A stretch of DNA of 64,000 nucleotides, taken from assembly GCA_030065915.1 (NCBI GenBank), contig JASJCQ010000020.1, forward strand, positions 62,001-126,000, given 5' to 3'. The DNA comes from Woeseiaceae bacterium (GTDB lineage: Bacteria; Pseudomonadota; Gammaproteobacteria; Steroidobacterales; Woeseiaceae). This document shows positions 1 through 64,000 of this stretch, in pieces. The notes under the pieces were generated by a model that was given only the letters and a program-made list of their open reading frames with translations, had not been told where the DNA came from and made no database searches. A program made the position numbers and the translations under genes. The first letter of the stretch is position 1. The number at the start of each line of letters is the position of its first letter.

Positions 1-554
1 GCCACTCTGCCGGGGCTGCCGTGGCCTTAAACCTCGTGTTGAAGAATCGTGTTGCGGCCGGTCACGTCATCGGTATCAACGCGGCGCTATTGCCGTTCGG
101 GGGCACGCTCAGAAACGTGTTCTCGCCTCTGGCGCGCTTCTTCGCCAGTACCCGGCTGATGCCGAAGATGCTGGCGCGGCGTGCAACGGACAAACGAGCG
201 GTCGAAAGGGTGCTCAATGGCACCGGGTCAACGATCGATCCCGACGGTACGGAATACTATCAGCGGCTGTTCCAGCGGGAGTCGCACTTGTCGTCGGTGC
301 TGCAGATGATGGCCTCATGGGAACTGGGTCCGCTGTTAGAGGAACTCTCCGAACTGCAGGCGCGGCTGATGCTGATCGTCGGTGAGGAAGACCAGGCGGT
401 CAGTCCAAAGGAAGCCAATTCGATCGGGAAACTGCTGAACAGGACGGAAGTGCTGCGGCTGCCGGGCCTCGGCCACCTGGCGCACGAAGAGGCGCCCACG
501 CGCATCGCCGAACTGATCCGGGAGTTCATCGAAGCAGGTGAATCGAATGTATGA
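1..554 (+). CDS. bchO: BchO, alpha/beta hydrolase of bacteriochlorophyll biosynthesis (5' truncated by window edge)
   Basis: Frame is open from base 1; reads GHSAGAAVALNL (nucleophile elbow) and ends GLGHLAHEEAP; adjacent to photosynthesis genes. Confidence 0.8.
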   Translation, partial: HSAGAAVALNLVLKNRVAAGHVIGINAALLPFGGTLRNVFSPLARFFASTRLMPKMLARRATDKRAVERVLNGTGSTIDPDGTEYYQRLFQRESHLSSVLQMMASWELGPLLEELSELQARLMLIVGEEDQAVSPKEANSIGKLLNRTEVLRLPGLGHLAHEEAPTRIAELIREFIEAGESNV

Positions 555-1848
555 GCTTCCGGAAACAAAGGAGCACCCGCTTCGACGCGAGCTCAATGAC
601 GAAGTTCATGCCCGTCCGCCCGACAGCCTCGCGACTCCCAGTCAGATTACCTACCTGACCCGGCTGCCGGATCGTTCGGACGGCGAACGCCCGAACGTCG
701 AAGTGCTGTCGAAATTCCTCGCCCATTTCGACGTGGCACCGCCACAAACGACCGTCAAGCATTTCGCGGCGGACATCGGTGCAGTCAGGCTGCGTTGGGA
801 GCGTCACACCGAGTACAGCCGCTACACGCTGGCGAGAAACGGCGAGCCTGAGACTCCTTTCACGCAGACGCCGGGCGACCTGATCCCCGATGCCTGGATG
901 GACAGCATCACGGGCTATCTGCTCATCGGCGTACAGGCGCAGGTCATCCGCATGGACGACTGGCGCGACAGGCTCGATGAGATCAGCGCGACGTTCTTCG
1001 ATGGCAACGTCCTGGTCGGATCCGTCGTCGCCGACGATGGCGCGGTCGCATTGACAGACCTGCGAATCCATGGCGATGGCATGAGCCGGATACTGTTGAT
1101 CAATGAGGCCATGAGCGAACAACAGACCGGGCGCGTCATGCAGCGGCTGCTCGAGATCGAGACCTACCGCATGATGTCGCTACTGGCGCTGCCCGTGGCA
1201 CAACAGCTGACACCGGTGCTCGACGAAAGCGAGGAGGAGCTGACCCTGATCGGCGAAGCACTCGTCGACGCGGAGATGAACCAGGAACAGGCTTTGCTGG
1301 AGCGACTGACCCGTCTGTCAGCCACCAGTCAGCACCGCCACCTGCGAAGCAATTATCGCTTCGATGCGGCCGATGCCTACTACGAGATCGTTCTCCAGCG
1401 TATCCATGAGCTGCGAGAAACGCGCATTGTCGGCGTGCAGACCTTCGAGGAGTTCACAAACCGACGACTGGCGCCGGCGGTCAAGACTTACCGCGCCGTG
1501 TCGCGACGGCAGCAGTCGATACTCGAACAGATGGCCAGGGCGACCAAGCTCCTGTCGACGCGGATCGATATTGCCCGCCAGCGGCAAAACCAGTCACTGT
1601 TAGCATCGATGAATCGCCGAGTGAAAACGCAGTTGCGTTTGCAGGCGACGGTGGAGGGTTTGTCGGTAGCGGCGGTAACCTACTATATCGTTGGGCTGAT
1701 TAACCTGTTGGCCAAAGGCCTGGTCGACTCGGGCTTGCCCGTCAGCCCTGCAATTGTGACCGGTGTTAGTATTCCCATAGTGGCGACATCGGTGTACATG
1801 GCGGTTCGGCGCTTGCGGAAGAAGATCTCCGCCGAGGAATCGGAATGA
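538..1848 (+). CDS. DUF3422 family protein with C-terminal membrane segment (start may be ATG 547)
   Basis: HPLRRELNDEVHARPP N-terminus typical of DUF3422; C-terminal hydrophobic stretch; overlaps bchO stop. Confidence 0.8.
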   Translation: MNRMYELPETKEHPLRRELNDEVHARPPDSLATPSQITYLTRLPDRSDGERPNVEVLSKFLAHFDVAPPQTTVKHFAADIGAVRLRWERHTEYSRYTLARNGEPETPFTQTPGDLIPDAWMDSITGYLLIGVQAQVIRMDDWRDRLDEISATFFDGNVLVGSVVADDGAVALTDLRIHGDGMSRILLINEAMSEQQTGRVMQRLLEIETYRMMSLLALPVAQQLTPVLDESEEELTLIGEALVDAEMNQEQALLERLTRLSATSQHRHLRSNYRFDAADAYYEIVLQRIHELRETRIVGVQTFEEFTNRRLAPAVKTYRAVSRRQQSILEQMARATKLLSTRIDIARQRQNQSLLASMNRRVKTQLRLQATVEGLSVAAVTYYIVGLINLLAKGLVDSGLPVSPAIVTGVSIPIVATSVYMAVRRLRKKISAEESE

Positions 1849-1891
1849 ACAACGTCCCGCCATCGAGACTTACACTCAAGGATCTGCGATC

Positions 1892-2830
1892 GTGAAGAAT
1901 CTGAAAGACACCCTGAGCAGGGACGCCGACCGATCGGATTGCCGCAACATTCTGCGCCATGGCTCACACTCATTCTATGCGGCCTCGCTGCTGATGCCGG
2001 ATGAATATTGCGAGCCCATCACCGCGCTGTACGCGTTCTGTCGAATCGCTGACGACGCCGTTGACCTTGCCGAGGATCCTGCACTCGGACTGTCTTGCGT
2101 TCGCGACCGCCTCGAGCGGGTGTACGCCGGTTGCCCGATTGACTCTCCCGTGGACAGGACGTTTTCCGAGGTTGTGCGCAGGTATCAAATCCCGCAGGAA
2201 CTGCCCGGCGCTTTGATTGAAGGGTTTGAATGGGACGTCCAGGGCCGGCGCTACGAGTCATTATCCGATACCTACGCCTACTGCACCCGTGTTGCCGGGA
2301 CCGTCGGTGTCATGATGTCTATGCTGATGGGTGTTCGCGATACGGACGTGCTGAGCCGCGCCTGCGACCTCGGTGTTGCGATGCAACTTACGAACATTGC
2401 CAGGGATGTGGGTGAGGACGCGCGCAATGGGCGCATCTACCTGCCGCTGGAACTGCTGCGCCAGCACGGCGTTGACGAGGAGTCGTGGCTCGCGAATCCA
2501 CGCCCGGGTAAAGGCATCAGCAAGACGCTGAAGCAAATCCTGGAGATTGCCGACAGGCACTACCAGCGTTCAGAATGGGGCATAAGCCGCCTGCCGCTTG
2601 GCGTACGACCGAGCATATTCGCGGCCCGCTCCATTTATGCAGAGATCGGTCGGGAGGTCGAACGTAACGCTTACGATTCGGTGACGCAGCGGGCCTACGT
2701 GAACAAACGCCGCAAGGCCGTGCTACTCGCGCGCGCGGTTCGTAAGGCCTTCAAATCGCACAAACAGGACCATGCGCCGCCACTTCGCGAGACCCGGTTC
2801 CTGCTGGACGCGGTGGCACAGACCTGTTGA
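1892..2830 (+). CDS. crtB: Phytoene synthase
   Basis: Squalene/phytoene synthase motifs (SFYAASLLMP, YAFCRIADDAVD, QLTNIARDVGEDARNGRIYLP). Confidence 0.95.
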   Translation: MKNLKDTLSRDADRSDCRNILRHGSHSFYAASLLMPDEYCEPITALYAFCRIADDAVDLAEDPALGLSCVRDRLERVYAGCPIDSPVDRTFSEVVRRYQIPQELPGALIEGFEWDVQGRRYESLSDTYAYCTRVAGTVGVMMSMLMGVRDTDVLSRACDLGVAMQLTNIARDVGEDARNGRIYLPLELLRQHGVDEESWLANPRPGKGISKTLKQILEIADRHYQRSEWGISRLPLGVRPSIFAARSIYAEIGREVERNAYDSVTQRAYVNKRRKAVLLARAVRKAFKSHKQDHAPPLRETRFLLDAVAQTC

Positions 2831-2994
2831 TGGACCTTGGTTTTCTAAAGGCCCTGTTTTTCAGTCTGCCGGTTCTGATCTTCGTAATCTGGCAATTGAT
2901 CAGCGTTTCCAGGGAGCTGGAGGTCGATCGCAAGAGCGACGAAGCGGCGGCAGGCGAGTCAGCGGATTCGAGGCATTCGGAACGGCAGCAGTAG
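2830..2994 (+). CDS. Small predicted membrane protein, 54 aa
   Basis: ATGA overlap with crtB stop; reads MDLGFLKALFFSLPVLIFVIWQLISVSRELEVDRKSDEAAAGESADSRHSERQQ*; one hydrophobic segment plus polar tail; below the ORF-track cutoff. Confidence 0.55.
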   Translation: MDLGFLKALFFSLPVLIFVIWQLISVSRELEVDRKSDEAAAGESADSRHSERQQ

Positions 2995-3918
2995 TCTGAC
3001 CCAGCGCGCCTGGAAGCGGTCCAGGTCGAGGTACTCGTGCATCGTATCTCCCTCGAATGCCGTATCCGTCAGTATAGAACGCGTATAAAAAGGTGTGTCT
3101 TCGAGATCTCTCAACGCCCGTGGCGTCTTACCGCAGCATGCGTCGCGACGGACCCGCCAGAGACCAGGCCTCAGGCTAACAGTGTCCGGTAAGGGCACTT
3201 CTTCGACAGGCGCGGAATCAGAAAACCGGACCGATGCGGCTCGACGAGTGCCGTCTCGCAATGTGATTGAGTAGGTCACCTCACTGTGATGTCTGTCCTC
3301 GCGTCGTGTCCAGCTCCACCCCCTGAAGTCCTCCTCAAGCGCGCGGCTGCCGCTGTTCGTGTCAAAGTACCCATGCCCTCGCCACGAGAGTGTCGGCGAT
3401 TCCATCTCCACATCGATTTCCGATGACGGAGCGACAGGCCTCCAGCGATGGCAGTCGTTCGGTTCGAGGTAGAACCCGTCCGCGTTCAAGAAGCGCGGAC
3501 GAACCGTGACTCGACCCCGCACCTTCTGGCCGAAAGGAGAAGCTCGCTCGTCAATGTCGATCACCAGCTCATCGCCGCTCCACATCATTCGGCTTCGACC
3601 GACACGAAAGAACTCGACGTCGCGTTCGACGGAACGCTTGCTCCGCTCCGTCATACACCAGCGCCCGCCGCGGCGACGATACAGTCCGACGTTGATGGCA
3701 CAGTGCTCCAGCGGATCCGCATCGCCGCGCTGGCGAGCCGCATAGTAGTAGGGCGAGAAGACACTGCCGATAAAACCGATCACAACGATGCCGTTGTCAC
3801 CGTCGTCGCTGATGCCGTCGACATACCACCAACGATAACCATTGACGGGTACAGCGCTGCTGAAATCGGTTCTCAGAGTGTCGGAGCGATAACGGTGCAG
3901 CTGCTCAAAATCGGTCAT
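2959..3918 (-). CDS. crtC: Hydroxyneurosporene synthase (carotenoid 1,2-hydratase)
   Basis: WWYVDGISDDG...GSVFSPYYYAAR, CAINVGLY, RLLLPFRMPRIR typical of CrtC. Confidence 0.92.
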   Translation of the reverse strand: MTDFEQLHRYRSDTLRTDFSSAVPVNGYRWWYVDGISDDGDNGIVVIGFIGSVFSPYYYAARQRGDADPLEHCAINVGLYRRRGGRWCMTERSKRSVERDVEFFRVGRSRMMWSGDELVIDIDERASPFGQKVRGRVTVRPRFLNADGFYLEPNDCHRWRPVAPSSEIDVEMESPTLSWRGHGYFDTNSGSRALEEDFRGWSWTRREDRHHSEVTYSITLRDGTRRAASVRFSDSAPVEEVPLPDTVSLRPGLWRVRRDACCGKTPRALRDLEDTPFYTRSILTDTAFEGDTMHEYLDLDRFQARWVRLLLPFRMPRIR

Positions 3919-3975
3919 AGGTGCTCTGGCTAGTCCGGTTCGGGCGCTCGCCGATATTGACGGACACTGTGCAAA

Positions 3976-3993
3976 TGTCTATTGTAACTTACA
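3976..3993. promoter_or_regulatory. PpsR/CrtJ-type operator TGT-N12-ACA (site 1)
   Basis: TGTCTATTGTAACTTACA read directly in the crtC/crtE divergent intergenic region. Confidence 0.65.
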
Positions 3994-4000
3994 ATTTACA
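3983..4000. promoter_or_regulatory. PpsR/CrtJ-type operator TGT-N12-ACA (site 2, overlapping site 1)
   Basis: TGTAACTTACAATTTACA read directly. Confidence 0.65.
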
Positions 4001-4040
4001 CTGACAATATAAATTGACACATTCTCAATGGAGAGCCGTG

Positions 4041-4913
4041 ATGGACGTTGATTCCCGAATCAACGCGGCGCTTAATAATGCGCTGCATTCCTCGAAAGGT
4101 CCGGCCTGTCCGCCGGGGCTAGCGGATGCCATGGAGTATGCGGTCTTCCCCGGTGGTCATCGAATCCGGCCCAGGCTCTGTTTCGCCGTCGCCATGGCGC
4201 ATGAGGAGCCGGACGCCGCCGTGCTCGACGCGGCCGTCAGCAGCATCGAATTGCTGCATTGCGCCTCGCTCGTTCACGACGACATGCCTTGTTTCGACAA
4301 CGCGGACATGCGCCGCGGCAAACCCGCTGTTCACGTGGAATTCGGTGAGTCGCTGGCGTTGCTTTGTGGCGACGCGCTGATCGTTCATGCGTTCCAGGTC
4401 CTCGCGGGCGTCGCACCGGTCGCGCCGCGTCGCGTGGCGAATCTGCTCGGCGTCGTCAGTCAGGGCGTCGGTGCGCCCGATGGCATCGTGGCCGGCCAGG
4501 CCTGGGAGTGTGAGACTTCTAGAAACCTCCGCGACTACCAGCGCGGCAAGACCGGCGTTCTCTTCGCTGCGGCAACCATGGCCGGTGCTGCCGCCGCCGG
4601 TGCTCCACACGAGGATTGGTTCGCGCTCGGTGAGTCGATGGGAGAGGCCTACCAGGTAGCCGACGATCTGCTCGATCGTTTCGGCACGGCCGAAGTGATC
4701 GGCAAGCCGGTGGGTCGGGACGCACAACTGGATCGTTCCAATGCCGTATCCGAGATGGGTGTTGACGGCGCGTCACAGCGTCTGAGTGACATTATCGACG
4801 AGATGATCGAAACGATCCCGGACTGTCCCGGTCGCAGGGGTCTGAGTGACCTGATCCGGGTTGAAGCGACCCGCTTCACCGAGCTCGCTCTGCGCGCCCG
4901 CCAGGCAGCCTGA
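4041..4913 (+). CDS. crtE: Geranylgeranyl diphosphate synthase
   Basis: Polyprenyl synthase motifs (GGHRIRPRL, LVHDDMPCFDNADMRRG, DDLLDRFG); ATG at 4041 preferred over TTG 4014. Confidence 0.93.
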   Translation: MDVDSRINAALNNALHSSKGPACPPGLADAMEYAVFPGGHRIRPRLCFAVAMAHEEPDAAVLDAAVSSIELLHCASLVHDDMPCFDNADMRRGKPAVHVEFGESLALLCGDALIVHAFQVLAGVAPVAPRRVANLLGVVSQGVGAPDGIVAGQAWECETSRNLRDYQRGKTGVLFAAATMAGAAAAGAPHEDWFALGESMGEAYQVADDLLDRFGTAEVIGKPVGRDAQLDRSNAVSEMGVDGASQRLSDIIDEMIETIPDCPGRRGLSDLIRVEATRFTELALRARQAA

Positions 4914-4940
4914 TTCCAGGCCCGAAGGGCGAGATCTCGC

Positions 4941-6044
4941 GTGGCTCCGGCGCCTTTTTTCAATCTCCGAAACCGGCTGCTGAGCAGTGCATCCTTTCGA
5001 CGGAAGGCAGAAAAACTTCCGTTTGGTCAATGGCTTGCACGTCGGCACGCGGGCAGGTTGTTTCGAATTGCCGGGGGCTTTATCCATACCCAGGTCTTGC
5101 TGTCCTGTGTGCGCCTCAATCTGTTTGAAATCCTGAGGCCGCGGCCGCTGACCACGGCAGAGCTCGCCGCTCGAACACAGATTCCCGAGGACAGGTTGCG
5201 ACATCTCCTGGCCGCTGCGGCTGCGCTGGACCTCCTCAAGCGCCGTCGTCGTGACCGGTTCGGACTGGGCCCGTTGGGTGCCGCAATGAATGAGAACGAA
5301 GCCGTCACCGCCTTTGTCCTGCACCACGATGCGTTCTACCAGGATCTCATCGATCCGGTTGCGCTGTTTGCAGGAACGGCTGAAACACGAATGTCGTCGT
5401 TGTGGTCCTATGCGACCGCAAGAACGACGGACAATCTCGAGCGCGACGACGTTCGCGCATACACGAAGCTGATGAGTGAATCGCAATCGATGGTAGCCGA
5501 GCAGGTGCTCGACGCGTTCTCGTTTGCGGAGAGTAAGAGCCTGATCGACATCGGTGGTGGCAGCGGCGCATTCGCAAAGGCAGTCGCGGCGCGTTGGCCA
5601 GAGCTCGCGATTACCGTCGCCGACCTACCGCCCGTCGCCGATATCGCGCGACAAAGCATGCTTGACGAGGGCCTCGAGCGACGTATCGACGTCATCGGCA
5701 TCGATGCCACGAGCGGAGACATTCCCGGCACCTATGACGTCGTCAGTCTTGTGCGCATTATTCACGACCACGATGACGACCGGGCGTTGCAGATACTGAG
5801 AACTGCACGTGCTGCGCTGTCCGAGGGCGGCCGCCTGTTACTCGCCGAGCCTATGGCGGCTCGCAACCTTGCTGGCGTCCTTAACGATGCGTATTTCCAG
5901 GTCTATCTGCTGGCTATGGGGAGCGGTCGACCCAGGCGGTCCGGAGAACTCAAAAGACTCCTGAAAGAGGCCGGTTTCAGCAGCGTCAAGCGATGCAAGA
6001 CCCGGGTTCCGCTGATCACCAGCGTTCTGGTCGCCAGGCCCTGA
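4941..6044 (+). CDS. crtF: Demethylspheroidene O-methyltransferase
   Basis: O-methyltransferase fold (LIDIGGGSGAFAKAV), position between crtE and bchC; GTG start. Confidence 0.9.
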   Translation: MAPAPFFNLRNRLLSSASFRRKAEKLPFGQWLARRHAGRLFRIAGGFIHTQVLLSCVRLNLFEILRPRPLTTAELAARTQIPEDRLRHLLAAAAALDLLKRRRRDRFGLGPLGAAMNENEAVTAFVLHHDAFYQDLIDPVALFAGTAETRMSSLWSYATARTTDNLERDDVRAYTKLMSESQSMVAEQVLDAFSFAESKSLIDIGGGSGAFAKAVAARWPELAITVADLPPVADIARQSMLDEGLERRIDVIGIDATSGDIPGTYDVVSLVRIIHDHDDDRALQILRTARAALSEGGRLLLAEPMAARNLAGVLNDAYFQVYLLAMGSGRPRRSGELKRLLKEAGFSSVKRCKTRVPLITSVLVARP

Positions 6045-6053
6045 CGTCCAGGT

Positions 6054-6071
6054 TGTAAACAAATATTGACA
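6054..6071. promoter_or_regulatory. PpsR/CrtJ-type operator TGT-N12-ACA upstream of bchC
   Basis: TGTAAACAAATATTGACA in an AT-rich 56-bp gap between crtF and bchC. Confidence 0.6.
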
Positions 6072-6100
6072 ATAATAGTAGTCAGAGTAAACTGACACCG

Positions 6101-7078
6101 ATGGTTAGCGAACCTGAAATAAAGGGGGAAAGCGGCCACGTTTCAGCGCAAGCGGTCGTATTCGAGAAACCGCAGGCGCTGGCGGTCCGTCAGCTTGATC
6201 TCAAGCCACCAGAGAGCGGTCAGGTCATCGTCGATGTCGAATGGACCGGCATCAGTACAGGCACCGAAAAGCTGCTGTGGAGCGGGCGAATGCCTGCGTT
6301 TCCCGGTATGGGCTATCCGTTGGTTCCCGGCTACGAAACGGTCGGGCGAGTCGCGGCTGCGGGCCCTGAAGTATCCGTTCGCGTCGGTGACCGCGTCTTC
6401 GTATCGGGCGCTTCCTGCTATGGCGACATTCGCGGGTTGTTTGGCGGCGCGTCATCGCGTTTGGTGGTCGACGAGCAAAAGCTGATTCCCGTCGGTGAGG
6501 ATCTCGAAGAGGAGGCCATACTCCTGGCGCTCGCGGCGACCGCTCACCACGCGCTAATGACCGGCGACGCATCTCGTCTGCCCGAACTCATTGTTGGTCA
6601 CGGCGTTCTCGGCCGATTGTTGGCGAGACTGACGGCGGCGCTTGGTGGTGTCTCTCCTGTCGTCTGGGAGGCCGATGAACGTCGGATGACCGGCTCGATG
6701 GACTACGACGTCGTTCTCCCTGGCGATGACGAACGCAGAGACTATGGTCGAATCATCGATGCCAGTGGAGACTCCGGCATTCTGGATACCGTCACGCAGC
6801 ATCTCGCTCCGTCCGGCGAGATTGTGCTGGCGGGTTTCTATGCTCAACCACTGTCGTTCAACTTCGCACCCGCTTTTATGCGCGAAGCCACCATTCGCAT
6901 AGCCGCGGAATGGCAACCAACTGACCTGAGAAGTGTGCGGTCGCTGATAGCAAGCGGTGCGCTGTCGCTCGATGGTCTGATCACACATCGATCGAGCGCT
7001 CAGGACGCACACACGGCCTATCCCACTGCGTTCACTGATCCCGATTGTCTGAAGATGGTCCTGGACTGGAGGTCCTGA
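6101..7078 (+). CDS. bchC: 2-desacetyl-2-hydroxyethyl bacteriochlorophyllide a dehydrogenase
   Basis: Medium-chain dehydrogenase with WTGISTGTEKLLWSGRMPAFPGMGYPLVPGYETVG, typical of BchC. Confidence 0.93.
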   Translation: MVSEPEIKGESGHVSAQAVVFEKPQALAVRQLDLKPPESGQVIVDVEWTGISTGTEKLLWSGRMPAFPGMGYPLVPGYETVGRVAAAGPEVSVRVGDRVFVSGASCYGDIRGLFGGASSRLVVDEQKLIPVGEDLEEEAILLALAATAHHALMTGDASRLPELIVGHGVLGRLLARLTAALGGVSPVVWEADERRMTGSMDYDVVLPGDDERRDYGRIIDASGDSGILDTVTQHLAPSGEIVLAGFYAQPLSFNFAPAFMREATIRIAAEWQPTDLRSVRSLIASGALSLDGLITHRSSAQDAHTAYPTAFTDPDCLKMVLDWRS

Positions 7079-8100
7079 TGCTCGACCGAAAACAAGCCAA
7101 AGAACACAAGATCGATCCGCAGATTCAGATGCGAGACCGGCTGAGAGAAGAAGCATCGATAGATCCGGACCCGGTGTCGACGAGCGAGCCGGCGAAAGAG
7201 ACGCAGGTCATCGCGATTTACGGCAAGGGCGGCATAGGTAAGAGTTTCACGCTGTCGAACCTGTCTTACATGATGGCCCAGCAGGGCAAAAAGGTGCTGC
7301 TCATCGGCTGCGATCCGAAGAGCGACACGACGTCGTTGCTGTTTGGCGGCAAGAGTTGTCCGACCATTATCGAGACCTCGTCGAAGAAGAAAGCCTCCGG
7401 CGAAGAAGTCGAGATTGGTGATGTCTGCTTCAAGCGCGACGGTGTCTTCGCGATGGAACTCGGCGGCCCCGAGGTCGGAAGAGGCTGCGGCGGCCGCGGC
7501 ATAATCCACGGGTTTGAGCTGCTCGAGAAACTCGGTTTCCACGACTGGGATTTCGACTACGTCCTGCTCGATTTTCTCGGTGACGTCGTCTGCGGCGGAT
7601 TCGGTCTGCCGATTGCTCGCGACATGTGCCAGAAGGTCATCGTCGTGGGTTCGAACGACCTGCAGTCGCTGTACGTGGCAAACAATGTCTGCTCAGCCGT
7701 CCAGTACTTCAGAAAGCTGGGCGGCAACGTCGGTGTGGCCGGCATGGTGATCAACAAGGACGACGGAACGGGTGAGGCGGCAAAGTTCGCCGAGTCCGTT
7801 GGCATCCCTGTCCTTTCCGCGATTCCGGCCGACGACGACATCCGCAAGAAGAGCGCGAACTACGAAATTATCGGGCGTCCGGAAACGCAGTGGGCCGGGC
7901 TGTTCGAGCAGCTGGCTGAAGGCGTTGCCGAGGCGCCGCCGCTACTGCCTGAGCCACTCGATCAGGATGGTTTGCTCGGCTTGTTTGACGGCAACGACGA
8001 GAGCGCCAGCGGACAGCTTACACCGGCGACGGCGGAGGACATGTGCGGCAAGAACTTCACGGCGAAACCTTCACTGGAAGTGGTTTACGACGAGGCTTAG
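7078..8100 (+). CDS. bchX: Chlorophyllide a reductase iron protein subunit X
   Basis: P-loop YGKGGIGKSFTLSN, CDPKSDTTSLLFGG; ATGA overlap with bchC. Confidence 0.95.
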   Translation: MLDRKQAKEHKIDPQIQMRDRLREEASIDPDPVSTSEPAKETQVIAIYGKGGIGKSFTLSNLSYMMAQQGKKVLLIGCDPKSDTTSLLFGGKSCPTIIETSSKKKASGEEVEIGDVCFKRDGVFAMELGGPEVGRGCGGRGIIHGFELLEKLGFHDWDFDYVLLDFLGDVVCGGFGLPIARDMCQKVIVVGSNDLQSLYVANNVCSAVQYFRKLGGNVGVAGMVINKDDGTGEAAKFAESVGIPVLSAIPADDDIRKKSANYEIIGRPETQWAGLFEQLAEGVAEAPPLLPEPLDQDGLLGLFDGNDESASGQLTPATAEDMCGKNFTAKPSLEVVYDEA

Positions 8101-8149
8101 GCGAAGTCAGTCAAAACGGTCGGGCAGGAAAATTACAACTAAAGAGTGC

Positions 8150-9655
8150 ATGACTGAAACAAAGCAAAAACTGACGGGTAAGGAAAGGGTCGAATTCGAT
8201 TCGATCGTCGACGCGCCTGACGCAGGTTCTGCGCCGGCCGCGGGTGGCTGCCATGCCAATGATGAATTGAAGAAGGCAGCGTCCGAAGCCGGCAAGTCCG
8301 GTGTGCTCGAGCAGTACGCGAAAGACTACTCGGTCGGGCCGCACGACCAGCCGCAGAGCATGTGCCCGGCATTCGGCAGCTTAAGGGTTGGCTTGAGAAT
8401 GCGTCGCACGGCGACGATCCTGTCCGGATCAGCCTGCTGCGTCTATGGCCTGACGTTTACGTCGCATTTCTACGGCGCCCGGCGAACCGTCGGCTATGTC
8501 CCGTTCAACTCTGAAACGCTCGTGACCGGCAAACTGTACGAGGATATCCGCGATGCCGTACACGAGATCGCCGACCCTGAACACTACGATGCGGTTGTCG
8601 TAACCAACCTGTGTGTACCGACGGCCAGTGGCGTGCCGCTGCAGATGTTGCCGAAAGAAATCGACGGCGTGCGGATCATCGGCATCGACGTGCCCGGATT
8701 CGGTGTTCCGACGCATGCAGAGGCGAAAGACATTCTTGCCGGTGCCATGCTGAAGTATGCGCGGGAAGAAGCAGAGGCGGGGCCCGTCAAGGCGCCAGCC
8801 GATCGCAAACAACTACCCACGGTTACGCTGCTGGGCGAGATGTTCCCGGCCGACCCGGTCAGCATCGGCCAGCTTCTTGACCCGCTGGGTCTGGCGACCG
8901 GGCCCGTCGTACCCACGCGCGAGTGGCGCGAGTTGTACACGGCGCTGGAGAGCCAGGTCATCGCGGCGATCCATCCGTTCTACACGGCCTCGATACGAGA
9001 GTTCGAAGCTGCCGGTCGTACCATTGTAGGTTCAGCTCCGGTCGGCCAGCATGGCACGGCGGCGTGGCTTCGATCCATTGGCGAAGCCTACGACGTCGGG
9101 AAGGCGCTTATCGACAAAGCTATCAACCAGTTTGTTCCGGCGATCGCCGGTGCTACTGCTGCATCGCCCATCAAGGGCCGCATCACGATGTCCGGCTACG
9201 AGGGCTCAGAGCTCCTGGTCGCTCGCATGCTGGTCGAGAGCGGCGCCGACCTCAGATACGTCGGTACGGCGTGTCCAAGGACACGCTGGTCCGATGCCGA
9301 CAGGGAGTGGCTGGAAGAGAAAGGCGTCATCGTCACGTTCCGGGCTTCGCTCGAGGATGACCTGGCGGCGATGCAAGAATTCGAACCCGATCTTGCGATC
9401 GGGACGACACCGGTGGTGCAGAAGGCAAAGGAAGCGGCGATCCCGGCGCTGTACTTCACCAACCTGATTTCGGCCCGACCGCTAATGGGCATTCCGGGCC
9501 CGGGCTCGCTCGCCCAGGTCGTCAATGCGGCGATGGGCCAGAAGTCGCGTTTCGACACGATGCGAGAGTTCTTCGAGGACGTGGGTCACGATCAGACGGC
9601 CGGCGTCTGGGAAAAGGCGCCTGCGAGTGCAGCGACTGGAGGTGCCGCGTGTTAG
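8150..9655 (+). CDS. bchY: Chlorophyllide a reductase subunit Y
   Basis: [15 protein letters not shown]...[28 protein letters not shown] typical BchY; the track ORF from 7772 is an N-terminal over-extension. Confidence 0.94.
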
Positions 9656-11097
9656 TGCTCGATCACGATCGTGCCGGCGGTTACTGGGGCAGCGTGTACG
9701 TCTTTGCCGCCGTCAAAGGCCTGCAGGTCATCATCGATGGTCCCGTGGGTTGCGAGAACCTGCCCGTCACCTCTGTTCTGCACTACACGGACGGCTTGCC
9801 GCCGCATGAGCTGCCTATCGTCGTCACCGGACTGTCAGAAGACGAGCTCGGTCAGCACGGGACCGAGGGCGCCATGAAGCGGGCTCATGGCACGCTGGAT
9901 CCCAGGGTGCCCAGCGTCGTGGTCACCGGGTCGATCGCCGAGATGATCGGTGGTGGCGTTACGCCCGAAGGAACGAAGATCAAGCGCTTCCTGCCGAGGA
10001 CGATCGACGAAGACCAGTGGCAGAGCGCTGACCGTGCGATGTACTGGCTGTGGACCGAGTTCGGTCCGAAGAAGGGCAAGGTACCGCCCGTCAAACCGCG
10101 CAAGAACGGCGAGAAGCCGCGCGTGAATATCATCGGCCCGAGCTACGGCATGTTTAACATGCCGTCGGACCTTGCAGAAGTACGGCGGTTGGTAGAAGGC
10201 ATCGGCGCCGAGATCAACATGGTCTTCCCGCTGGGAAGCGACCTGAAAGACATCTCGAAGCTCGCGAACGCGGACGTCAATGTCTGCATGTATCGCGAAT
10301 TCGGACGCGCGCTTTGCGAAGGGCTGGAACGCCCGTACCTGCAGGCGCCCATCGGCCTGCACAGCACAACCAAGTTCCTGCGAGAACTCGGCGGACTACT
10401 GGACCTCGATCCCGAGCCGTTTATCGAGCAGGAAAAACACACGACGATCAAACCGCTGTGGGACTTGTGGCGTTCGGTCACGCAGGACTTTTTCGGTACG
10501 GCAAGTATCGCCATCGTCGCCAACGAGACCTATGCGCGCGGCCTTCGAAACTTTCTGGAGAACGACCTCGGCATGCCCTGCGCCGTAACTTTCGAGCGCC
10601 GGGCTGGTGTCAAGCCTGACAACGCCGCGGTTCGGGATGCACTTAATGAGCACAACCCCCTTGTCGTATTCGGCAGCTACAACGAGCGGATGTACCTGGC
10701 GGAATCCGGTGCTCACGGCATTTACATCCCCGCTTCGTTTCCAGGCTCGATCATACGCCGACATACGGGTACGCCGTTCATGGGTTATGGCGGCGCAACT
10801 TACGTCGTGCAGGAAGTCTGCAATGCATTGTTCGACGCGTTGTTCAACATCCTGCCGCTGGGTACGCAGCTCGACCAGGCGGAGGCGACGCCGACCAGCA
10901 GCCACCAGGAGATTCGCTGGACCGACGAAGCGCAGGCCGCATTAGAGGCGCTTGTGGCAACCAAGCCGGTTCTGATCAGAATTTCGGCGACCAAGAGTCT
11001 GAGAGACGCCGCGGAGGCGCAGGCCCGACAGCAGGGCGTGGACGAGGTCACGCTCGATTGCTTCAAGGCGATCGCGGTACCGAGGGCAGCAGCATAA
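9649..11097 (+). CDS. bchZ: Chlorophyllide a reductase subunit Z
   Basis: [42 protein letters not shown] typical BchZ; start overlaps bchY stop. Confidence 0.95.
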
Positions 11098-11152
11098 GAG
11101 GTTTTAGCAACGGGTTCGTTTATCCGTCCCCGTCGCAGATTGGAGAAGAAGT

Positions 11153-11380
11153 ATGGAAAAGCACAGCACACTCACTCGAGGGCTGAGAAAGGAAGAAGTC
11201 TGGTCTTGCCGGTTCATCTGGCTGGTCTGCTTCGCGGTATTCCTTCCGGTCGCACTCGTGGCGCGTTTGTCCGGCTGGCGATGGCGCCCATGGTCTGCAC
11301 CGTCGAAGGGCTACCGGTCGGTAATCCGTGAGGCCAAGACAATTTCGACGACGGTTACCGGCACTGTCTTTTCCATATAA
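11153..11380 (+). CDS. pufQ: PufQ, cytochrome subunit / pigment assembly cofactor of puf operon
   Basis: 75-aa single-TM protein between bchZ and pufB; VIREAKTISTTVTGTVFSI resembles the PufQ C-terminus. Confidence 0.72.
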   Translation: MEKHSTLTRGLRKEEVWSCRFIWLVCFAVFLPVALVARLSGWRWRPWSAPSKGYRSVIREAKTISTTVTGTVFSI

Positions 11381-11389
11381 CAGCGTTCT

Positions 11390-11416
11390 GCGGCGTCGAC
11401 TATTAGTCGGCGCTGC
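11390..11416 (+). other. RNA hairpin in pufQ-pufB leader
   Basis: GCGGCGTCGACT-ATT-AGTCGGCGCTGC folds as a 12-bp stem with two wobble pairs. Confidence 0.6.
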
Positions 11417-11426
11417 AAAACCCCCG

Positions 11427-11443
11427 CTGCGAGGTATTCGCAG
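11427..11443 (+). other. Second RNA hairpin in pufQ-pufB leader
   Basis: CTGCGA-GGTAT-TCGCAG perfect 6-bp stem. Confidence 0.45.
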
Positions 11444-11483
11444 TAACCACAACCATGTCGACTTGTGTTGAGGAGTAAAAACT

Positions 11484-11630
11484 ATGTCTGACGAAAACAG
11501 ATCTGCTTCAGGTCTAACTTCAAGGGAGGCCAAAGAGTTCCATAAGTACTTTATGCAGGGAACGCTAGGCTTTGTTGCTGTAACCATCGTTGCACACATC
11601 CTGGTCTGGATGTGGCGTCCATGGTTCTAA
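11484..11630 (+). CDS. pufB: Light-harvesting complex 1 beta polypeptide
   Basis: 48 aa: MSDENRSASGLTSREAKEFHKYFMQGTLGFVAVTIVAHILVWMWRPWF*; conserved AHxLVWxWRPW; SD-like aggag upstream; not in ORF track because of length. Confidence 0.95.
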   Translation: MSDENRSASGLTSREAKEFHKYFMQGTLGFVAVTIVAHILVWMWRPWF

Positions 11631-11673
11631 AGCTCTTTGCAATTAACTAACTAGCGTTAAAGGAGTACTTATC

Positions 11674-11874
11674 ATGTGGAGAATTTGGCTCATGGTAGAT
11701 CCACGCCGAGGATTAATCGCGGTTCTTGCGTTCGCGTTTTTCATGGTGTTGGTAAATCACTTTATTCAGCTTAGTACGCCGCGTTATGGCAGCTGGTTGA
11801 ATGAGGAGTCCCACGGGACTTCGGCTGCGGTTCAACAGACCAGAGAAGAAGAGGTCTTGCTCGCTCAAGAGTGA
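11674..11874 (+). CDS. pufA: Light-harvesting complex 1 alpha polypeptide
   Basis: MWRIWLMVDPRRGLIAVLAFAFFMVLVNHFIQLSTPRYGSW; BChl-ligand His before the LST-like motif. Confidence 0.95.
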   Translation: MWRIWLMVDPRRGLIAVLAFAFFMVLVNHFIQLSTPRYGSWLNEESHGTSAAVQQTREEEVLLAQE

Positions 11875-11891
11875 GTATGAAGCGTTAGCCA

Positions 11892-11951
11892 GTCTTACTG
11901 GCCTCCAGCAGCTGAGTGGGACGCTGCGAAGCTGCTGGAGGTTAGTAAGGC
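11892..11951 (+). other. Long intercistronic RNA hairpin between pufA and pufL
   Basis: Arms 11892-11913 and 11930-11951; 12-bp perfect core CCTCCAGCAGCT/AGCTGCTGGAGG, extended by G-U pairs and CTTACT/AGTAAG. Confidence 0.8.
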
Positions 11952-11979
11952 AAGCTTTCGGCATAAAGAGGTAGCACAC

Positions 11980-12807
11980 ATGTCAATGCTGAGCTTTGAA
12001 AAGAAATATCGGGTACGCGGCGGTACGCTCATCGGCGGCGATCTGTTCGACTTCTGGGTCGGGCCGTTCTATGTCGGCTTTTTCGGCGTTACCACTTTGT
12101 TTTTTACGTTGCTGGGCGTCGTGTTCATTTTCTACGGTATCGCAACCGGACCAACCTGGAACGTCTGGCAGATCAGTATCGCACCGCCCGACCTGAGTTA
12201 CGGGCTCGGCTTCGCACCCATACAAGAAGGCGGGCTCTGGCAGCTCATCACCATCTGTGCGATTGGTGCTTTCGTGTCGTGGGCACTCCGACAGGCGGAA
12301 ATCAGTCGAAAACTGGGTATGAACTACCACGTGCCGATCGCGTTCGGCGTAGCGGTATTCGCTTACATCACGCTGGTGGTGATTCGGCCGGTCTTGATGG
12401 GCGCCTGGGGTCATGGCTTCCCGTACGGAATCATGAGTCACCTCGACTGGGTTTCCAACACGGGCTATCAGTATCTGCACTTCCATTACAACCCGGCGCA
12501 TATCATCGCTGCATCGTTGTTCTTCGCAACGGTCCTGGCCTTAGGTATGCACGGTGGCGCTATCCTGTCGGCGACAAACCCGCACAAGAAGGGCGATACG
12601 GTCAAGACGCCGTATCACGAGAACAGTTACTTTCGTGACACGATCCAGTATTCGATCGGGTCGCAGGGTATTCACCGCCTCGGATTGCTCCTGGCCCTGA
12701 ATGCAGGCCTCTGGAGCGCAATCTGCATTGTGATAAGCGGTCCGTTTTGGACCCGCGGCTGGCCAGAGTGGTACGACTGGTGGCTGTCACTGCCGATCTG
12801 GGCCTAG
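11980..12807 (+). CDS. pufL: Photosynthetic reaction center L subunit
   Basis: [34 protein letters not shown] typical of PufL. Confidence 0.98.
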
Positions 12808-12820
12808 GAGAGCGATCGTT

Positions 12821-13783
12821 ATGGCTTATCAAAATATTTTTAACAGGGTCCAGGTGCACGGCGCGCCGGAACCCGGCGTGCCACACCCGAAGGGCGGAAT
12901 CTGGGGGCGCGGTAAAGCGCGTTTCTCTCGCTTGTTCGGTCGGGTCGGTGATGCGCAGGTCGGGCCGGGCTACCTTGGCACAACCGGCCTGTTGTCGCTG
13001 CTGTTCGGTATCGCCGCGTTCGAGATCATTGGCTTCAATATGTGGGCGTCGGTCGGATGGGATCCGGTGGAGTTCATTCGCCTGCTGCCCTGGCTCGCAC
13101 TGGAGCCGCCGGCACCGGAATGGGGACTGCGTATACCGCCCTTGAACGAAGGCGGCTGGTTCATCCTCGCGGGACTGTGTTTGCTGATTTCTGTTCTGCT
13201 CTGGTGGGTACGGATGTATCGCCGCGCGACGGAACTCGGTATGGGAACGCATGTGGCCTGGGCATTCGCATCGGCTATCTGGTTGTTCCTGGTACTCGGC
13301 CTGATTCGCCCGATCATGATGGGCAGCTGGAGCGAGGCCGTTCCCTACGGGATTTTCCCGCACTTGGATTGGACCACCGCATTCTCGCTGCGTTACGGCA
13401 ACCTGATGTACAACCCGTTCCACATGTTGTCGATCACGTTCCTGTATGGCTCGGTGCTCTTGTTCGCTATGCACGGTGCAACGATTCTTGCATCGGGAAA
13501 CTACGGTTCTCACCGGGAAATCGAACAGATCGTCGATCGCGGTACGGCAGCAGAGCGCGGCGCCATCTTCTGGCGCTGGACGATGGGTTTCAATGCGACA
13601 TTCGAGTCCATTCATCGCTGGGCTTGGTGGTTCGCGGTACTGACCACGTTGACCGGAGGTATCGGGATTCTGCTGACAGGTACTGTCGTCGACAACTGGT
13701 ACCTGTGGGGCCTCGAGCATGGACTGGTTCCGCCGTATCCGGAAGTGTTCCCGGGCATGGCTGACCCGGCCGCGGCACCTTAG
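12821..13783 (+). CDS. pufM: Photosynthetic reaction center M subunit
   Basis: [22 protein letters not shown], typical of PufM. Confidence 0.98.
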
Positions 13784-13790
13784 GAGAAAG

Positions 13791-14792
13791 ATGATGACTA
13801 GAAGACTAATTCTGCTTGTCTGTGCGTCTTTCGTGATGGTTGCCTGCGAACGGCCGCCCATCGAGACATCTCAGAACGGTTATCGTGGCACGGCAATGGT
13901 CGATGTCTCGAACCCGCGTGACCCGATGGTTGCGATGGAGTATCCGGCCGCTCTGCCGGCGGCGCCTTCGTCGGGTCCAAAGGCGGGCGAGGTTTATGAG
14001 AATGTGCAGGTCCTCGGCGACCTGTCCGTCGCGGAGTTTACTCGTGTCATGACGGCAATCACCGCGTGGGTCTCGCCGGAGCAGGGCTGTAACTACTGTC
14101 ACAACGGCGCCGAATTCGCAAGCGACGACATGTACACGAAGGTCGTGTCGAGACGCATGATCGAGATGACCCAGCACATCAATTCGGAGTACGAATCACA
14201 TGTCGGTGGTGCCGGCGTCAACTGTTACACCTGCCACAGAGGAAAGAATGTTCCGGAGTACATCTGGTTTGAACAAGGTGACTCCGCAAACGGCAACAAG
14301 TACTTCATGGGCTGGCGCAACGGGCAGAATCGCCCGGGCGCCGACGTCGCACTGACGTCACTACCATCGGATGTCTTCGTCCAGTACCTGACGGCAAACG
14401 ACAACAACAGTGCCAGGGTCGCAAGCGACACGGCACACTCACCGTCGCCCAAGGAACCCGGCATCACGGCTGCCGAGCACAGCTTCGCGATCATGGCGAA
14501 CTGGTCGCAGTCGCTCGGCGTTAACTGTACTTACTGTCACAACTCGGCGTCCTTCCAGAGCTGGGAGCAAAGTACGCCGGCAAGAACAAAGGCTCATCAC
14601 GGCTTGAATATGGTCCGGTCCCTGAATTCGGATTATCTGATTCCCCTTGAGTCTGCTTACCCCGCGAATCGTCTGGGGCCAGAAATCGGTGACGCACCGA
14701 AGGCCTACTGCCTGACCTGCCATCAAGGTCAGAAGAAACCTTTGGGTGGAGCCGACGCGATAACAGCGTATCCATCCCTCGCGAAAAACTGA
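13791..14792 (+). CDS. pufC: Photosynthetic reaction center tetraheme cytochrome c subunit
   Basis: Lipobox-like VMVAC near N-terminus; four CxxCH motifs (CNYCH, CYTCH, CTYCH, CLTCH). Confidence 0.95.
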   Translation: MMTRRLILLVCASFVMVACERPPIETSQNGYRGTAMVDVSNPRDPMVAMEYPAALPAAPSSGPKAGEVYENVQVLGDLSVAEFTRVMTAITAWVSPEQGCNYCHNGAEFASDDMYTKVVSRRMIEMTQHINSEYESHVGGAGVNCYTCHRGKNVPEYIWFEQGDSANGNKYFMGWRNGQNRPGADVALTSLPSDVFVQYLTANDNNSARVASDTAHSPSPKEPGITAAEHSFAIMANWSQSLGVNCTYCHNSASFQSWEQSTPARTKAHHGLNMVRSLNSDYLIPLESAYPANRLGPEIGDAPKAYCLTCHQGQKKPLGGADAITAYPSLAKN

Positions 14793-14809
14793 CCCGGACG
14801 GTTAGCTTT

Positions 14810-14851
14810 GCGCGTCGCAACCTGAAAGGGTTGCGACGCGCTTCTTCTTTT
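14810..14851 (+). terminator. Rho-independent terminator after pufC
   Basis: GCGCGTCGCAACC-TGAAAG-GGTTGCGACGCGC perfect 13-bp stem followed by TTCTTCTTTT. Confidence 0.9.
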
Positions 14852-14930
14852 CCGGGACCCGGTTGTTTTAATAGAGCGACTTCGCCCGCATCGGTAGACT
14901 GGGCTACCCGACAAGGAAATACGGGCGACG

Positions 14931-16091
14931 ATGCTGGATCCGAACACAAGACGATACGATCTCGACTGGCTACGCATCATTGCGTTCGGCCTTCTGATCT
15001 TCTATCACGTTGGCATGTTCTACGTGACCTGGGGCTGGCACGTTAAGAGCGTCTACGCGTCACCGGCAGTTGAGCCATTGATGCGTATTGTTAACCCCTG
15101 GCGCCTGGCACTGCTGTTCTTCATCTCCGGGGTCGCGATTCGATTCGCGACCGACAAAGCAAACTCGCTAGGGCGGTTCGCCTGGTCACGCGTCAAGAGG
15201 ATTGGCGTGCCGTTGCTCTTCGGCATCTACGTCTGGGTCATGCCGCAGGCCTATTACGAGTTCCTCCAGAGCGGCGAATGGTCGGGTTCAGTAATTGCGT
15301 TCTATCCCGGCTACGTTTCGACGGAACAGGCGTTTTCGACCATCACGCCAACCTGGAATCATCTTTGGTATCTCGCTTACGTTCTGGTCTATATCCTGCT
15401 TGCTATGGCATTGCTGCCTTGGTTGAGACGCTTTGCGGAATCCGGAATATGGCGCTACCTGACCGCAAGGCCACTGGCTGTTGTCTTCCTGTTTGTCGTC
15501 CCGTTTGTCATTGTCGAGACTTGGCTGACACCGATATACCCAACGACGCACAACCTCGTTCAAGACTGGGCAAATCATGCGCATCGGTTCCTCGCATTCC
15601 TGCTCGGGTTCTTCGCGGCTAAGGACGTTCGGTTCTGGCAGTCCATTGACAAAGTGTGGAAGTTCATGCCGCTGCTGGCGGTTTCTGCCTGGCTCATGCT
15701 CCAGGACGGGCGGGACATAAGCGCATGGGCTCGTGAGTTCCTGTCGGACTGGCAGCTGAGACTTCTGTTCAGTTACATTGCGGTCATCTACGCATGGTCG
15801 TGCATCCTGCTGTTGCTCGGTTTCGGTCAGCGGTTCCTGAATCGAGAGAGCCCGCTGCTACGCTACCTGACGGGTGCGATCTTCTGCTACTACGTCCTGC
15901 ACCAGACAATTACCGTTGTCGCCGGCTATTACCTGACTGAATATCGGCTTGGTGCCGTCATTGAGTCGTTTCTCGTGACTGCCATTACCGTCGCCGGTTG
16001 TGTCATCGGCTACGAGCTGATTCGCCGCTTACCCTATGTCGGCATACTGTTCGGCGTACACAAGGTATCGGGCTATCGTCCCAGTCGTTGA
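14931..16091 (+). CDS. Acyltransferase family 3 membrane protein (OpgC/MdoC-like)
   Basis: RYDLDWLRIIAFGLLIFYHVGMF N-terminus and multiple TM segments. Confidence 0.8.
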   Translation: MLDPNTRRYDLDWLRIIAFGLLIFYHVGMFYVTWGWHVKSVYASPAVEPLMRIVNPWRLALLFFISGVAIRFATDKANSLGRFAWSRVKRIGVPLLFGIYVWVMPQAYYEFLQSGEWSGSVIAFYPGYVSTEQAFSTITPTWNHLWYLAYVLVYILLAMALLPWLRRFAESGIWRYLTARPLAVVFLFVVPFVIVETWLTPIYPTTHNLVQDWANHAHRFLAFLLGFFAAKDVRFWQSIDKVWKFMPLLAVSAWLMLQDGRDISAWAREFLSDWQLRLLFSYIAVIYAWSCILLLLGFGQRFLNRESPLLRYLTGAIFCYYVLHQTITVVAGYYLTEYRLGAVIESFLVTAITVAGCVIGYELIRRLPYVGILFGVHKVSGYRPSR

Positions 16092-16139
16092 GTCGACCTG
16101 CTTGCAGGAGGGCAAAACCCTCTCTTACATCGCCTGACA

Positions 16140-17345
16140 TCAGCAGTCCTCGGTCTTCTCTTTCTCTTCAGGCCGAGGGTTCAGGCCATAGGGTCTAACG
16201 ACTCGCCACACATGGTCGGGAACCATATGCTTCATGCGGCGCGGCTGCTGCCGCCGGAGATGCAGTACTGTTTCGATCGCTTTCATCTCGACACGAGCGC
16301 GTGCAAACTCGAGCCCGCGTGGCCCGATTCTCGGCATTAGCCAACCCATCAGCGGCCGCAGCCAATCCGGCATCGTGCGAAGCGGCAATCCGCCGGCAGC
16401 CCGTTCGGTATTCTTCAGGAATCCCTTCACGGAGCCCACTCGCTTTCCCGCGCTGCCGGGTTCTGAAGCCGCGAGTTCATCGCCAAGCAATTCGACAAGC
16501 TCGCGGCCGCGCTCGTTACGCACAATCAGCCATTGGTCGCCTTCACCACCCATGTAGCCCACCGTCAGATCCGCGAGCGAGTTCGTATAGTCGACACACG
16601 TACGGCAGGTCAGTGGAAAGAAGTCGCTCGGCAATTTCGAGATTGGCAACTTCAGGAAAGGAATCTCCCTGGTTTCGCCGTCGTCGAAACGCAACTCGAC
16701 CCGGTAATCGGCTCGAAACTCGAGGTAGTTGATCTGCTCCGGGCGCCTCGACAAGAGCCTGAGAAACTGATGGAAGTTCTCAGTGCTTGTGTTATCGGAG
16801 CAGGGCGTTCCGATGACATAGATCTTCTCGACACCCAGCTCCTGCTCCAACGCTCGCAGAGCATAGACCTGGCAGGGAATACCGATGACGGCAAGACGCC
16901 GATACCCGGACGCTATTGCAGGCTCGAGCAGCGACAGCAGCGGCGCGTAGCCCATGCGCATGCCCCGGCAGCCTGCCATGTCTGCCGGGTCCGTGACGAG
17001 TACGGGAACGGGTCGCCAGCGATCGTGCTCATCTGGCCGAACGGTCAGCACCGCATCAACGTCCCCGGTCTCCAGCAGTCTTTCACCGATTCGCGTCGTG
17101 ATGCCGGTCCACTGTGCGTTTTTCTTCGGGCTCCGGAGTCGGGCTCGAAGCAGCTCAAAGTAGACGCCGAAGAAGCGCTCATCGCCCTGGTTCGGCGCGC
17201 GCTGTCGACCATGTACGGCTTTCTCCAGCTGCGGGTAGTCCGGTTTAATGAACTGGCAGGCGCGCGCGCACCGGGATGGCTCCGCCGTGCGGGAGACACC
17301 GCAGTCCGTGCACAGGTCCCGATGCGGTGCAGCAGGCAACGTCAT
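16140..17345 (-). CDS. bciB: BciB/HCAR-family (F420-hydrogenase beta-like) reductase, probable 8-vinyl (proto)chlorophyllide reductase
   Basis: N-terminal CTDCGVSRTAEPSRCARAC, QWTGITTRIGERLLETGDVDAVL, GIPCQVYALRALE, TCRTCVDYTNSLADLTVGYMGG match the BciB/7-hydroxymethyl-chlorophyll reductase pattern. Confidence 0.75.
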   Translation of the reverse strand: MTLPAAPHRDLCTDCGVSRTAEPSRCARACQFIKPDYPQLEKAVHGRQRAPNQGDERFFGVYFELLRARLRSPKKNAQWTGITTRIGERLLETGDVDAVLTVRPDEHDRWRPVPVLVTDPADMAGCRGMRMGYAPLLSLLEPAIASGYRRLAVIGIPCQVYALRALEQELGVEKIYVIGTPCSDNTSTENFHQFLRLLSRRPEQINYLEFRADYRVELRFDDGETREIPFLKLPISKLPSDFFPLTCRTCVDYTNSLADLTVGYMGGEGDQWLIVRNERGRELVELLGDELAASEPGSAGKRVGSVKGFLKNTERAAGGLPLRTMPDWLRPLMGWLMPRIGPRGLEFARARVEMKAIETVLHLRRQQPRRMKHMVPDHVWRVVRPYGLNPRPEEKEKTEDC

Positions 17346-18247
17346 GCAGGTGATTGTTCCGTGACGCCGGCAAGGAAGGCACGGTAGGAGTATGAGAATC
17401 CGTCAGCGTCCTCGAAATGCGGCAGGGCGCCGCTCTCGAACGGCTGCAATTGCCAGTTGCCCCGGTCATGCGTCCAATCGGCGCCGCTGAAGTCCCGGAA
17501 GTCTCCGCGGGTTCCGTGGGGCACCCATATCGGCAGGCGAATCGATTCGTAGACGCGACGAATGTCCTTGCTGAAGAGCTTGCCGGACAGGAACGCGAGC
17601 GGTGCATACATAGCGCCCGACTGATGCGTCGTCAGGTCGTCATAGTGGGCAAGCGCTTCGTCATAGCTGTCCGTTCCCCAGGTGCGCTTCAGGAAGTAAC
17701 GGATGACGCCGGGTTTCACCAGCAAGCCGAACAGACCCTGGTTGAGACCGGGAATGCGCAGGAACGAGGACAGAAGAGCCATCTCGCGGGTTTCACCCTC
17801 GTCACCAACCAGCTGCGACGAACTCCGGTTCAGCCCGGTCGGAGTGACCAGCGCCAGCGATCGGAAACGTTCCGGATGATTCCTCGCGGCACGAGCGAGA
17901 AACTCTGAGGACAGGGACAATGCCAAGCTATCAATACCATGCGATCCGTGTGCCCGGGCAATGACGTCCAGCATGTCCTCGATAGCAGCGACGTAGAGTG
18001 AGACGGTGTACTCGCGATCTGACCGGTCCGAGTGGCCGAAGCCCGGAAGATCCGGGACGTAGACGGTGTGCGATTGTCGCATTGCGTCGAAGATCGGCTT
18101 GACCTCGTAAGCCGATCCCGCGGCATTGATGCTGTGTAGGAGCAGCATTGGCGGACCATTGCCGCCCACGTAGTAGCTCAGCTGGCCGGATTGGCCATGG
18201 GTCGTTAGCAGCTCTGCATCCAGTGCAGGAGGTAATGGCTCGGACAA
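17342..18247 (-). CDS. Alpha/beta hydrolase (TTG start proposed; upstream track extension overlaps next gene)
   Basis: GPPMLLLHSINAAGSAYEV, VPDLPGFGHSDR; 4-bp overlap with bciB-like gene. Confidence 0.72.
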   Translation of the reverse strand: MSEPLPPALDAELLTTHGQSGQLSYYVGGNGPPMLLLHSINAAGSAYEVKPIFDAMRQSHTVYVPDLPGFGHSDRSDREYTVSLYVAAIEDMLDVIARAHGSHGIDSLALSLSSEFLARAARNHPERFRSLALVTPTGLNRSSSQLVGDEGETREMALLSSFLRIPGLNQGLFGLLVKPGVIRYFLKRTWGTDSYDEALAHYDDLTTHQSGAMYAPLAFLSGKLFSKDIRRVYESIRLPIWVPHGTRGDFRDFSGADWTHDRGNWQLQPFESGALPHFEDADGFSYSYRAFLAGVTEQSPA

Positions 18248-18302
18248 GAGGTCTTCCCTGGTTTGTTGGCTAGCAGGATACCGTATCTCCAGTGCGCATG
18301 AA

Positions 18303-19364
18303 TCACATATCGGAGGGTCCCACCGCGAGCGGCCGCTCGATAATCCGTGGAAGGTGTACGCTCGCCGAGTGCAGCGCGTTTCCGACGACGCAGATATCCT
18401 GCTTCGTGAGCTGTGAGAACCGGCCGAAAAGTCCGGCGTTCTCAAGTCTGGCGAACGTCGCACGCCCTGGATCCATGACAAACATCGCCATGTGCACACC
18501 GTGACGGTGCAGGATGTCCTTCAACAAGGCTCGCCAGTCTGCCGCTGAGTCTTCAGTCGCTACCACGTCATGCAGGCGAACGTACCGGAAATTCCTCGGG
18601 TCGAACCGACGCTTGGCGGGCGGGAACACGTCGATCATATTGCCGTAGATGCGAGACCAGAACCCGCCGGGCACGGCCACGTTCAGTCGCACGATCTCAG
18701 CCCTTGCGCCTGCCACCAATCTTCCGCCTCGGATCACCGCGTAAAACGATCCCGTACCCTGCGACAACGGCTTCAATCCGCAGTCAGCATGCTCTGTCTG
18801 CAGGGCTACGCTGACCCGCCGCGCGTCATCTACGATCTCGACACTGTCGTCTCGTTTCGTCCACTGGCGGTAGACCAGCATTGATCTGAGTTCACCCAGA
18901 CGTTCGGCCCCCATCGATTCAAGAAGCCGCATTGACCGTTCATTGCTCTTGTCGATACAGCCAAAGGTGATATGTGCCTGCCCCGCAGTGTGCTGCCGGA
19001 GCCAGTCGAGTGCACCTCGAACAAGGATTCGGCCCGCACCGGAAGACTGCCGGTCGGGCGCGACGGTCAACAGGCCGCGATATGTGCCGCCGACCTCGAT
19101 ATCGTCAACACTGAGCCTCTGCGGGCAGAACATATAGGTGCCAATCAACTGCCCGTGCTTGTGCAGCTCCAGGTATCGTGCGCTGTAAAGGCGCGAGGAA
19201 ATATGCTCGCAGTCCAGTCGGCGATAACGCAGGTCGGCGGTGCCAAACTCGGTTTCAGCGAGTTGCGTCACGAACCCCTCGCTCGCGCTGCCCCGGCAAA
19301 ACAGCTCGTGGCCTTCGTCGTCCGTATAGATCAACATGCCTACGGCAAGTCCCGATGGCGCCAT
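18303..19364 (-). CDS. GNAT-family N-acetyltransferase-like protein (start 19364 or 19337)
   Basis: GLLTVAPDRQSSGAGRILVRGALDWLRQ...NERSMRLLESMGAE resembles the GNAT acetyl-CoA binding region. Confidence 0.65.
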   Translation of the reverse strand: MAPSGLAVGMLIYTDDEGHELFCRGSASEGFVTQLAETEFGTADLRYRRLDCEHISSRLYSARYLELHKHGQLIGTYMFCPQRLSVDDIEVGGTYRGLLTVAPDRQSSGAGRILVRGALDWLRQHTAGQAHITFGCIDKSNERSMRLLESMGAERLGELRSMLVYRQWTKRDDSVEIVDDARRVSVALQTEHADCGLKPLSQGTGSFYAVIRGGRLVAGARAEIVRLNVAVPGGFWSRIYGNMIDVFPPAKRRFDPRNFRYVRLHDVVATEDSAADWRALLKDILHRHGVHMAMFVMDPGRATFARLENAGLFGRFSQLTKQDICVVGNALHSASVHLPRIIERPLAVGPSDM

Positions 19365-20467
19365 TCGACGTCGGCGACGGAGGCACTGGCGAAGCTGTGC
19401 TCACGAGACATCGCCTTTGCGATGATTCGCCAGGAGTTGACGGTCATCAGCAGGAACGGCCACGGATCGCTGCGTTGCCAGGTGATATCCCTCGACGATC
19501 GCATGACGTTGGCGATGCTTCGGAACCTTTCGAGTGAAAAAGCTGAAGCAAGCAGGCGCGTGAAGCAGGAATAGGACTCCTTTAGCCGCTGTTCCGGGAG
19601 CGGTTTCATGTCCAGTCTCGATCCATCGCCGACGATGGCCGCCAGCAGCGTCTCAGGGGTCAGAAAGTGAATACCGCTGGTCGCACGGGGGTTGCATTCA
19701 ATCGGCAGACTTCGCCCGTCGTCTTCGACGATGAAATCGAAAGAGATTAAGCCCGTGTGATTGATCTCACCGACGAACCGCTTTGCCCAGTCGACGACTG
19801 CGGCGCTGTCCGGGGCCGATTCAAACGCTATCGACACGCTGCCGTCGATCAGGGTAGGCCGATAAACGGCCCAGGCGGCCAGTTGACCGTCGCGTGCTAC
19901 ACAGAAAATACTCTGGTGTTCTCCATGCAGTTGCTCCTGCAGCACGGTCTGCTCATCAGCTTGTACGTTGACCCCGGCTGCATGGACCCTGATGCCGCGA
20001 CCCGAGCATGAAAATCGTGGCTTGCTCACGAAGGAAGTCGACCGGGTGAAGTCCGGTGACTCATTGGCAAGGGCAGTCCTAGGCACGGGCATGTGGAACG
20101 ATTCAGCCAGCCTGATGAAACGCGCCTTGTCGTGCAGTTCGAGCGTCTTTGACTGGCCCATCGAGAACACAGGAAGCCCGCGATCACGCAATGCCGATAC
20201 GTAGACGCTTTCCTCTGATACCGGAACGACCAGGTCGACGGCCTCGTCGTCACAAATTCCGGCGAGCTGTTCACAGTAGTTGCCTGGATCCGGATGCGGA
20301 GAGTCGACGACACGGCAACGGGTCACAGACTTCGACATACGGAGCAAGTGCATGGCCCAGGGATCGGCTACGATCACTCGCCAACCAGCGGCTGAAAACG
20401 CGCGCGAAATGTCCAATGCTACGGGCAGTCGGCCAAGTGTCAGCAATACGGTTTTATTTATCGACAC
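19340..20467 (-). CDS. ATP-grasp domain protein
   Basis: N-terminal Rossmann-like VLLTLGRLPVALDISRAFSAAGW; FVSKPRFSCSGRGIRV; LISFDFIVEDDGRSLPIECNPRATSGIHFL. Confidence 0.8.
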   Translation of the reverse strand: MSINKTVLLTLGRLPVALDISRAFSAAGWRVIVADPWAMHLLRMSKSVTRCRVVDSPHPDPGNYCEQLAGICDDEAVDLVVPVSEESVYVSALRDRGLPVFSMGQSKTLELHDKARFIRLAESFHMPVPRTALANESPDFTRSTSFVSKPRFSCSGRGIRVHAAGVNVQADEQTVLQEQLHGEHQSIFCVARDGQLAAWAVYRPTLIDGSVSIAFESAPDSAAVVDWAKRFVGEINHTGLISFDFIVEDDGRSLPIECNPRATSGIHFLTPETLLAAIVGDGSRLDMKPLPEQRLKESYSCFTRLLASAFSLERFRSIANVMRSSRDITWQRSDPWPFLLMTVNSWRIIAKAMSREHSFASASVADVEWRHRDLP

Positions 20468-20544
20468 GGGGCATCATCCGGGGCTGGTAAGGCCTATAAT
20501 ACTTGCTGTTAGCGCGCATCACGAGACATGGAATTCGGCAAAAA

Positions 20545-21912
20545 ATGAGCGACCTGTTTCGTCCGCCCGCACCCCGCCCATTGACGCCCATCAGGTCACT
20601 GATTCGTGTGCTGCGGCAGGGTGATGGAGACCTGCTCAGCCTGGTCCCGATCGATGCCTATACCAAGCCCTGCACGTGGTTGGGATACTCGCGGCGCTCG
20701 ATACTGCTGGTCAACGACCTCAAACTCGTGCGCGAGGTCCTGACTGACCCCCTCGAGATTTTTCCGAAGAATGACCTGATGGCCGGTGCCCTGGAGCCGC
20801 TCGTCGGTGATTCGGTTTTCGTATCGAGCGGCGCCACATGGCGCAGGCAGCGTGCGATGATTGACCCGGCCTTCTCGCACATGCGCATCAACCGCGCGTT
20901 CCCTTCGATGCGGGACGCTGTCGTCGACTACGCTACGTTACTCGACCGGCGTGCCGGAACCGGCGAGTACTTCTCGCTCGATCTCGCGATGAGTGAGTTG
21001 ACCGCCGATGTCATATGTCGAACGGTGTTCTCGACCAAACTCGGCTCGGAGACGGCGCGAGACGTTTTCGAGGCCTTTGCCGAGTTCGAAGACAGTGTCG
21101 CAAACGTCAATCTCCGCGAATTGATATTCGGTAAGCCATGGTCGGACGTGAGGCAGCCGGAGAACGTATTGGCGGCCTGCGAGCGAATCCGGCGGCATAT
21201 CGGTGACCTGATCGATCCGAGGCTGGTCGGGGAGTCGGAGCAGCCCGATGACATCGTCTCCGAGCTGATTGCGGCGCGGGACCCGGAAGGCGGCAAAGGC
21301 TTCAGCCGAAAGGAACTGATCGATCAGCTCGGCGTGTTCTTCCTCGCTGGGCACGAGACAACGGCGAGTGCGCTGACCTGGGTGTTCTACATACTCTCGC
21401 AGCACCCGGAGACGACGGTGAGAATGCGCGACGAAATTGATCGCGTTGTTGGCGCCGGGCCGGTCGAGTTCAAGCACGTCAAGCAGCTGGCATTCATCCG
21501 AAACGTCTTCAGGGAGACGCTTCGCCTTTACCCGCCGATTACCTTTATTCCGAGGGTCGCCGCCGAAGCCACGCAGATCGGAGATTTCAAGGTTAAGAAA
21601 GGCGCGATGATCATGATTTCCCCATGGACGTCTCACCGCAACCGGGAGCTGTGGCAGAACGCTGACTGTTTCGACCCTGATCGGGACGAAGAGGGGGTGT
21701 TATTGTCGTTTGGCCTGGGCCCGCGCGTTTGCATCGGCGCCGCTTTCTCGACTATCGAGTCTGGCCTGATACTCGCGGAACTGGTTCGTCGATACGACTT
21801 TGAGGTCAAGTCTCCGGAGAACGTGAGACCAGTGTCCCGATTGACGACGCGCCCGGCCCGCGAGATCCAGTGCCGCGTGTCGCTGCGTGAACCGCTGGCA
21901 AAGACCGCGTGA
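20545..21912 (+). CDS. Cytochrome P450
   Basis: I-helix FFLAGHETTASAL, K-helix ETLR, heme motif FGLGPRVCIGAAFS. Confidence 0.95.
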   Translation: MSDLFRPPAPRPLTPIRSLIRVLRQGDGDLLSLVPIDAYTKPCTWLGYSRRSILLVNDLKLVREVLTDPLEIFPKNDLMAGALEPLVGDSVFVSSGATWRRQRAMIDPAFSHMRINRAFPSMRDAVVDYATLLDRRAGTGEYFSLDLAMSELTADVICRTVFSTKLGSETARDVFEAFAEFEDSVANVNLRELIFGKPWSDVRQPENVLAACERIRRHIGDLIDPRLVGESEQPDDIVSELIAARDPEGGKGFSRKELIDQLGVFFLAGHETTASALTWVFYILSQHPETTVRMRDEIDRVVGAGPVEFKHVKQLAFIRNVFRETLRLYPPITFIPRVAAEATQIGDFKVKKGAMIMISPWTSHRNRELWQNADCFDPDRDEEGVLLSFGLGPRVCIGAAFSTIESGLILAELVRRYDFEVKSPENVRPVSRLTTRPAREIQCRVSLREPLAKTA

Positions 21913-23369
21913 AGAAACACGTCATTGTCGTCGGCGCAGGAATGGGCGGCCTCGTTTCAGCGCTCGACCTGGCGGCGACCGGATTCCGAGTGACGCTGCT
22001 GGAGCGACAGTCGGAGCCCGGCGGCAAGATGCACGAGGTCACCGTCGGCGGTGACGGAGTCGATTCGGGCCCTACTGTGTTCACCATGCGATGGGTGTTC
22101 GACAGCCTCTTTAAGGACGCGGGCCTGTCGCTGGATGACTGTGTAGAACTCGTTGAAGCGGAGGACCTGGCGCGCCACGCGTGGCTCGACGGCAGCCGGC
22201 TGGACCTGTACGCGGACCTCGAGCGTTCCGTCGCGTCCGTCGCTGAATTTGCCGGCAGTGCAGAGGCGGAGGCCTATAGACAGTTTGCGTGCCAATCCGC
22301 GTCCGTCTTCGAGACATTGGACGACACGTTTATGCGTTGCGAGAAGCCGGGGCCATTCGGGCTTACGCTGTCAGTCGGATTGACGCGCCTGAACAGGCTT
22401 CTGCAAACCAAACCGTTCTCGAGTCTCTGGGCGGAGCTCGGGCGGGTCTTTCGCGACCCGAGACTCCGGCAACTGTTTGCTCGCTACGCCACGTATTGCG
22501 GATCTTCCCCATTCGAATCGCCCGCGACGCTGATGCTGATTGCACACGCCGAGCGAGCCGGTGTTTGGATGGTGCGTGGCGGGATGCAGCGTTTTGCCGA
22601 GGCGCTCCTGAAAGCCGCGCAGGATCGCGGGGTGGAGACCCGACTTGACACGGCTGTTGACGAAATAGTCAGCGAGCGAAGCAAGGTGGTCGGCGTTCGA
22701 CTGCAGAACGGCGAGACGCTGAGTTCCGATTTCGTTGTGTTCAACGGAGACGTCAACGCGCTGAGTCACGGGCTGCTGGGTGCCAGCGTTGAGAAAGCGG
22801 TACCGGACAGACGCAAGGAGTCGCGATCGCTGTCTGCGTTAACGTGGAGTATGAAAGCGACTCCGCGAGGCTTCCCGCTGCGCTATCACACGGTGTTCTT
22901 CGGTGCTGACTACCGGGCCGAGTTCGACGCCATATTCAAGCGACAGACTGTTTGCGACGAGCCGACACTCTATGTCTGTGCCCAGGACAGGATCGAGGGC
23001 AGGGAGCCGGAAGGGGCAGAAAAGCTCTTCGTGCTGATGAATGCGCCACCCAGGGCCCTGTCGGAATCGGAGATCGATGACTTCGAAGCACGTGCGTTCA
23101 GTTTGCTGGGTCGTCACGGGCTGGGGCTCGATATCGCATCTGTCGAGCGCAGGATTCCGTCGGATTTCGATGCACGCTTTCCCGGCAGCCAGGGCGCGAT
23201 ATACGGCTGGCCCACGCATGGCGCGTTCGGCACGTTCAAGCGCTCAGGATCTCGCTCATCGATCAAGGGGCTGTATTTCGCGGGAGGCACCGTCCATCCG
23301 GGCCCGGGCATTCCGATGGCGGCACTGTCGGGCCGCATTGCGGCTGCCAGCATCCGCAAGGACGCCTGA
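21909..23369 (+). CDS. crtD: CrtD-like methoxyneurosporene/hydroxyneurosporene desaturase
   Basis: FAD dinucleotide-binding GAGMGGLVSALDLAATGFRVTLLERQSEPGGKM; C-terminal YFAGGTVHPGPGIPMAALSGR; overlaps P450 stop. Confidence 0.88.
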   Translation: MKKHVIVVGAGMGGLVSALDLAATGFRVTLLERQSEPGGKMHEVTVGGDGVDSGPTVFTMRWVFDSLFKDAGLSLDDCVELVEAEDLARHAWLDGSRLDLYADLERSVASVAEFAGSAEAEAYRQFACQSASVFETLDDTFMRCEKPGPFGLTLSVGLTRLNRLLQTKPFSSLWAELGRVFRDPRLRQLFARYATYCGSSPFESPATLMLIAHAERAGVWMVRGGMQRFAEALLKAAQDRGVETRLDTAVDEIVSERSKVVGVRLQNGETLSSDFVVFNGDVNALSHGLLGASVEKAVPDRRKESRSLSALTWSMKATPRGFPLRYHTVFFGADYRAEFDAIFKRQTVCDEPTLYVCAQDRIEGREPEGAEKLFVLMNAPPRALSESEIDDFEARAFSLLGRHGLGLDIASVERRIPSDFDARFPGSQGAIYGWPTHGAFGTFKRSGSRSSIKGLYFAGGTVHPGPGIPMAALSGRIAAASIRKDA

Positions 23370-23370
23370 G

Positions 23371-24852
23371 TCACGCCGGGTCCGGCACGACCTCGTCCAG
23401 CACCTTGGCCGACGAGATAACGCCGGGCAATCCGGCGCCCGGATGGGTGCCGGCACCAACGATGTAGAGATCGTCGACCTCTTCGCTGCGGTTATGCGGC
23501 CTGAACCAGGCGGTCTGTGTCAGCACGGGCTCAAGGCCGAATGCTGCGCCCTTGACAGACGACAGCCTTTCCTTGAAATCAATCGGTGTCAGAAGCCGCG
23601 AGGTGACGACGTGTTTCTCGAGGTCGGGCAGAACACTGTCGGACAACGTCTTCGCGATCCGTTGACGGTACTGTTCCGCCTGCTGCTCCCAGTCAATATC
23701 ACTGTCCAGGTGCGGGACTGGCGACAGTACATAGAATGCGTCGCAGCCAGGCGGTGCCAGCGATGAATCCGTTGCCGTCGGGCGGTGCAGGTAGAGGCTG
23801 TAGTCGTCCGCGAGGACCTTCTTCGAGAAGATGTCTTTCAACAGCTCCTTGTAGCGATCGCCCAGCATGATCATGTGATGGGGTACATCCGGGTACTGGC
23901 GGTCTGTGCCGAAGTACCAGACAAACAGGCTCATCGAATAGCGCGCCCGGTCGAGCTTTGCATCCGTCCAGCGCTTGCGGCGATGGTCCGATAACAGGTG
24001 CTTGTACGTTGCCGCTGAGTCGGCATTGGATACGACGAGATCGGAACGGACGATTTCTCCGTTCTCCAGTTCTACGCCCCTGGCCGCGCCGTTCTCGACG
24101 ATGATCCGCCGCACGGATGCGTTGTATCGCATCTCGCCACCCTGCGATTCGATAAGGCCGACGAGGCCCTCGATAATTGCGCCGGTGCCGCCCATCGCGA
24201 AGTGGATGCCGTGCTTGCGCTCAAGTTGTGCGATGAGCGCGTAGGCTGCCGTGGCCGTAAACGGATTGCCGCCGATCAGCAACGGGTGAAAGCTGAAGAT
24301 CCGCCTGAGTTTGGGGTGCTTGATGTAACGCGCGACCAGCCCATGTACGGAGCGATAGAACTGCGCGTCGATGAGTTTCGGCAGGATCTCGAGCATTTTG
24401 CCGAATGAGTCAAAGGAGACGTGCAACAGCTTGTCAAAGCCTATGTCGTACAATTTGGCGCTGGCCTTGAGGAATTGTTCGTAGCCAGCGACGTCGTCGG
24501 GATTGAAACGTGCAATCTCGCGTTTCATCGCCTCCGGGTCGCCGCTGTAATCGAAATGGCTGCCGTCGTCGAAGCGAATCGTGTAGTAGGGCGACAATTC
24601 TCGGAGATCGATGTCGTCGGACATCTGCTTGCCGCACAGGGCCCATAGCTCCTCAAGCAGGAAGGGTGCGGTGATGATCGTCGGGCCCGCGTCGAAAACG
24701 AATCCGTCCTGTCGATAAACGAAGGCGCGTCCTCCTGGACCATCGAGCTTTTCGACGACGGTGACGTCATAACCCCTGGCGCTCAGCCTGACCGCTGCGG
24801 CCAGTCCGCCGAACCCGCTACCGATGACGATAGCCTTTGCCCGATTACCCAT
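23371..24852 (-). CDS. crtI: Phytoene desaturase
   Basis: VIGSGFGGLAAAVRLSARGYDVTVVEKLDGPGGRAFVYRQDGFVFDAGPT; C-terminal VGAGTHPGAGLPGVISSAKV. Confidence 0.95.
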   Translation of the reverse strand: MGNRAKAIVIGSGFGGLAAAVRLSARGYDVTVVEKLDGPGGRAFVYRQDGFVFDAGPTIITAPFLLEELWALCGKQMSDDIDLRELSPYYTIRFDDGSHFDYSGDPEAMKREIARFNPDDVAGYEQFLKASAKLYDIGFDKLLHVSFDSFGKMLEILPKLIDAQFYRSVHGLVARYIKHPKLRRIFSFHPLLIGGNPFTATAAYALIAQLERKHGIHFAMGGTGAIIEGLVGLIESQGGEMRYNASVRRIIVENGAARGVELENGEIVRSDLVVSNADSAATYKHLLSDHRRKRWTDAKLDRARYSMSLFVWYFGTDRQYPDVPHHMIMLGDRYKELLKDIFSKKVLADDYSLYLHRPTATDSSLAPPGCDAFYVLSPVPHLDSDIDWEQQAEQYRQRIAKTLSDSVLPDLEKHVVTSRLLTPIDFKERLSSVKGAAFGLEPVLTQTAWFRPHNRSEEVDDLYIVGAGTHPGAGLPGVISSAKVLDEVVPDPA

Positions 24853-24937
24853 TTGCCCGGTGTTCCCTCAACGCGCGATTCAGTGCTCAATACTATAGAA
24901 TTGCAGCACTGCTAGACAGTCTGGACAGGAGCAGGTT

Positions 24938-25666
24938 TTGGTTGTCCATCTATTCGAGTCGCTCATCGTGGCCCACATTATTACAGGCACCGTCGGCCTG
25001 TTATGTGTGTGGATTCCGATAGTGGGTCGAAAGGGCAGCCGCCTGCACAAACTGTGGGGCAAGGTCTTCGCCTACAGCATGCTGACGACCGGAACGATCG
25101 CGATCGGCATCAGCCTGTGCACACTGCACTCGCCACTCGAGACACATCTTTTTTCCGACGACGAACCACTGATTAGGGGCATCTTCGGATGGATGATGCT
25201 GTATCTCGCCACAATGACCATCATGCTGGCCTGGTATGGGTTGCTCTGTATTCGTAATCGCCAGTCGCATGAACGCAACCGGAATCCGGTCAATCTGACG
25301 CTGCAGTTTCTGACCTTCCTGACGGCAGCGAATTGCGCGTACCAGGGGATCCTGCTGAAGAACGGCCTCATGATCGGGATTTCAACGATCGGTCTTGCCG
25401 CGGCGGTTCTGAATACACACTTCATCTTCCGCCAGTCACCGCCGATGAATGAGTGGTTGATTCAACACTCACGGGGTCTCGTGGGCGCCGCGATTTCGGT
25501 CTACACGGCCTTCCTCGCGTTTGGCGCCGTGAACCTGTTGCCGGAATATGCGTTAAGCCCTGTGCTTTGGTCGATGCCGACGATTCTGGGGGTCACGTAC
25601 CTGCTGTATCACCAGGCGAAGATAACGATGCAGCGTCGCCGGCTGGAGGCGCGCCAGGGTACCTGA
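24938..25666 (+). CDS. Multi-TM membrane protein (possibly DUF2306-like)
   Basis: Several hydrophobic segments; GSRLHKLWGKVFAYSML near N-terminus. Confidence 0.55.
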   Translation: MVVHLFESLIVAHIITGTVGLLCVWIPIVGRKGSRLHKLWGKVFAYSMLTTGTIAIGISLCTLHSPLETHLFSDDEPLIRGIFGWMMLYLATMTIMLAWYGLLCIRNRQSHERNRNPVNLTLQFLTFLTAANCAYQGILLKNGLMIGISTIGLAAAVLNTHFIFRQSPPMNEWLIQHSRGLVGAAISVYTAFLAFGAVNLLPEYALSPVLWSMPTILGVTYLLYHQAKITMQRRRLEARQGT

Positions 25667-25673
25667 TGGAACG

Positions 25674-26546
25674 TTAGTGCAAGCCCCCGCGCTGCCAGGC
25701 AACGGTCGCCATTGCGATACCAATTACAACGAACATGACGGCGATCGCTTTCTGCAGCGTTCGCTGGTTGAACCGGCCCTGCAGGCGCGGGCCGATCTGT
25801 CCCCCGATCAACACGCCTGGAATGTCCCAGACCAGCAGGTGCCAGGGTACTGCTGCCCAGCCTCCGTCCCTAATGAGCTCCACCGCAAGCGCCGACGACG
25901 CCGTCGCTACGGTCAGGATAACGACCAGGACCGACGTCGCGGCGGCGACAGCAATCGGTACACCCCGACGCGTCAGCTGTGAGATCGTAACTTCGCCGAT
26001 GCCTACGGACACGAGCCCGGTCATGAAAGCGCCGACGCCAGTCAACAGCTTGTCCTTGATGTGCAGTCCGTCGTGAAGAAATTCATGCCGGTTGCCGGCG
26101 CTGTCGATAACCAGCCTGAGCTCCTGCGGGACGTCGTCACGCACCGGCACGCGAGTCCGGGTCTGCTGGAACAAGCCAACCGCGAGCAGCAGCACGAGCA
26201 GGGCGTACCCGGCAAGCAGCAGGTGATCCGGCATCGCATTAGCCAACATGGCTCCGGCAATGGCGACCGGCACCGCGATAATCAGCAGGCGTGACGCAAG
26301 CCCGTAGTCGATGAGTCTGCGACGCTGGTAGCCGATGAATCCGGACAGGAAGCCGAAGGTTTGTGTAATTAACGCGGCTGCGATCGCGGCGACGGTTGAG
26401 GAGAGCACATATTCCTCGCCCAGCAGCGGGAAGATCAGGACGAAGATCGGCGTGAACAGCGCCGCTCCGCCAATGCCGCTGAGCATTGCGCAGGTAGCCA
26501 CACAGATGGCCACCGGGAACATAAACCAGTAAAGCGTAAAGTCCAT
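25674..26546 (-). CDS. TauE/SafE family sulfite exporter-like permease
   Basis: Multiple TM segments, SGIGGAALFTPIF N-terminal repeat, GVGAFMTGLVSVGIGEVTI second repeat. Confidence 0.82.
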   Translation of the reverse strand: MDFTLYWFMFPVAICVATCAMLSGIGGAALFTPIFVLIFPLLGEEYVLSSTVAAIAAALITQTFGFLSGFIGYQRRRLIDYGLASRLLIIAVPVAIAGAMLANAMPDHLLLAGYALLVLLLAVGLFQQTRTRVPVRDDVPQELRLVIDSAGNRHEFLHDGLHIKDKLLTGVGAFMTGLVSVGIGEVTISQLTRRGVPIAVAAATSVLVVILTVATASSALAVELIRDGGWAAVPWHLLVWDIPGVLIGGQIGPRLQGRFNQRTLQKAIAVMFVVIGIAMATVAWQRGGLH

Positions 26547-26570
26547 GAGTCTTCCGTGACGACGAGTCGG

Positions 26571-26852
26571 CTAGGTCCCTCGCTGCCAGCGTGCGCTTAT
26601 ATCAAGCACATGAAACACGAGCGACGTAACGAGCCACAGCGCTATCCACTGCCAGCCGGCGTCCGTGACGGCCGCCTTGATGGCGAGCGCGAGGCTGCCA
26701 CCCGCACCGATGTTGACCAGCAAAGGGTAGGGGGGAATGCCCTTACCCTGTGTCCGATAGAGGATCGAGACCAAAAGAAGCTCGACAATCAGGACGCCGA
26801 TGACGATATCGATGATCCGGCCCGACAGGATCAACTCGCTCAATATCTCCAT
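26571..26852 (-). CDS. Small hypothetical membrane protein
   Basis: 93 aa, several hydrophobic segments, next to TauE-like gene on same strand. Confidence 0.5.
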   Translation of the reverse strand: MEILSELILSGRIIDIVIGVLIVELLLVSILYRTQGKGIPPYPLLVNIGAGGSLALAIKAAVTDAGWQWIALWLVTSLVFHVLDISARWQRGT

Positions 26853-26950
26853 TTACTCTAGCTCCTCGTCGCCCACCGGCGATGCCCGTCAGGACGCGCT
26901 AACATACCGATTAGCGCGATCAAGTCAAAAATGCGGGATGGAACCAGTGC

Positions 26951-27934
26951 CTAGAGGATGGCTCGAAATTCCTCTGCCAGCGCGGCCGCGCTCCTGAAGG
27001 CGGCCTCGATACGTCCCCTGATGAACCAGTCTCCGCAGGCTGCAATTTTCGATTCCCGGTCCACGAAGCATGCCGGCCCGTTTTGTTTGTCGGTGTTCGC
27101 ATAGCGCCAGCGGTGGATCTGCCTTTCACTCGCCCTGCGGCCGTCGATGCCAGAGACCGACTCGAGTTGCTCAAGCATGTGCGCACTGACCTCCGCCAGG
27201 TCGAGCTCGATATTGGCATCGGCCCATGCATTGGTCGCGTGCACGACGAGAGTGAAGTCGCCCGATCGCCCCGGCTTGGAGCTGTTGACGGAGATCCAGC
27301 TGATGTCGGCTTGTAGGACACGCGCCGCGTCGAACGGCGTCGCCACGGGCTGATCGAAACCGAGCATCAACGCATAGCAGGCTTTCATCTCGACAGAATC
27401 CGCCAGCGCACCAAGCGCGCTATCCGCACCGATGACCGGCGTGATCTGCGGCGAGGGCTGCGTGCAGACCAGCCAGTCGAAACCGCCGAATTCCGAGCCG
27501 TCGTCAGCAAACAGTGTCCAGAGGCCTTTCTCGAGGTTCGCCCGCTCGATCCTCAAGCCGAGCCGGGTATCCAGCCCTTCAGCCAACGCCTTCGGCAATG
27601 CGTTCATGGCTGGCGCACCGACGTAATGCGGGTGGTCATCGTCCCAGGATCGTTCGGATGTGATCGTGTCGCCGGTGAGCTCCGCGAACCGGGCATGCCA
27701 TGGCGCGACGACACCGGCCCCGATGAGCGGCTCGAGGAATTTGCGAAATGTCGCCGAGCGCGCGGTGAAGAATTGGGCGCCATGATCGAAGCGGTAGGGA
27801 TCGGCGTAACGCGTCGCCATTCGGCCTCCGACGCCGCGGGATTTATCGAACAGAACGACGTCATTCTGCGCGGACACTTCCCGAGCAAACACGAGTCCCG
27901 CGAGTCCTGCACCTATCACGGCAATCCTGGTCAC
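26951..27934 (-). CDS. FAD/NAD(P)-dependent amine-oxidase-like (renalase-like) oxidoreductase
   Basis: [49 protein letters not shown]-terminal [23 protein letters not shown]. Confidence 0.85.
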
Positions 27935-28026
27935 TGATTTTTTCCGAAACGACTTGTTACAGACGCATCCTAGCGCGGCCGCCGCGCAGCGGCCAAACTA
28001 GCGACTCCGCCGTTCGACCCATCACG

Positions 28027-28173
28027 ATGCACAAGAAGCTGAACCTGCCGACCAAGACCTGCCCAACCTGCCTGCGCCCGTTCACGTGGCGTAAGAAATG
28101 GGAAAGGGACTGGGACGCCGTGCGTTACTGCTCCAAGCGCTGCCGAGGAGAGCGCCATGCCCGAGGGGCCTGA
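28027..28173 (+). CDS. DUF2256 domain protein, 48 aa
   Basis: [48 protein letters not shown]; Cys pairs; below ORF-track cutoff. Confidence 0.85.
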
Positions 28174-28978
28174 GATCCGGCTCGCGGCCGACAAGATCGC
28201 CCGCGTTCTCGTCGGAAAGAAACTCGCAAACGTGACTCTGACGCTGCCATTAATGCAGGAATACGAAGATGTCCTGCGCGGCCGCACGATCACCGCCATC
28301 GATACGCGCGGCAAGGCCATGTTGACCCGTTTCGACAATGGACTGGTCATGTACAGCCACAACCAGCTCTACGGCCGATGGTATACGTCGAAGTTGCCGC
28401 GCCTGCCCAGGACAACCCGAAGTCTCCGCGTTGCGTTCGATACCGACACGCACACGGCCAGGCTCTACAGCGCGACAGACATCGACATACTGGAAGAAGA
28501 CCGGCTTGAAGAACACCCGTTCCTGAAGGCTGTCGGACCCGACGTGCTTGACCCTGAGCTGAAGCCGGTCGACATCGTCAAGCGGCTCGAATCGAAACGC
28601 TTCTCCGGGCGTGCCTTCGGCAGCCTGTACCTCGACCAGCACTTTCTTGCCGGTATTGGCAACTACCTCAGGTCCGAGATCCTCTGGGCGGGCGGTGTGT
28701 TCCCAACCAACCGCCCGAAAGACGTCGACCGGGCAACGTTGCAGAGACTCGCACGCGAGACGCTGAAGATCAGTCGCCGTTCCTATCGGACGAAGGGCAT
28801 TACCGTCACGGCGAAAATCGCGCAGCAGCAGAAGGCGAGGGGTCTTCGCTACGGTCAGTACCGTCACTACGTATTCAGCAGGGGCGGTGAAAACTGTCAT
28901 ACATGCTCGACACGCATCGAGCGGACCGACGTAGGCAGTCGTAAACTCTTTTATTGTCCCTCTTGCCAGCCGGCCTGA
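28157..28978 (+). CDS. nei: Endonuclease VIII (Fpg/Nei family)
   Basis: N-terminal [14 protein letters not shown]-terminal zinc finger [25 protein letters not shown]. Confidence 0.93.
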
Positions 28979-29114
28979 CGCCTGATCGACCGGTAGCTCC
29001 TACCAGCATAGAATCGTGCCAAACCGCCGCGGCCGCTCCTGGCAGGATATGCATTGGAACTTTTCTCACCTGCTAGCGTCTGCATTGATCTGATTCGTTC
29101 CACAGGGGGAGATA

Positions 29115-30236
29115 ATGACGAACAGAAGAACATTCCTCGCGGGTTCCGGCGCCGCGTTGGGCCTCGCTGCAACCGGTTCGTTCGCGAAGTCCGAACCGAG
29201 CAAAAGCCTGAAGATTCTATTCCTGGGCGGCACCGGTTTCCTCGGTCCGCACACGGTCCAATACGCGATCGACCGCGGGCACGACGTCACATTGTTTAAC
29301 CGCGGCAGGACCAACAACGATCTGTTCCCGGAGCTGGAGAAGATCATCGGCAATCGCGACCCCGACGTGGACCAGGGTCTGAGCAACCTGAAGGGCCGCA
29401 AGTGGGACGCCGTTGTCGACACATCCGGATACGTGCCGCGTATCGTCGGTGCGTCAGCGAAACTGATGGCCGACAGCGCTGACCAGTACCTGTTTGTCTC
29501 GACGATTTGTCAGTACGACGGTTGGCTCGAAGGTCCGCAGCTTCGAACGGAAGCCATCGCCGGAGCGACGCTTGAAGACCCGACCACGGAGGACGTGTCC
29601 ACGCATTACTGCGCGCTTAAGGCTTACTGTGAGCGAGCCGCCGAAGCAGCCATGCCGGAACGCGTCACGCAGATCCGGCCCGGACTGATCGTCGGCCCGC
29701 GCGATCGCACCGATCGCTTCACCTATTGGCCGAACCGGGCCGACCTCGGTGGAGAAATGCTGGCGCCTGGCAAACGTGCCGACCTGACGCAGTACATCGA
29801 CGTACGCGATCTTGCGGAGTTCATGGTGCATTGCCTGGAGCAGAATCGACTCGACAGCTTCAACCTCGTGCGAGAGCCGATGCCTATGGGCGATTTTCTC
29901 AAGGCCTGTGTGGCTGTCACGGACAAGGGAACCGAGCTGACCTGGGTGCCGGCTGAGTTCCTGACGGCGGAGGGTCTGCTGGCCTGGCAGAACATCCCGA
30001 TGTGGGCGGATTCCGACAGTCCGATGACCGGATCGCTGACCTGGTCGCCCGCGAAGGCGCTGAAGGCCGGGCTGACGATTCGACCGGTAGAGACGACGAT
30101 CCGGGATACGCTCGCGTGGTTCCGTTCACTGCCCGAGGACCGGCAGGCAACGCTGCGGGCCGGCATCGCGCCTGACAGGGAGAAGGAAGTTCTCGCGTCC
30201 TGGCACGCGTCGAAGGAAGACGCTCAGGAGTCTTGA
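29115..30236 (+). CDS. TAT-exported NAD-dependent epimerase/dehydratase
   Basis: TAT-like signal NRRTFLAGSGAALGLAATGSFA; LFLGGTGFLGPHTVQYAIDRGHDVTLFNRG. Confidence 0.85.
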   Translation: MTNRRTFLAGSGAALGLAATGSFAKSEPSKSLKILFLGGTGFLGPHTVQYAIDRGHDVTLFNRGRTNNDLFPELEKIIGNRDPDVDQGLSNLKGRKWDAVVDTSGYVPRIVGASAKLMADSADQYLFVSTICQYDGWLEGPQLRTEAIAGATLEDPTTEDVSTHYCALKAYCERAAEAAMPERVTQIRPGLIVGPRDRTDRFTYWPNRADLGGEMLAPGKRADLTQYIDVRDLAEFMVHCLEQNRLDSFNLVREPMPMGDFLKACVAVTDKGTELTWVPAEFLTAEGLLAWQNIPMWADSDSPMTGSLTWSPAKALKAGLTIRPVETTIRDTLAWFRSLPEDRQATLRAGIAPDREKEVLASWHASKEDAQES

Positions 30237-31030
30237 GGCAGGCTTGTCAGCCGTAGCCTGAGCTCGGAAAGCCTGGCTTTCACACGAGTCATGGCATCTG
30301 GCCCGATTCGGACCAGTATTTTCTGGCCGCTGGACAGGTCTTCAAGTTGCGGGTCCGCGTATTCGTAGAGTACGTGCGGCCGGCGCAGCAGCACGGGCCC
30401 CGCGACCTGCGGTGTCTCGAGCAGGTGGTCGATGACCTCGACCAGCCGGTCGTTGAAATAGCCGTCGGGATAGCCGAGCGCCTCATAGGCTTGCTGCAGC
30501 AGCGGGTAAAAGCGCCGATAGCTTGCGATCATTGTGTCCATATCGGCCTGCTCGAACAGCCGAACATAGTCTTCGTAGCGCTGATAGTTCGCGGACGATA
30601 GCTCGAAGAGCTTGTCACCGGCTTGCTCGACGACCAGCGTACTGCCGACGGCTGCCACGGGCCTGAGGCGTTCCGACAGCGTCGACCTCGGGAGGTTGTC
30701 GACCGTTGTCACGAAGCGTTCGATGCCGCCGCTCTCAACGAGCATGACGTCGAGCGAAGCACCGAAGAGATCTTTCAGCGTGAGATTGAAGTAGGCGTCG
30801 CTATCGTTGAGTGGCGGAAGATCGACGAGGTCTGCAGGCGCCTGCGACCTGGACTTGGGTACCGCGAACCTCGGTTCACTCGGCTCCGCGGCTGTCTCCT
30901 CCGGCACGGTGGGCTCGGAGACGGGTAGCGGTTCGACGGATTGCTCGCGATTCAATATCCAGTAGCCGGCGCCACCGATGATCGCGACGATGACAACCAG
31001 CATCAGCCAGTCGCTACTTGAAGTCGACAT
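30224..31030 (-). CDS. DUF3014 domain membrane protein
   Basis: N-terminal TM, LPPLNDSDAYFNLTLKDLFG and ERFVTTVDNLPR typical of DUF3014. Confidence 0.78.
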   Translation of the reverse strand: MSTSSSDWLMLVVIVAIIGGAGYWILNREQSVEPLPVSEPTVPEETAAEPSEPRFAVPKSRSQAPADLVDLPPLNDSDAYFNLTLKDLFGASLDVMLVESGGIERFVTTVDNLPRSTLSERLRPVAAVGSTLVVEQAGDKLFELSSANYQRYEDYVRLFEQADMDTMIASYRRFYPLLQQAYEALGYPDGYFNDRLVEVIDHLLETPQVAGPVLLRRPHVLYEYADPQLEDLSSGQKILVRIGPDAMTRVKARLSELRLRLTSLPQDS

Positions 31031-31102
31031 CTCTACAATCCCCCCTGCGTTTCTGCGCAAGTCGTGTCTGATTGGATTTGATCCGGAGCCAAACCATTAG
31101 TT

Positions 31103-32125
31103 TCAATTCGCTTCCGATTCCAGCCCGGCTTCCCACGCGGCATCCAGCAGCGCCTGCGTCCGTTCGCTCGCCCGGATACTGGCGGCGATACCGTCCGCAT
31201 CGCCCACCAGGGATGCCACATCATCGAACATCTGCGTCGCTGCTGCTGCCGAGGAAGAAACACTGCGAGTCTCGTTAGTCCCATCCGGCCCCCAGCCGCC
31301 CCTGCGGAAAAGATAGTCCGCGGAGAAGTCTGGCTTGTGGCCGATGAAATCGTCGACATTGACACAGGCCTCTGTGCCCGATATCCGCAGATCCATGACG
31401 ACGGCGCCGGAGTCGAAACCGCAGTTCCATGTGCTGGTCGACCCGTCGTCGAAGCGAAGCAGGCCGCTACCGCTGATGGCGGCGCCCGTTTCAGCGTCGC
31501 GCCGGATCGCAGTGCTGGCGGAGACCAGCGTGATGTCCGGAGACAGAAATTCAACGGCAGCACGCATGTTGTACCAGCCGGTGTCGCCGACAGCACCGTA
31601 GGGCTCGAGGGCGGGGTTGTAGCGGATGTCGTCGCGATTCTGAAGATTGGCGTGAAACCCGGAGTCGACCGACCACACCCAGCCGAGCGTCGACAGTTGC
31701 CTTAATTCGTCGGTCCTTGGGTGATGCACGAAGTGAGTCGCGTCCATAAAAACAACGTCGTTGCCCCGGCAGGCCGCCGTAATTCTCTGCAACGAAGCGA
31801 GGTTCGCGAAGGGCTTCTCGCCGATCACTTGCTTGCAGGCGTGGGCTGCGGCAACGCAAATCTCCTCGCGGACGCCGGTCGGCGTCGCCACGTAGACCGC
31901 GTCGATGTCCGGGCTCTCAATCATCCTGCGCCAATCGTCAAAACGCAGCGGCACAGAATGCGAGTCGCCGAAGGTGTTGGCCGATGCCATCGTTCGGCTG
32001 CAGACGGCACACAGGTCAGCAGCACTGGCGTCGGCCAGGCGGTTCGCCATCGCGTTGGCGATCGACCCGGTCCCGACTATTCCCCAACGAAGTTTCTGCG
32101 GCTTCATACACCTGTCCCGGTTCAA
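31103..32125 (-). CDS. Gfo/Idh/MocA family oxidoreductase
   Basis: RWGIVGTGSIANAMANRLADASAADLCAVCSR; GEKPFANLASLQRI. Confidence 0.9.
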   Translation of the reverse strand: MNRDRCMKPQKLRWGIVGTGSIANAMANRLADASAADLCAVCSRTMASANTFGDSHSVPLRFDDWRRMIESPDIDAVYVATPTGVREEICVAAAHACKQVIGEKPFANLASLQRITAACRGNDVVFMDATHFVHHPRTDELRQLSTLGWVWSVDSGFHANLQNRDDIRYNPALEPYGAVGDTGWYNMRAAVEFLSPDITLVSASTAIRRDAETGAAISGSGLLRFDDGSTSTWNCGFDSGAVVMDLRISGTEACVNVDDFIGHKPDFSADYLFRRGGWGPDGTNETRSVSSSAAAATQMFDDVASLVGDADGIAASIRASERTQALLDAAWEAGLESEAN

Positions 32126-32227
32126 TTAGAGAGTCACAGCGGAGTCCTGCCAGACACTGACTGCGTGACAGACGATCATAATCCAGAGGCAGTCCGTCTG
32201 CATCGAAGCCGTCGAAACAGGAGTGCC

Positions 32228-32710
32228 ATGGAACGAGTCTTTATCGCGGGGCAAGCCTGTGCCACACTGCACCCAAGTCCGAGGCCATTTCCGCGGGCGG
32301 TCATTGATAATCTGGAGCGTGCGACTGTGGCACCTGGATCGGGGGGGAGAGTTCTGGTTGTCGACGACCATGAGCTGGTTCGCAGCTTGCTTGTCGATGT
32401 TCTCGAAGGCGCGGGTCTCGAAGTTCTTGCCGCCGATTCGGGACCGGCGGCGCTGGAGATCGTCACCGAACACGGCGAAGATATCGGCTGCATCGTCCAG
32501 GATATGTCGATGCCCGGAATGTCGGGACCGGAGACGATCGACAAGACCCTCGGTATCCTGCCGGACGCGCGAATCATCGTATTGAGTGTTGACGACGAGG
32601 CGACCGTTCGATCCCAGCTCGTAAACGCACCGATCAGGGCCTGTCTCGAAAAGCCCTGCGATACAGACAGGCTCGTCGACCTTGTCCAACAGACGATCAA
32701 TTCAGCTTGA
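32228..32710 (+). CDS. Stand-alone response-regulator receiver protein
   Basis: VLVVDDHELVRSLLVDVLEGAG, IVQDMSMPGMSGPE, CLEKPCD; no output domain. Confidence 0.82.
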   Translation: MERVFIAGQACATLHPSPRPFPRAVIDNLERATVAPGSGGRVLVVDDHELVRSLLVDVLEGAGLEVLAADSGPAALEIVTEHGEDIGCIVQDMSMPGMSGPETIDKTLGILPDARIIVLSVDDEATVRSQLVNAPIRACLEKPCDTDRLVDLVQQTINSA

Positions 32711-32761
32711 GGCACGACGATGCGCCACGCCCGTTCCTCGATGTGACGTAGCCGCAAGCTG

Positions 32762-34408
32762 ATGTCGTCGCGATTAAGAAACACCAATATCACTCGACTG
32801 AAAGAACAGTCGTTCGATGTGTGCGTCATCGGGGCGGGCATCAATGGCGCGGTCTCAGCGGCCGCGCTTGCCGGACAGGGGCTGAAAGTGGCGCTGATCG
32901 ACAAGGGCGACTTCGGTGGCTTCACGAGTTCGCAGTCATCCAACCTGGCCTGGGGCGGCATCAAGTACATGGAAACCGGCGAGTTCGGACTGGTCTGGAA
33001 GCTGTGCAAGAGCCGTAACCTGCTAAGCCGCAGCTACCCGTCGACCGTAAAGGAGATCCGATTCCTGACGACCGTCGAGAAGGACTTCCGTCTGCCGTCG
33101 TTTTTCGTCTACCTTGGGACGCTGGTGTATTGGTTGATCGGACGATTCGCGACCCGCGCTCCGAAGTTTTTCTCACCGCAAAAGCTGAAGGAGCGTGAAC
33201 CACTTATCGAGACCCGCGATGCTGTTGCCGGCATCGAATACTCCGACTGCTACCTTCACGACAACGACGCTCGTTTCGTCTGGGGATTTGTCCGCAAGGC
33301 GCTCGATTACGGCGCAGCGGCGGTGAATTATGTATGTTCAACCGGCGCGCGGCGAGAGGGCGATGACTGGATAGTCGCCGCTCGCGAAGAGCTTTCAGGC
33401 CTGGAGTTCGACATCCGGGCGCGCGTGCTGGTCAATGCCTGTGGCCCGTATGTCGACGAGCACAATGCATTGACCGGACAGGAAACGACGCACCGGCACC
33501 TGTTCTCGAAGGGCATTCATCTCGTGGTCGATCGCGTCATGGAACGCAAGCGAATACTGACGTTCTTCGCAAGTGACGGTCGGCTGTTCTTCATTTTGCC
33601 GATGGGGCCGAAAACCTGCATTGGAACGACGGACACGCGCGTCGATGACCCCGAGACCGGCGTGACGGACGAGGACCGGGACTTCGTGCTCGCGAACGCC
33701 AATGAATTGCTGGCTCTAACGACGCCTCTGACGAGGGCAGATATCATTGCCGAGCGTTGCGGCGTCCGGCCCCTGGCAGTCACAGGGCACAGCGACAGCG
33801 ACTGGATTTCGCTGTCCCGCAAGCATGCAATCGATGTCGACGAAGCCGCGCGCCACATCAGCATTTTCGGCGGCAAACTCACCGACTGCATCAACGTCGG
33901 CGATGAGGTCGCCGATATCGTCGAATCACTGGGCCTGAAGCGGCCCTTCGCCGGTCGCAAGTGGTACGGCGAGCCCGACGAGGCGACGCGGGAGGAATTC
34001 ATGCACCAGGCTCAGCTGATGGGCCTGGATGACATGACGGATGCCGACTCCAGCGAAGTCCTGTCTGAGCGATTCTGGCGACGATACGGCGCCGATGCCT
34101 TCGAGATGCTGGAATCCATACGTGCGAATCCGGACAACGCCAAACGCATGCTGAAGACGGCCGAGTACCTGAGGTGCGAGATCGAACACACCGGCAGGCG
34201 TGAAATGATCACGCGGCTGGAGGACTTCCTGCGTCGTCGTTCGAAGATCAGCCAGGTCGTGCGCGAGGAATCTCTGCGTGAATCCCCGGGATTATTGAAG
34301 GCCTGCAGAGTGTTCTTCGGCGATGACGCAGAGATGAAGCTGGATGAGTACTGGGCAACGCGCGAGCCGAAGGACCAGCCACCAGCCGAACCGGGGCCAA
34401 CCCTATAG
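32762..34408 (+). CDS. glpD: Glycerol-3-phosphate dehydrogenase/oxidase, FAD-dependent
   Basis: CVIGAGINGAVSAAALAGQGLKVALIDKGDFGGFTSSQSSNLAWGGIKYMETGEFGLV. Confidence 0.85.
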   Translation: MSSRLRNTNITRLKEQSFDVCVIGAGINGAVSAAALAGQGLKVALIDKGDFGGFTSSQSSNLAWGGIKYMETGEFGLVWKLCKSRNLLSRSYPSTVKEIRFLTTVEKDFRLPSFFVYLGTLVYWLIGRFATRAPKFFSPQKLKEREPLIETRDAVAGIEYSDCYLHDNDARFVWGFVRKALDYGAAAVNYVCSTGARREGDDWIVAAREELSGLEFDIRARVLVNACGPYVDEHNALTGQETTHRHLFSKGIHLVVDRVMERKRILTFFASDGRLFFILPMGPKTCIGTTDTRVDDPETGVTDEDRDFVLANANELLALTTPLTRADIIAERCGVRPLAVTGHSDSDWISLSRKHAIDVDEAARHISIFGGKLTDCINVGDEVADIVESLGLKRPFAGRKWYGEPDEATREEFMHQAQLMGLDDMTDADSSEVLSERFWRRYGADAFEMLESIRANPDNAKRMLKTAEYLRCEIEHTGRREMITRLEDFLRRRSKISQVVREESLRESPGLLKACRVFFGDDAEMKLDEYWATREPKDQPPAEPGPTL

Positions 34409-34461
34409 AAGGCGTTCAGGTGCGATGACATCCAGAAGATCAGATTCAGGCCAGAAGTCTC

Positions 34462-34833
34462 ATGAGTAAACCAGGAAACACGGGACTGATGCGTGCGTTC
34501 CGTGCTGCGAAATTTTCGGGGCAGGGCCTGAAGCAGGCCTGGCAACACGAGTCGGCCTTTCGGCAGGAGGTTACCCTGCTCGTCGTCATGATCCCGCTGG
34601 CTATCTGGCTTGGACGCACGCTGGTCGAGCAGGCTTTGCTGATCGCTGTCTGCCTGCTCGTCCTGCTTGTCGAGCTGTTGAATTCAGCCATCGAGGCAGC
34701 CATCGACCGGCAGGGCAGCGAACGACATGAGCTGTCGGGCCGCGCCAAGGACATGGGTTCCGCCGCTGTCAGCATTGCGTTGCTGATTGTTGTCGTGGTC
34801 TGGTCATCTGTCGCGATTCAGCGATTTGCCTAG
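34462..34833 (+). CDS. dgkA: Diacylglycerol kinase
   Basis: AWQHESAFRQEV, ELLNSAIEAAIDRQGSERHELSGRAKDMGSAAVSIAL. Confidence 0.93.
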   Translation: MSKPGNTGLMRAFRAAKFSGQGLKQAWQHESAFRQEVTLLVVMIPLAIWLGRTLVEQALLIAVCLLVLLVELLNSAIEAAIDRQGSERHELSGRAKDMGSAAVSIALLIVVVVWSSVAIQRFA

Positions 34834-34859
34834 CAGTCTGACCTCATCGTCGTGCGCGG

Positions 34860-35363
34860 TCAGTCCCTGACCTGGTAGAGGCCGAGCGCCAGTCTGTCCG
34901 CACGAGACAATGGTCTCTTCGCGAGAAAACCGGCGCAGACGACCGCAACCAGCCAGTAGATGGCATGCACCAGGGACAGGCCCGACACCAGCCATTCGGC
35001 GAGGATAGACGGGGGCTGTGCTTGCAGGACGTCCAGCGGTGACGTTCTCGTTGCCCGGGCGACGTTAAGCACTTGCATGAACACATTGCCAAGTACGCAG
35101 CCAATAACCGTATAAGTGACAGCCAGTACGGTGAATTTCGCCTCAATGCCGCGTCCAAGAAAGCCCATTGCCAGGCCGACGATCAGGCCGACGCCGGCTG
35201 CCGCAAATCCGTAGAAAACGGGCCACACGCTGACTGTGATGCCGTAGCCGAGCGCGGCGAGCAACGCCGCAGTCGCGCCGGCGATGATGGCTGCCGCGAA
35301 GTTCTGTTCCGACAGGAGCTTCTCAGCCAGCGCGTAGTTTTCTTGCTTTTCCTTGTCCTTCAT
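34860..35363 (-). CDS. Hypothetical membrane protein
   Basis: 167 aa, four hydrophobic segments. Confidence 0.6.
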   Translation of the reverse strand: MKDKEKQENYALAEKLLSEQNFAAAIIAGATAALLAALGYGITVSVWPVFYGFAAAGVGLIVGLAMGFLGRGIEAKFTVLAVTYTVIGCVLGNVFMQVLNVARATRTSPLDVLQAQPPSILAEWLVSGLSLVHAIYWLVAVVCAGFLAKRPLSRADRLALGLYQVRD

Positions 35364-35516
35364 CGCCCTTGGCTCAACACTGCTGCGCCGCCACTTTCCG
35401 TTGCCTTCTCATACGAACGAGTCAACGCGGCCAGTCAGCATCAGTCTATCTGAAACTGACTGCCGGGCAGTATCGGAAGCGGACTGACGAAGGGTTTTCC
35501 TTCAGTCAAGGCTTTC

Positions 35517-36131
35517 TCAGAACGCCTTCGGCTCGAGCAGCGGCTCGCAATAGGACTTCGGCTGGCCCCAGGTTTCCCTGCTGGTGCGCTTCTTTGCCTT
35601 GACCGGCAGGATCATCCCCCCGCTGTATATCTCCGACACTGAAACCGAGCAGGATCCGGCCGATTCGGGGCCCGACAGGACAATGTAGTAGTCCTTGTCC
35701 GGCTCGACAGGGAAGGACACAAGCGAGTTGCAGCCGATTGCGGCGAATCGCTTGGACAGGACCGGTTCCGGACCGCTGCCAGTGACCCCCAGCTCGATCG
35801 CGTAGTTCTCGCTCTCGACGGTATCCAGCGACGCGAGAAACGCGAAGTCGCTACCGGCCGCCACACGTGTCGAGCGTGAATTGCCCGCCGGAATCGTCTT
35901 GTCCTCGTCGAATCGAATGTACTGTCGTCCGGTACAGGCGGTTGCGTCCTGGAATGCGATGAACGTGCCCCGTTGTTGTTCCGAGCTGTTGACGAAAGTA
36001 ATGACGGATGTCGGCTCTTCTGTCGGCGGCTCATAGATGGACACGTCGGTCGCACAGCCGAATAGCGCCAGCAGCATCGAGGCTGCAGCACTGGCGGAGA
36101 CTGTCATTCGAATGTTCGTCGTTCTGTTCAT
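35517..36131 (-). CDS. Hypothetical lipoprotein
   Basis: Signal peptide with lipobox LALFGC. Confidence 0.65.
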   Translation of the reverse strand: MNRTTNIRMTVSASAAASMLLALFGCATDVSIYEPPTEEPTSVITFVNSSEQQRGTFIAFQDATACTGRQYIRFDEDKTIPAGNSRSTRVAAGSDFAFLASLDTVESENYAIELGVTGSGPEPVLSKRFAAIGCNSLVSFPVEPDKDYYIVLSGPESAGSCSVSVSEIYSGGMILPVKAKKRTSRETWGQPKSYCEPLLEPKAF

Positions 36132-36294
36132 CGGAGTCGCCAGCAGGAATCGAACCGCCCGTCGCTCATCGCCTGGCGCCGCAGATTCTCTGGATTGTGA
36201 CTCTAGCAGTCGATGGGCAACCAGGACGGGAGGCCGTCACAGATTCTAAAAGCCGATGCCATCCATACCGACGTCGGGAGTGAAGAGGAGTGTG

Positions 36295-36714
36295 CTATTC
36301 GATCCTGGAGAATGTCTGCGCGATGACCGTCCACTGATCCGCCCGTTTGATGGCGATCCACGTGAACTTTGTTCCGCCATCTTCAGATACATCGATGACA
36401 ACGGCTGTATCGCCGTGTAATCGAATGTCTTCATTGACGACACTGAAAGGGGCAATGTCGAGCGCGACGATGAAGTCGATATACGCGGCCTTGCCCATTG
36501 TGACGCCGGACGCAAACGTGGACAGGAAGTCGTCATGCAGGATTCTCTCCAGCGTTGCCCGGTCATCGTTTACCTCGGCGTCAATCCAGTCTTCAACCAG
36601 CGCTGTCAGCTCGGACCTCACCTTCGAGTCTGGCTGTAGCTTTGCCGGTTCGCCCGCATGCCCCAATGCTGAGAAGAGAATAAGAAAGTGAAAGATGTGC
36701 CTCGGTATGTTCAA
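36295..36714 (-). CDS. Exported SnoaL/DUF4440-like protein
   Basis: Signal peptide; VEDWIDAEVNDDRATLERILHDDFLSTFASG resembles NTF2-like/DUF4440. Confidence 0.7.
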   Translation of the reverse strand: MNIPRHIFHFLILFSALGHAGEPAKLQPDSKVRSELTALVEDWIDAEVNDDRATLERILHDDFLSTFASGVTMGKAAYIDFIVALDIAPFSVVNEDIRLHGDTAVVIDVSEDGGTKFTWIAIKRADQWTVIAQTFSRIE

Positions 36715-36926
36715 GATGTGCTCCCTGACTGCCTGGGTGCTGATCAGTATCGACGGTAACCCGCGGTCTGCAACGAGCGCGGCCTCCCGTCGATGGTATC
36801 ACCCGGAGCACTGCTTGCCGGTACATCGATTCGGTCAGTGCCCGGCCGGTAGCGGATCGTATCTATCGCGCCAGTGAGCTGCGATCTTCAGATAGACTAG
36901 CGCTCTTGCGTCCCGGATATGTCCCT

Positions 36927-39548
36927 ATGAGATACCTGATGTTATTGCTGTTCTCGAGCGTTGCGTTCGCCGATGTTGACGTACGCGAATTCGATGCACA
37001 GATGTTCCCTGACGATGTCAGCTACGTGGAAGGCATCCCGACGCCAGCCGAGTTCCTCGGTTTCGAGCTGGGTACCGAGCCCGTGCGGCATCATCAGCTC
37101 GTCGAGTACATCAGGTTAGTAGCGAGCATGAGTGACCGGCTCCGTGTCGAGACGATTGGTTATTCACATGAGCGCCGCCCCATTCTCTTCGTCGTCGCGA
37201 CGTCGGAATCCAATAGGAACAACCTGGAACAGATTCGCCAACGGCACGTGGCACTCACAGAGCCGGACAGCGGGCAGTCTGTCGAAGACGACATGCCGAT
37301 AGTGACCTGGCTCAACTATGGTGTGCACGGTGCTGAGGCGAGCGGAATGGACGCGGCGTTACCGTTTGTCTATTACCTCGCGGCGGCTGAAGGCGAAGAG
37401 ATTGAGGCGATCCTCGATGACAGCGTCATTCTCGTTACGGCGATCTTCAATCCCGACGGCCATTCGAAACGAATCGCCTGGGTCGATGCTTACGGTGGCA
37501 AGCGTCGTGTCAGCAATCCCGATCACATGGAGCACCAGTCAAGCTGGCGTTTTGCACGCACGAACCACTACTGGTTCGACCTGAATCGCCAGTGGCTGCT
37601 CGTGACACAACCGGAGCCCAAGGCCTGGATGAAGAAGTGGCATCAGTGGCGCCCCAACCTGACCGTCGACTACCACGAGATGGGAGGCGCGCAGACCTAT
37701 TATTTCCATCCTGGGGTCAGGACCAGGACCAACCCGCTGGCTCCCGAGGCGGCGGAAGTGCTGATGGCAAGAACCGCGGCGTTCTCCGAAGAGGTGCTCG
37801 ACAGGGAAGGGCGCCTGTATTTTCAGGGTGAGCGATTTGACAACTACTACGTTGGCAAGGGTTCGACCTTTCCTCTCCTGAACGGCGGTGTCGGCATTCT
37901 CTACGAGGCAGCCGCGGCGCTTGGGCGGGAGATCGAAACACCGAACGGCCTGCGCACGTACCGGGAGAACATCCGTAAGCAGTTCCGAACCAGTATCGCG
38001 AGTATCCGTGCCGGCGCCAGTCAGCGTCTGGACTATCTTCGCTACCAGAAGCGCTTCTATTCAGACGCCGTAGATGCTGCGGAAAAGAGTCCGACCCAGG
38101 CATGGGTGTTCTCGGCAAACGGCGACTCGGCCCGGCTCAGAGCATTCATCGAGTTGCTCGAAACGCATCGTATCGACGCGTTTGCTCTGACTCGCGACTT
38201 CGAAAGGGACGGCATTGTCTTTGAGCAAGCTCATTCGATGGTCGTTCCAACGGCACAGCCGCAATACACGCTGATTCGCAGCATCTTCGAAACGGTGGAT
38301 ACCTTTGAAGACGCGACGTTTTACGATGTATCCACGTGGACGCTGCCGCCAGCCTTTGGCCTCGACTATGCCGAGCTATCGAGACGCGAACTGCGCGGTC
38401 TGGCAGGCGGGGAATATGCATTCGAAACGGCCACCGGCGCCGTACCGCAGTCGAGTTTCGGCTACGTTCTCGAGTGGGCACCGTACCTTGCGCCGCGTGC
38501 TCTGTATCGTCTGCTCGAGGAGGGTCTGCTGGCCCGGGTCGCAACCGAGCCGTTCCAGGTCGAGACGACGGAGGGGCCACGGTCCCTGCCGCGCGGCAGC
38601 ATCTTCGTTCCACTGGACCGCCAGACGGTGTCGCGCGAGGAGATTCTCGCACTGATGCAGGATGTCGCCGGAATCGAAGGCCAGCGCGTCCACGCGCTGA
38701 CGTCAGGTCGAAGTGTGAATGGAACCCGCGGCGTCAATGTAGGTGGTCCGTCTTTCCATCCGCTCAGGAAACCCGAGGTCCTGATGGCCATTGGAGAGGC
38801 CGTCGATCTGTACGACGCCGGCGAAATCTGGCACCTGCTGGACTATCGCATGGATATTCCTCTGACCATGAGAGACGTTGATAAGCTCGCGGACATCGAC
38901 TGGTCTCGCTACACGCATATCGTGATGCCTTCGGGAGACTATTCGGCGCTGGATCCCCTGGTCTCGGATCGCCTGCGCCAGTGGATTAGCGAAGGTGGTA
39001 CGCTCGTCGCGTTCAGTGAAGCAATCACCTGGCTTCGAGGCGTAACACTTGACTATGTCCCCGAGCCAGACGGTGTGTTGGCACCGGATATGGATGCGAC
39101 GGTTGAAGACGAGATGACTGAAGACGCTGAGGATGAGGAGCCGGTAGGCCGGTTCGACTATGCCAGCAAGGATGATCGCGAGGCCGTCGATGTCCTCGGC
39201 GGCGCGATTTTCCGCGCAGACCTGGACACATCGCATCCTTTGGGCTTCGGTATCTCTCGCCGGGATATTGCGCTGCACAAAAACCACAAGGAAGTGCTGG
39301 AGCCGACAGATAACCCTTACGCCGTTGTCATTCAGTACGCTGAGCAACCGCTATTGTCAGGTTACGCGTCGGAAGAAAACCGGCAAGCCATAGCATCTAC
39401 GCCCGCGCTGATCGCCGAGCGCTATGAGAGCGGATCGATCATCCTGTTTGCCGACAATACAAACTTCCGAGGCTACTGGTATGGGACCAACAAGCTGTTC
39501 CTGAACAGCCTGTTCTTCTCGAAGGCATTCAGCGCACCGGAAGAATAG
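36927..39548 (+). CDS. Secreted M14-family zinc carboxypeptidase
   Basis: Signal peptide MRYLMLLLFSSVAFA; NYGVHGAEASGMDAAL zinc-site region; FNPDGH. Confidence 0.85.
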   Translation: MRYLMLLLFSSVAFADVDVREFDAQMFPDDVSYVEGIPTPAEFLGFELGTEPVRHHQLVEYIRLVASMSDRLRVETIGYSHERRPILFVVATSESNRNNLEQIRQRHVALTEPDSGQSVEDDMPIVTWLNYGVHGAEASGMDAALPFVYYLAAAEGEEIEAILDDSVILVTAIFNPDGHSKRIAWVDAYGGKRRVSNPDHMEHQSSWRFARTNHYWFDLNRQWLLVTQPEPKAWMKKWHQWRPNLTVDYHEMGGAQTYYFHPGVRTRTNPLAPEAAEVLMARTAAFSEEVLDREGRLYFQGERFDNYYVGKGSTFPLLNGGVGILYEAAAALGREIETPNGLRTYRENIRKQFRTSIASIRAGASQRLDYLRYQKRFYSDAVDAAEKSPTQAWVFSANGDSARLRAFIELLETHRIDAFALTRDFERDGIVFEQAHSMVVPTAQPQYTLIRSIFETVDTFEDATFYDVSTWTLPPAFGLDYAELSRRELRGLAGGEYAFETATGAVPQSSFGYVLEWAPYLAPRALYRLLEEGLLARVATEPFQVETTEGPRSLPRGSIFVPLDRQTVSREEILALMQDVAGIEGQRVHALTSGRSVNGTRGVNVGGPSFHPLRKPEVLMAIGEAVDLYDAGEIWHLLDYRMDIPLTMRDVDKLADIDWSRYTHIVMPSGDYSALDPLVSDRLRQWISEGGTLVAFSEAITWLRGVTLDYVPEPDGVLAPDMDATVEDEMTEDAEDEEPVGRFDYASKDDREAVDVLGGAIFRADLDTSHPLGFGISRRDIALHKNHKEVLEPTDNPYAVVIQYAEQPLLSGYASEENRQAIASTPALIAERYESGSIILFADNTNFRGYWYGTNKLFLNSLFFSKAFSAPEE

Positions 39549-39575
39549 CCTGATCTCACGGCGAGGCGGCCCTGC

Positions 39576-40775
39576 CTAGGCGTTCTGGTCGCGTTGCAGC
39601 GACAGCTCGATGACTTGCGCCAACTGCGTGTCGCCTATGCTCTCTTCTGAGGTGCCGACGCGATTGCGGCCCTCGGACTTCGCTTTGTAGAGAGCTTCGT
39701 CGGCGACTCGCAGCAGTTCCTCCGGGCCGTCGCCGGGCGGAACGATACTCGATACGCCAGCGCTGATGGTCACCATCTTCGATGTCGGTGACGCGACGTG
39801 CTCGAACATGTTCTTGACGACTTCCTTGCGCACGTCCTCGATAATTCGTGCCGCCTGTCCCGTGTTGCAGCCGGGCAGCAGGACAACGAACTCTTCGCCG
39901 CCGTAGCGCGCCGCGAGATCCAGTGGTCGCTTGGCCGCCGTCTCGATGATCGGGGCAATGTTGATCAGGCAGTCGTCGCCAGCCTGGTGTCCGTAGTGGT
40001 CGTTGTATTGCTTGAAATGATCGATGTCTACGAGTGCGAGAGCGATGGGAATCTGCTCACGCTGGCAGTGCCGCCAGGTCCGGTCGAAGTGCTTGTCGAA
40101 GGCGCCGCGGTTGGCGATCTTCGTCAACGCGTCCTGATCCGCCATGAATCGAAGCTCCCCTTCTTCGAGGAAGCTCAGTCGTTTGCTGTATTCGAGGTTG
40201 TAGAGGCCCGTGGTGCCTATGACATTCGCGAAGGTGAGCATGACGCCACTGAAGACCAGCGTATTACCGGGCATAGGGCCAACGACACCTACGGTGATGA
40301 ACATTGCATACAATGCGACCGAGGTGGCGACGGCCGGCCAGAACCTCAAGCCCAGGTAGAAGTAAATGTAGAAGGTGCTCAACAGATAGCCCGTCAGGTC
40401 CGACGCGTTGCCGAACGCGCCGCCGGCCGATTCCATGAACAGGGTCGTCATACCGATACTCATGCCGACGGCGACACCCGCGTAGGTCAACAGGCTTCGG
40501 AAACGTGCCATGTAGGTAAACGCGAACATCAGGATGATCAGCGGCTGCGTTATCGCTGTACGCATCGGGATGCTGGGATCGCTGAATCCCGGACCGTCAA
40601 AGAAGTAGTCCATGGTCGGGAAGGACAGCTGGTATAGCGAGCCGATCATCAGCGCGAGCCGCAGCTGGGACAGGCCGGCGCAGCCAACGTCTTCCAGGTA
40701 TTCTTTTTCGAGCGTGGGTTCGAACCGGAGTGCTTTAAAGCCGCGTTCGATTTGACTGTGATAGAGGGACTTCAT
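39576..40775 (-). CDS. Membrane-anchored GGDEF diguanylate cyclase
   Basis: Several TM segments followed by DALTKIANRGAFD...RYGGEEFVVLLPG. Confidence 0.9.
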   Translation of the reverse strand: MKSLYHSQIERGFKALRFEPTLEKEYLEDVGCAGLSQLRLALMIGSLYQLSFPTMDYFFDGPGFSDPSIPMRTAITQPLIILMFAFTYMARFRSLLTYAGVAVGMSIGMTTLFMESAGGAFGNASDLTGYLLSTFYIYFYLGLRFWPAVATSVALYAMFITVGVVGPMPGNTLVFSGVMLTFANVIGTTGLYNLEYSKRLSFLEEGELRFMADQDALTKIANRGAFDKHFDRTWRHCQREQIPIALALVDIDHFKQYNDHYGHQAGDDCLINIAPIIETAAKRPLDLAARYGGEEFVVLLPGCNTGQAARIIEDVRKEVVKNMFEHVASPTSKMVTISAGVSSIVPPGDGPEELLRVADEALYKAKSEGRNRVGTSEESIGDTQLAQVIELSLQRDQNA

Positions 40776-41106
40776 AGTAGAGGCTTTAGTGTCTCGTTGT
40801 TATCAAGTGCACGAGCCGCCCGGGCAGTAAAGGCGCGCAGCTCGTCCCCCGAGATATCGGCCGACGGTGGGGAAAATTTAGCTCTCGATAAAATCTTTTC
40901 TGCGCGTGTGTTGTGCCGAATCCGCGCATAAGTCCCTGTTTTTGTTAGGTGACACGTGCAGCGCCCCGTAATTGGGTAGTTCTGATGGCCAGAGCGTGAA
41001 GCGTGGGGCTGCACTCGACCCGACGCCGGGACTGGAGCCGTCCTGCGACGGTATGCCCTGTTTGGGCATCTACGTTATCGATGACTAACACTGGGGAGAC
41101 ACAACA

Positions 41107-41634
41107 ATGAAGTACCGATGGATGACCTTGCTTCTGCCGTTCCTTGCGACGGCGTTCGCCGGCGAGCACAGCAAGATGGAAATCAAGGTGATCAGCAGTG
41201 ATACCGACGGCGTGGTGAGAATCGACAGCGACGACCTCGACTTCGATTTGCTCGAGATGCAGGTCGGTGAAAATCGCTCGATTGTCGACAGTAACGGCAA
41301 GAACGTACTGATCACGCGGACTGACGACGGCTTTGACCTCAACGTCGATGGCGATGTCGTCCAGATTCCCGACCCGGGCAAGCTGCACGGCGTTGGAGAC
41401 TTTGACACGGATATCGACGTTGACGTCATCCACAAGAAGGTCCATATCGGCGACGCGGACGAGTCAGGCGCCGTCATCGTGACGCGCGGTGTAATCGAGC
41501 CGGTTATCCAGGAGCAGATTCGTTCCCTGTTGCAGTCGGCCGGCGTCGACGGTGACGTCCGATTCGTGGAAGGTGGTGGCGATGGCCCGCACATCATCAA
41601 GGATGTACGCGTCATTCGCGAGAAGTCGCTCTAG
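41107..41634 (+). CDS. Hypothetical exported protein
   Basis: Signal peptide MKYRWMTLLLPFLATAFA; acidic, Asp-rich body. Confidence 0.6.
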   Translation: MKYRWMTLLLPFLATAFAGEHSKMEIKVISSDTDGVVRIDSDDLDFDLLEMQVGENRSIVDSNGKNVLITRTDDGFDLNVDGDVVQIPDPGKLHGVGDFDTDIDVDVIHKKVHIGDADESGAVIVTRGVIEPVIQEQIRSLLQSAGVDGDVRFVEGGGDGPHIIKDVRVIREKSL

Positions 41635-41648
41635 TAGTCGAAAGCCCC

Positions 41649-41697
41649 GCCGCCAGCATTGTGTTGGCGGCCGGCTCTACGCTTGCTTCTTTTTTCT
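41649..41697 (+). terminator. Possible terminator hairpin with delayed T-tract
   Basis: GCCGCCA...TGGCGGC stem at 41649-41671; T-rich CTTCTTTTTTCT about 15 nt later. Confidence 0.4.
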
Positions 41698-41727
41698 AGC
41701 GCTCCTGGGCCGCAGACGATCGCGAGA

Positions 41728-42639
41728 TCAGCCAGACGTCGCGTAGGAGACGGCTATCTCGGCTGCAAGGCGTGCATTGTTTACCACCAGCGCCATGTTC
41801 GCGGCCAGACTGTCGCCGGCGGACAGTTCGGTGATTCGTTGGAGCAAGAATGGCGTCGCGTCCTTCCCGGTAATGGCTGCAGCCTCCATCTCTTTGATCG
41901 CCGTGTTGATTAGCCTGTCCATCGTCTCGCGTGGCAACGCGTGCGCTGCCGGAATCGGGTTCGCAATAAGCGTGCCGTTGTTCAGCCCAATGGAATCGTG
42001 GGCAATCAGCATTGCCGCGATGTCAGCTGCCGTTTCCACGCGGTAGTCCAGCGGCAATCCGCTGTCCCTCGCATAAAAAGCAGGCAGGTTGTCGATGCGG
42101 AATCCGAGAACGGCGACACCCTTGGTTTCCAGGTATTCCAGCGTTCTTGGCAGATCCAGGACAGACTTTATGCCGGCGCAGACCACGGCGACCGGTGTCT
42201 GAGCCAGCTCCTCGAGGTCTGCAGAAACGTCCAGGGTGTTCTCGTATCCCCGGTGCACGCCACCGATACCGCCCGTCGCAAAAATCCTGATGCCAGCGAG
42301 ATGGGCGATCATCATTGTCGCGGCGACCGTTGTGCCCCCGGTCAGCTTGCTCGCAACCGCCGCGGCGAGGTCGCGACGACTGGCCTTGATGGCCGACGTA
42401 TCGGCGAGCTTGTCCATTTCGTCTGGCGTCAGGCCGACGACCAGGTCTCCGTCGACGATCGCGATTGTGGCGGCACGGGCGCCGGAAGCTTCAACAGCCG
42501 ACTCGACATTTCTCGCGCACTCGACGTTCTGCGGAAAGGGCATGCCATGGCTGATGATCGTCGATTCCAGGGCGACGATCGGTTCGCTATTCCTTAGCGC
42601 AATTGCCACTTCATCCGAGACCCGCAGCGGCCTACGCAT
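41728..42639 (-). CDS. psuG: Pseudouridine-5'-phosphate glycosidase
   Basis: VALESTIISHGMPFPQNVECARNVE, IRIFATGGIGGVHRGYENTLDVSADLEELAQTPVAVVCAGIKSVLD. Confidence 0.95.
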   Translation of the reverse strand: MRRPLRVSDEVAIALRNSEPIVALESTIISHGMPFPQNVECARNVESAVEASGARAATIAIVDGDLVVGLTPDEMDKLADTSAIKASRRDLAAAVASKLTGGTTVAATMMIAHLAGIRIFATGGIGGVHRGYENTLDVSADLEELAQTPVAVVCAGIKSVLDLPRTLEYLETKGVAVLGFRIDNLPAFYARDSGLPLDYRVETAADIAAMLIAHDSIGLNNGTLIANPIPAAHALPRETMDRLINTAIKEMEAAAITGKDATPFLLQRITELSAGDSLAANMALVVNNARLAAEIAVSYATSG

Positions 42640-43738
42640 ATCGGTTCTCCTCCAGTTGATAGGTATCGGTCAGTTGTTTCAGGGCTTGCGCGTCCACAGT
42701 TGCGGTGGACGATTCCAGTGCAATTCTCGCGACATCGTTGGCGAGCTCAGCCATTTCTGCTGTAGCCGTGTCGTTCAGAGACCCGAGAATGAGCCCGGCT
42801 ACCAGCGCATCGCCAGCCCCGCTAACGGACGCTACGCTGGCGGCGCGCCTGGCGGGTACGAGCCTCGCGGTCGTTCCGTCGGCCGCGAAGACGCCGTGGG
42901 CGCCGAGCGAGATGAATACCTGTCCGACGCCACGTTCCAGAAGCGCTCGTGCTGCGCTGCCGGCCTGCTGCCTGCTGCGCAGGCGTTTCCCGAGCAATGC
43001 GCCGGCTTCAATGAGCGTCGGCTTCAGTATGTCTATCCGGGAGAGGAAAGCGGCAAGCCTGGGCGCCTTCGCAACTGAAACCGGGTCAGCAATGATTGTC
43101 TTGTCAGAAAACCGGTCGAACAGATAGCCAAGCGCGTTTTCACTCAAGTTTGCGTCGAGGAATATGGCGCTGGCATTTCGAAGGCTCGACTCCTGTTCCT
43201 GCAAGAGCTCGACGCTCAGCTGGTCCATAATCTCCATGTCGGATATCCCTGCACCCAGGTCACCCCGCTCATCGAAGATGGAGACGTAGGTTGCGGTGCG
43301 TTGGCCGGCGAGCCTGACGATGCCCGCCACGTCGATACCGGCATTGTGTGCGGTACTTGCGATCAGGTCGCCGTGATTGTCATCGCCGACGACCGTAATC
43401 AGACGGCAGTTGATGCCGAGCCTCGAAGTGCTCTCCGCGACGTTGCGTGCAACACCACCGGCAGACAGGGTGACGGTGCCCGGATTCGAGTCACCCGCTC
43501 GCAGCCGCGCAGCCGGTCGACCGCTTATGTCTATGGTTGCACCGCCAACAGCTACGACATACGGCGCTTCGTTGAGGACGTACGCTCGTCCTCGGATAAG
43601 CCCCTTTGCGCCCAGGTTGGTTATATGAACTGCGACGGCGGCACGCGATAGACCGAGTCGGGAAGCAATGGCCTCCTGGGACGCCATCGGGTTGTTCCGG
43701 ATGCAGTCGAGAACCTGCCTTTCTCTTGGGGTCAGCAT
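42632..43738 (-). CDS. psuK: PfkB-family kinase with N-terminal winged HTH (pseudouridine kinase-like)
   Basis: N-terminal LTPRERQVLDCIRNNPMASQEAIASRLGLSRAAVAVHI; PfkB body; VSGAGDALVAGLI; overlaps psuG. Confidence 0.85.
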   Translation of the reverse strand: MLTPRERQVLDCIRNNPMASQEAIASRLGLSRAAVAVHITNLGAKGLIRGRAYVLNEAPYVVAVGGATIDISGRPAARLRAGDSNPGTVTLSAGGVARNVAESTSRLGINCRLITVVGDDNHGDLIASTAHNAGIDVAGIVRLAGQRTATYVSIFDERGDLGAGISDMEIMDQLSVELLQEQESSLRNASAIFLDANLSENALGYLFDRFSDKTIIADPVSVAKAPRLAAFLSRIDILKPTLIEAGALLGKRLRSRQQAGSAARALLERGVGQVFISLGAHGVFAADGTTARLVPARRAASVASVSGAGDALVAGLILGSLNDTATAEMAELANDVARIALESSTATVDAQALKQLTDTYQLEENRYA

Positions 43739-43770
43739 TAATAAAGATTAGCATTACTAATGTTTATTAA
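43738..43770. promoter_or_regulatory. Near-perfect palindrome at the HTH-kinase start codon (candidate operator)
   Basis: TTAATAAAGATTAG-CATTA-CTAATGTTTATTAA; 13 of 14 positions of the arms are complementary. Confidence 0.65.
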
Positions 43771-43997
43771 GAAAGTATTATTGTGCCCGGATGCGGATTG
43801 CCTGAAGTTCTCTGAAAAAGACCCGGACGTAGAGTATGCTCTCGACTATCTGGGCTATCGTGCTGAAACCGCGGTTCTGATTGGGGTTCGGAAATCGTCG
43901 CCCGTCCAGCAGCCGATGCCCGGCAGCCGAATACGGAGCGTGCAGTCCGGCGCCTGTCTCATTGACCGACAATGCCGTTACAACGGCAGGGGAAAAC

Positions 43998-44795
43998 ATG
44001 TCAAAAACCGATGACAATCTCGCGTTGTTCTGCGACTTCGAAAACATCGCTCTCGGAGTACGAGACGCGAAGGACGCCGAATTCGACATCAACCATGTGC
44101 TGGAACGGCTGCTCGTTAAGGGAAGCATCGTTGTCAAGAAGGCGTACTGTGACTGGGAGCGCTATCGCGAGTTCAAGAAACCGATGCATGAAGCGGCGTT
44201 CGAACTGATCGACATTCCTCATGTTCGGCAATCCGGCAAGAACTCGGCAGATATCCGCATGGTCGTCGATGCCCTGGACTTGTGCTACACGAAGTCGCAC
44301 GTCAACACATTCGTGATCATCAGCGGCGATTCGGATTTCTCGCCGCTCGTCAGCAAGCTTCGTGAAAACGCCAAGACCGTTATCGGTGTCGGCGTCAGGA
44401 ATTCGACGTCGGACCTGCTAACCAGCAATTGCGATGAGTTCATCTTTTATGACGACCTCGTTCGCGAGCAGAAGCGTCGAGGGCAGAGCAAGGCGTCCTC
44501 GAAGACGCGCAAACGCAAGCAGACCAAGACCCAGAAGCCCGACGAGGCGCAGGAAGCCATCGATCTGGCGCTTGAAACGGCCGCCGCGCTGAAGGCTGAG
44601 CGCGGCGATGAGGAGAAGCTGTGGGGCTCGATGGTCAAGCAGGCGCTAAAAAGGCGACGTCCTGGGTTTAACGAAAGTGCTTATGGCTTCGAGTCGTTCA
44701 GCAAGCTGCTCGAGGAAGCTCAAAAACGCGGGCACCTGGACCTGGAGCTCGACGAGCGTTCAGGCGGCTACATCCTGCGGCGGCTGAATAGTTGA
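43998..44795 (+). CDS. NYN-domain (PIN-like) protein with C-terminal OST-HTH/LOTUS domain
   Basis: LALFCDFENIALG, KNSADIRMVVDALDL, TFVIISGDSDFSPLVSKLRE; C-terminal LWGSMVKQALKRRRPGFNESAYGFESFSKLLEEAQKRG. Confidence 0.9.
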   Translation: MSKTDDNLALFCDFENIALGVRDAKDAEFDINHVLERLLVKGSIVVKKAYCDWERYREFKKPMHEAAFELIDIPHVRQSGKNSADIRMVVDALDLCYTKSHVNTFVIISGDSDFSPLVSKLRENAKTVIGVGVRNSTSDLLTSNCDEFIFYDDLVREQKRRGQSKASSKTRKRKQTKTQKPDEAQEAIDLALETAAALKAERGDEEKLWGSMVKQALKRRRPGFNESAYGFESFSKLLEEAQKRGHLDLELDERSGGYILRRLNS

Positions 44796-44801
44796 AGTCG
44801 C

Positions 44802-44823
44802 CGCTGCCGTCAGGCAGCGTTTA
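44802..44823 (+). terminator. Weak terminator-like hairpin after NYN gene
   Basis: CGCTGCC-GTCA-GGCAGCG then TTTA. Confidence 0.4.
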
Positions 44824-45371
44824 GAACGAGTCTTAGGTTTGGTGACCTTTCCAACAGCGAATCTCGTCTTCGAGAGGCGGCTTTCATGATGGGATGAGAC
44901 GCAGTTTGCGCAGAAACTGCACAGAGTTCGTGAGGCGTGTCTGCGAATTTACTTGAAGTAGAAAACGCAAATATCGGTTTCAAAAAGACCTCCGAAATCT
45001 CCTCTTCATAATTGCAAATGAAAGCATTGCACTCACACTCCAGATCGCTATTCTCGATACTGAGGCGAGAGCCTCCGCAGCAAGTCCGCTTGCTGTAACC
45101 GCCCTGCTGAATGAGGTCCGAGCCTCACCAAGTGTCGGGGGCGGAGGACGCAAACGGCGGAACCTGCGAGGAAAGCGCGAAGCGAAAGCGGAGCGGTGGA
45201 ATCGAAGGAACGCAGTGGTCGACTCGGAACAGACCGATGTGTTACGCCAAGGGTAACCCGATACCAAGAACGTGCTCGGGTCGGAGAGGGAGAAGGAAGC
45301 CGAAAGGTGACCGGATCGCTCGAAGAGACGAAAACGCGACCAAGCAGTACTACCTATGCGTCCACTAACAC

Positions 45372-45400
45372 AAGCAGCCGAGAGGCTGCTTTGTTGTATC
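45372..45400 (+). terminator. Terminator-like hairpin in noncoding region
   Basis: AAGCAGCC-GAGA-GGCTGCTT then TTGTTGTAT. Confidence 0.4.
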
Positions 45401-45592
45401 TGGGGCACGCCCAGCCCCGATTCCGGCCAATCCCGCTCTGCTTACCGACCGGCTTACGAAACACTTGAGAACCTTCGTCTCGCTGCCAATCTCCAATCGA
45501 TCTAAAGGCGTCGCCACAAAGCGGCTCGCGGATGTAGACACGATCTCCGTGATTCTGCGAGACTGCGATCACAGCCTGAACGGGGAAACCTT

Positions 45593-46453
45593 ATGCTTCG
45601 AAGAATCGCCTTTCTGCTCGCGCTCGCCGTTGCCTGTTCCAGCGCAATGGCCGACAGCCCGACGCTTGAGCGCATCGCAGAAACGGGAGAGTTCAGAATC
45701 GGCTACGTGCCAGACGCGCCGCCGCTATCTTTCAAGGACTTCGAAGGCGATGCCATCGGCTACTCGGTTGATCTTTGCAAGCACATCGCGGCGACGGTCA
45801 AGGATCACCTGGGTCTCGAGAAGCTGGAGACCAGTTTCGTTCCCCTGGTATCGATGGAGGATCGGATCTCCGCAGTCGAGAAGGGTGACGTGGACATCGA
45901 ATGCGGTGCGACGACGGTAACCTTGTCGCGGCGGGAGCGTGTTGACTTCACGTTGATGACGTTCATCACCGGCAGCGCCATCCTGTCTCGCATCTCCAGG
46001 CCGATCAACACGCTTGACGATGCGGGCGGCAAGACGATTGCGGCGATTCGTGGCACAACGACTGAAGCAGTCGTCCGCAGGTTTGCCGAGATCAATGAGA
46101 TTCCGATCAAACTTGCACTGATCGACACCCACGACGAGGGCATGGAGCTGTTGAATGCCGGTCGCGTCGACGGTTACGCGTCCGATCGCGCCATGCTGAT
46201 AGGGCAGGTCTTCAGAGCGGACAATGCCAAGGAAGAATACGCGATGAGTCGGGGCGCTCTGTCATTCGAACCTTACGCCATGATGATTCGTCGCGGCGAC
46301 AGCGAGTTTCGCCTGGTCGCGGATCGAGCGCTGGCGGAGCTCTTCCGTGGCATTCGGATTCGCCGGCTGCACCAGATCTGGTTCGGTCAGTTGGGCGAAC
46401 CCATGACTCCTGTCGTCGAAGCGATGTACCAGTTCCAGGCGGTAGGCGAATAA
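45593..46453 (+). CDS. Amino-acid ABC transporter substrate-binding protein (SBP family 3)
   Basis: Signal peptide; LERIAETGEFRIGYVPDAPPLSFKD...DLCKHIAATVKDHLG; SRRERVDFTL. Confidence 0.88.
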   Translation: MLRRIAFLLALAVACSSAMADSPTLERIAETGEFRIGYVPDAPPLSFKDFEGDAIGYSVDLCKHIAATVKDHLGLEKLETSFVPLVSMEDRISAVEKGDVDIECGATTVTLSRRERVDFTLMTFITGSAILSRISRPINTLDDAGGKTIAAIRGTTTEAVVRRFAEINEIPIKLALIDTHDEGMELLNAGRVDGYASDRAMLIGQVFRADNAKEEYAMSRGALSFEPYAMMIRRGDSEFRLVADRALAELFRGIRIRRLHQIWFGQLGEPMTPVVEAMYQFQAVGE

Positions 46454-46484
46454 TCCGGCCGGCTGAGGCTTGGCCAATACGCCG

Positions 46485-47756
46485 CTAGGCAGAGCCGTTC
46501 GTCGGAATAAATATCGTCGCCGGGTGTTCCAGCATCTGTCGAATCTCCTGGACCATCGCGGCAGCGTCGTAACCGTCGACGAATCGATGGTCGAATGACG
46601 TAGACAGATTCATCATAAGCCGAACGGCGACCTGTCCGTTGACGACCATAGGACGCTCGACCGCACGGTTTACGCCGATGATGCCAACTTCCGGCATGTT
46701 GATGACTGGTGTCGAAACGATGCCACCCAGCTTGCCGAGGCTCGTTATCGTAATGGTCGACCCGCTGAGCATGTTCTTGTTTGCCGTATTGTTGCGGGCA
46801 GCGTCCGTCACTTCCCTGATGCGTGCAGACAGCTGGTTGATGTCGAGCCGTTCAGCATTGTGGACCACCGGCACCTTCAGCCCGTCTGGCGTCTGAGTCG
46901 CTATGCCCAGGTGCACCGGACCGTGCTGAATGATGACATTGCGCTCCCTGTCGTAGGTCGCGTTGCATTGCGGGAATTGGTTGATCGCACGAATCAGGGC
47001 CAGTGCCAGGAAGGGCAGCAGGGTCAGTCGCTCACTTCGATTCGCGTTGAGGTGTTTACGAAGTGCTTCGAGCTCTGTGATGTCGACCTCTTCAACGTAT
47101 GAGAAGTGCGGTATTTCGCGCTTGGCCGTGCTCATGCGCTCCGCGATCATCCGGCGCAAACCGATGACCTTGATTTCCCTGGTCTCGGGGGCGACGTGCT
47201 GCTGGATCGGTGCGCTGCCGGCGAAGGCCTGGCGTTTCAGGTACTGGTCGAAGTCGCGTCGCGTGATCCGGCCGCCGGGCCCGCTGCCGGGCACCTGGGA
47301 CAGGTCGACGCCGAGTTCTTTCGCACGCCGGCGATTGGCCGGCGAAGTAATCACGCGGGTTCGCCCGTTGACGTCGAAGGCCGGCTCGGCGACCGGCTGC
47401 GGTGGCTGAGCTTCTGCGACAGGCGCAGGCTCGGGAACAGGGGCTGGCTTCTCAGGCTCTACGGGCGGCACTTCCGCGGCATGCCCGGCGCTTTCTTGCT
47501 GCGGTACCGCGTCGGCCGCGGTTTCGAAAACAACGAGCGGTGCCCCGACGGCGACGATGTCGCCGGGCTCACCCGCCAGCCTGATGACTTTACCGGAGAC
47601 TGGTGCAGACAGCTCGACGGCCGCTTTGTCTGTCATCATCGTGCCAACGACGGTTTCCTCTTCGACCTGGTCCCCTACCTTGATGAACCATTCGGCGATC
47701 TCCGATTCAACCGTGCCCTCGCCGAGGTCCGGCAGCTTGAAGACGTACTCGCTCAT
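46485..47756 (-). CDS. bkdB: Branched-chain 2-oxoacid dehydrogenase E2 (dihydrolipoyl acyltransferase)
   Basis: MSEYVFKLPDLGEGTVESEIAEWFIKVGD; lipoyl site MTDKAAVELSAP; C-terminal DHRFVDGYDAAAMV. Confidence 0.9.
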   Translation of the reverse strand: MSEYVFKLPDLGEGTVESEIAEWFIKVGDQVEEETVVGTMMTDKAAVELSAPVSGKVIRLAGEPGDIVAVGAPLVVFETAADAVPQQESAGHAAEVPPVEPEKPAPVPEPAPVAEAQPPQPVAEPAFDVNGRTRVITSPANRRRAKELGVDLSQVPGSGPGGRITRRDFDQYLKRQAFAGSAPIQQHVAPETREIKVIGLRRMIAERMSTAKREIPHFSYVEEVDITELEALRKHLNANRSERLTLLPFLALALIRAINQFPQCNATYDRERNVIIQHGPVHLGIATQTPDGLKVPVVHNAERLDINQLSARIREVTDAARNNTANKNMLSGSTITITSLGKLGGIVSTPVINMPEVGIIGVNRAVERPMVVNGQVAVRLMMNLSTSFDHRFVDGYDAAAMVQEIRQMLEHPATIFIPTNGSA

Positions 47757-48769
47757 GCTTCCTCCATCATCTTCCTGATGCCGGCCATCATGCGTTTCTT
47801 GCCGGGGAAATACTGCCATTCGAACGCATGCGGGTAGGGCGTGTCCCATCCTGCGACACGACCTATCGGTGCTTCAAGATGATAGAAGCAGTCTTTCTGG
47901 ATCCTTGCCGCCAGTTCCGCGCCGTATCCGGCGAATCGCGTCGCCTCGTGCGCGACAAGACATCGGCCAGTCTTCCTGACCGAGTCGCTCAGCGTCCCGG
48001 TGTCCAGCGGGAAGATGGACCGAACGTCGATGACTTCCGCGTCAACCCCGGTGGCTTCCGCCGCCGCCTGCGCGACGTGAACCAGGGTTCCGTAGGTCAC
48101 GATGGTCAGCTCTTCCCCAGACTGAACGACTTCCGCACTGCCCAGCGGTACCGTGTAGTAGCCCTCCGGTACTTCCCCCTTGGGGTGAGAGGTCCAGGGC
48201 ACGGCGGGTTTGTCCGGGTCACCGTCGAACGGGCCGTTGTAGATTCGCTTGGGCTCGAAGAACACGACCGGGTCGTCCGATTCGATCGCCGATATCAGCA
48301 TGCCCTTCGCGTCATACGGGTTGGACGGCATGACGGTCTTGATACCGCTGATGTGCGCGAAGATGGCCTCCGGACTCTGTGAGTGCGTCTGGCCACCCCG
48401 AATGCCGCCGCCACAGGGTGTGCGGATCGTGACCGGCGAGAAAAACTCGCCGGCAGATCGATAGCGCAAACGGGCAAGTTCGCTGACGACCTGGTCGAAA
48501 CCCGGGTAGATATAGTCTGCGAACTGGATCTCTGCGACCGGCCGGAGTCCGTTGACGCCCATCCCGATGGCGGCGCCTATGATGCCGCCCTCTGCGATCG
48601 GCGCATCGATGACGCGATGTTCACCGTACTTGCGCTGCAGACCGTCCGTGCAGCGAAACACGCCGCCGAAGTAACCGACGTCTTCGCCCAGAATGACGAC
48701 GCCCGGGTCCTTGTCCATGACAACGTCGAGCCCGGAGCGGATCGCTTCGATCATATTCATTTGTGCCAT
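47753..48769 (-). CDS. bkdA2: 2-oxoacid dehydrogenase E1 beta subunit
   Basis: MAQMNMIEAIRSGLDVVMDKDPGVVILGEDVGYFGGVFRCTDGLQ. Confidence 0.92.
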   Translation of the reverse strand: MAQMNMIEAIRSGLDVVMDKDPGVVILGEDVGYFGGVFRCTDGLQRKYGEHRVIDAPIAEGGIIGAAIGMGVNGLRPVAEIQFADYIYPGFDQVVSELARLRYRSAGEFFSPVTIRTPCGGGIRGGQTHSQSPEAIFAHISGIKTVMPSNPYDAKGMLISAIESDDPVVFFEPKRIYNGPFDGDPDKPAVPWTSHPKGEVPEGYYTVPLGSAEVVQSGEELTIVTYGTLVHVAQAAAEATGVDAEVIDVRSIFPLDTGTLSDSVRKTGRCLVAHEATRFAGYGAELAARIQKDCFYHLEAPIGRVAGWDTPYPHAFEWQYFPGKKRMMAGIRKMMEEA

Positions 48770-48772
48770 GGC

Positions 48773-51113
<2,341 letters not shown>

Positions 51114-51222
51114 GACTGTCCTTAAAGAAGCCGATGGTCAGGTATGCACAATATATCGCCTTGAGCGCCACAAATTGTCGCGAAAACTGGATCTAAGTTG
51201 CTGAAAGAAGCATGTATAATGC

Positions 51223-51242
51223 GCTGAAATAGTATTTTGAGC
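51223..51242. promoter_or_regulatory. Imperfect palindrome in leucine dehydrogenase/Lrp divergent intergenic region
   Basis: GCTGAAATAGTATTTTGAGC; 6 of 10 base pairs complementary; AT-rich centre. Confidence 0.35.
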
Positions 51243-51249
51243 ATAGAAA

Positions 51250-51717
51250 ATGCAGAATATTCGAATTGACGCAACCGACCGCCGAATCCTGGCCTTGCTG
51301 CAGACAGAGCCGGGCATCAATGCCGCAGCGATCGGCGAGAAGATCGGCCTGTCACAGTCGGCGGTCTGGCGACGCATCGCAGGCTTGCGAGAACAAGGAG
51401 TTATCCGTGACCAGGCGGCCAAGATCGACCGCGAAAAGGTCGGCCTGAATACGATGGTTTTTGCGCACGTGAAGCTGACGTCTCATGGCCGCAGCAATCT
51501 CTCGGCGTTCTCGGAAGCCGTGCAGCGCTACCCCGAGGTGCTCGACTGCTACGTGCTGCTGGGTAACGTCGACTTTCTGCTGCGCGTCGTGACCGAGGAC
51601 ATCAAGGCCTACGAGCAGTTCTTCTTTGAGAAGCTATCTCAGCTCGAGGGGATCCAGGAGGTGCACTCGAGCATTGTGTTGTCCGAGACCAAGCACTCGT
51701 CGATTCTGCCCATATAA
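51250..51717 (+). CDS. Lrp/AsnC family transcriptional regulator
   Basis: IDATDRRILALLQTEPGINAAAIGEKIGLSQSAVWRRIAGLREQGVI. Confidence 0.94.
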   Translation: MQNIRIDATDRRILALLQTEPGINAAAIGEKIGLSQSAVWRRIAGLREQGVIRDQAAKIDREKVGLNTMVFAHVKLTSHGRSNLSAFSEAVQRYPEVLDCYVLLGNVDFLLRVVTEDIKAYEQFFFEKLSQLEGIQEVHSSIVLSETKHSSILPI

Positions 51718-51746
51718 TCGACTGACTTTCCGCTCATCGGACCGAT

Positions 51747-52520
51747 ATGTTCCCGATACGAGATGACAACCCGCACGTTCGCGTGCCATACGCCACATTC
51801 GTCCTGATCGGCCTGAACGTCGCCGTCTGGGTGCTGCTGCAGGGCGCGGGTACCGAGCCGCAGTTGTCGCGGTCGATCTGTCAGCTCGCGCTGATTCCCG
51901 GCGAGCTCCTGGGCAATATCGACGCCGGCGTCAGGATACAGCTCAGCGCAGTCACCGAGTGTGTGCTCGGCACGACCACGGCGTGGCACACGGTACTGTC
52001 ATCCATGTTCATGCACGGCGGCTGGCTGCACCTGATAGGCAATCTCTGGTTCCTCTGGATTTTCGGCGGCAACGTTGAAGATGCGATGGGTCGCGGGCGT
52101 TTTGTCCTGTTCTATCTTCTGTGTGGCCTCGCCGCGGCGGCGGCACAGATCGCGTCCGGACCGGAGTCGACGATTCCGATGGTAGGGGCGTCCGGCGCGA
52201 TCGGTGGCGTCATGGGTGCCTACATCGTGCTCTACCCGAGGGTCAGCGTGCACATGTTGATCATTCTCGGATTCTTCGTCACGACGGTAGCCGTCCCGGC
52301 GATACTGATGCTGGCCTATTGGTTCGTGTTGCAGCTGATCAGCGGCCTCGCCAGCCTGGGTCAGACCGGCGGTGGGGTGGCGTTCTGGGCACACGCAGGC
52401 GGGTTTCTTGCCGGCACGATTCTCGTGTTCGTATTCCGGAACATGCGCTACCTGCGCGAGCATCCCTTTTATGGCTGGAATGCCTCGCCGAATCGGAGTT
52501 TCAGACGCATCAAGCGATAA
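51747..52520 (+). CDS. Rhomboid family intramembrane serine protease
   Basis: MFMHGGWLHLIGNLWFLWIFG; GASGAIGGVMGAY; FWAHAGGFLAG. Confidence 0.94.
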   Translation: MFPIRDDNPHVRVPYATFVLIGLNVAVWVLLQGAGTEPQLSRSICQLALIPGELLGNIDAGVRIQLSAVTECVLGTTTAWHTVLSSMFMHGGWLHLIGNLWFLWIFGGNVEDAMGRGRFVLFYLLCGLAAAAAQIASGPESTIPMVGASGAIGGVMGAYIVLYPRVSVHMLIILGFFVTTVAVPAILMLAYWFVLQLISGLASLGQTGGGVAFWAHAGGFLAGTILVFVFRNMRYLREHPFYGWNASPNRSFRRIKR

Positions 52521-52629
52521 CTGGCAACCTGCGACCGGATGCGGAACTTTCTTTAACGAAGTGAGGTTTTTGTGAAACTGTGACCACATTCATGGGCGAG
52601 TTCGCGTCGATACCGCACACTCTCTAACC

Positions 52630-53091
52630 ATGAAACGCCTTCTCGTTTGCACCACATGCCTCCTCCTGCTTCCACTCTTTGCGAGCGCCGATGTCTGGAA
52701 GTGGACGGATGCCAAGGGCAAGGTTCACTACGTCGAATCCGATCGTACGATCTTCACCTGGGTGGAGTCCGACAGGGTTTTCTACAGTGACTCCCCGGAT
52801 CACGAAGATGCGGTCGCCGTCGTGCTGGTCTGGCACTCGACGGGCAGGATAGAAGATCTCGAGCAGGGCGGTTCGAAGCTTGAAGCCACGGACGACATGC
52901 CGGAGAAGAGCCCCGAACAATTGGCTGCAGAGGCCCACTATTGCAAGCGCGTCAGGGAGATCTACGACGCCTACGTCAACGCGCCAAAGCTCTACCAGTC
53001 AAAGGAAGGGCAGCGGGAATACCTCGACGACAAGGCGACTGAAGCGAAGATCGCCGAAACCAAGGCGAAGCTCGACAAGCACTGCAACTAG
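52630..53091 (+). CDS. DUF4124 domain protein
   Basis: Signal peptide then DVWKWTDAKGKVHYVES. Confidence 0.85.
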   Translation: MKRLLVCTTCLLLLPLFASADVWKWTDAKGKVHYVESDRTIFTWVESDRVFYSDSPDHEDAVAVVLVWHSTGRIEDLEQGGSKLEATDDMPEKSPEQLAAEAHYCKRVREIYDAYVNAPKLYQSKEGQREYLDDKATEAKIAETKAKLDKHCN

Positions 53092-53118
53092 GCTTGCCCC
53101 GGCAGGTTTCAGGCAGCA

Positions 53119-53580
53119 TCAACCGGAATCCGATGATTCGTCGGAAAAAGCCCGAACGTTTGGCCCAGCCAATCCGCTCTCGAACCACTCAATTACCTGC
53201 GGCAACAGTCTGACCATCTGTTCGACCAACGCATCGGTCGAGGCCCGGTCGTCTGCTTTCGGATCGTAGCGAAAGTAATTCAGGCGATCGTCGTTGCGCT
53301 CGGTTGTCGCCAGTAGCCGCGCGCGCGTCGCCGGGTTCGTGTAGGCGACGTCAATCTTCTCTTCAGGCACCGTTTCGCCCCATGCAGTCTGCAGGTCGCC
53401 CGCCGCATGCTTCGCAAACTCGAGGATGAAGCCACCGCCCCACTTGTCGTGCTGCAGGCTGACGAGTTCCAGTTCGCCGTTCCGGGTTCGTTGAAAGTGC
53501 GGGTAGCGAATCCGGAAGCCTAGCTCCGCCATAGCCGGTTCGAGAATTCTCCTGGTTGAGCTACGCAGTTTGCCAGCCAT
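53119..53580 (-). CDS. DUF4304-like protein
   Basis: LGFRIRYPHFQRTRNGELELVSLQHDKWGGGFILEF. Confidence 0.65.
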   Translation of the reverse strand: MAGKLRSSTRRILEPAMAELGFRIRYPHFQRTRNGELELVSLQHDKWGGGFILEFAKHAAGDLQTAWGETVPEEKIDVAYTNPATRARLLATTERNDDRLNYFRYDPKADDRASTDALVEQMVRLLPQVIEWFESGLAGPNVRAFSDESSDSG

Positions 53581-53997
53581 ACTGCCATCCTAAAGCCTGA
53601 ATACGACGGTGTCGCAAACGTCGAACCTCTCAGCCTGGACGACGACGCGCGCGAACGGGTGCAATGCCCTGCCATGCCAGGTAGATCAAACATCCCCACA
53701 ATGCGCCGTTGGGCGCGAACCAGGCTCGAGAGACTGGATCGTATCCGACTAGGTGTCCCTCCTACTTAACTATCGCATCAGTGCCGTGACCGAATACTCG
53801 CTCACGGCCGGCTGCCAACATCACGCAGCACGGCTATGGCGTCAATTTCGGCCGGGCGGGCCGAGAATGTCTCAAATTGTTTCCGTCATTGATGGCTCAT
53901 AGTTATATTGTTATGTTGTTAATACTAAAAGAACAAAGAGCCGCCCAAAGCCAGTATGTATGCGGCTTACGGCACCCGGAGCGAAGGCAATGGCAAT

Positions 53998-55200
53998 ATG
54001 ACATCCACCCCCGACCGAAAAGGGCCGCTGACCGATGTTCGGCTGGTCGAGCTCGGCCAGCTCATCGCCGGGCCGTTCTGCGGCCAGCTGATGGCCGACA
54101 TGGGAGCCGACGTCATCAAGGTCGAGCCCCCCAATCAGGGCGACCCGATGCGTGTCTGGGGACGGGGCGACTACCCCCTCTGGTGGCAGGTCTGTGCCCG
54201 CAACAAGCGCGTCGTCACCGCTAACCTTCGCGAAGAAGAAGGGCAGGCGCTTGTCAGGAAGCTGGTGGAAAAGGCCGACATGCTCCTGGAGAATTTTCGC
54301 CCCGGAACGCTCGAACGCTGGGGCCTCAGCTACGAAGAGCTATCGAAAATCAACCCCGGCCTGATCATGATTCGCGTGTCGGGCTACGGTCAGACCGGGC
54401 CGTACTCCAAGCGCGCTGGTTACGCAGCCATCGGCGAGGCGATGGGTGGCATGCGCTATCTCTGTGGCGAGCCCGACCGGCAGCCGAGCCGCACCGGGCT
54501 CTCGATCGGCGACACGCTGGCGGCGACGTTCGCCTGCAATGCAGCTCTCGCCGCTTTGCACCACCGTGACAGGACCGGCGAGGGCCAGGTTATTGACGCG
54601 TCCATCTACGAGTCCGTGTTAAACGTCATGGAAGCGACGATTCCCGAGTACACGGTCAGCGAACATATCCGAGAGCGCTCAGGCGCCACGTTGCCCGGCG
54701 TATCACCGTCAAATATCTACGACTGCAAGGACGGCATCTTCCTGATCGCCGCCAACCAGGACACGGTGTTCAAACGACTCGCCGAAACCATGGGACAGCC
54801 CGAGCTCGCGACCGACGATCGCTTCAATTCGCACACGGCTCGTGGCGCCAACATGAAAGCACTCGACGACATCATCAACGAGTGGACCAAGACGCTGACC
54901 GTCGACGAGGTCGATGCGCTGATGCAGCAGGCGGGCGTGCCGGCGGGCCGCATCTATCGCGCGCCGGACATGCTGGACGATCCGCACTTCCACGCGAGGG
55001 AAGCGATCGTCGATACGCCGACCGAAAACTGGCCCAACCTGAAGATGCAGAACGTCTTTCCGAAGATGTCGAAGACACAGGGCGAGATTCGCTGGACCGG
55101 TCCGAAGTCGCTCGGTCAGCACAACGATGAAGTCTACCGTGAGCTGATCGGCCTGACGGCCGAGGAAATGGAAGAACTAAAGGAAAAGTCGATCATCTGA
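53998..55200 (+). CDS. CaiB/BaiF family CoA-transferase
   Basis: LVELGQLIAGPFCGQLMADMGADVIKVEPP; MLLENFRPGTLERWGLSYEEL; ATG at 53998. Confidence 0.94.
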   Translation: MTSTPDRKGPLTDVRLVELGQLIAGPFCGQLMADMGADVIKVEPPNQGDPMRVWGRGDYPLWWQVCARNKRVVTANLREEEGQALVRKLVEKADMLLENFRPGTLERWGLSYEELSKINPGLIMIRVSGYGQTGPYSKRAGYAAIGEAMGGMRYLCGEPDRQPSRTGLSIGDTLAATFACNAALAALHHRDRTGEGQVIDASIYESVLNVMEATIPEYTVSEHIRERSGATLPGVSPSNIYDCKDGIFLIAANQDTVFKRLAETMGQPELATDDRFNSHTARGANMKALDDIINEWTKTLTVDEVDALMQQAGVPAGRIYRAPDMLDDPHFHAREAIVDTPTENWPNLKMQNVFPKMSKTQGEIRWTGPKSLGQHNDEVYRELIGLTAEEMEELKEKSII

Positions 55201-55253
55201 TCGGCTGTTGTACGCCGCCATAGCGCGGTTAGAAGTGTTTGAAGGGGAAGAGA

Positions 55254-57314
55254 ATGACGTTTCGTCTTGGAGTCGATGTGGGTGGAACCTTCACCGACCT
55301 GTTGCTGGTCAACGAGTCCAGCGGCAAAACCTACATGGCGAAAGTGCCGTCTACGCCGGAGGATTCCTCCATCGGTGTTCTAAACGGCGTTGCGCGAATC
55401 TGCGATGAGTCCGGTGTCGATCCGAAAGAGATCAGCAAGGTCATGCACGGCACGACCGTCGCGACCAACGCGGTCCTGACGCGCAAGGGCGCAAAAGTGG
55501 GTCTCGTCACAACGAAGGGCTACCGACAGGTGCTGCAGGTCGCGCGTTCTTTTTGTCCGGGTGGACTCGGCGGCTGGGTCAGCTACGTCAAAGCGCCGCT
55601 GATGGCGCCCCTGGAGCTGACGATCGAGGCTGACGAACGCATGGGCGCCGACGGTGAGGCGGTGTCGCCGCTGGACGTCGACACCCTGAAGCAAGACCTC
55701 GAGGCGCTGAAGGCTACCGGCGAAGTCGAGGCACTGACGATCTGCCTGCTGAACTCATACGTGAACGGCGCGCACGAACACGAAGCCCGCAGCGTGGCTG
55801 AGAGCATCTTCAACGACATTCCGATTTCCCTGAGCTCCGACGTGGTGCCCGAGATGCAGGAGTACGAGCGTACGGAAACGACGGTCGTCAACTCGTATGT
55901 CCGTCCGCAGGTATCGACCTACGTTGACAACCTGCAGAGTTCGCTCGAAGAGCGCATGGGCGGCGAAGTATCGCTGGCCATACTGCGTTCGGACGGCGGT
56001 CTGGCCTCGGGCCGTGCGTCCGGCGAGTCCCCGGTCAATCTGCTGCTGTCAGGCCCGGCCGGCGGTGTTGCCGGGGCTATCTACTTTTGCCAGCGTGGCG
56101 GCTTCGAGAACATCCTGACCTTCGACATGGGTGGCACGTCGACGGACGTGGCGCTGATCCAGAACGGCGAGGCGCGCATTCGGCGCGAGACGCGCGTCAG
56201 TGATGTCACGGTCCGTGCGCCGTCGGTCGACGTTCGCACCGTGGGCGCCGGCGGGGGTTCCATCGCGTTTGTACCCGAGTTGACCAAGGCTCTGCGCGTC
56301 GGTCCCGAGTCGGCCGGCGCCGATCCTGGTCCGGCGGCGTACATGAAAGGCGGCGACAAGCCCACCGTCTGCGACGCTAATGTCGTGCTCGGTTACCTGC
56401 CGTCCGACGTCAAGCTGGGCGGTGCAATGACCATCGATCGCGACGCGGCTGAGAAGGCCGTGCAGACCATCGCCGATGCCGTCGGCATCAGTCTGATGGA
56501 AGCGGCCGAAGGCATCATCAAGATCGTTAACGAGGCGATGCTCGGTGCGCTGCGGCTCGTGTCGGTCGAGCAGGGCTACGACCCGCGCGATTTCGCGCTG
56601 GTCGGATTCGGCGGTGCTGGTCCACTGCACGCCAACGCACTGGGCGTGCTGTCAGGATCGTGGCCCGTCATCGTGCCGCCGGGCCCCGGCGTCCTGTGTG
56701 CCTACGGCGATGCGACGACCAAGGTGACCGACGAAGCATCGCGCACTTACGTCACTCGCGTCGACGAGATCTCATCGGACGACTTCATTTCGGCACTCAA
56801 AGAGCTCATGCAGAAGGCGAGCGAGTCATTCGCCGCCGATGGCTTCAGCGAGCATGACCTCGACGTCCAGTACCAGGCCGACATCCGCTACGCCGGCCAG
56901 GCATTCCAGCTGTCGCTTAACGTGACCGAGGACCAGCTTGCGACCGAGGGCCTCGCAGTACTGACCAACGAGTTCGACAAGCAGCATGAGCAGCTGTTTA
57001 CCTTCGCTCACGGCAAGGATCACGAGATCGTCATGATCCGGGCCGTCGTCAAGGCGCGCAGTTCACTGCAGGCCGATCTGGACGAGGTGGGTTCCGAGAA
57101 GACCGACCTCGACGATGCGACGATCCACGACACCAGGTTCTATTACGAGGGCGCCTGGCACGACGCCGCCATCTTCGAACGGCACAAGCTTGGCGTCGGA
57201 ACTGAGGTCCCCGGCCCGGCGATCGTCCAGGAAATGGACTCGACGACGCTGATCCTCCCGGGCCATGTCGCCACTGTCGACAAGGTCGGCAATCTCCTCA
57301 TCAATCCTGCGTAA
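55254..57314 (+). CDS. Hydantoinase/oxoprolinase family protein, HyuA-type subunit
   Basis: GVDVGGTFTDLLLV; HGTTVATNAVLTRKGAKVGLVTTKGYRQVLQVAR; FDMGGTSTDVALI. Confidence 0.93.
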   Translation: MTFRLGVDVGGTFTDLLLVNESSGKTYMAKVPSTPEDSSIGVLNGVARICDESGVDPKEISKVMHGTTVATNAVLTRKGAKVGLVTTKGYRQVLQVARSFCPGGLGGWVSYVKAPLMAPLELTIEADERMGADGEAVSPLDVDTLKQDLEALKATGEVEALTICLLNSYVNGAHEHEARSVAESIFNDIPISLSSDVVPEMQEYERTETTVVNSYVRPQVSTYVDNLQSSLEERMGGEVSLAILRSDGGLASGRASGESPVNLLLSGPAGGVAGAIYFCQRGGFENILTFDMGGTSTDVALIQNGEARIRRETRVSDVTVRAPSVDVRTVGAGGGSIAFVPELTKALRVGPESAGADPGPAAYMKGGDKPTVCDANVVLGYLPSDVKLGGAMTIDRDAAEKAVQTIADAVGISLMEAAEGIIKIVNEAMLGALRLVSVEQGYDPRDFALVGFGGAGPLHANALGVLSGSWPVIVPPGPGVLCAYGDATTKVTDEASRTYVTRVDEISSDDFISALKELMQKASESFAADGFSEHDLDVQYQADIRYAGQAFQLSLNVTEDQLATEGLAVLTNEFDKQHEQLFTFAHGKDHEIVMIRAVVKARSSLQADLDEVGSEKTDLDDATIHDTRFYYEGAWHDAAIFERHKLGVGTEVPGPAIVQEMDSTTLILPGHVATVDKVGNLLINPA

Positions 57315-57328
57315 GGGACGGGACTGAC

Positions 57329-59179
57329 ATGACAGCAAGAATTGTAGAGACCAACGACACCCCGTTTAAGCTGATCGACGTCGACACGGTCACCGTCGAC
57401 ATCATCGAAAATTCCTTAAGGAACGTCCGCGAGGAAATGGACGCGGTCCTGTTCCGCACGGCCATGAGCCCCGGTATCCGCGAGCAGGGTGACTGCTTCC
57501 CGATGGTCGCCAACCGCGACGGCAAGATGGTTGTCGGCCAGTTCGGTTCATTCATCCACGGCTTCCTCGAGGCCTACGATGACGAGATCGAGGAGGGCGA
57601 CATCATCCTGACCAACGATCCGTACATGTGTAACGGCGCCGTGTCCCACTTGCCCGACTGGATCGTGCTGGTGCCGATCTTCAAGGACGGCCGGCATATG
57701 GCCTGGTCCGCAATGTTCGGTCACATGTCCGACAATGGCGGCATGGTGCCGGGCTCGATACCGATCAAGGCCGAGTCCATCTACCAGGAAGGCATCCGGA
57801 TTCCGCCGACCAAGCTGTACAAACAAGGCAAGCTGCAACAGGACATCCTCGAGTTGATCCTGCACAACGTCCGGACCTCCGAATGGAACCGCTTCGACCT
57901 GAACGCGCTCGTCGCTTCGTGCCGCACGGCCGGCAAGCGCTGCGTCGAAATTGCCGAGCGTTTCGGCGACGACACCTTCTACTCAACGATGCAGATCATG
58001 CTCGATCGCAATCTCGAGGCGATGCGCGCAATCATCAACATGATCGTGCCGGAAGAGCCGCAGTACTTCGAGGACTATGTCTGCGACGACGGCGTCGGCA
58101 AAGGTCCCTACAAGATCGCCTGCAAACTGTGGCGTGAAGGCGACGTAGCAATCTTCGATTTCGAAGGCACGGATCCGCAGGCCAAGAGTTCGATCAATTT
58201 CTATATGAACGAAGAGATGTTCAAGATGTTCTTCGGTTCATTCACGATCAATCTCTTCGACCCCGGCATCCTGTTCAACGACGGCTTCTACGAGCTCGTG
58301 GACGTCAGGATTCCGGAAGGCAGCCTGCTGAAGCCGAAATTTCCGGCGGCATTGTCCGGGCGCACCCACGCCCTCGGCCGGATCTTCGACGTGATGGGCG
58401 GCGTGCTCGGGCAGGGCGCGCCTGATGCGATGAACGCGGCAGGCTTCTCCGACAGCCCGCACCTGTTCTACTCCGGCTACGACAAGAACGGCGAATGGTT
58501 CCAGTTGTTCCAGATCGGTTTCGGCGGTGTACCCGGCCGTCCGGTCGGCGATGGACCCGACGGACACTCGCTGTGGCCGGGCTTCACCAACGTTCCCAAT
58601 GAATTCATCGAAGCCTACTTCCCGCTGCGCATCGTCAAGTACGAGCCGATCGCGGATTCCGGTGGCGCCGGATTGCATCGTGGCGGCAACGGACTGTCCG
58701 TTGCCTACGAGTTTCTCGTCGATGGCCAGATCGCGATTCACGACGAGCGCTGGCTGACCTACCCGTGGGGTGTGAGAGGCGGCGAGCCCGGCATGCGTTC
58801 GACGAAGCGACTGGTACGCAAGGACGGCACGGAGGAGTGGCTGCCCGCGAAGTGCGATGACGTCGACGTCAAGGAAGGCGACGTCCTTTATTTCAACACC
58901 TGGGGTGGCGGCGGCTGGGGCGACCCGCTCGAAAGAGATCCGGCGCTGGTCATGACCGACATCAACCGGGGCCTCGTCAGCACCGAAGGCGCCAGGCGTT
59001 ACGGCGTCGTTGTCGCCGATGGCCAGGTTGACGACGGGGCGACAGACAAGCTGCGCGAAGAGATTCGCTCGACGCGCAAGGACGAGGGCCTGTTCAGCTT
59101 CGGCGGCACGATCGAGGAGATCAAGGCGCGTTCGCTGGAAGAAACCCACTTACCGGCGCCCGTTTCACCGAATGGTTGA
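57329..59179 (+). CDS. Hydantoinase B/oxoprolinase family protein, HyuB-type subunit
   Basis: VDIIENSLRNVREEMDAVLFRTAMSPGIREQGDCFPMVANRDGKMVVG; DIILTNDPYMCNGAVSHLPDW. Confidence 0.93.
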   Translation: MTARIVETNDTPFKLIDVDTVTVDIIENSLRNVREEMDAVLFRTAMSPGIREQGDCFPMVANRDGKMVVGQFGSFIHGFLEAYDDEIEEGDIILTNDPYMCNGAVSHLPDWIVLVPIFKDGRHMAWSAMFGHMSDNGGMVPGSIPIKAESIYQEGIRIPPTKLYKQGKLQQDILELILHNVRTSEWNRFDLNALVASCRTAGKRCVEIAERFGDDTFYSTMQIMLDRNLEAMRAIINMIVPEEPQYFEDYVCDDGVGKGPYKIACKLWREGDVAIFDFEGTDPQAKSSINFYMNEEMFKMFFGSFTINLFDPGILFNDGFYELVDVRIPEGSLLKPKFPAALSGRTHALGRIFDVMGGVLGQGAPDAMNAAGFSDSPHLFYSGYDKNGEWFQLFQIGFGGVPGRPVGDGPDGHSLWPGFTNVPNEFIEAYFPLRIVKYEPIADSGGAGLHRGGNGLSVAYEFLVDGQIAIHDERWLTYPWGVRGGEPGMRSTKRLVRKDGTEEWLPAKCDDVDVKEGDVLYFNTWGGGGWGDPLERDPALVMTDINRGLVSTEGARRYGVVVADGQVDDGATDKLREEIRSTRKDEGLFSFGGTIEEIKARSLEETHLPAPVSPNG

Positions 59180-60002
59180 TCGCGCCGACATCGTGCAGGA
59201 CGCCATCGGGCGTTCCCGGGCCAACGGTACCGGGAGCATCCTGGAGTCGCTGGTGTCCAGCTGGAACCTGGAGCAGGAGGAATCCGTGAGCCGGGCGCCG
59301 CTGTATCACCAGCTCTTCCTGCTGCTGAAGCGCGCCATTCTCGATGGCTCGATCCAGCACGGTATGCAGGTGCCGACGGAGCAGCAGCTGGCAGAAGCGT
59401 TTGGCGTTTCGCGCATTACGACACGGCGCGCCGTGGACGAACTGGCCGCCGAAAAGCTCGTCAGGCGCCAGCGCGGCAAGGGTACGCATGTCATCTACCA
59501 GTTCAGGCCGCAGACGATGCGTGCGCCGATGGTCGGCGTGCTGGAGAACTTCATCCAGTTAGGCAACAACAGCCAGGTGCGCGTCGTCGATTTGGCAAAC
59601 ATCCGGGCGCCCGCTGACGTTCAGCACCTTTTCGGCCTGCAGGATGAGGCGACCGTGATGGCGGTCGTTCGTGTCAGCAGCACCGAGACCGGCGATCGTT
59701 ATGCCTACTACCAGAGCTGGACGCGAGAGCCTGTCGACACGGTGACGCGCGATGCGCTGCAGAAGAATTCAAGGCTGCACCTGCTGCAAGAGGGCGGCCT
59801 GAACATCGTCAGGGTCGAACAGGTCCTCGGCGCACTCAACGCGCCGGTGCCAGTCGCGGCGGAGCTCGATGTCGAGCCCGGGTTTGCGCTGTTATCGCTT
59901 CGCCGGCTCTCGTATGACGATAAGGATCAATTGGTAGATATCGTGGACTGTTTATACAACCCGCGACGTTTTGAGTACGCAATGGAATTGAGTATGGACT
60001 AG
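59172..60002 (+). CDS. GntR family regulator with UTRA-type effector domain
   Basis: APLYHQLFLLLKRAILDGSIQHGMQVPTEQQLAEAFGVSRITTRRAVDELAAEKLVRRQRGKGTHV. Confidence 0.92.
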   Translation: MVDRADIVQDAIGRSRANGTGSILESLVSSWNLEQEESVSRAPLYHQLFLLLKRAILDGSIQHGMQVPTEQQLAEAFGVSRITTRRAVDELAAEKLVRRQRGKGTHVIYQFRPQTMRAPMVGVLENFIQLGNNSQVRVVDLANIRAPADVQHLFGLQDEATVMAVVRVSSTETGDRYAYYQSWTREPVDTVTRDALQKNSRLHLLQEGGLNIVRVEQVLGALNAPVPVAAELDVEPGFALLSLRRLSYDDKDQLVDIVDCLYNPRRFEYAMELSMD

Positions 60003-60100
60003 CGGCGGTGTCGCCAGTTCATATCGGGGGACAAGTCGAACGTGTTTCCGGTACGGCTTGCTCATGTTTGGTGAAAGTAAAACAGAGAAGAGATCGAGTT

Positions 60101-62644
60101 ATGAACGCAACTAAGAAACCGTTGCTCGCTGTAATTGCTCTGGCAATGGTCCCGGTGGCCGGCGTCGCACAGGAGCAGGGTGCGAGCTATATTGAAGAGG
60201 TTGTCGTATCGGCACGTAAACGCGAGGAAAGTCTGCAGGACGTGCCCATCGCAATTACGGCATTCACAGAAGAGACGATCGAACGGGCTGGCATCGAGCG
60301 CCCGGCAGACTTCATCTCGCTGATGCCCAACGTGACGATTGTCGACACAGCGAACGTCGGTGACACGCAGGTCAGCATTCGCGGCATCGTTTCGACGCGC
60401 GACGCCGAGTCGACGTTTGCTTACATCGTCGACGGCGTGCTGAGTACCAACCCGAACAGCTTCAACGAAGAGCTGGTCGACATCAGCCAGATCGAGGTGC
60501 TGAAAGGCCCGCAGGGCGCACTCTACGGCCGTAATGCCGTCGCCGGTGCCATCCTGGTCTCGACGAGAGAGCCCGAGGCTGGTTTCGACGGCAGCATCAA
60601 CCTCGGCGCCGGCAACAACGGCCAGCAAAAAGCCTCGCTGAGCCTCAGTGGCGGCAGTGAGACGCTGCGTGGCAGCATTGTCGGCAGCTATCGCAACAAT
60701 GACGGTTTCTACGAGAATATCTTCCTGGGCTCAGACGACTCGGTTGACTATCTCGAAGATACAACGGTCCGCGGCCGGCTGATTTTCGAGCCGAATGAAT
60801 CGTTCAAGCTGGACTTCCGCGCCGGCACGTCCGAAGTTGAAGGCGGTGCGATCAACTTCAACGCGGTGTTCGCAATCCCGGCATTCGAGTTCGCCTTCGG
60901 CAGCCCGACCTTCTTCGCAGATGTGAACGAGCATAACTTCACCTATGCGTTCAATGTTCCGGGCATCAACGAGCAGACAACGAACGATTTCTCGCTGAAG
61001 GCCGACTGGGACAACGGTGGCATTGCCGTTACCGCAATCGCGACCTTCAACGATCTCGAAGAAGACCTGATCTCGGACGGCACCAGTGCAACGTTCTACG
61101 GTTACGAGCTCACGCCTGCTTGCCAGACCGATCGCGCTACATTGAATAACGCGCCCTTCGGCGCCAACCGGACCGACCTGTTCGGCGAGTTCTTCCAGCC
61201 GTTCGGCATTCTTCCGCCGGGCGGCGGTGACCCCGCGCTGGATTTCGCGGGTGTTTACGGTCCGTATACCCCGACCAGCTGTGACGGCTATCAGTACCAG
61301 GCGCGTAACCAGGAGGACACGGGTTTCGAGATTCGCCTGACGTCACCGCAGGATCAGCCGGTTCGCTGGATTGCTGGCGCTTACGCCGCGGAAATCGATC
61401 GCGAAGTGGTTGTGGCCTACGGTGCCGACACGGGCGCGGGCTTCCTGCGTCAGCCGTACGTCGCCCCCACAGGACCGAACCCGACAGACCTGCTGTTCTG
61501 GGATGATTTCGAGACCAGCGTGATCGCGCTGTTCGGTGAGATCAGTTTCGACGTTGGCGATGCCAGCGAAGTCTCTATCGCGTTGCGCTGGGACGAGGAA
61601 GATCGTTCGGTGTCCAACAACGTACCGAACGTTTCGGCCTCCGGCCTGAATGTGAACACGCTGGATCCGATTACGTTCCAGCCCGGCCCGATCAACCCTG
61701 GCTTCCTGGCCAACCCGACCGGCATACCCGATCGCTCACGCAAGTTTGATCAGCTGCAGCCGAAGATCACGTGGCGCTACTCGCCGGATGAAAACGTCAG
61801 CGTCTATGCGAGCTGGGGTATCGGCTTCAGGAGCGGTGGCTTCAACTCCCTCGGTAGCTCTGACCTGCTGGCATTCTGGTTCAACGACCAGGGCAACCCG
61901 GCACTCCCGGGCGCCGCTGTCGATGCGAACCTGGTCATCAACGATGAGTATGAGAAGGAAGTGTCCAGCGCGTTCGAGATTGGAATCAAGACGCAGTGGC
62001 TCGACAACCGGATGCGGATCAATGCGGCGCTGTTCAACACGGACGTCGATGACAACCAGTTCTTCGAGTTCTTCGCCGGGCCGTTCGGCATCCTTCGTGT
62101 CGTTACGACGATCGAGGAAGTCTCGATTCGCGGTGCCGAGGCTGACTTCGTCTACCAGGTGAATGACGCACTGTCCGTATTCGGTGGCATGGGCTTCCTC
62201 GACTCCGAGATCAAGGAGAACATTAATCGTCCGGCGTCCGTCGGCAACCCGGCACCGCAGGCGCCAGAGTTCACGTCGAACCTCGGTGCGCAGTGGGAGA
62301 CCGAGGTGGCCGGTTCCATGACGTTCTTCGCGCGCGCCGACTGGCAATACATCGGCGAGACCTGGTTCCACACGCTGCAGGGCGAAACAACGCCAACGAT
62401 CTGGCAGGTGTTCTTCGGCCCGGGTCTGAACCAGGACTTCTCGAAGACGAAACGCGATCCGTATGACACGCTCAACATTCGTGCTGGTCTCCAGGGCGAG
62501 CGGTGGGCGCTGACGGCTTACGGTCGCAACGTACTCGATGAAGAGTATCTCGAGGAAATCATTCCAGCGGCCGAGTTCGGCGGTTCCTTCATCCACCAGG
62601 GTGTCGGTGCAGCCTACGGCGTCGAGTTCAGTTACGACTTCTGA
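60101..62644 (+). CDS. TonB-dependent outer membrane receptor
   Basis: Signal peptide; YIEEVVVSARKREESLQDVPIAITAF; plug motif LKGPQGALYGRNAVAGAI; ends in aromatic residue (SYDF). Confidence 0.95.
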   Translation: MNATKKPLLAVIALAMVPVAGVAQEQGASYIEEVVVSARKREESLQDVPIAITAFTEETIERAGIERPADFISLMPNVTIVDTANVGDTQVSIRGIVSTRDAESTFAYIVDGVLSTNPNSFNEELVDISQIEVLKGPQGALYGRNAVAGAILVSTREPEAGFDGSINLGAGNNGQQKASLSLSGGSETLRGSIVGSYRNNDGFYENIFLGSDDSVDYLEDTTVRGRLIFEPNESFKLDFRAGTSEVEGGAINFNAVFAIPAFEFAFGSPTFFADVNEHNFTYAFNVPGINEQTTNDFSLKADWDNGGIAVTAIATFNDLEEDLISDGTSATFYGYELTPACQTDRATLNNAPFGANRTDLFGEFFQPFGILPPGGGDPALDFAGVYGPYTPTSCDGYQYQARNQEDTGFEIRLTSPQDQPVRWIAGAYAAEIDREVVVAYGADTGAGFLRQPYVAPTGPNPTDLLFWDDFETSVIALFGEISFDVGDASEVSIALRWDEEDRSVSNNVPNVSASGLNVNTLDPITFQPGPINPGFLANPTGIPDRSRKFDQLQPKITWRYSPDENVSVYASWGIGFRSGGFNSLGSSDLLAFWFNDQGNPALPGAAVDANLVINDEYEKEVSSAFEIGIKTQWLDNRMRINAALFNTDVDDNQFFEFFAGPFGILRVVTTIEEVSIRGAEADFVYQVNDALSVFGGMGFLDSEIKENINRPASVGNPAPQAPEFTSNLGAQWETEVAGSMTFFARADWQYIGETWFHTLQGETTPTIWQVFFGPGLNQDFSKTKRDPYDTLNIRAGLQGERWALTAYGRNVLDEEYLEEIIPAAEFGGSFIHQGVGAAYGVEFSYDF

Positions 62645-62665
62645 TACCAACAACAGCGGACGAGT

Positions 62666-62688
62666 GCAGGCCGGGTTAACCGGCCTGC
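62666..62688 (+). terminator. Hairpin between TonB receptor and isochorismatase-family gene
   Basis: GCAGGCCGG-GTTAA-CCGGCCTGC perfect 9-bp stem followed by GGCTCTCTTTA. Confidence 0.5.
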
Positions 62689-62698
62689 GGCTCTCTTT

Positions 62699-63331
62699 AT
62701 GACAGACGACCTGACTGAAAATTACGCTGACACCTTCGACGGCAGCCTTGGCTTCGGGCAGTCCCCCGCGCTGATCCTTGTCGACATTGTGCAAGCCTAC
62801 TTCGAAGAATCGAGCCCGCTCTATGCGGGTGTCGAGGACGAGCTGGAGACGGCATTGTCCCTCGTGGAAGAAGCCCGGAAAGCTGCCGTTCCGATCTTCT
62901 ACACCAACGTCGTCTACCAGGCCGGCGGCGCCGACGGCGGTATCTTTTACCAGAAGCTACCGGCGCTAAGCGTGTTCGATGAAGGCAATGAGCTCGGTGA
63001 CTGGGCGGACGGCGTCGAGCCGGACGACGATGAGTTCGTCATCTCCAAGCAGTATCCCAGTGCATTCTTCGGCACGTCGCTGGCGTCGACGCTGACGTCG
63101 CTCGGCGTCGATACGCTGGTCATCGCGGGCGTAACGACCAGCGGATGCGTGCGTGCGACCTGCGTCGATGCGATGAGCTACGGCTTCATTCCGATTGTCG
63201 TATCGGATGCCTGCGGCGATCGCCACAATGCACCGCACGAGGCGAATCTTTTTGACATGCAGGCCAAGTACGCCGACGTCGTCGAGTCCGACGCCGTGCT
63301 TGACTACCTTCGACAGGTAGAGACCGAATGA
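62699..63331 (+). CDS. Isochorismatase-family hydrolase, N-carbamoylsarcosine amidase-like
   Basis: ALILVDIVQAYFEESSPLYAG; KQYPSAFFGTSLASTL; catalytic GVTTSGCVRATCVDAMSYGF. Confidence 0.85.
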   Translation: MTDDLTENYADTFDGSLGFGQSPALILVDIVQAYFEESSPLYAGVEDELETALSLVEEARKAAVPIFYTNVVYQAGGADGGIFYQKLPALSVFDEGNELGDWADGVEPDDDEFVISKQYPSAFFGTSLASTLTSLGVDTLVIAGVTTSGCVRATCVDAMSYGFIPIVVSDACGDRHNAPHEANLFDMQAKYADVVESDAVLDYLRQVETE

Positions 63332-64000
63332 GAACCATCGAAATCGTAGAAGTGGGCCCGCGCGACGGTTTGCAGAGCGAACCTGAAGTGCTCTCAACAG
63401 AGGCCAAGCTTTCATTCATCCAGAAAGCCATCGATGCCGGGATCAAGCGTCTCGAAGTCGCGAGCTTCGTACACCCGAAGCGCGTGCCGCAGATGGCGGA
63501 TGCCGAGGCTTTGATCGAAGTTCTCCCCGACATTGACGATGTGTCCTACATCGGCCTGATCATGAACGAACGGGGACTCGACCGAGCGCTTCAGACGAAA
63601 GTGCAGGAGATCGGCATGGTGGTCGTGGCAACGGACACCTACAACCAGAAGAACCAGGGGGTCAGGACGAGTGAATCGGTCGATGCCTGGCTGAGGCTCT
63701 CAAAGCGAGCCAGGGATGAGGGGCGTCGTGCGAACGTCATGTTGTCTGCCGCATTCGGATGCCCTTACGAGGGAGAGGTCTCCGTCGACCGGGTCGTCGA
63801 GCTGGCCAGGCGCGTGCTCGAGGGTGAGCCGGCAGAGCTCGGGATTGCCGACAGCATCGGCGTCGGTGTGCCGTCGCAGGTGACGGAGTTGCTCGGCCGC
63901 GTCGCTGAGCTTTCGCCCGACTTGCCTTTGCGCTGTCACTTCCACAACACCCGCAATACCGGCCTGGCGAACGCCCAGGCTGCTGTCGACGCAGGCGTTA
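63328..64000 (+). CDS. Hydroxymethylglutaryl-CoA lyase-like (HMGL family), truncated by window end
   Basis: IEIVEVGPRDGLQSEPEVLSTEAKLSFIQKAIDAGIKRLEVASFVHPKRVPQMADAE; LADSIGVG-like ELGIADSIGVGVP; open to window end. Confidence 0.88.
   Translation, partial: MRTIEIVEVGPRDGLQSEPEVLSTEAKLSFIQKAIDAGIKRLEVASFVHPKRVPQMADAEALIEVLPDIDDVSYIGLIMNERGLDRALQTKVQEIGMVVVATDTYNQKNQGVRTSESVDAWLRLSKRARDEGRRANVMLSAAFGCPYEGEVSVDRVVELARRVLEGEPAELGIADSIGVGVPSQVTELLGRVAELSPDLPLRCHFHNTRNTGLANAQAAVDAGV

Follow-up and report, generated by a model that had tools for sequence, protein, structure and literature searches.

A phototroph-associated and previously unnoticed module of three genes, encoding an ATP-grasp ligase, a cytochrome P450 and a DUF2306-like membrane protein, was found in the genome of this Woeseiaceae bacterium, and both the module and its linkage to carotenoid genes are well supported. 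Together with a GNAT acyltransferase that accompanies it in this lineage, the module probably tailors a spirilloxanthin-type carotenoid, with a nearby BciB-type enzyme acting separately. The ATP-grasp/GNAT/hydrolase/BciB block originally reported at this position consists of separate units which lie side by side inside the photosynthesis gene cluster.

The window analysed is the whole 64-kb stretch, taken from a genome of 3.96 Mb. Its left part is filled by the photosynthesis gene cluster, made up of bchO end, crtB, crtC, crtE, a crtF-like methyltransferase gene, bchCXYZ, pufLMC, acyltransferase_3, four minus-strand genes, the P450 gene, crtD and crtI. The pufC and bch models scored above cut-off, and the BchO-like C-terminal part at 21-554 gave 151.7 bits over 170 aa (TIGR03056 cut-off 172.55). 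The principal features are:

16140-17345, minus strand: candidate BciB-type ferredoxin-dependent 8-vinyl reductase, 401 aa (Pfam FrhB_FdhB_N/C above cut-off)
17342-18247, minus strand: alpha/beta hydrolase, about 301 aa, TTG start (Abhydrolase_1)
18303-19364, minus strand: tandem-GNAT acyltransferase, 353 aa, start possibly at 19337 (Acetyltransf_1)
19340-20467, minus strand: ATP-grasp ligase of the PRK06849/NF005315 superfamily, 375 aa (Pfam ATP-grasp_3)
20545-21912, plus strand: cytochrome P450, 455 aa, with ExxR, I-helix and haem-Cys motifs intact (Pfam p450)
21909-23369, plus strand: crtD, 1-hydroxycarotenoid 3,4-desaturase, which accompanies the module (NF045637, 638.5 bits, above cut-off)
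23371-24852, minus strand: crtI, phytoene desaturase, a neighbour (TIGR02734, 629 bits, above cut-off)
24938-25666, plus strand: DUF2306-like membrane protein, 242 aa, the third module member (by co-occurrence; weak DUF2306 match)

The four minus-strand ORFs and the domains assigned to them in the first-pass annotation were confirmed with Pfam. The block is indeed flanked by pufLMC and crtD/crtI as had been described, but the acyltransferase_3 gene (14931-16091) and the P450 gene had been overlooked. The former, of MdoC/OPG type, lies between pufC and the BciB-type gene and had no counterpart in those related clusters that were examined. The BciB-type and hydrolase genes overlap by 4 nt (17342-17345). 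The most likely hydrolase start, judged from the letters, is the TTG at 18247 behind a ribosome-binding-like AGGGAAG stretch rather than position 18499, placing the gene about 55 nt from the GNAT stop. With its start at 19364 or 19337, the GNAT gene overlaps or abuts the ATP-grasp stop, and the P450 gene is divergent from the ATP-grasp gene at a distance of 77 bp. Farther along the window (46485-51113), pyruvate-dehydrogenase-like E1alpha/E1beta/E2 genes adjoin a gene for a ScyB-like tryptophan/amino-acid dehydrogenase, which scored below the model cut-off.

The sample of the order comprised 396 genomes, 55 of them with pufM, and the counts of P450 and membrane protein within the order cover these 55 genomes. 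The window-type P450 is present in 35 of them, the crt-type ATP-grasp and the membrane protein (24938-25666 type) occur in the identical 35, and all three genes are missing from the remaining 20 (Fisher p 2e-15 for the identical sets, a statistic that ignores relatedness). The genomes are drafts and some absences may be assembly gaps. Further ATP-grasp matches in three genomes (G214, G293, and G377) were weak or in other contexts. When the module is mapped as a unit onto a tree of PufM from 38 genomes, at least 6 changes are needed (6–7 on bootstrapping), with strongly supported branches by themselves forcing just 2. A class-wide sample of 369 genomes gave an ATP-grasp match in 16, the source genome included, and in the 10 of these loci which were examined the P450 and membrane protein stood beside the ATP-grasp solely in G513 and G651. 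These two genomes, from outside the order, contain pufM, which is missing from the other 13 genomes with a match. The link to phototrophy suggested in the first-pass annotation is supported.

The usual gene order is crtI-crtD-membrane protein-P450-ATP-grasp-crtB, and in relatives the P450 and ATP-grasp genes are close or slightly overlapping (e.g., 8132-8135 in locus L096). Such adjacency, combined with strict co-occurrence, argues for a shared pathway. Where the photosynthesis genes are split (G043, G056, G146, and G148), the module is found with crtD, and mostly with crtI as well, on a different contig from pufM. In genomes that lack the module (e.g., G037), crtC, crtD, and crtF are retained, which makes the module an addition to the synthesis of spirilloxanthin. 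A literature search for an ATP-grasp or P450 in photosynthesis clusters returned no description of either.

Compared with solved structures, the P450 profile matched LUT5/CYP97A3 best (235.6 bits), about 40 bits ahead of an unnamed P450 (194.2 bits), followed by CYP3A4 (176 bits) and CYP97C1 (162 bits). The similarity to CYP97 is not diagnostic, as CYP3A4 attains the score given above and the NCBIfam pentalenene oxygenase model reaches 168 bits. The P450 gene also lies within a carotenoid gene set. However, the plant CYP97 enzymes hydroxylate the cyclic ends of alpha- and beta-carotene, whereas the pathway here is that of acyclic spirilloxanthin-type carotenoids, so both the position attacked and the product must differ. 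Oxygenation of a purple-bacterial carotenoid would be shared with the known ketolases CrtA and CruO, although CrtA is stated to be no P450 in a review from 2023 on the carotenoid enzymes of purple bacteria; the review mentions P450 in general terms only, and its section list contains no P450 or ATP-grasp tailoring enzyme (PMC10604819).

The ATP-grasp protein scored 234 bits with NF005315 against a cut-off of 406, which places it in a related superfamily and not in that equivalog. Its catalytic positions are kept (conserved Lys114/Lys149 and an ECNPR motif), and its AlphaFold2 model (pLDDT 87) gave Foldseek matches of the ATP-grasp fold. The top match and closest fold was PylC, the amide ligase of the pyrrolysine pathway (TM about 0.58–0.61); PylC differs in its low identity (17%) and in working on free amino acids. 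The crt-type ATP-grasps form one clade (support 100/99) apart from those of other operons. Second copies in G056 (L092:9983-11110) and G043 (L093:10007-11125) fall inside this clade and lie away from crt genes. The nearest plasmid relatives, at about 31% identity, are encoded in an operon with KAS III, NAD(P)-oxidoreductase, MBL and F390-synthetase genes. This operon recurs in plasmid loci L135-L139 of Bacillota and Proteobacteria. It encodes KAS III, an NAD(P)-dependent oxidoreductase, an MBL-fold hydrolase, an F390-synthetase-like protein and the ATP-grasp, in many cases together with a GNAT or a Rieske protein, and a literature search for it found nothing. For the membrane protein, a weak DUF2306 match was obtained in 6 of 13 members, and the alignment contains 53 invariant columns.

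The GNAT was found in seven of the 396 genomes of the order, every time beside the ATP-grasp; three other matches were weak and partial. It is 66% identical to its homologue in a Woeseiaceae metagenome-assembled genome (L017). Its AlphaFold2 model (pLDDT 85) has two GNAT domains in one chain, with N-myristoyltransferases as the best Foldseek matches over the full length (TM about 0.6). Homology to the GNATs of the plasmid operons was considered and rejected, as it was undetectable. Beyond the closest relative, ATP-grasp identity is mostly 35–46%, and both the ATP-grasp and the GNAT change more rapidly than the P450 does, which suggests that their substrates may vary. The earlier reading of this pair as an amide-forming ligase and an acyltransferase is a reasonable one.

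The window contains 18 TGT-N12-ACA sites (PpsR/CrtJ type) against 8.5 expected, several of them upstream of crtE, bchC, and puf (3976-11596). The module's own intergenic region held no perfect site, and of 28 corresponding regions in relatives just 2 had one; regulation of the module by PpsR was rejected on these grounds.

Taken together, the favoured scheme would begin with the building of an acyclic carotenoid by CrtC, CrtD, and CrtF, after which the P450 would oxygenate this spirilloxanthin-type product. The ATP-grasp would then activate a carboxylate with ATP and couple it to an amine or some other nucleophile to yield a polar conjugate of the carotenoid, which the GNAT would acylate in the Woeseiaceae and in a second, related family. 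Anchoring of the P450, or the supply of its electrons, may be the role of the membrane protein. Separately, the BciB-type enzyme would reduce the 8-vinyl group in bacteriochlorophyll synthesis, and the hydrolase is given no step in the scheme. The substrate, the order of the steps and the bond formed are inferred, while the gene content, the strict co-occurrence, the linkage to crt genes, the intact catalytic motifs and the fold were observed directly. Counting against the scheme are the non-diagnostic similarity to CYP97, the lack of a perfect PpsR-type site in the module's intergenic region, the faster divergence of ATP-grasp and GNAT, and the published pigment data on cultured Halieaceae discussed below.

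It is possible, if unlikely, that the module instead acts on a non-carotenoid photosynthetic lipid such as the bacteriochlorophyll tail, a quinone, a hopanoid or a membrane lipid. This would agree with its confinement to phototrophs in the samples searched and with G651, a phototrophic genome in which neither crt nor bch genes adjoin the module; however, in split clusters the module goes with crtD/crtI and not with bch/puf, and the best solved relative of the P450 is a carotenoid hydroxylase. Quite improbable is a route in which the ATP-grasp and GNAT would make a soluble amide or peptide in free form, as a sunscreen or osmolyte co-inherited with phototrophy, with the P450 being separate. The comparison that speaks for it is with MysC, which couples glycine to 4-deoxygadusol (PMC10510106): the MysC-like ligase of a Nostoc mycosporine cluster is 27% identical to the ATP-grasp, with near full-length homology and a catalytic motif in common, and the occurrence of ATP-grasp relatives in other biosynthetic operons on plasmids points the same way. 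Against this, the ATP-grasp strictly co-occurs with and adjoins the P450, with spacing near zero or slightly overlapping in some genomes, and no 4-deoxygadusol synthase/methyltransferase pair was seen in the loci examined. MysC is set among 4-deoxygadusol genes, whereas the setting here is one of P450 and crt genes, and in the tree MysC sits on a long branch that is not part of the crt-type clade. Identity of the ATP-grasp with MysC was rejected on account of this placement and of its neighbours.

The first-pass annotation had proposed that all four minus-strand genes form a single pathway which makes or modifies a tetrapyrrole, a reading in line with their shared strand and tight spacing in the window and with an identical four-gene block in the congeneric G031 (locus L012). 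That genome is the only other one sampled to carry the complete block, and elsewhere its parts occur independently: ATP-grasp and GNAT without hydrolase or BciB (G005 and G022), hydrolase and BciB adjoining crtD without ATP-grasp, GNAT or P450 (G006), hydrolase alone in the slot (G134 and G021), and, in another family, an ATP-grasp/GNAT pair that is without BciB and has the hydrolase encoded on the other strand (G040). Across the 55 phototrophs neither BciB (Fisher p 1.0) nor the hydrolase (p 0.76) was associated with the module. Relatives thus divide the four genes three ways, into ATP-grasp (with or without GNAT), BciB and hydrolase. The search for co-conservation beside bch/puf genes, which had been put forward as a check, found the block scattered, an outcome the annotation had itself named as refuting its proposal, and the true partners of the ATP-grasp to be the P450 and membrane protein of the carotenoid gene set, so that neither the one-unit reading, rejected by this distribution, nor the action of ATP-grasp and GNAT on a tetrapyrrole was sustained. 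A single tetrapyrrole pathway is accordingly highly improbable.

For the BciB-type protein, the best solved relative was the plant 7-hydroxymethyl chlorophyll a reductase (HCAR) 5dqr (E 1.1e-74, 255 bits), with the next chain at 72 bits and NCBIfam F420 models far below cut-off. By sequence it is nearer to the BciB/HCAR family than to the beta subunits of archaeal F420 hydrogenases, and its assignment to that family, given its two FrhB_FdhB domains, was correct. Homologues 68–76% identical occur in 11 of the 55 phototrophs, in eight of which the gene lies outside the photosynthesis cluster. BciB and plant HCAR share its domain layout and close sequence similarity; what differs is the setting, since in three members of the genus the gene adjoins the hydrolase within the photosynthesis cluster, and in the others it lies elsewhere in the genome. 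That the protein should be a pigment-salvage enzyme or a reductase of the 7-hydroxymethyl-chlorophyll-a type, and not an 8-vinyl reductase, is very unlikely: HCAR is its sole close solved relative, but the organism's pathway makes BChl a and not Chl b (bchCXYZ are present), so that the HCAR substrate is not expected, and it is BciB, acting with ferredoxin, that has been reported in some purple bacteria (PMC7242693). The gene is an ordinary 8-vinyl reductase candidate for bacteriochlorophyll synthesis and a neighbour of the module by chance.

Homologues of the hydrolase were found in 17 of the 55 phototrophs, where they are associated with BciB (Fisher p 0.002, uncorrected). Outside this genus a photosynthesis context was mostly absent from the hydrolase neighbours, and its linkage to BciB is restricted to the genus. 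BchO was rejected as an identity for the hydrolase (18.7 bits against the TIGR03056 cut-off of 172.55).

For cultured Halieaceae, to which the sampled family f10 presumably corresponds, the published reports list no pigments other than BChl a and spirilloxanthin, mainly from UV/visible spectra (PMC3679898, PMC2654016). In so far as the strains carry the module, these reports count against a modified carotenoid, but UV/visible spectra would miss end-group changes that spare the chromophore. We tentatively suggest that the products may form a new class of photosynthetic carotenoid conjugates, widespread among marine phototrophic gammaproteobacteria, in which an acyclic carotenoid oxidized by the P450 would be joined by the ATP-grasp to an amine (e.g., an amino acid) and, in some lineages, N-acylated by the tandem GNAT. 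For these aerobic phototrophs spirilloxanthin is reported as the only or principal carotenoid, mainly on the basis of absorption spectra. The module, conserved and tied to the carotenoid genes in 35 of the 55 phototrophs sampled, suggests that a modified carotenoid hidden from such spectra is made by many of them. A mass shift of the main carotenoid is predicted between relatives with and without the module. If this proves true, the carotenoid chemistry of purple bacteria would gain a possible P450 and an ATP-dependent ligation step.
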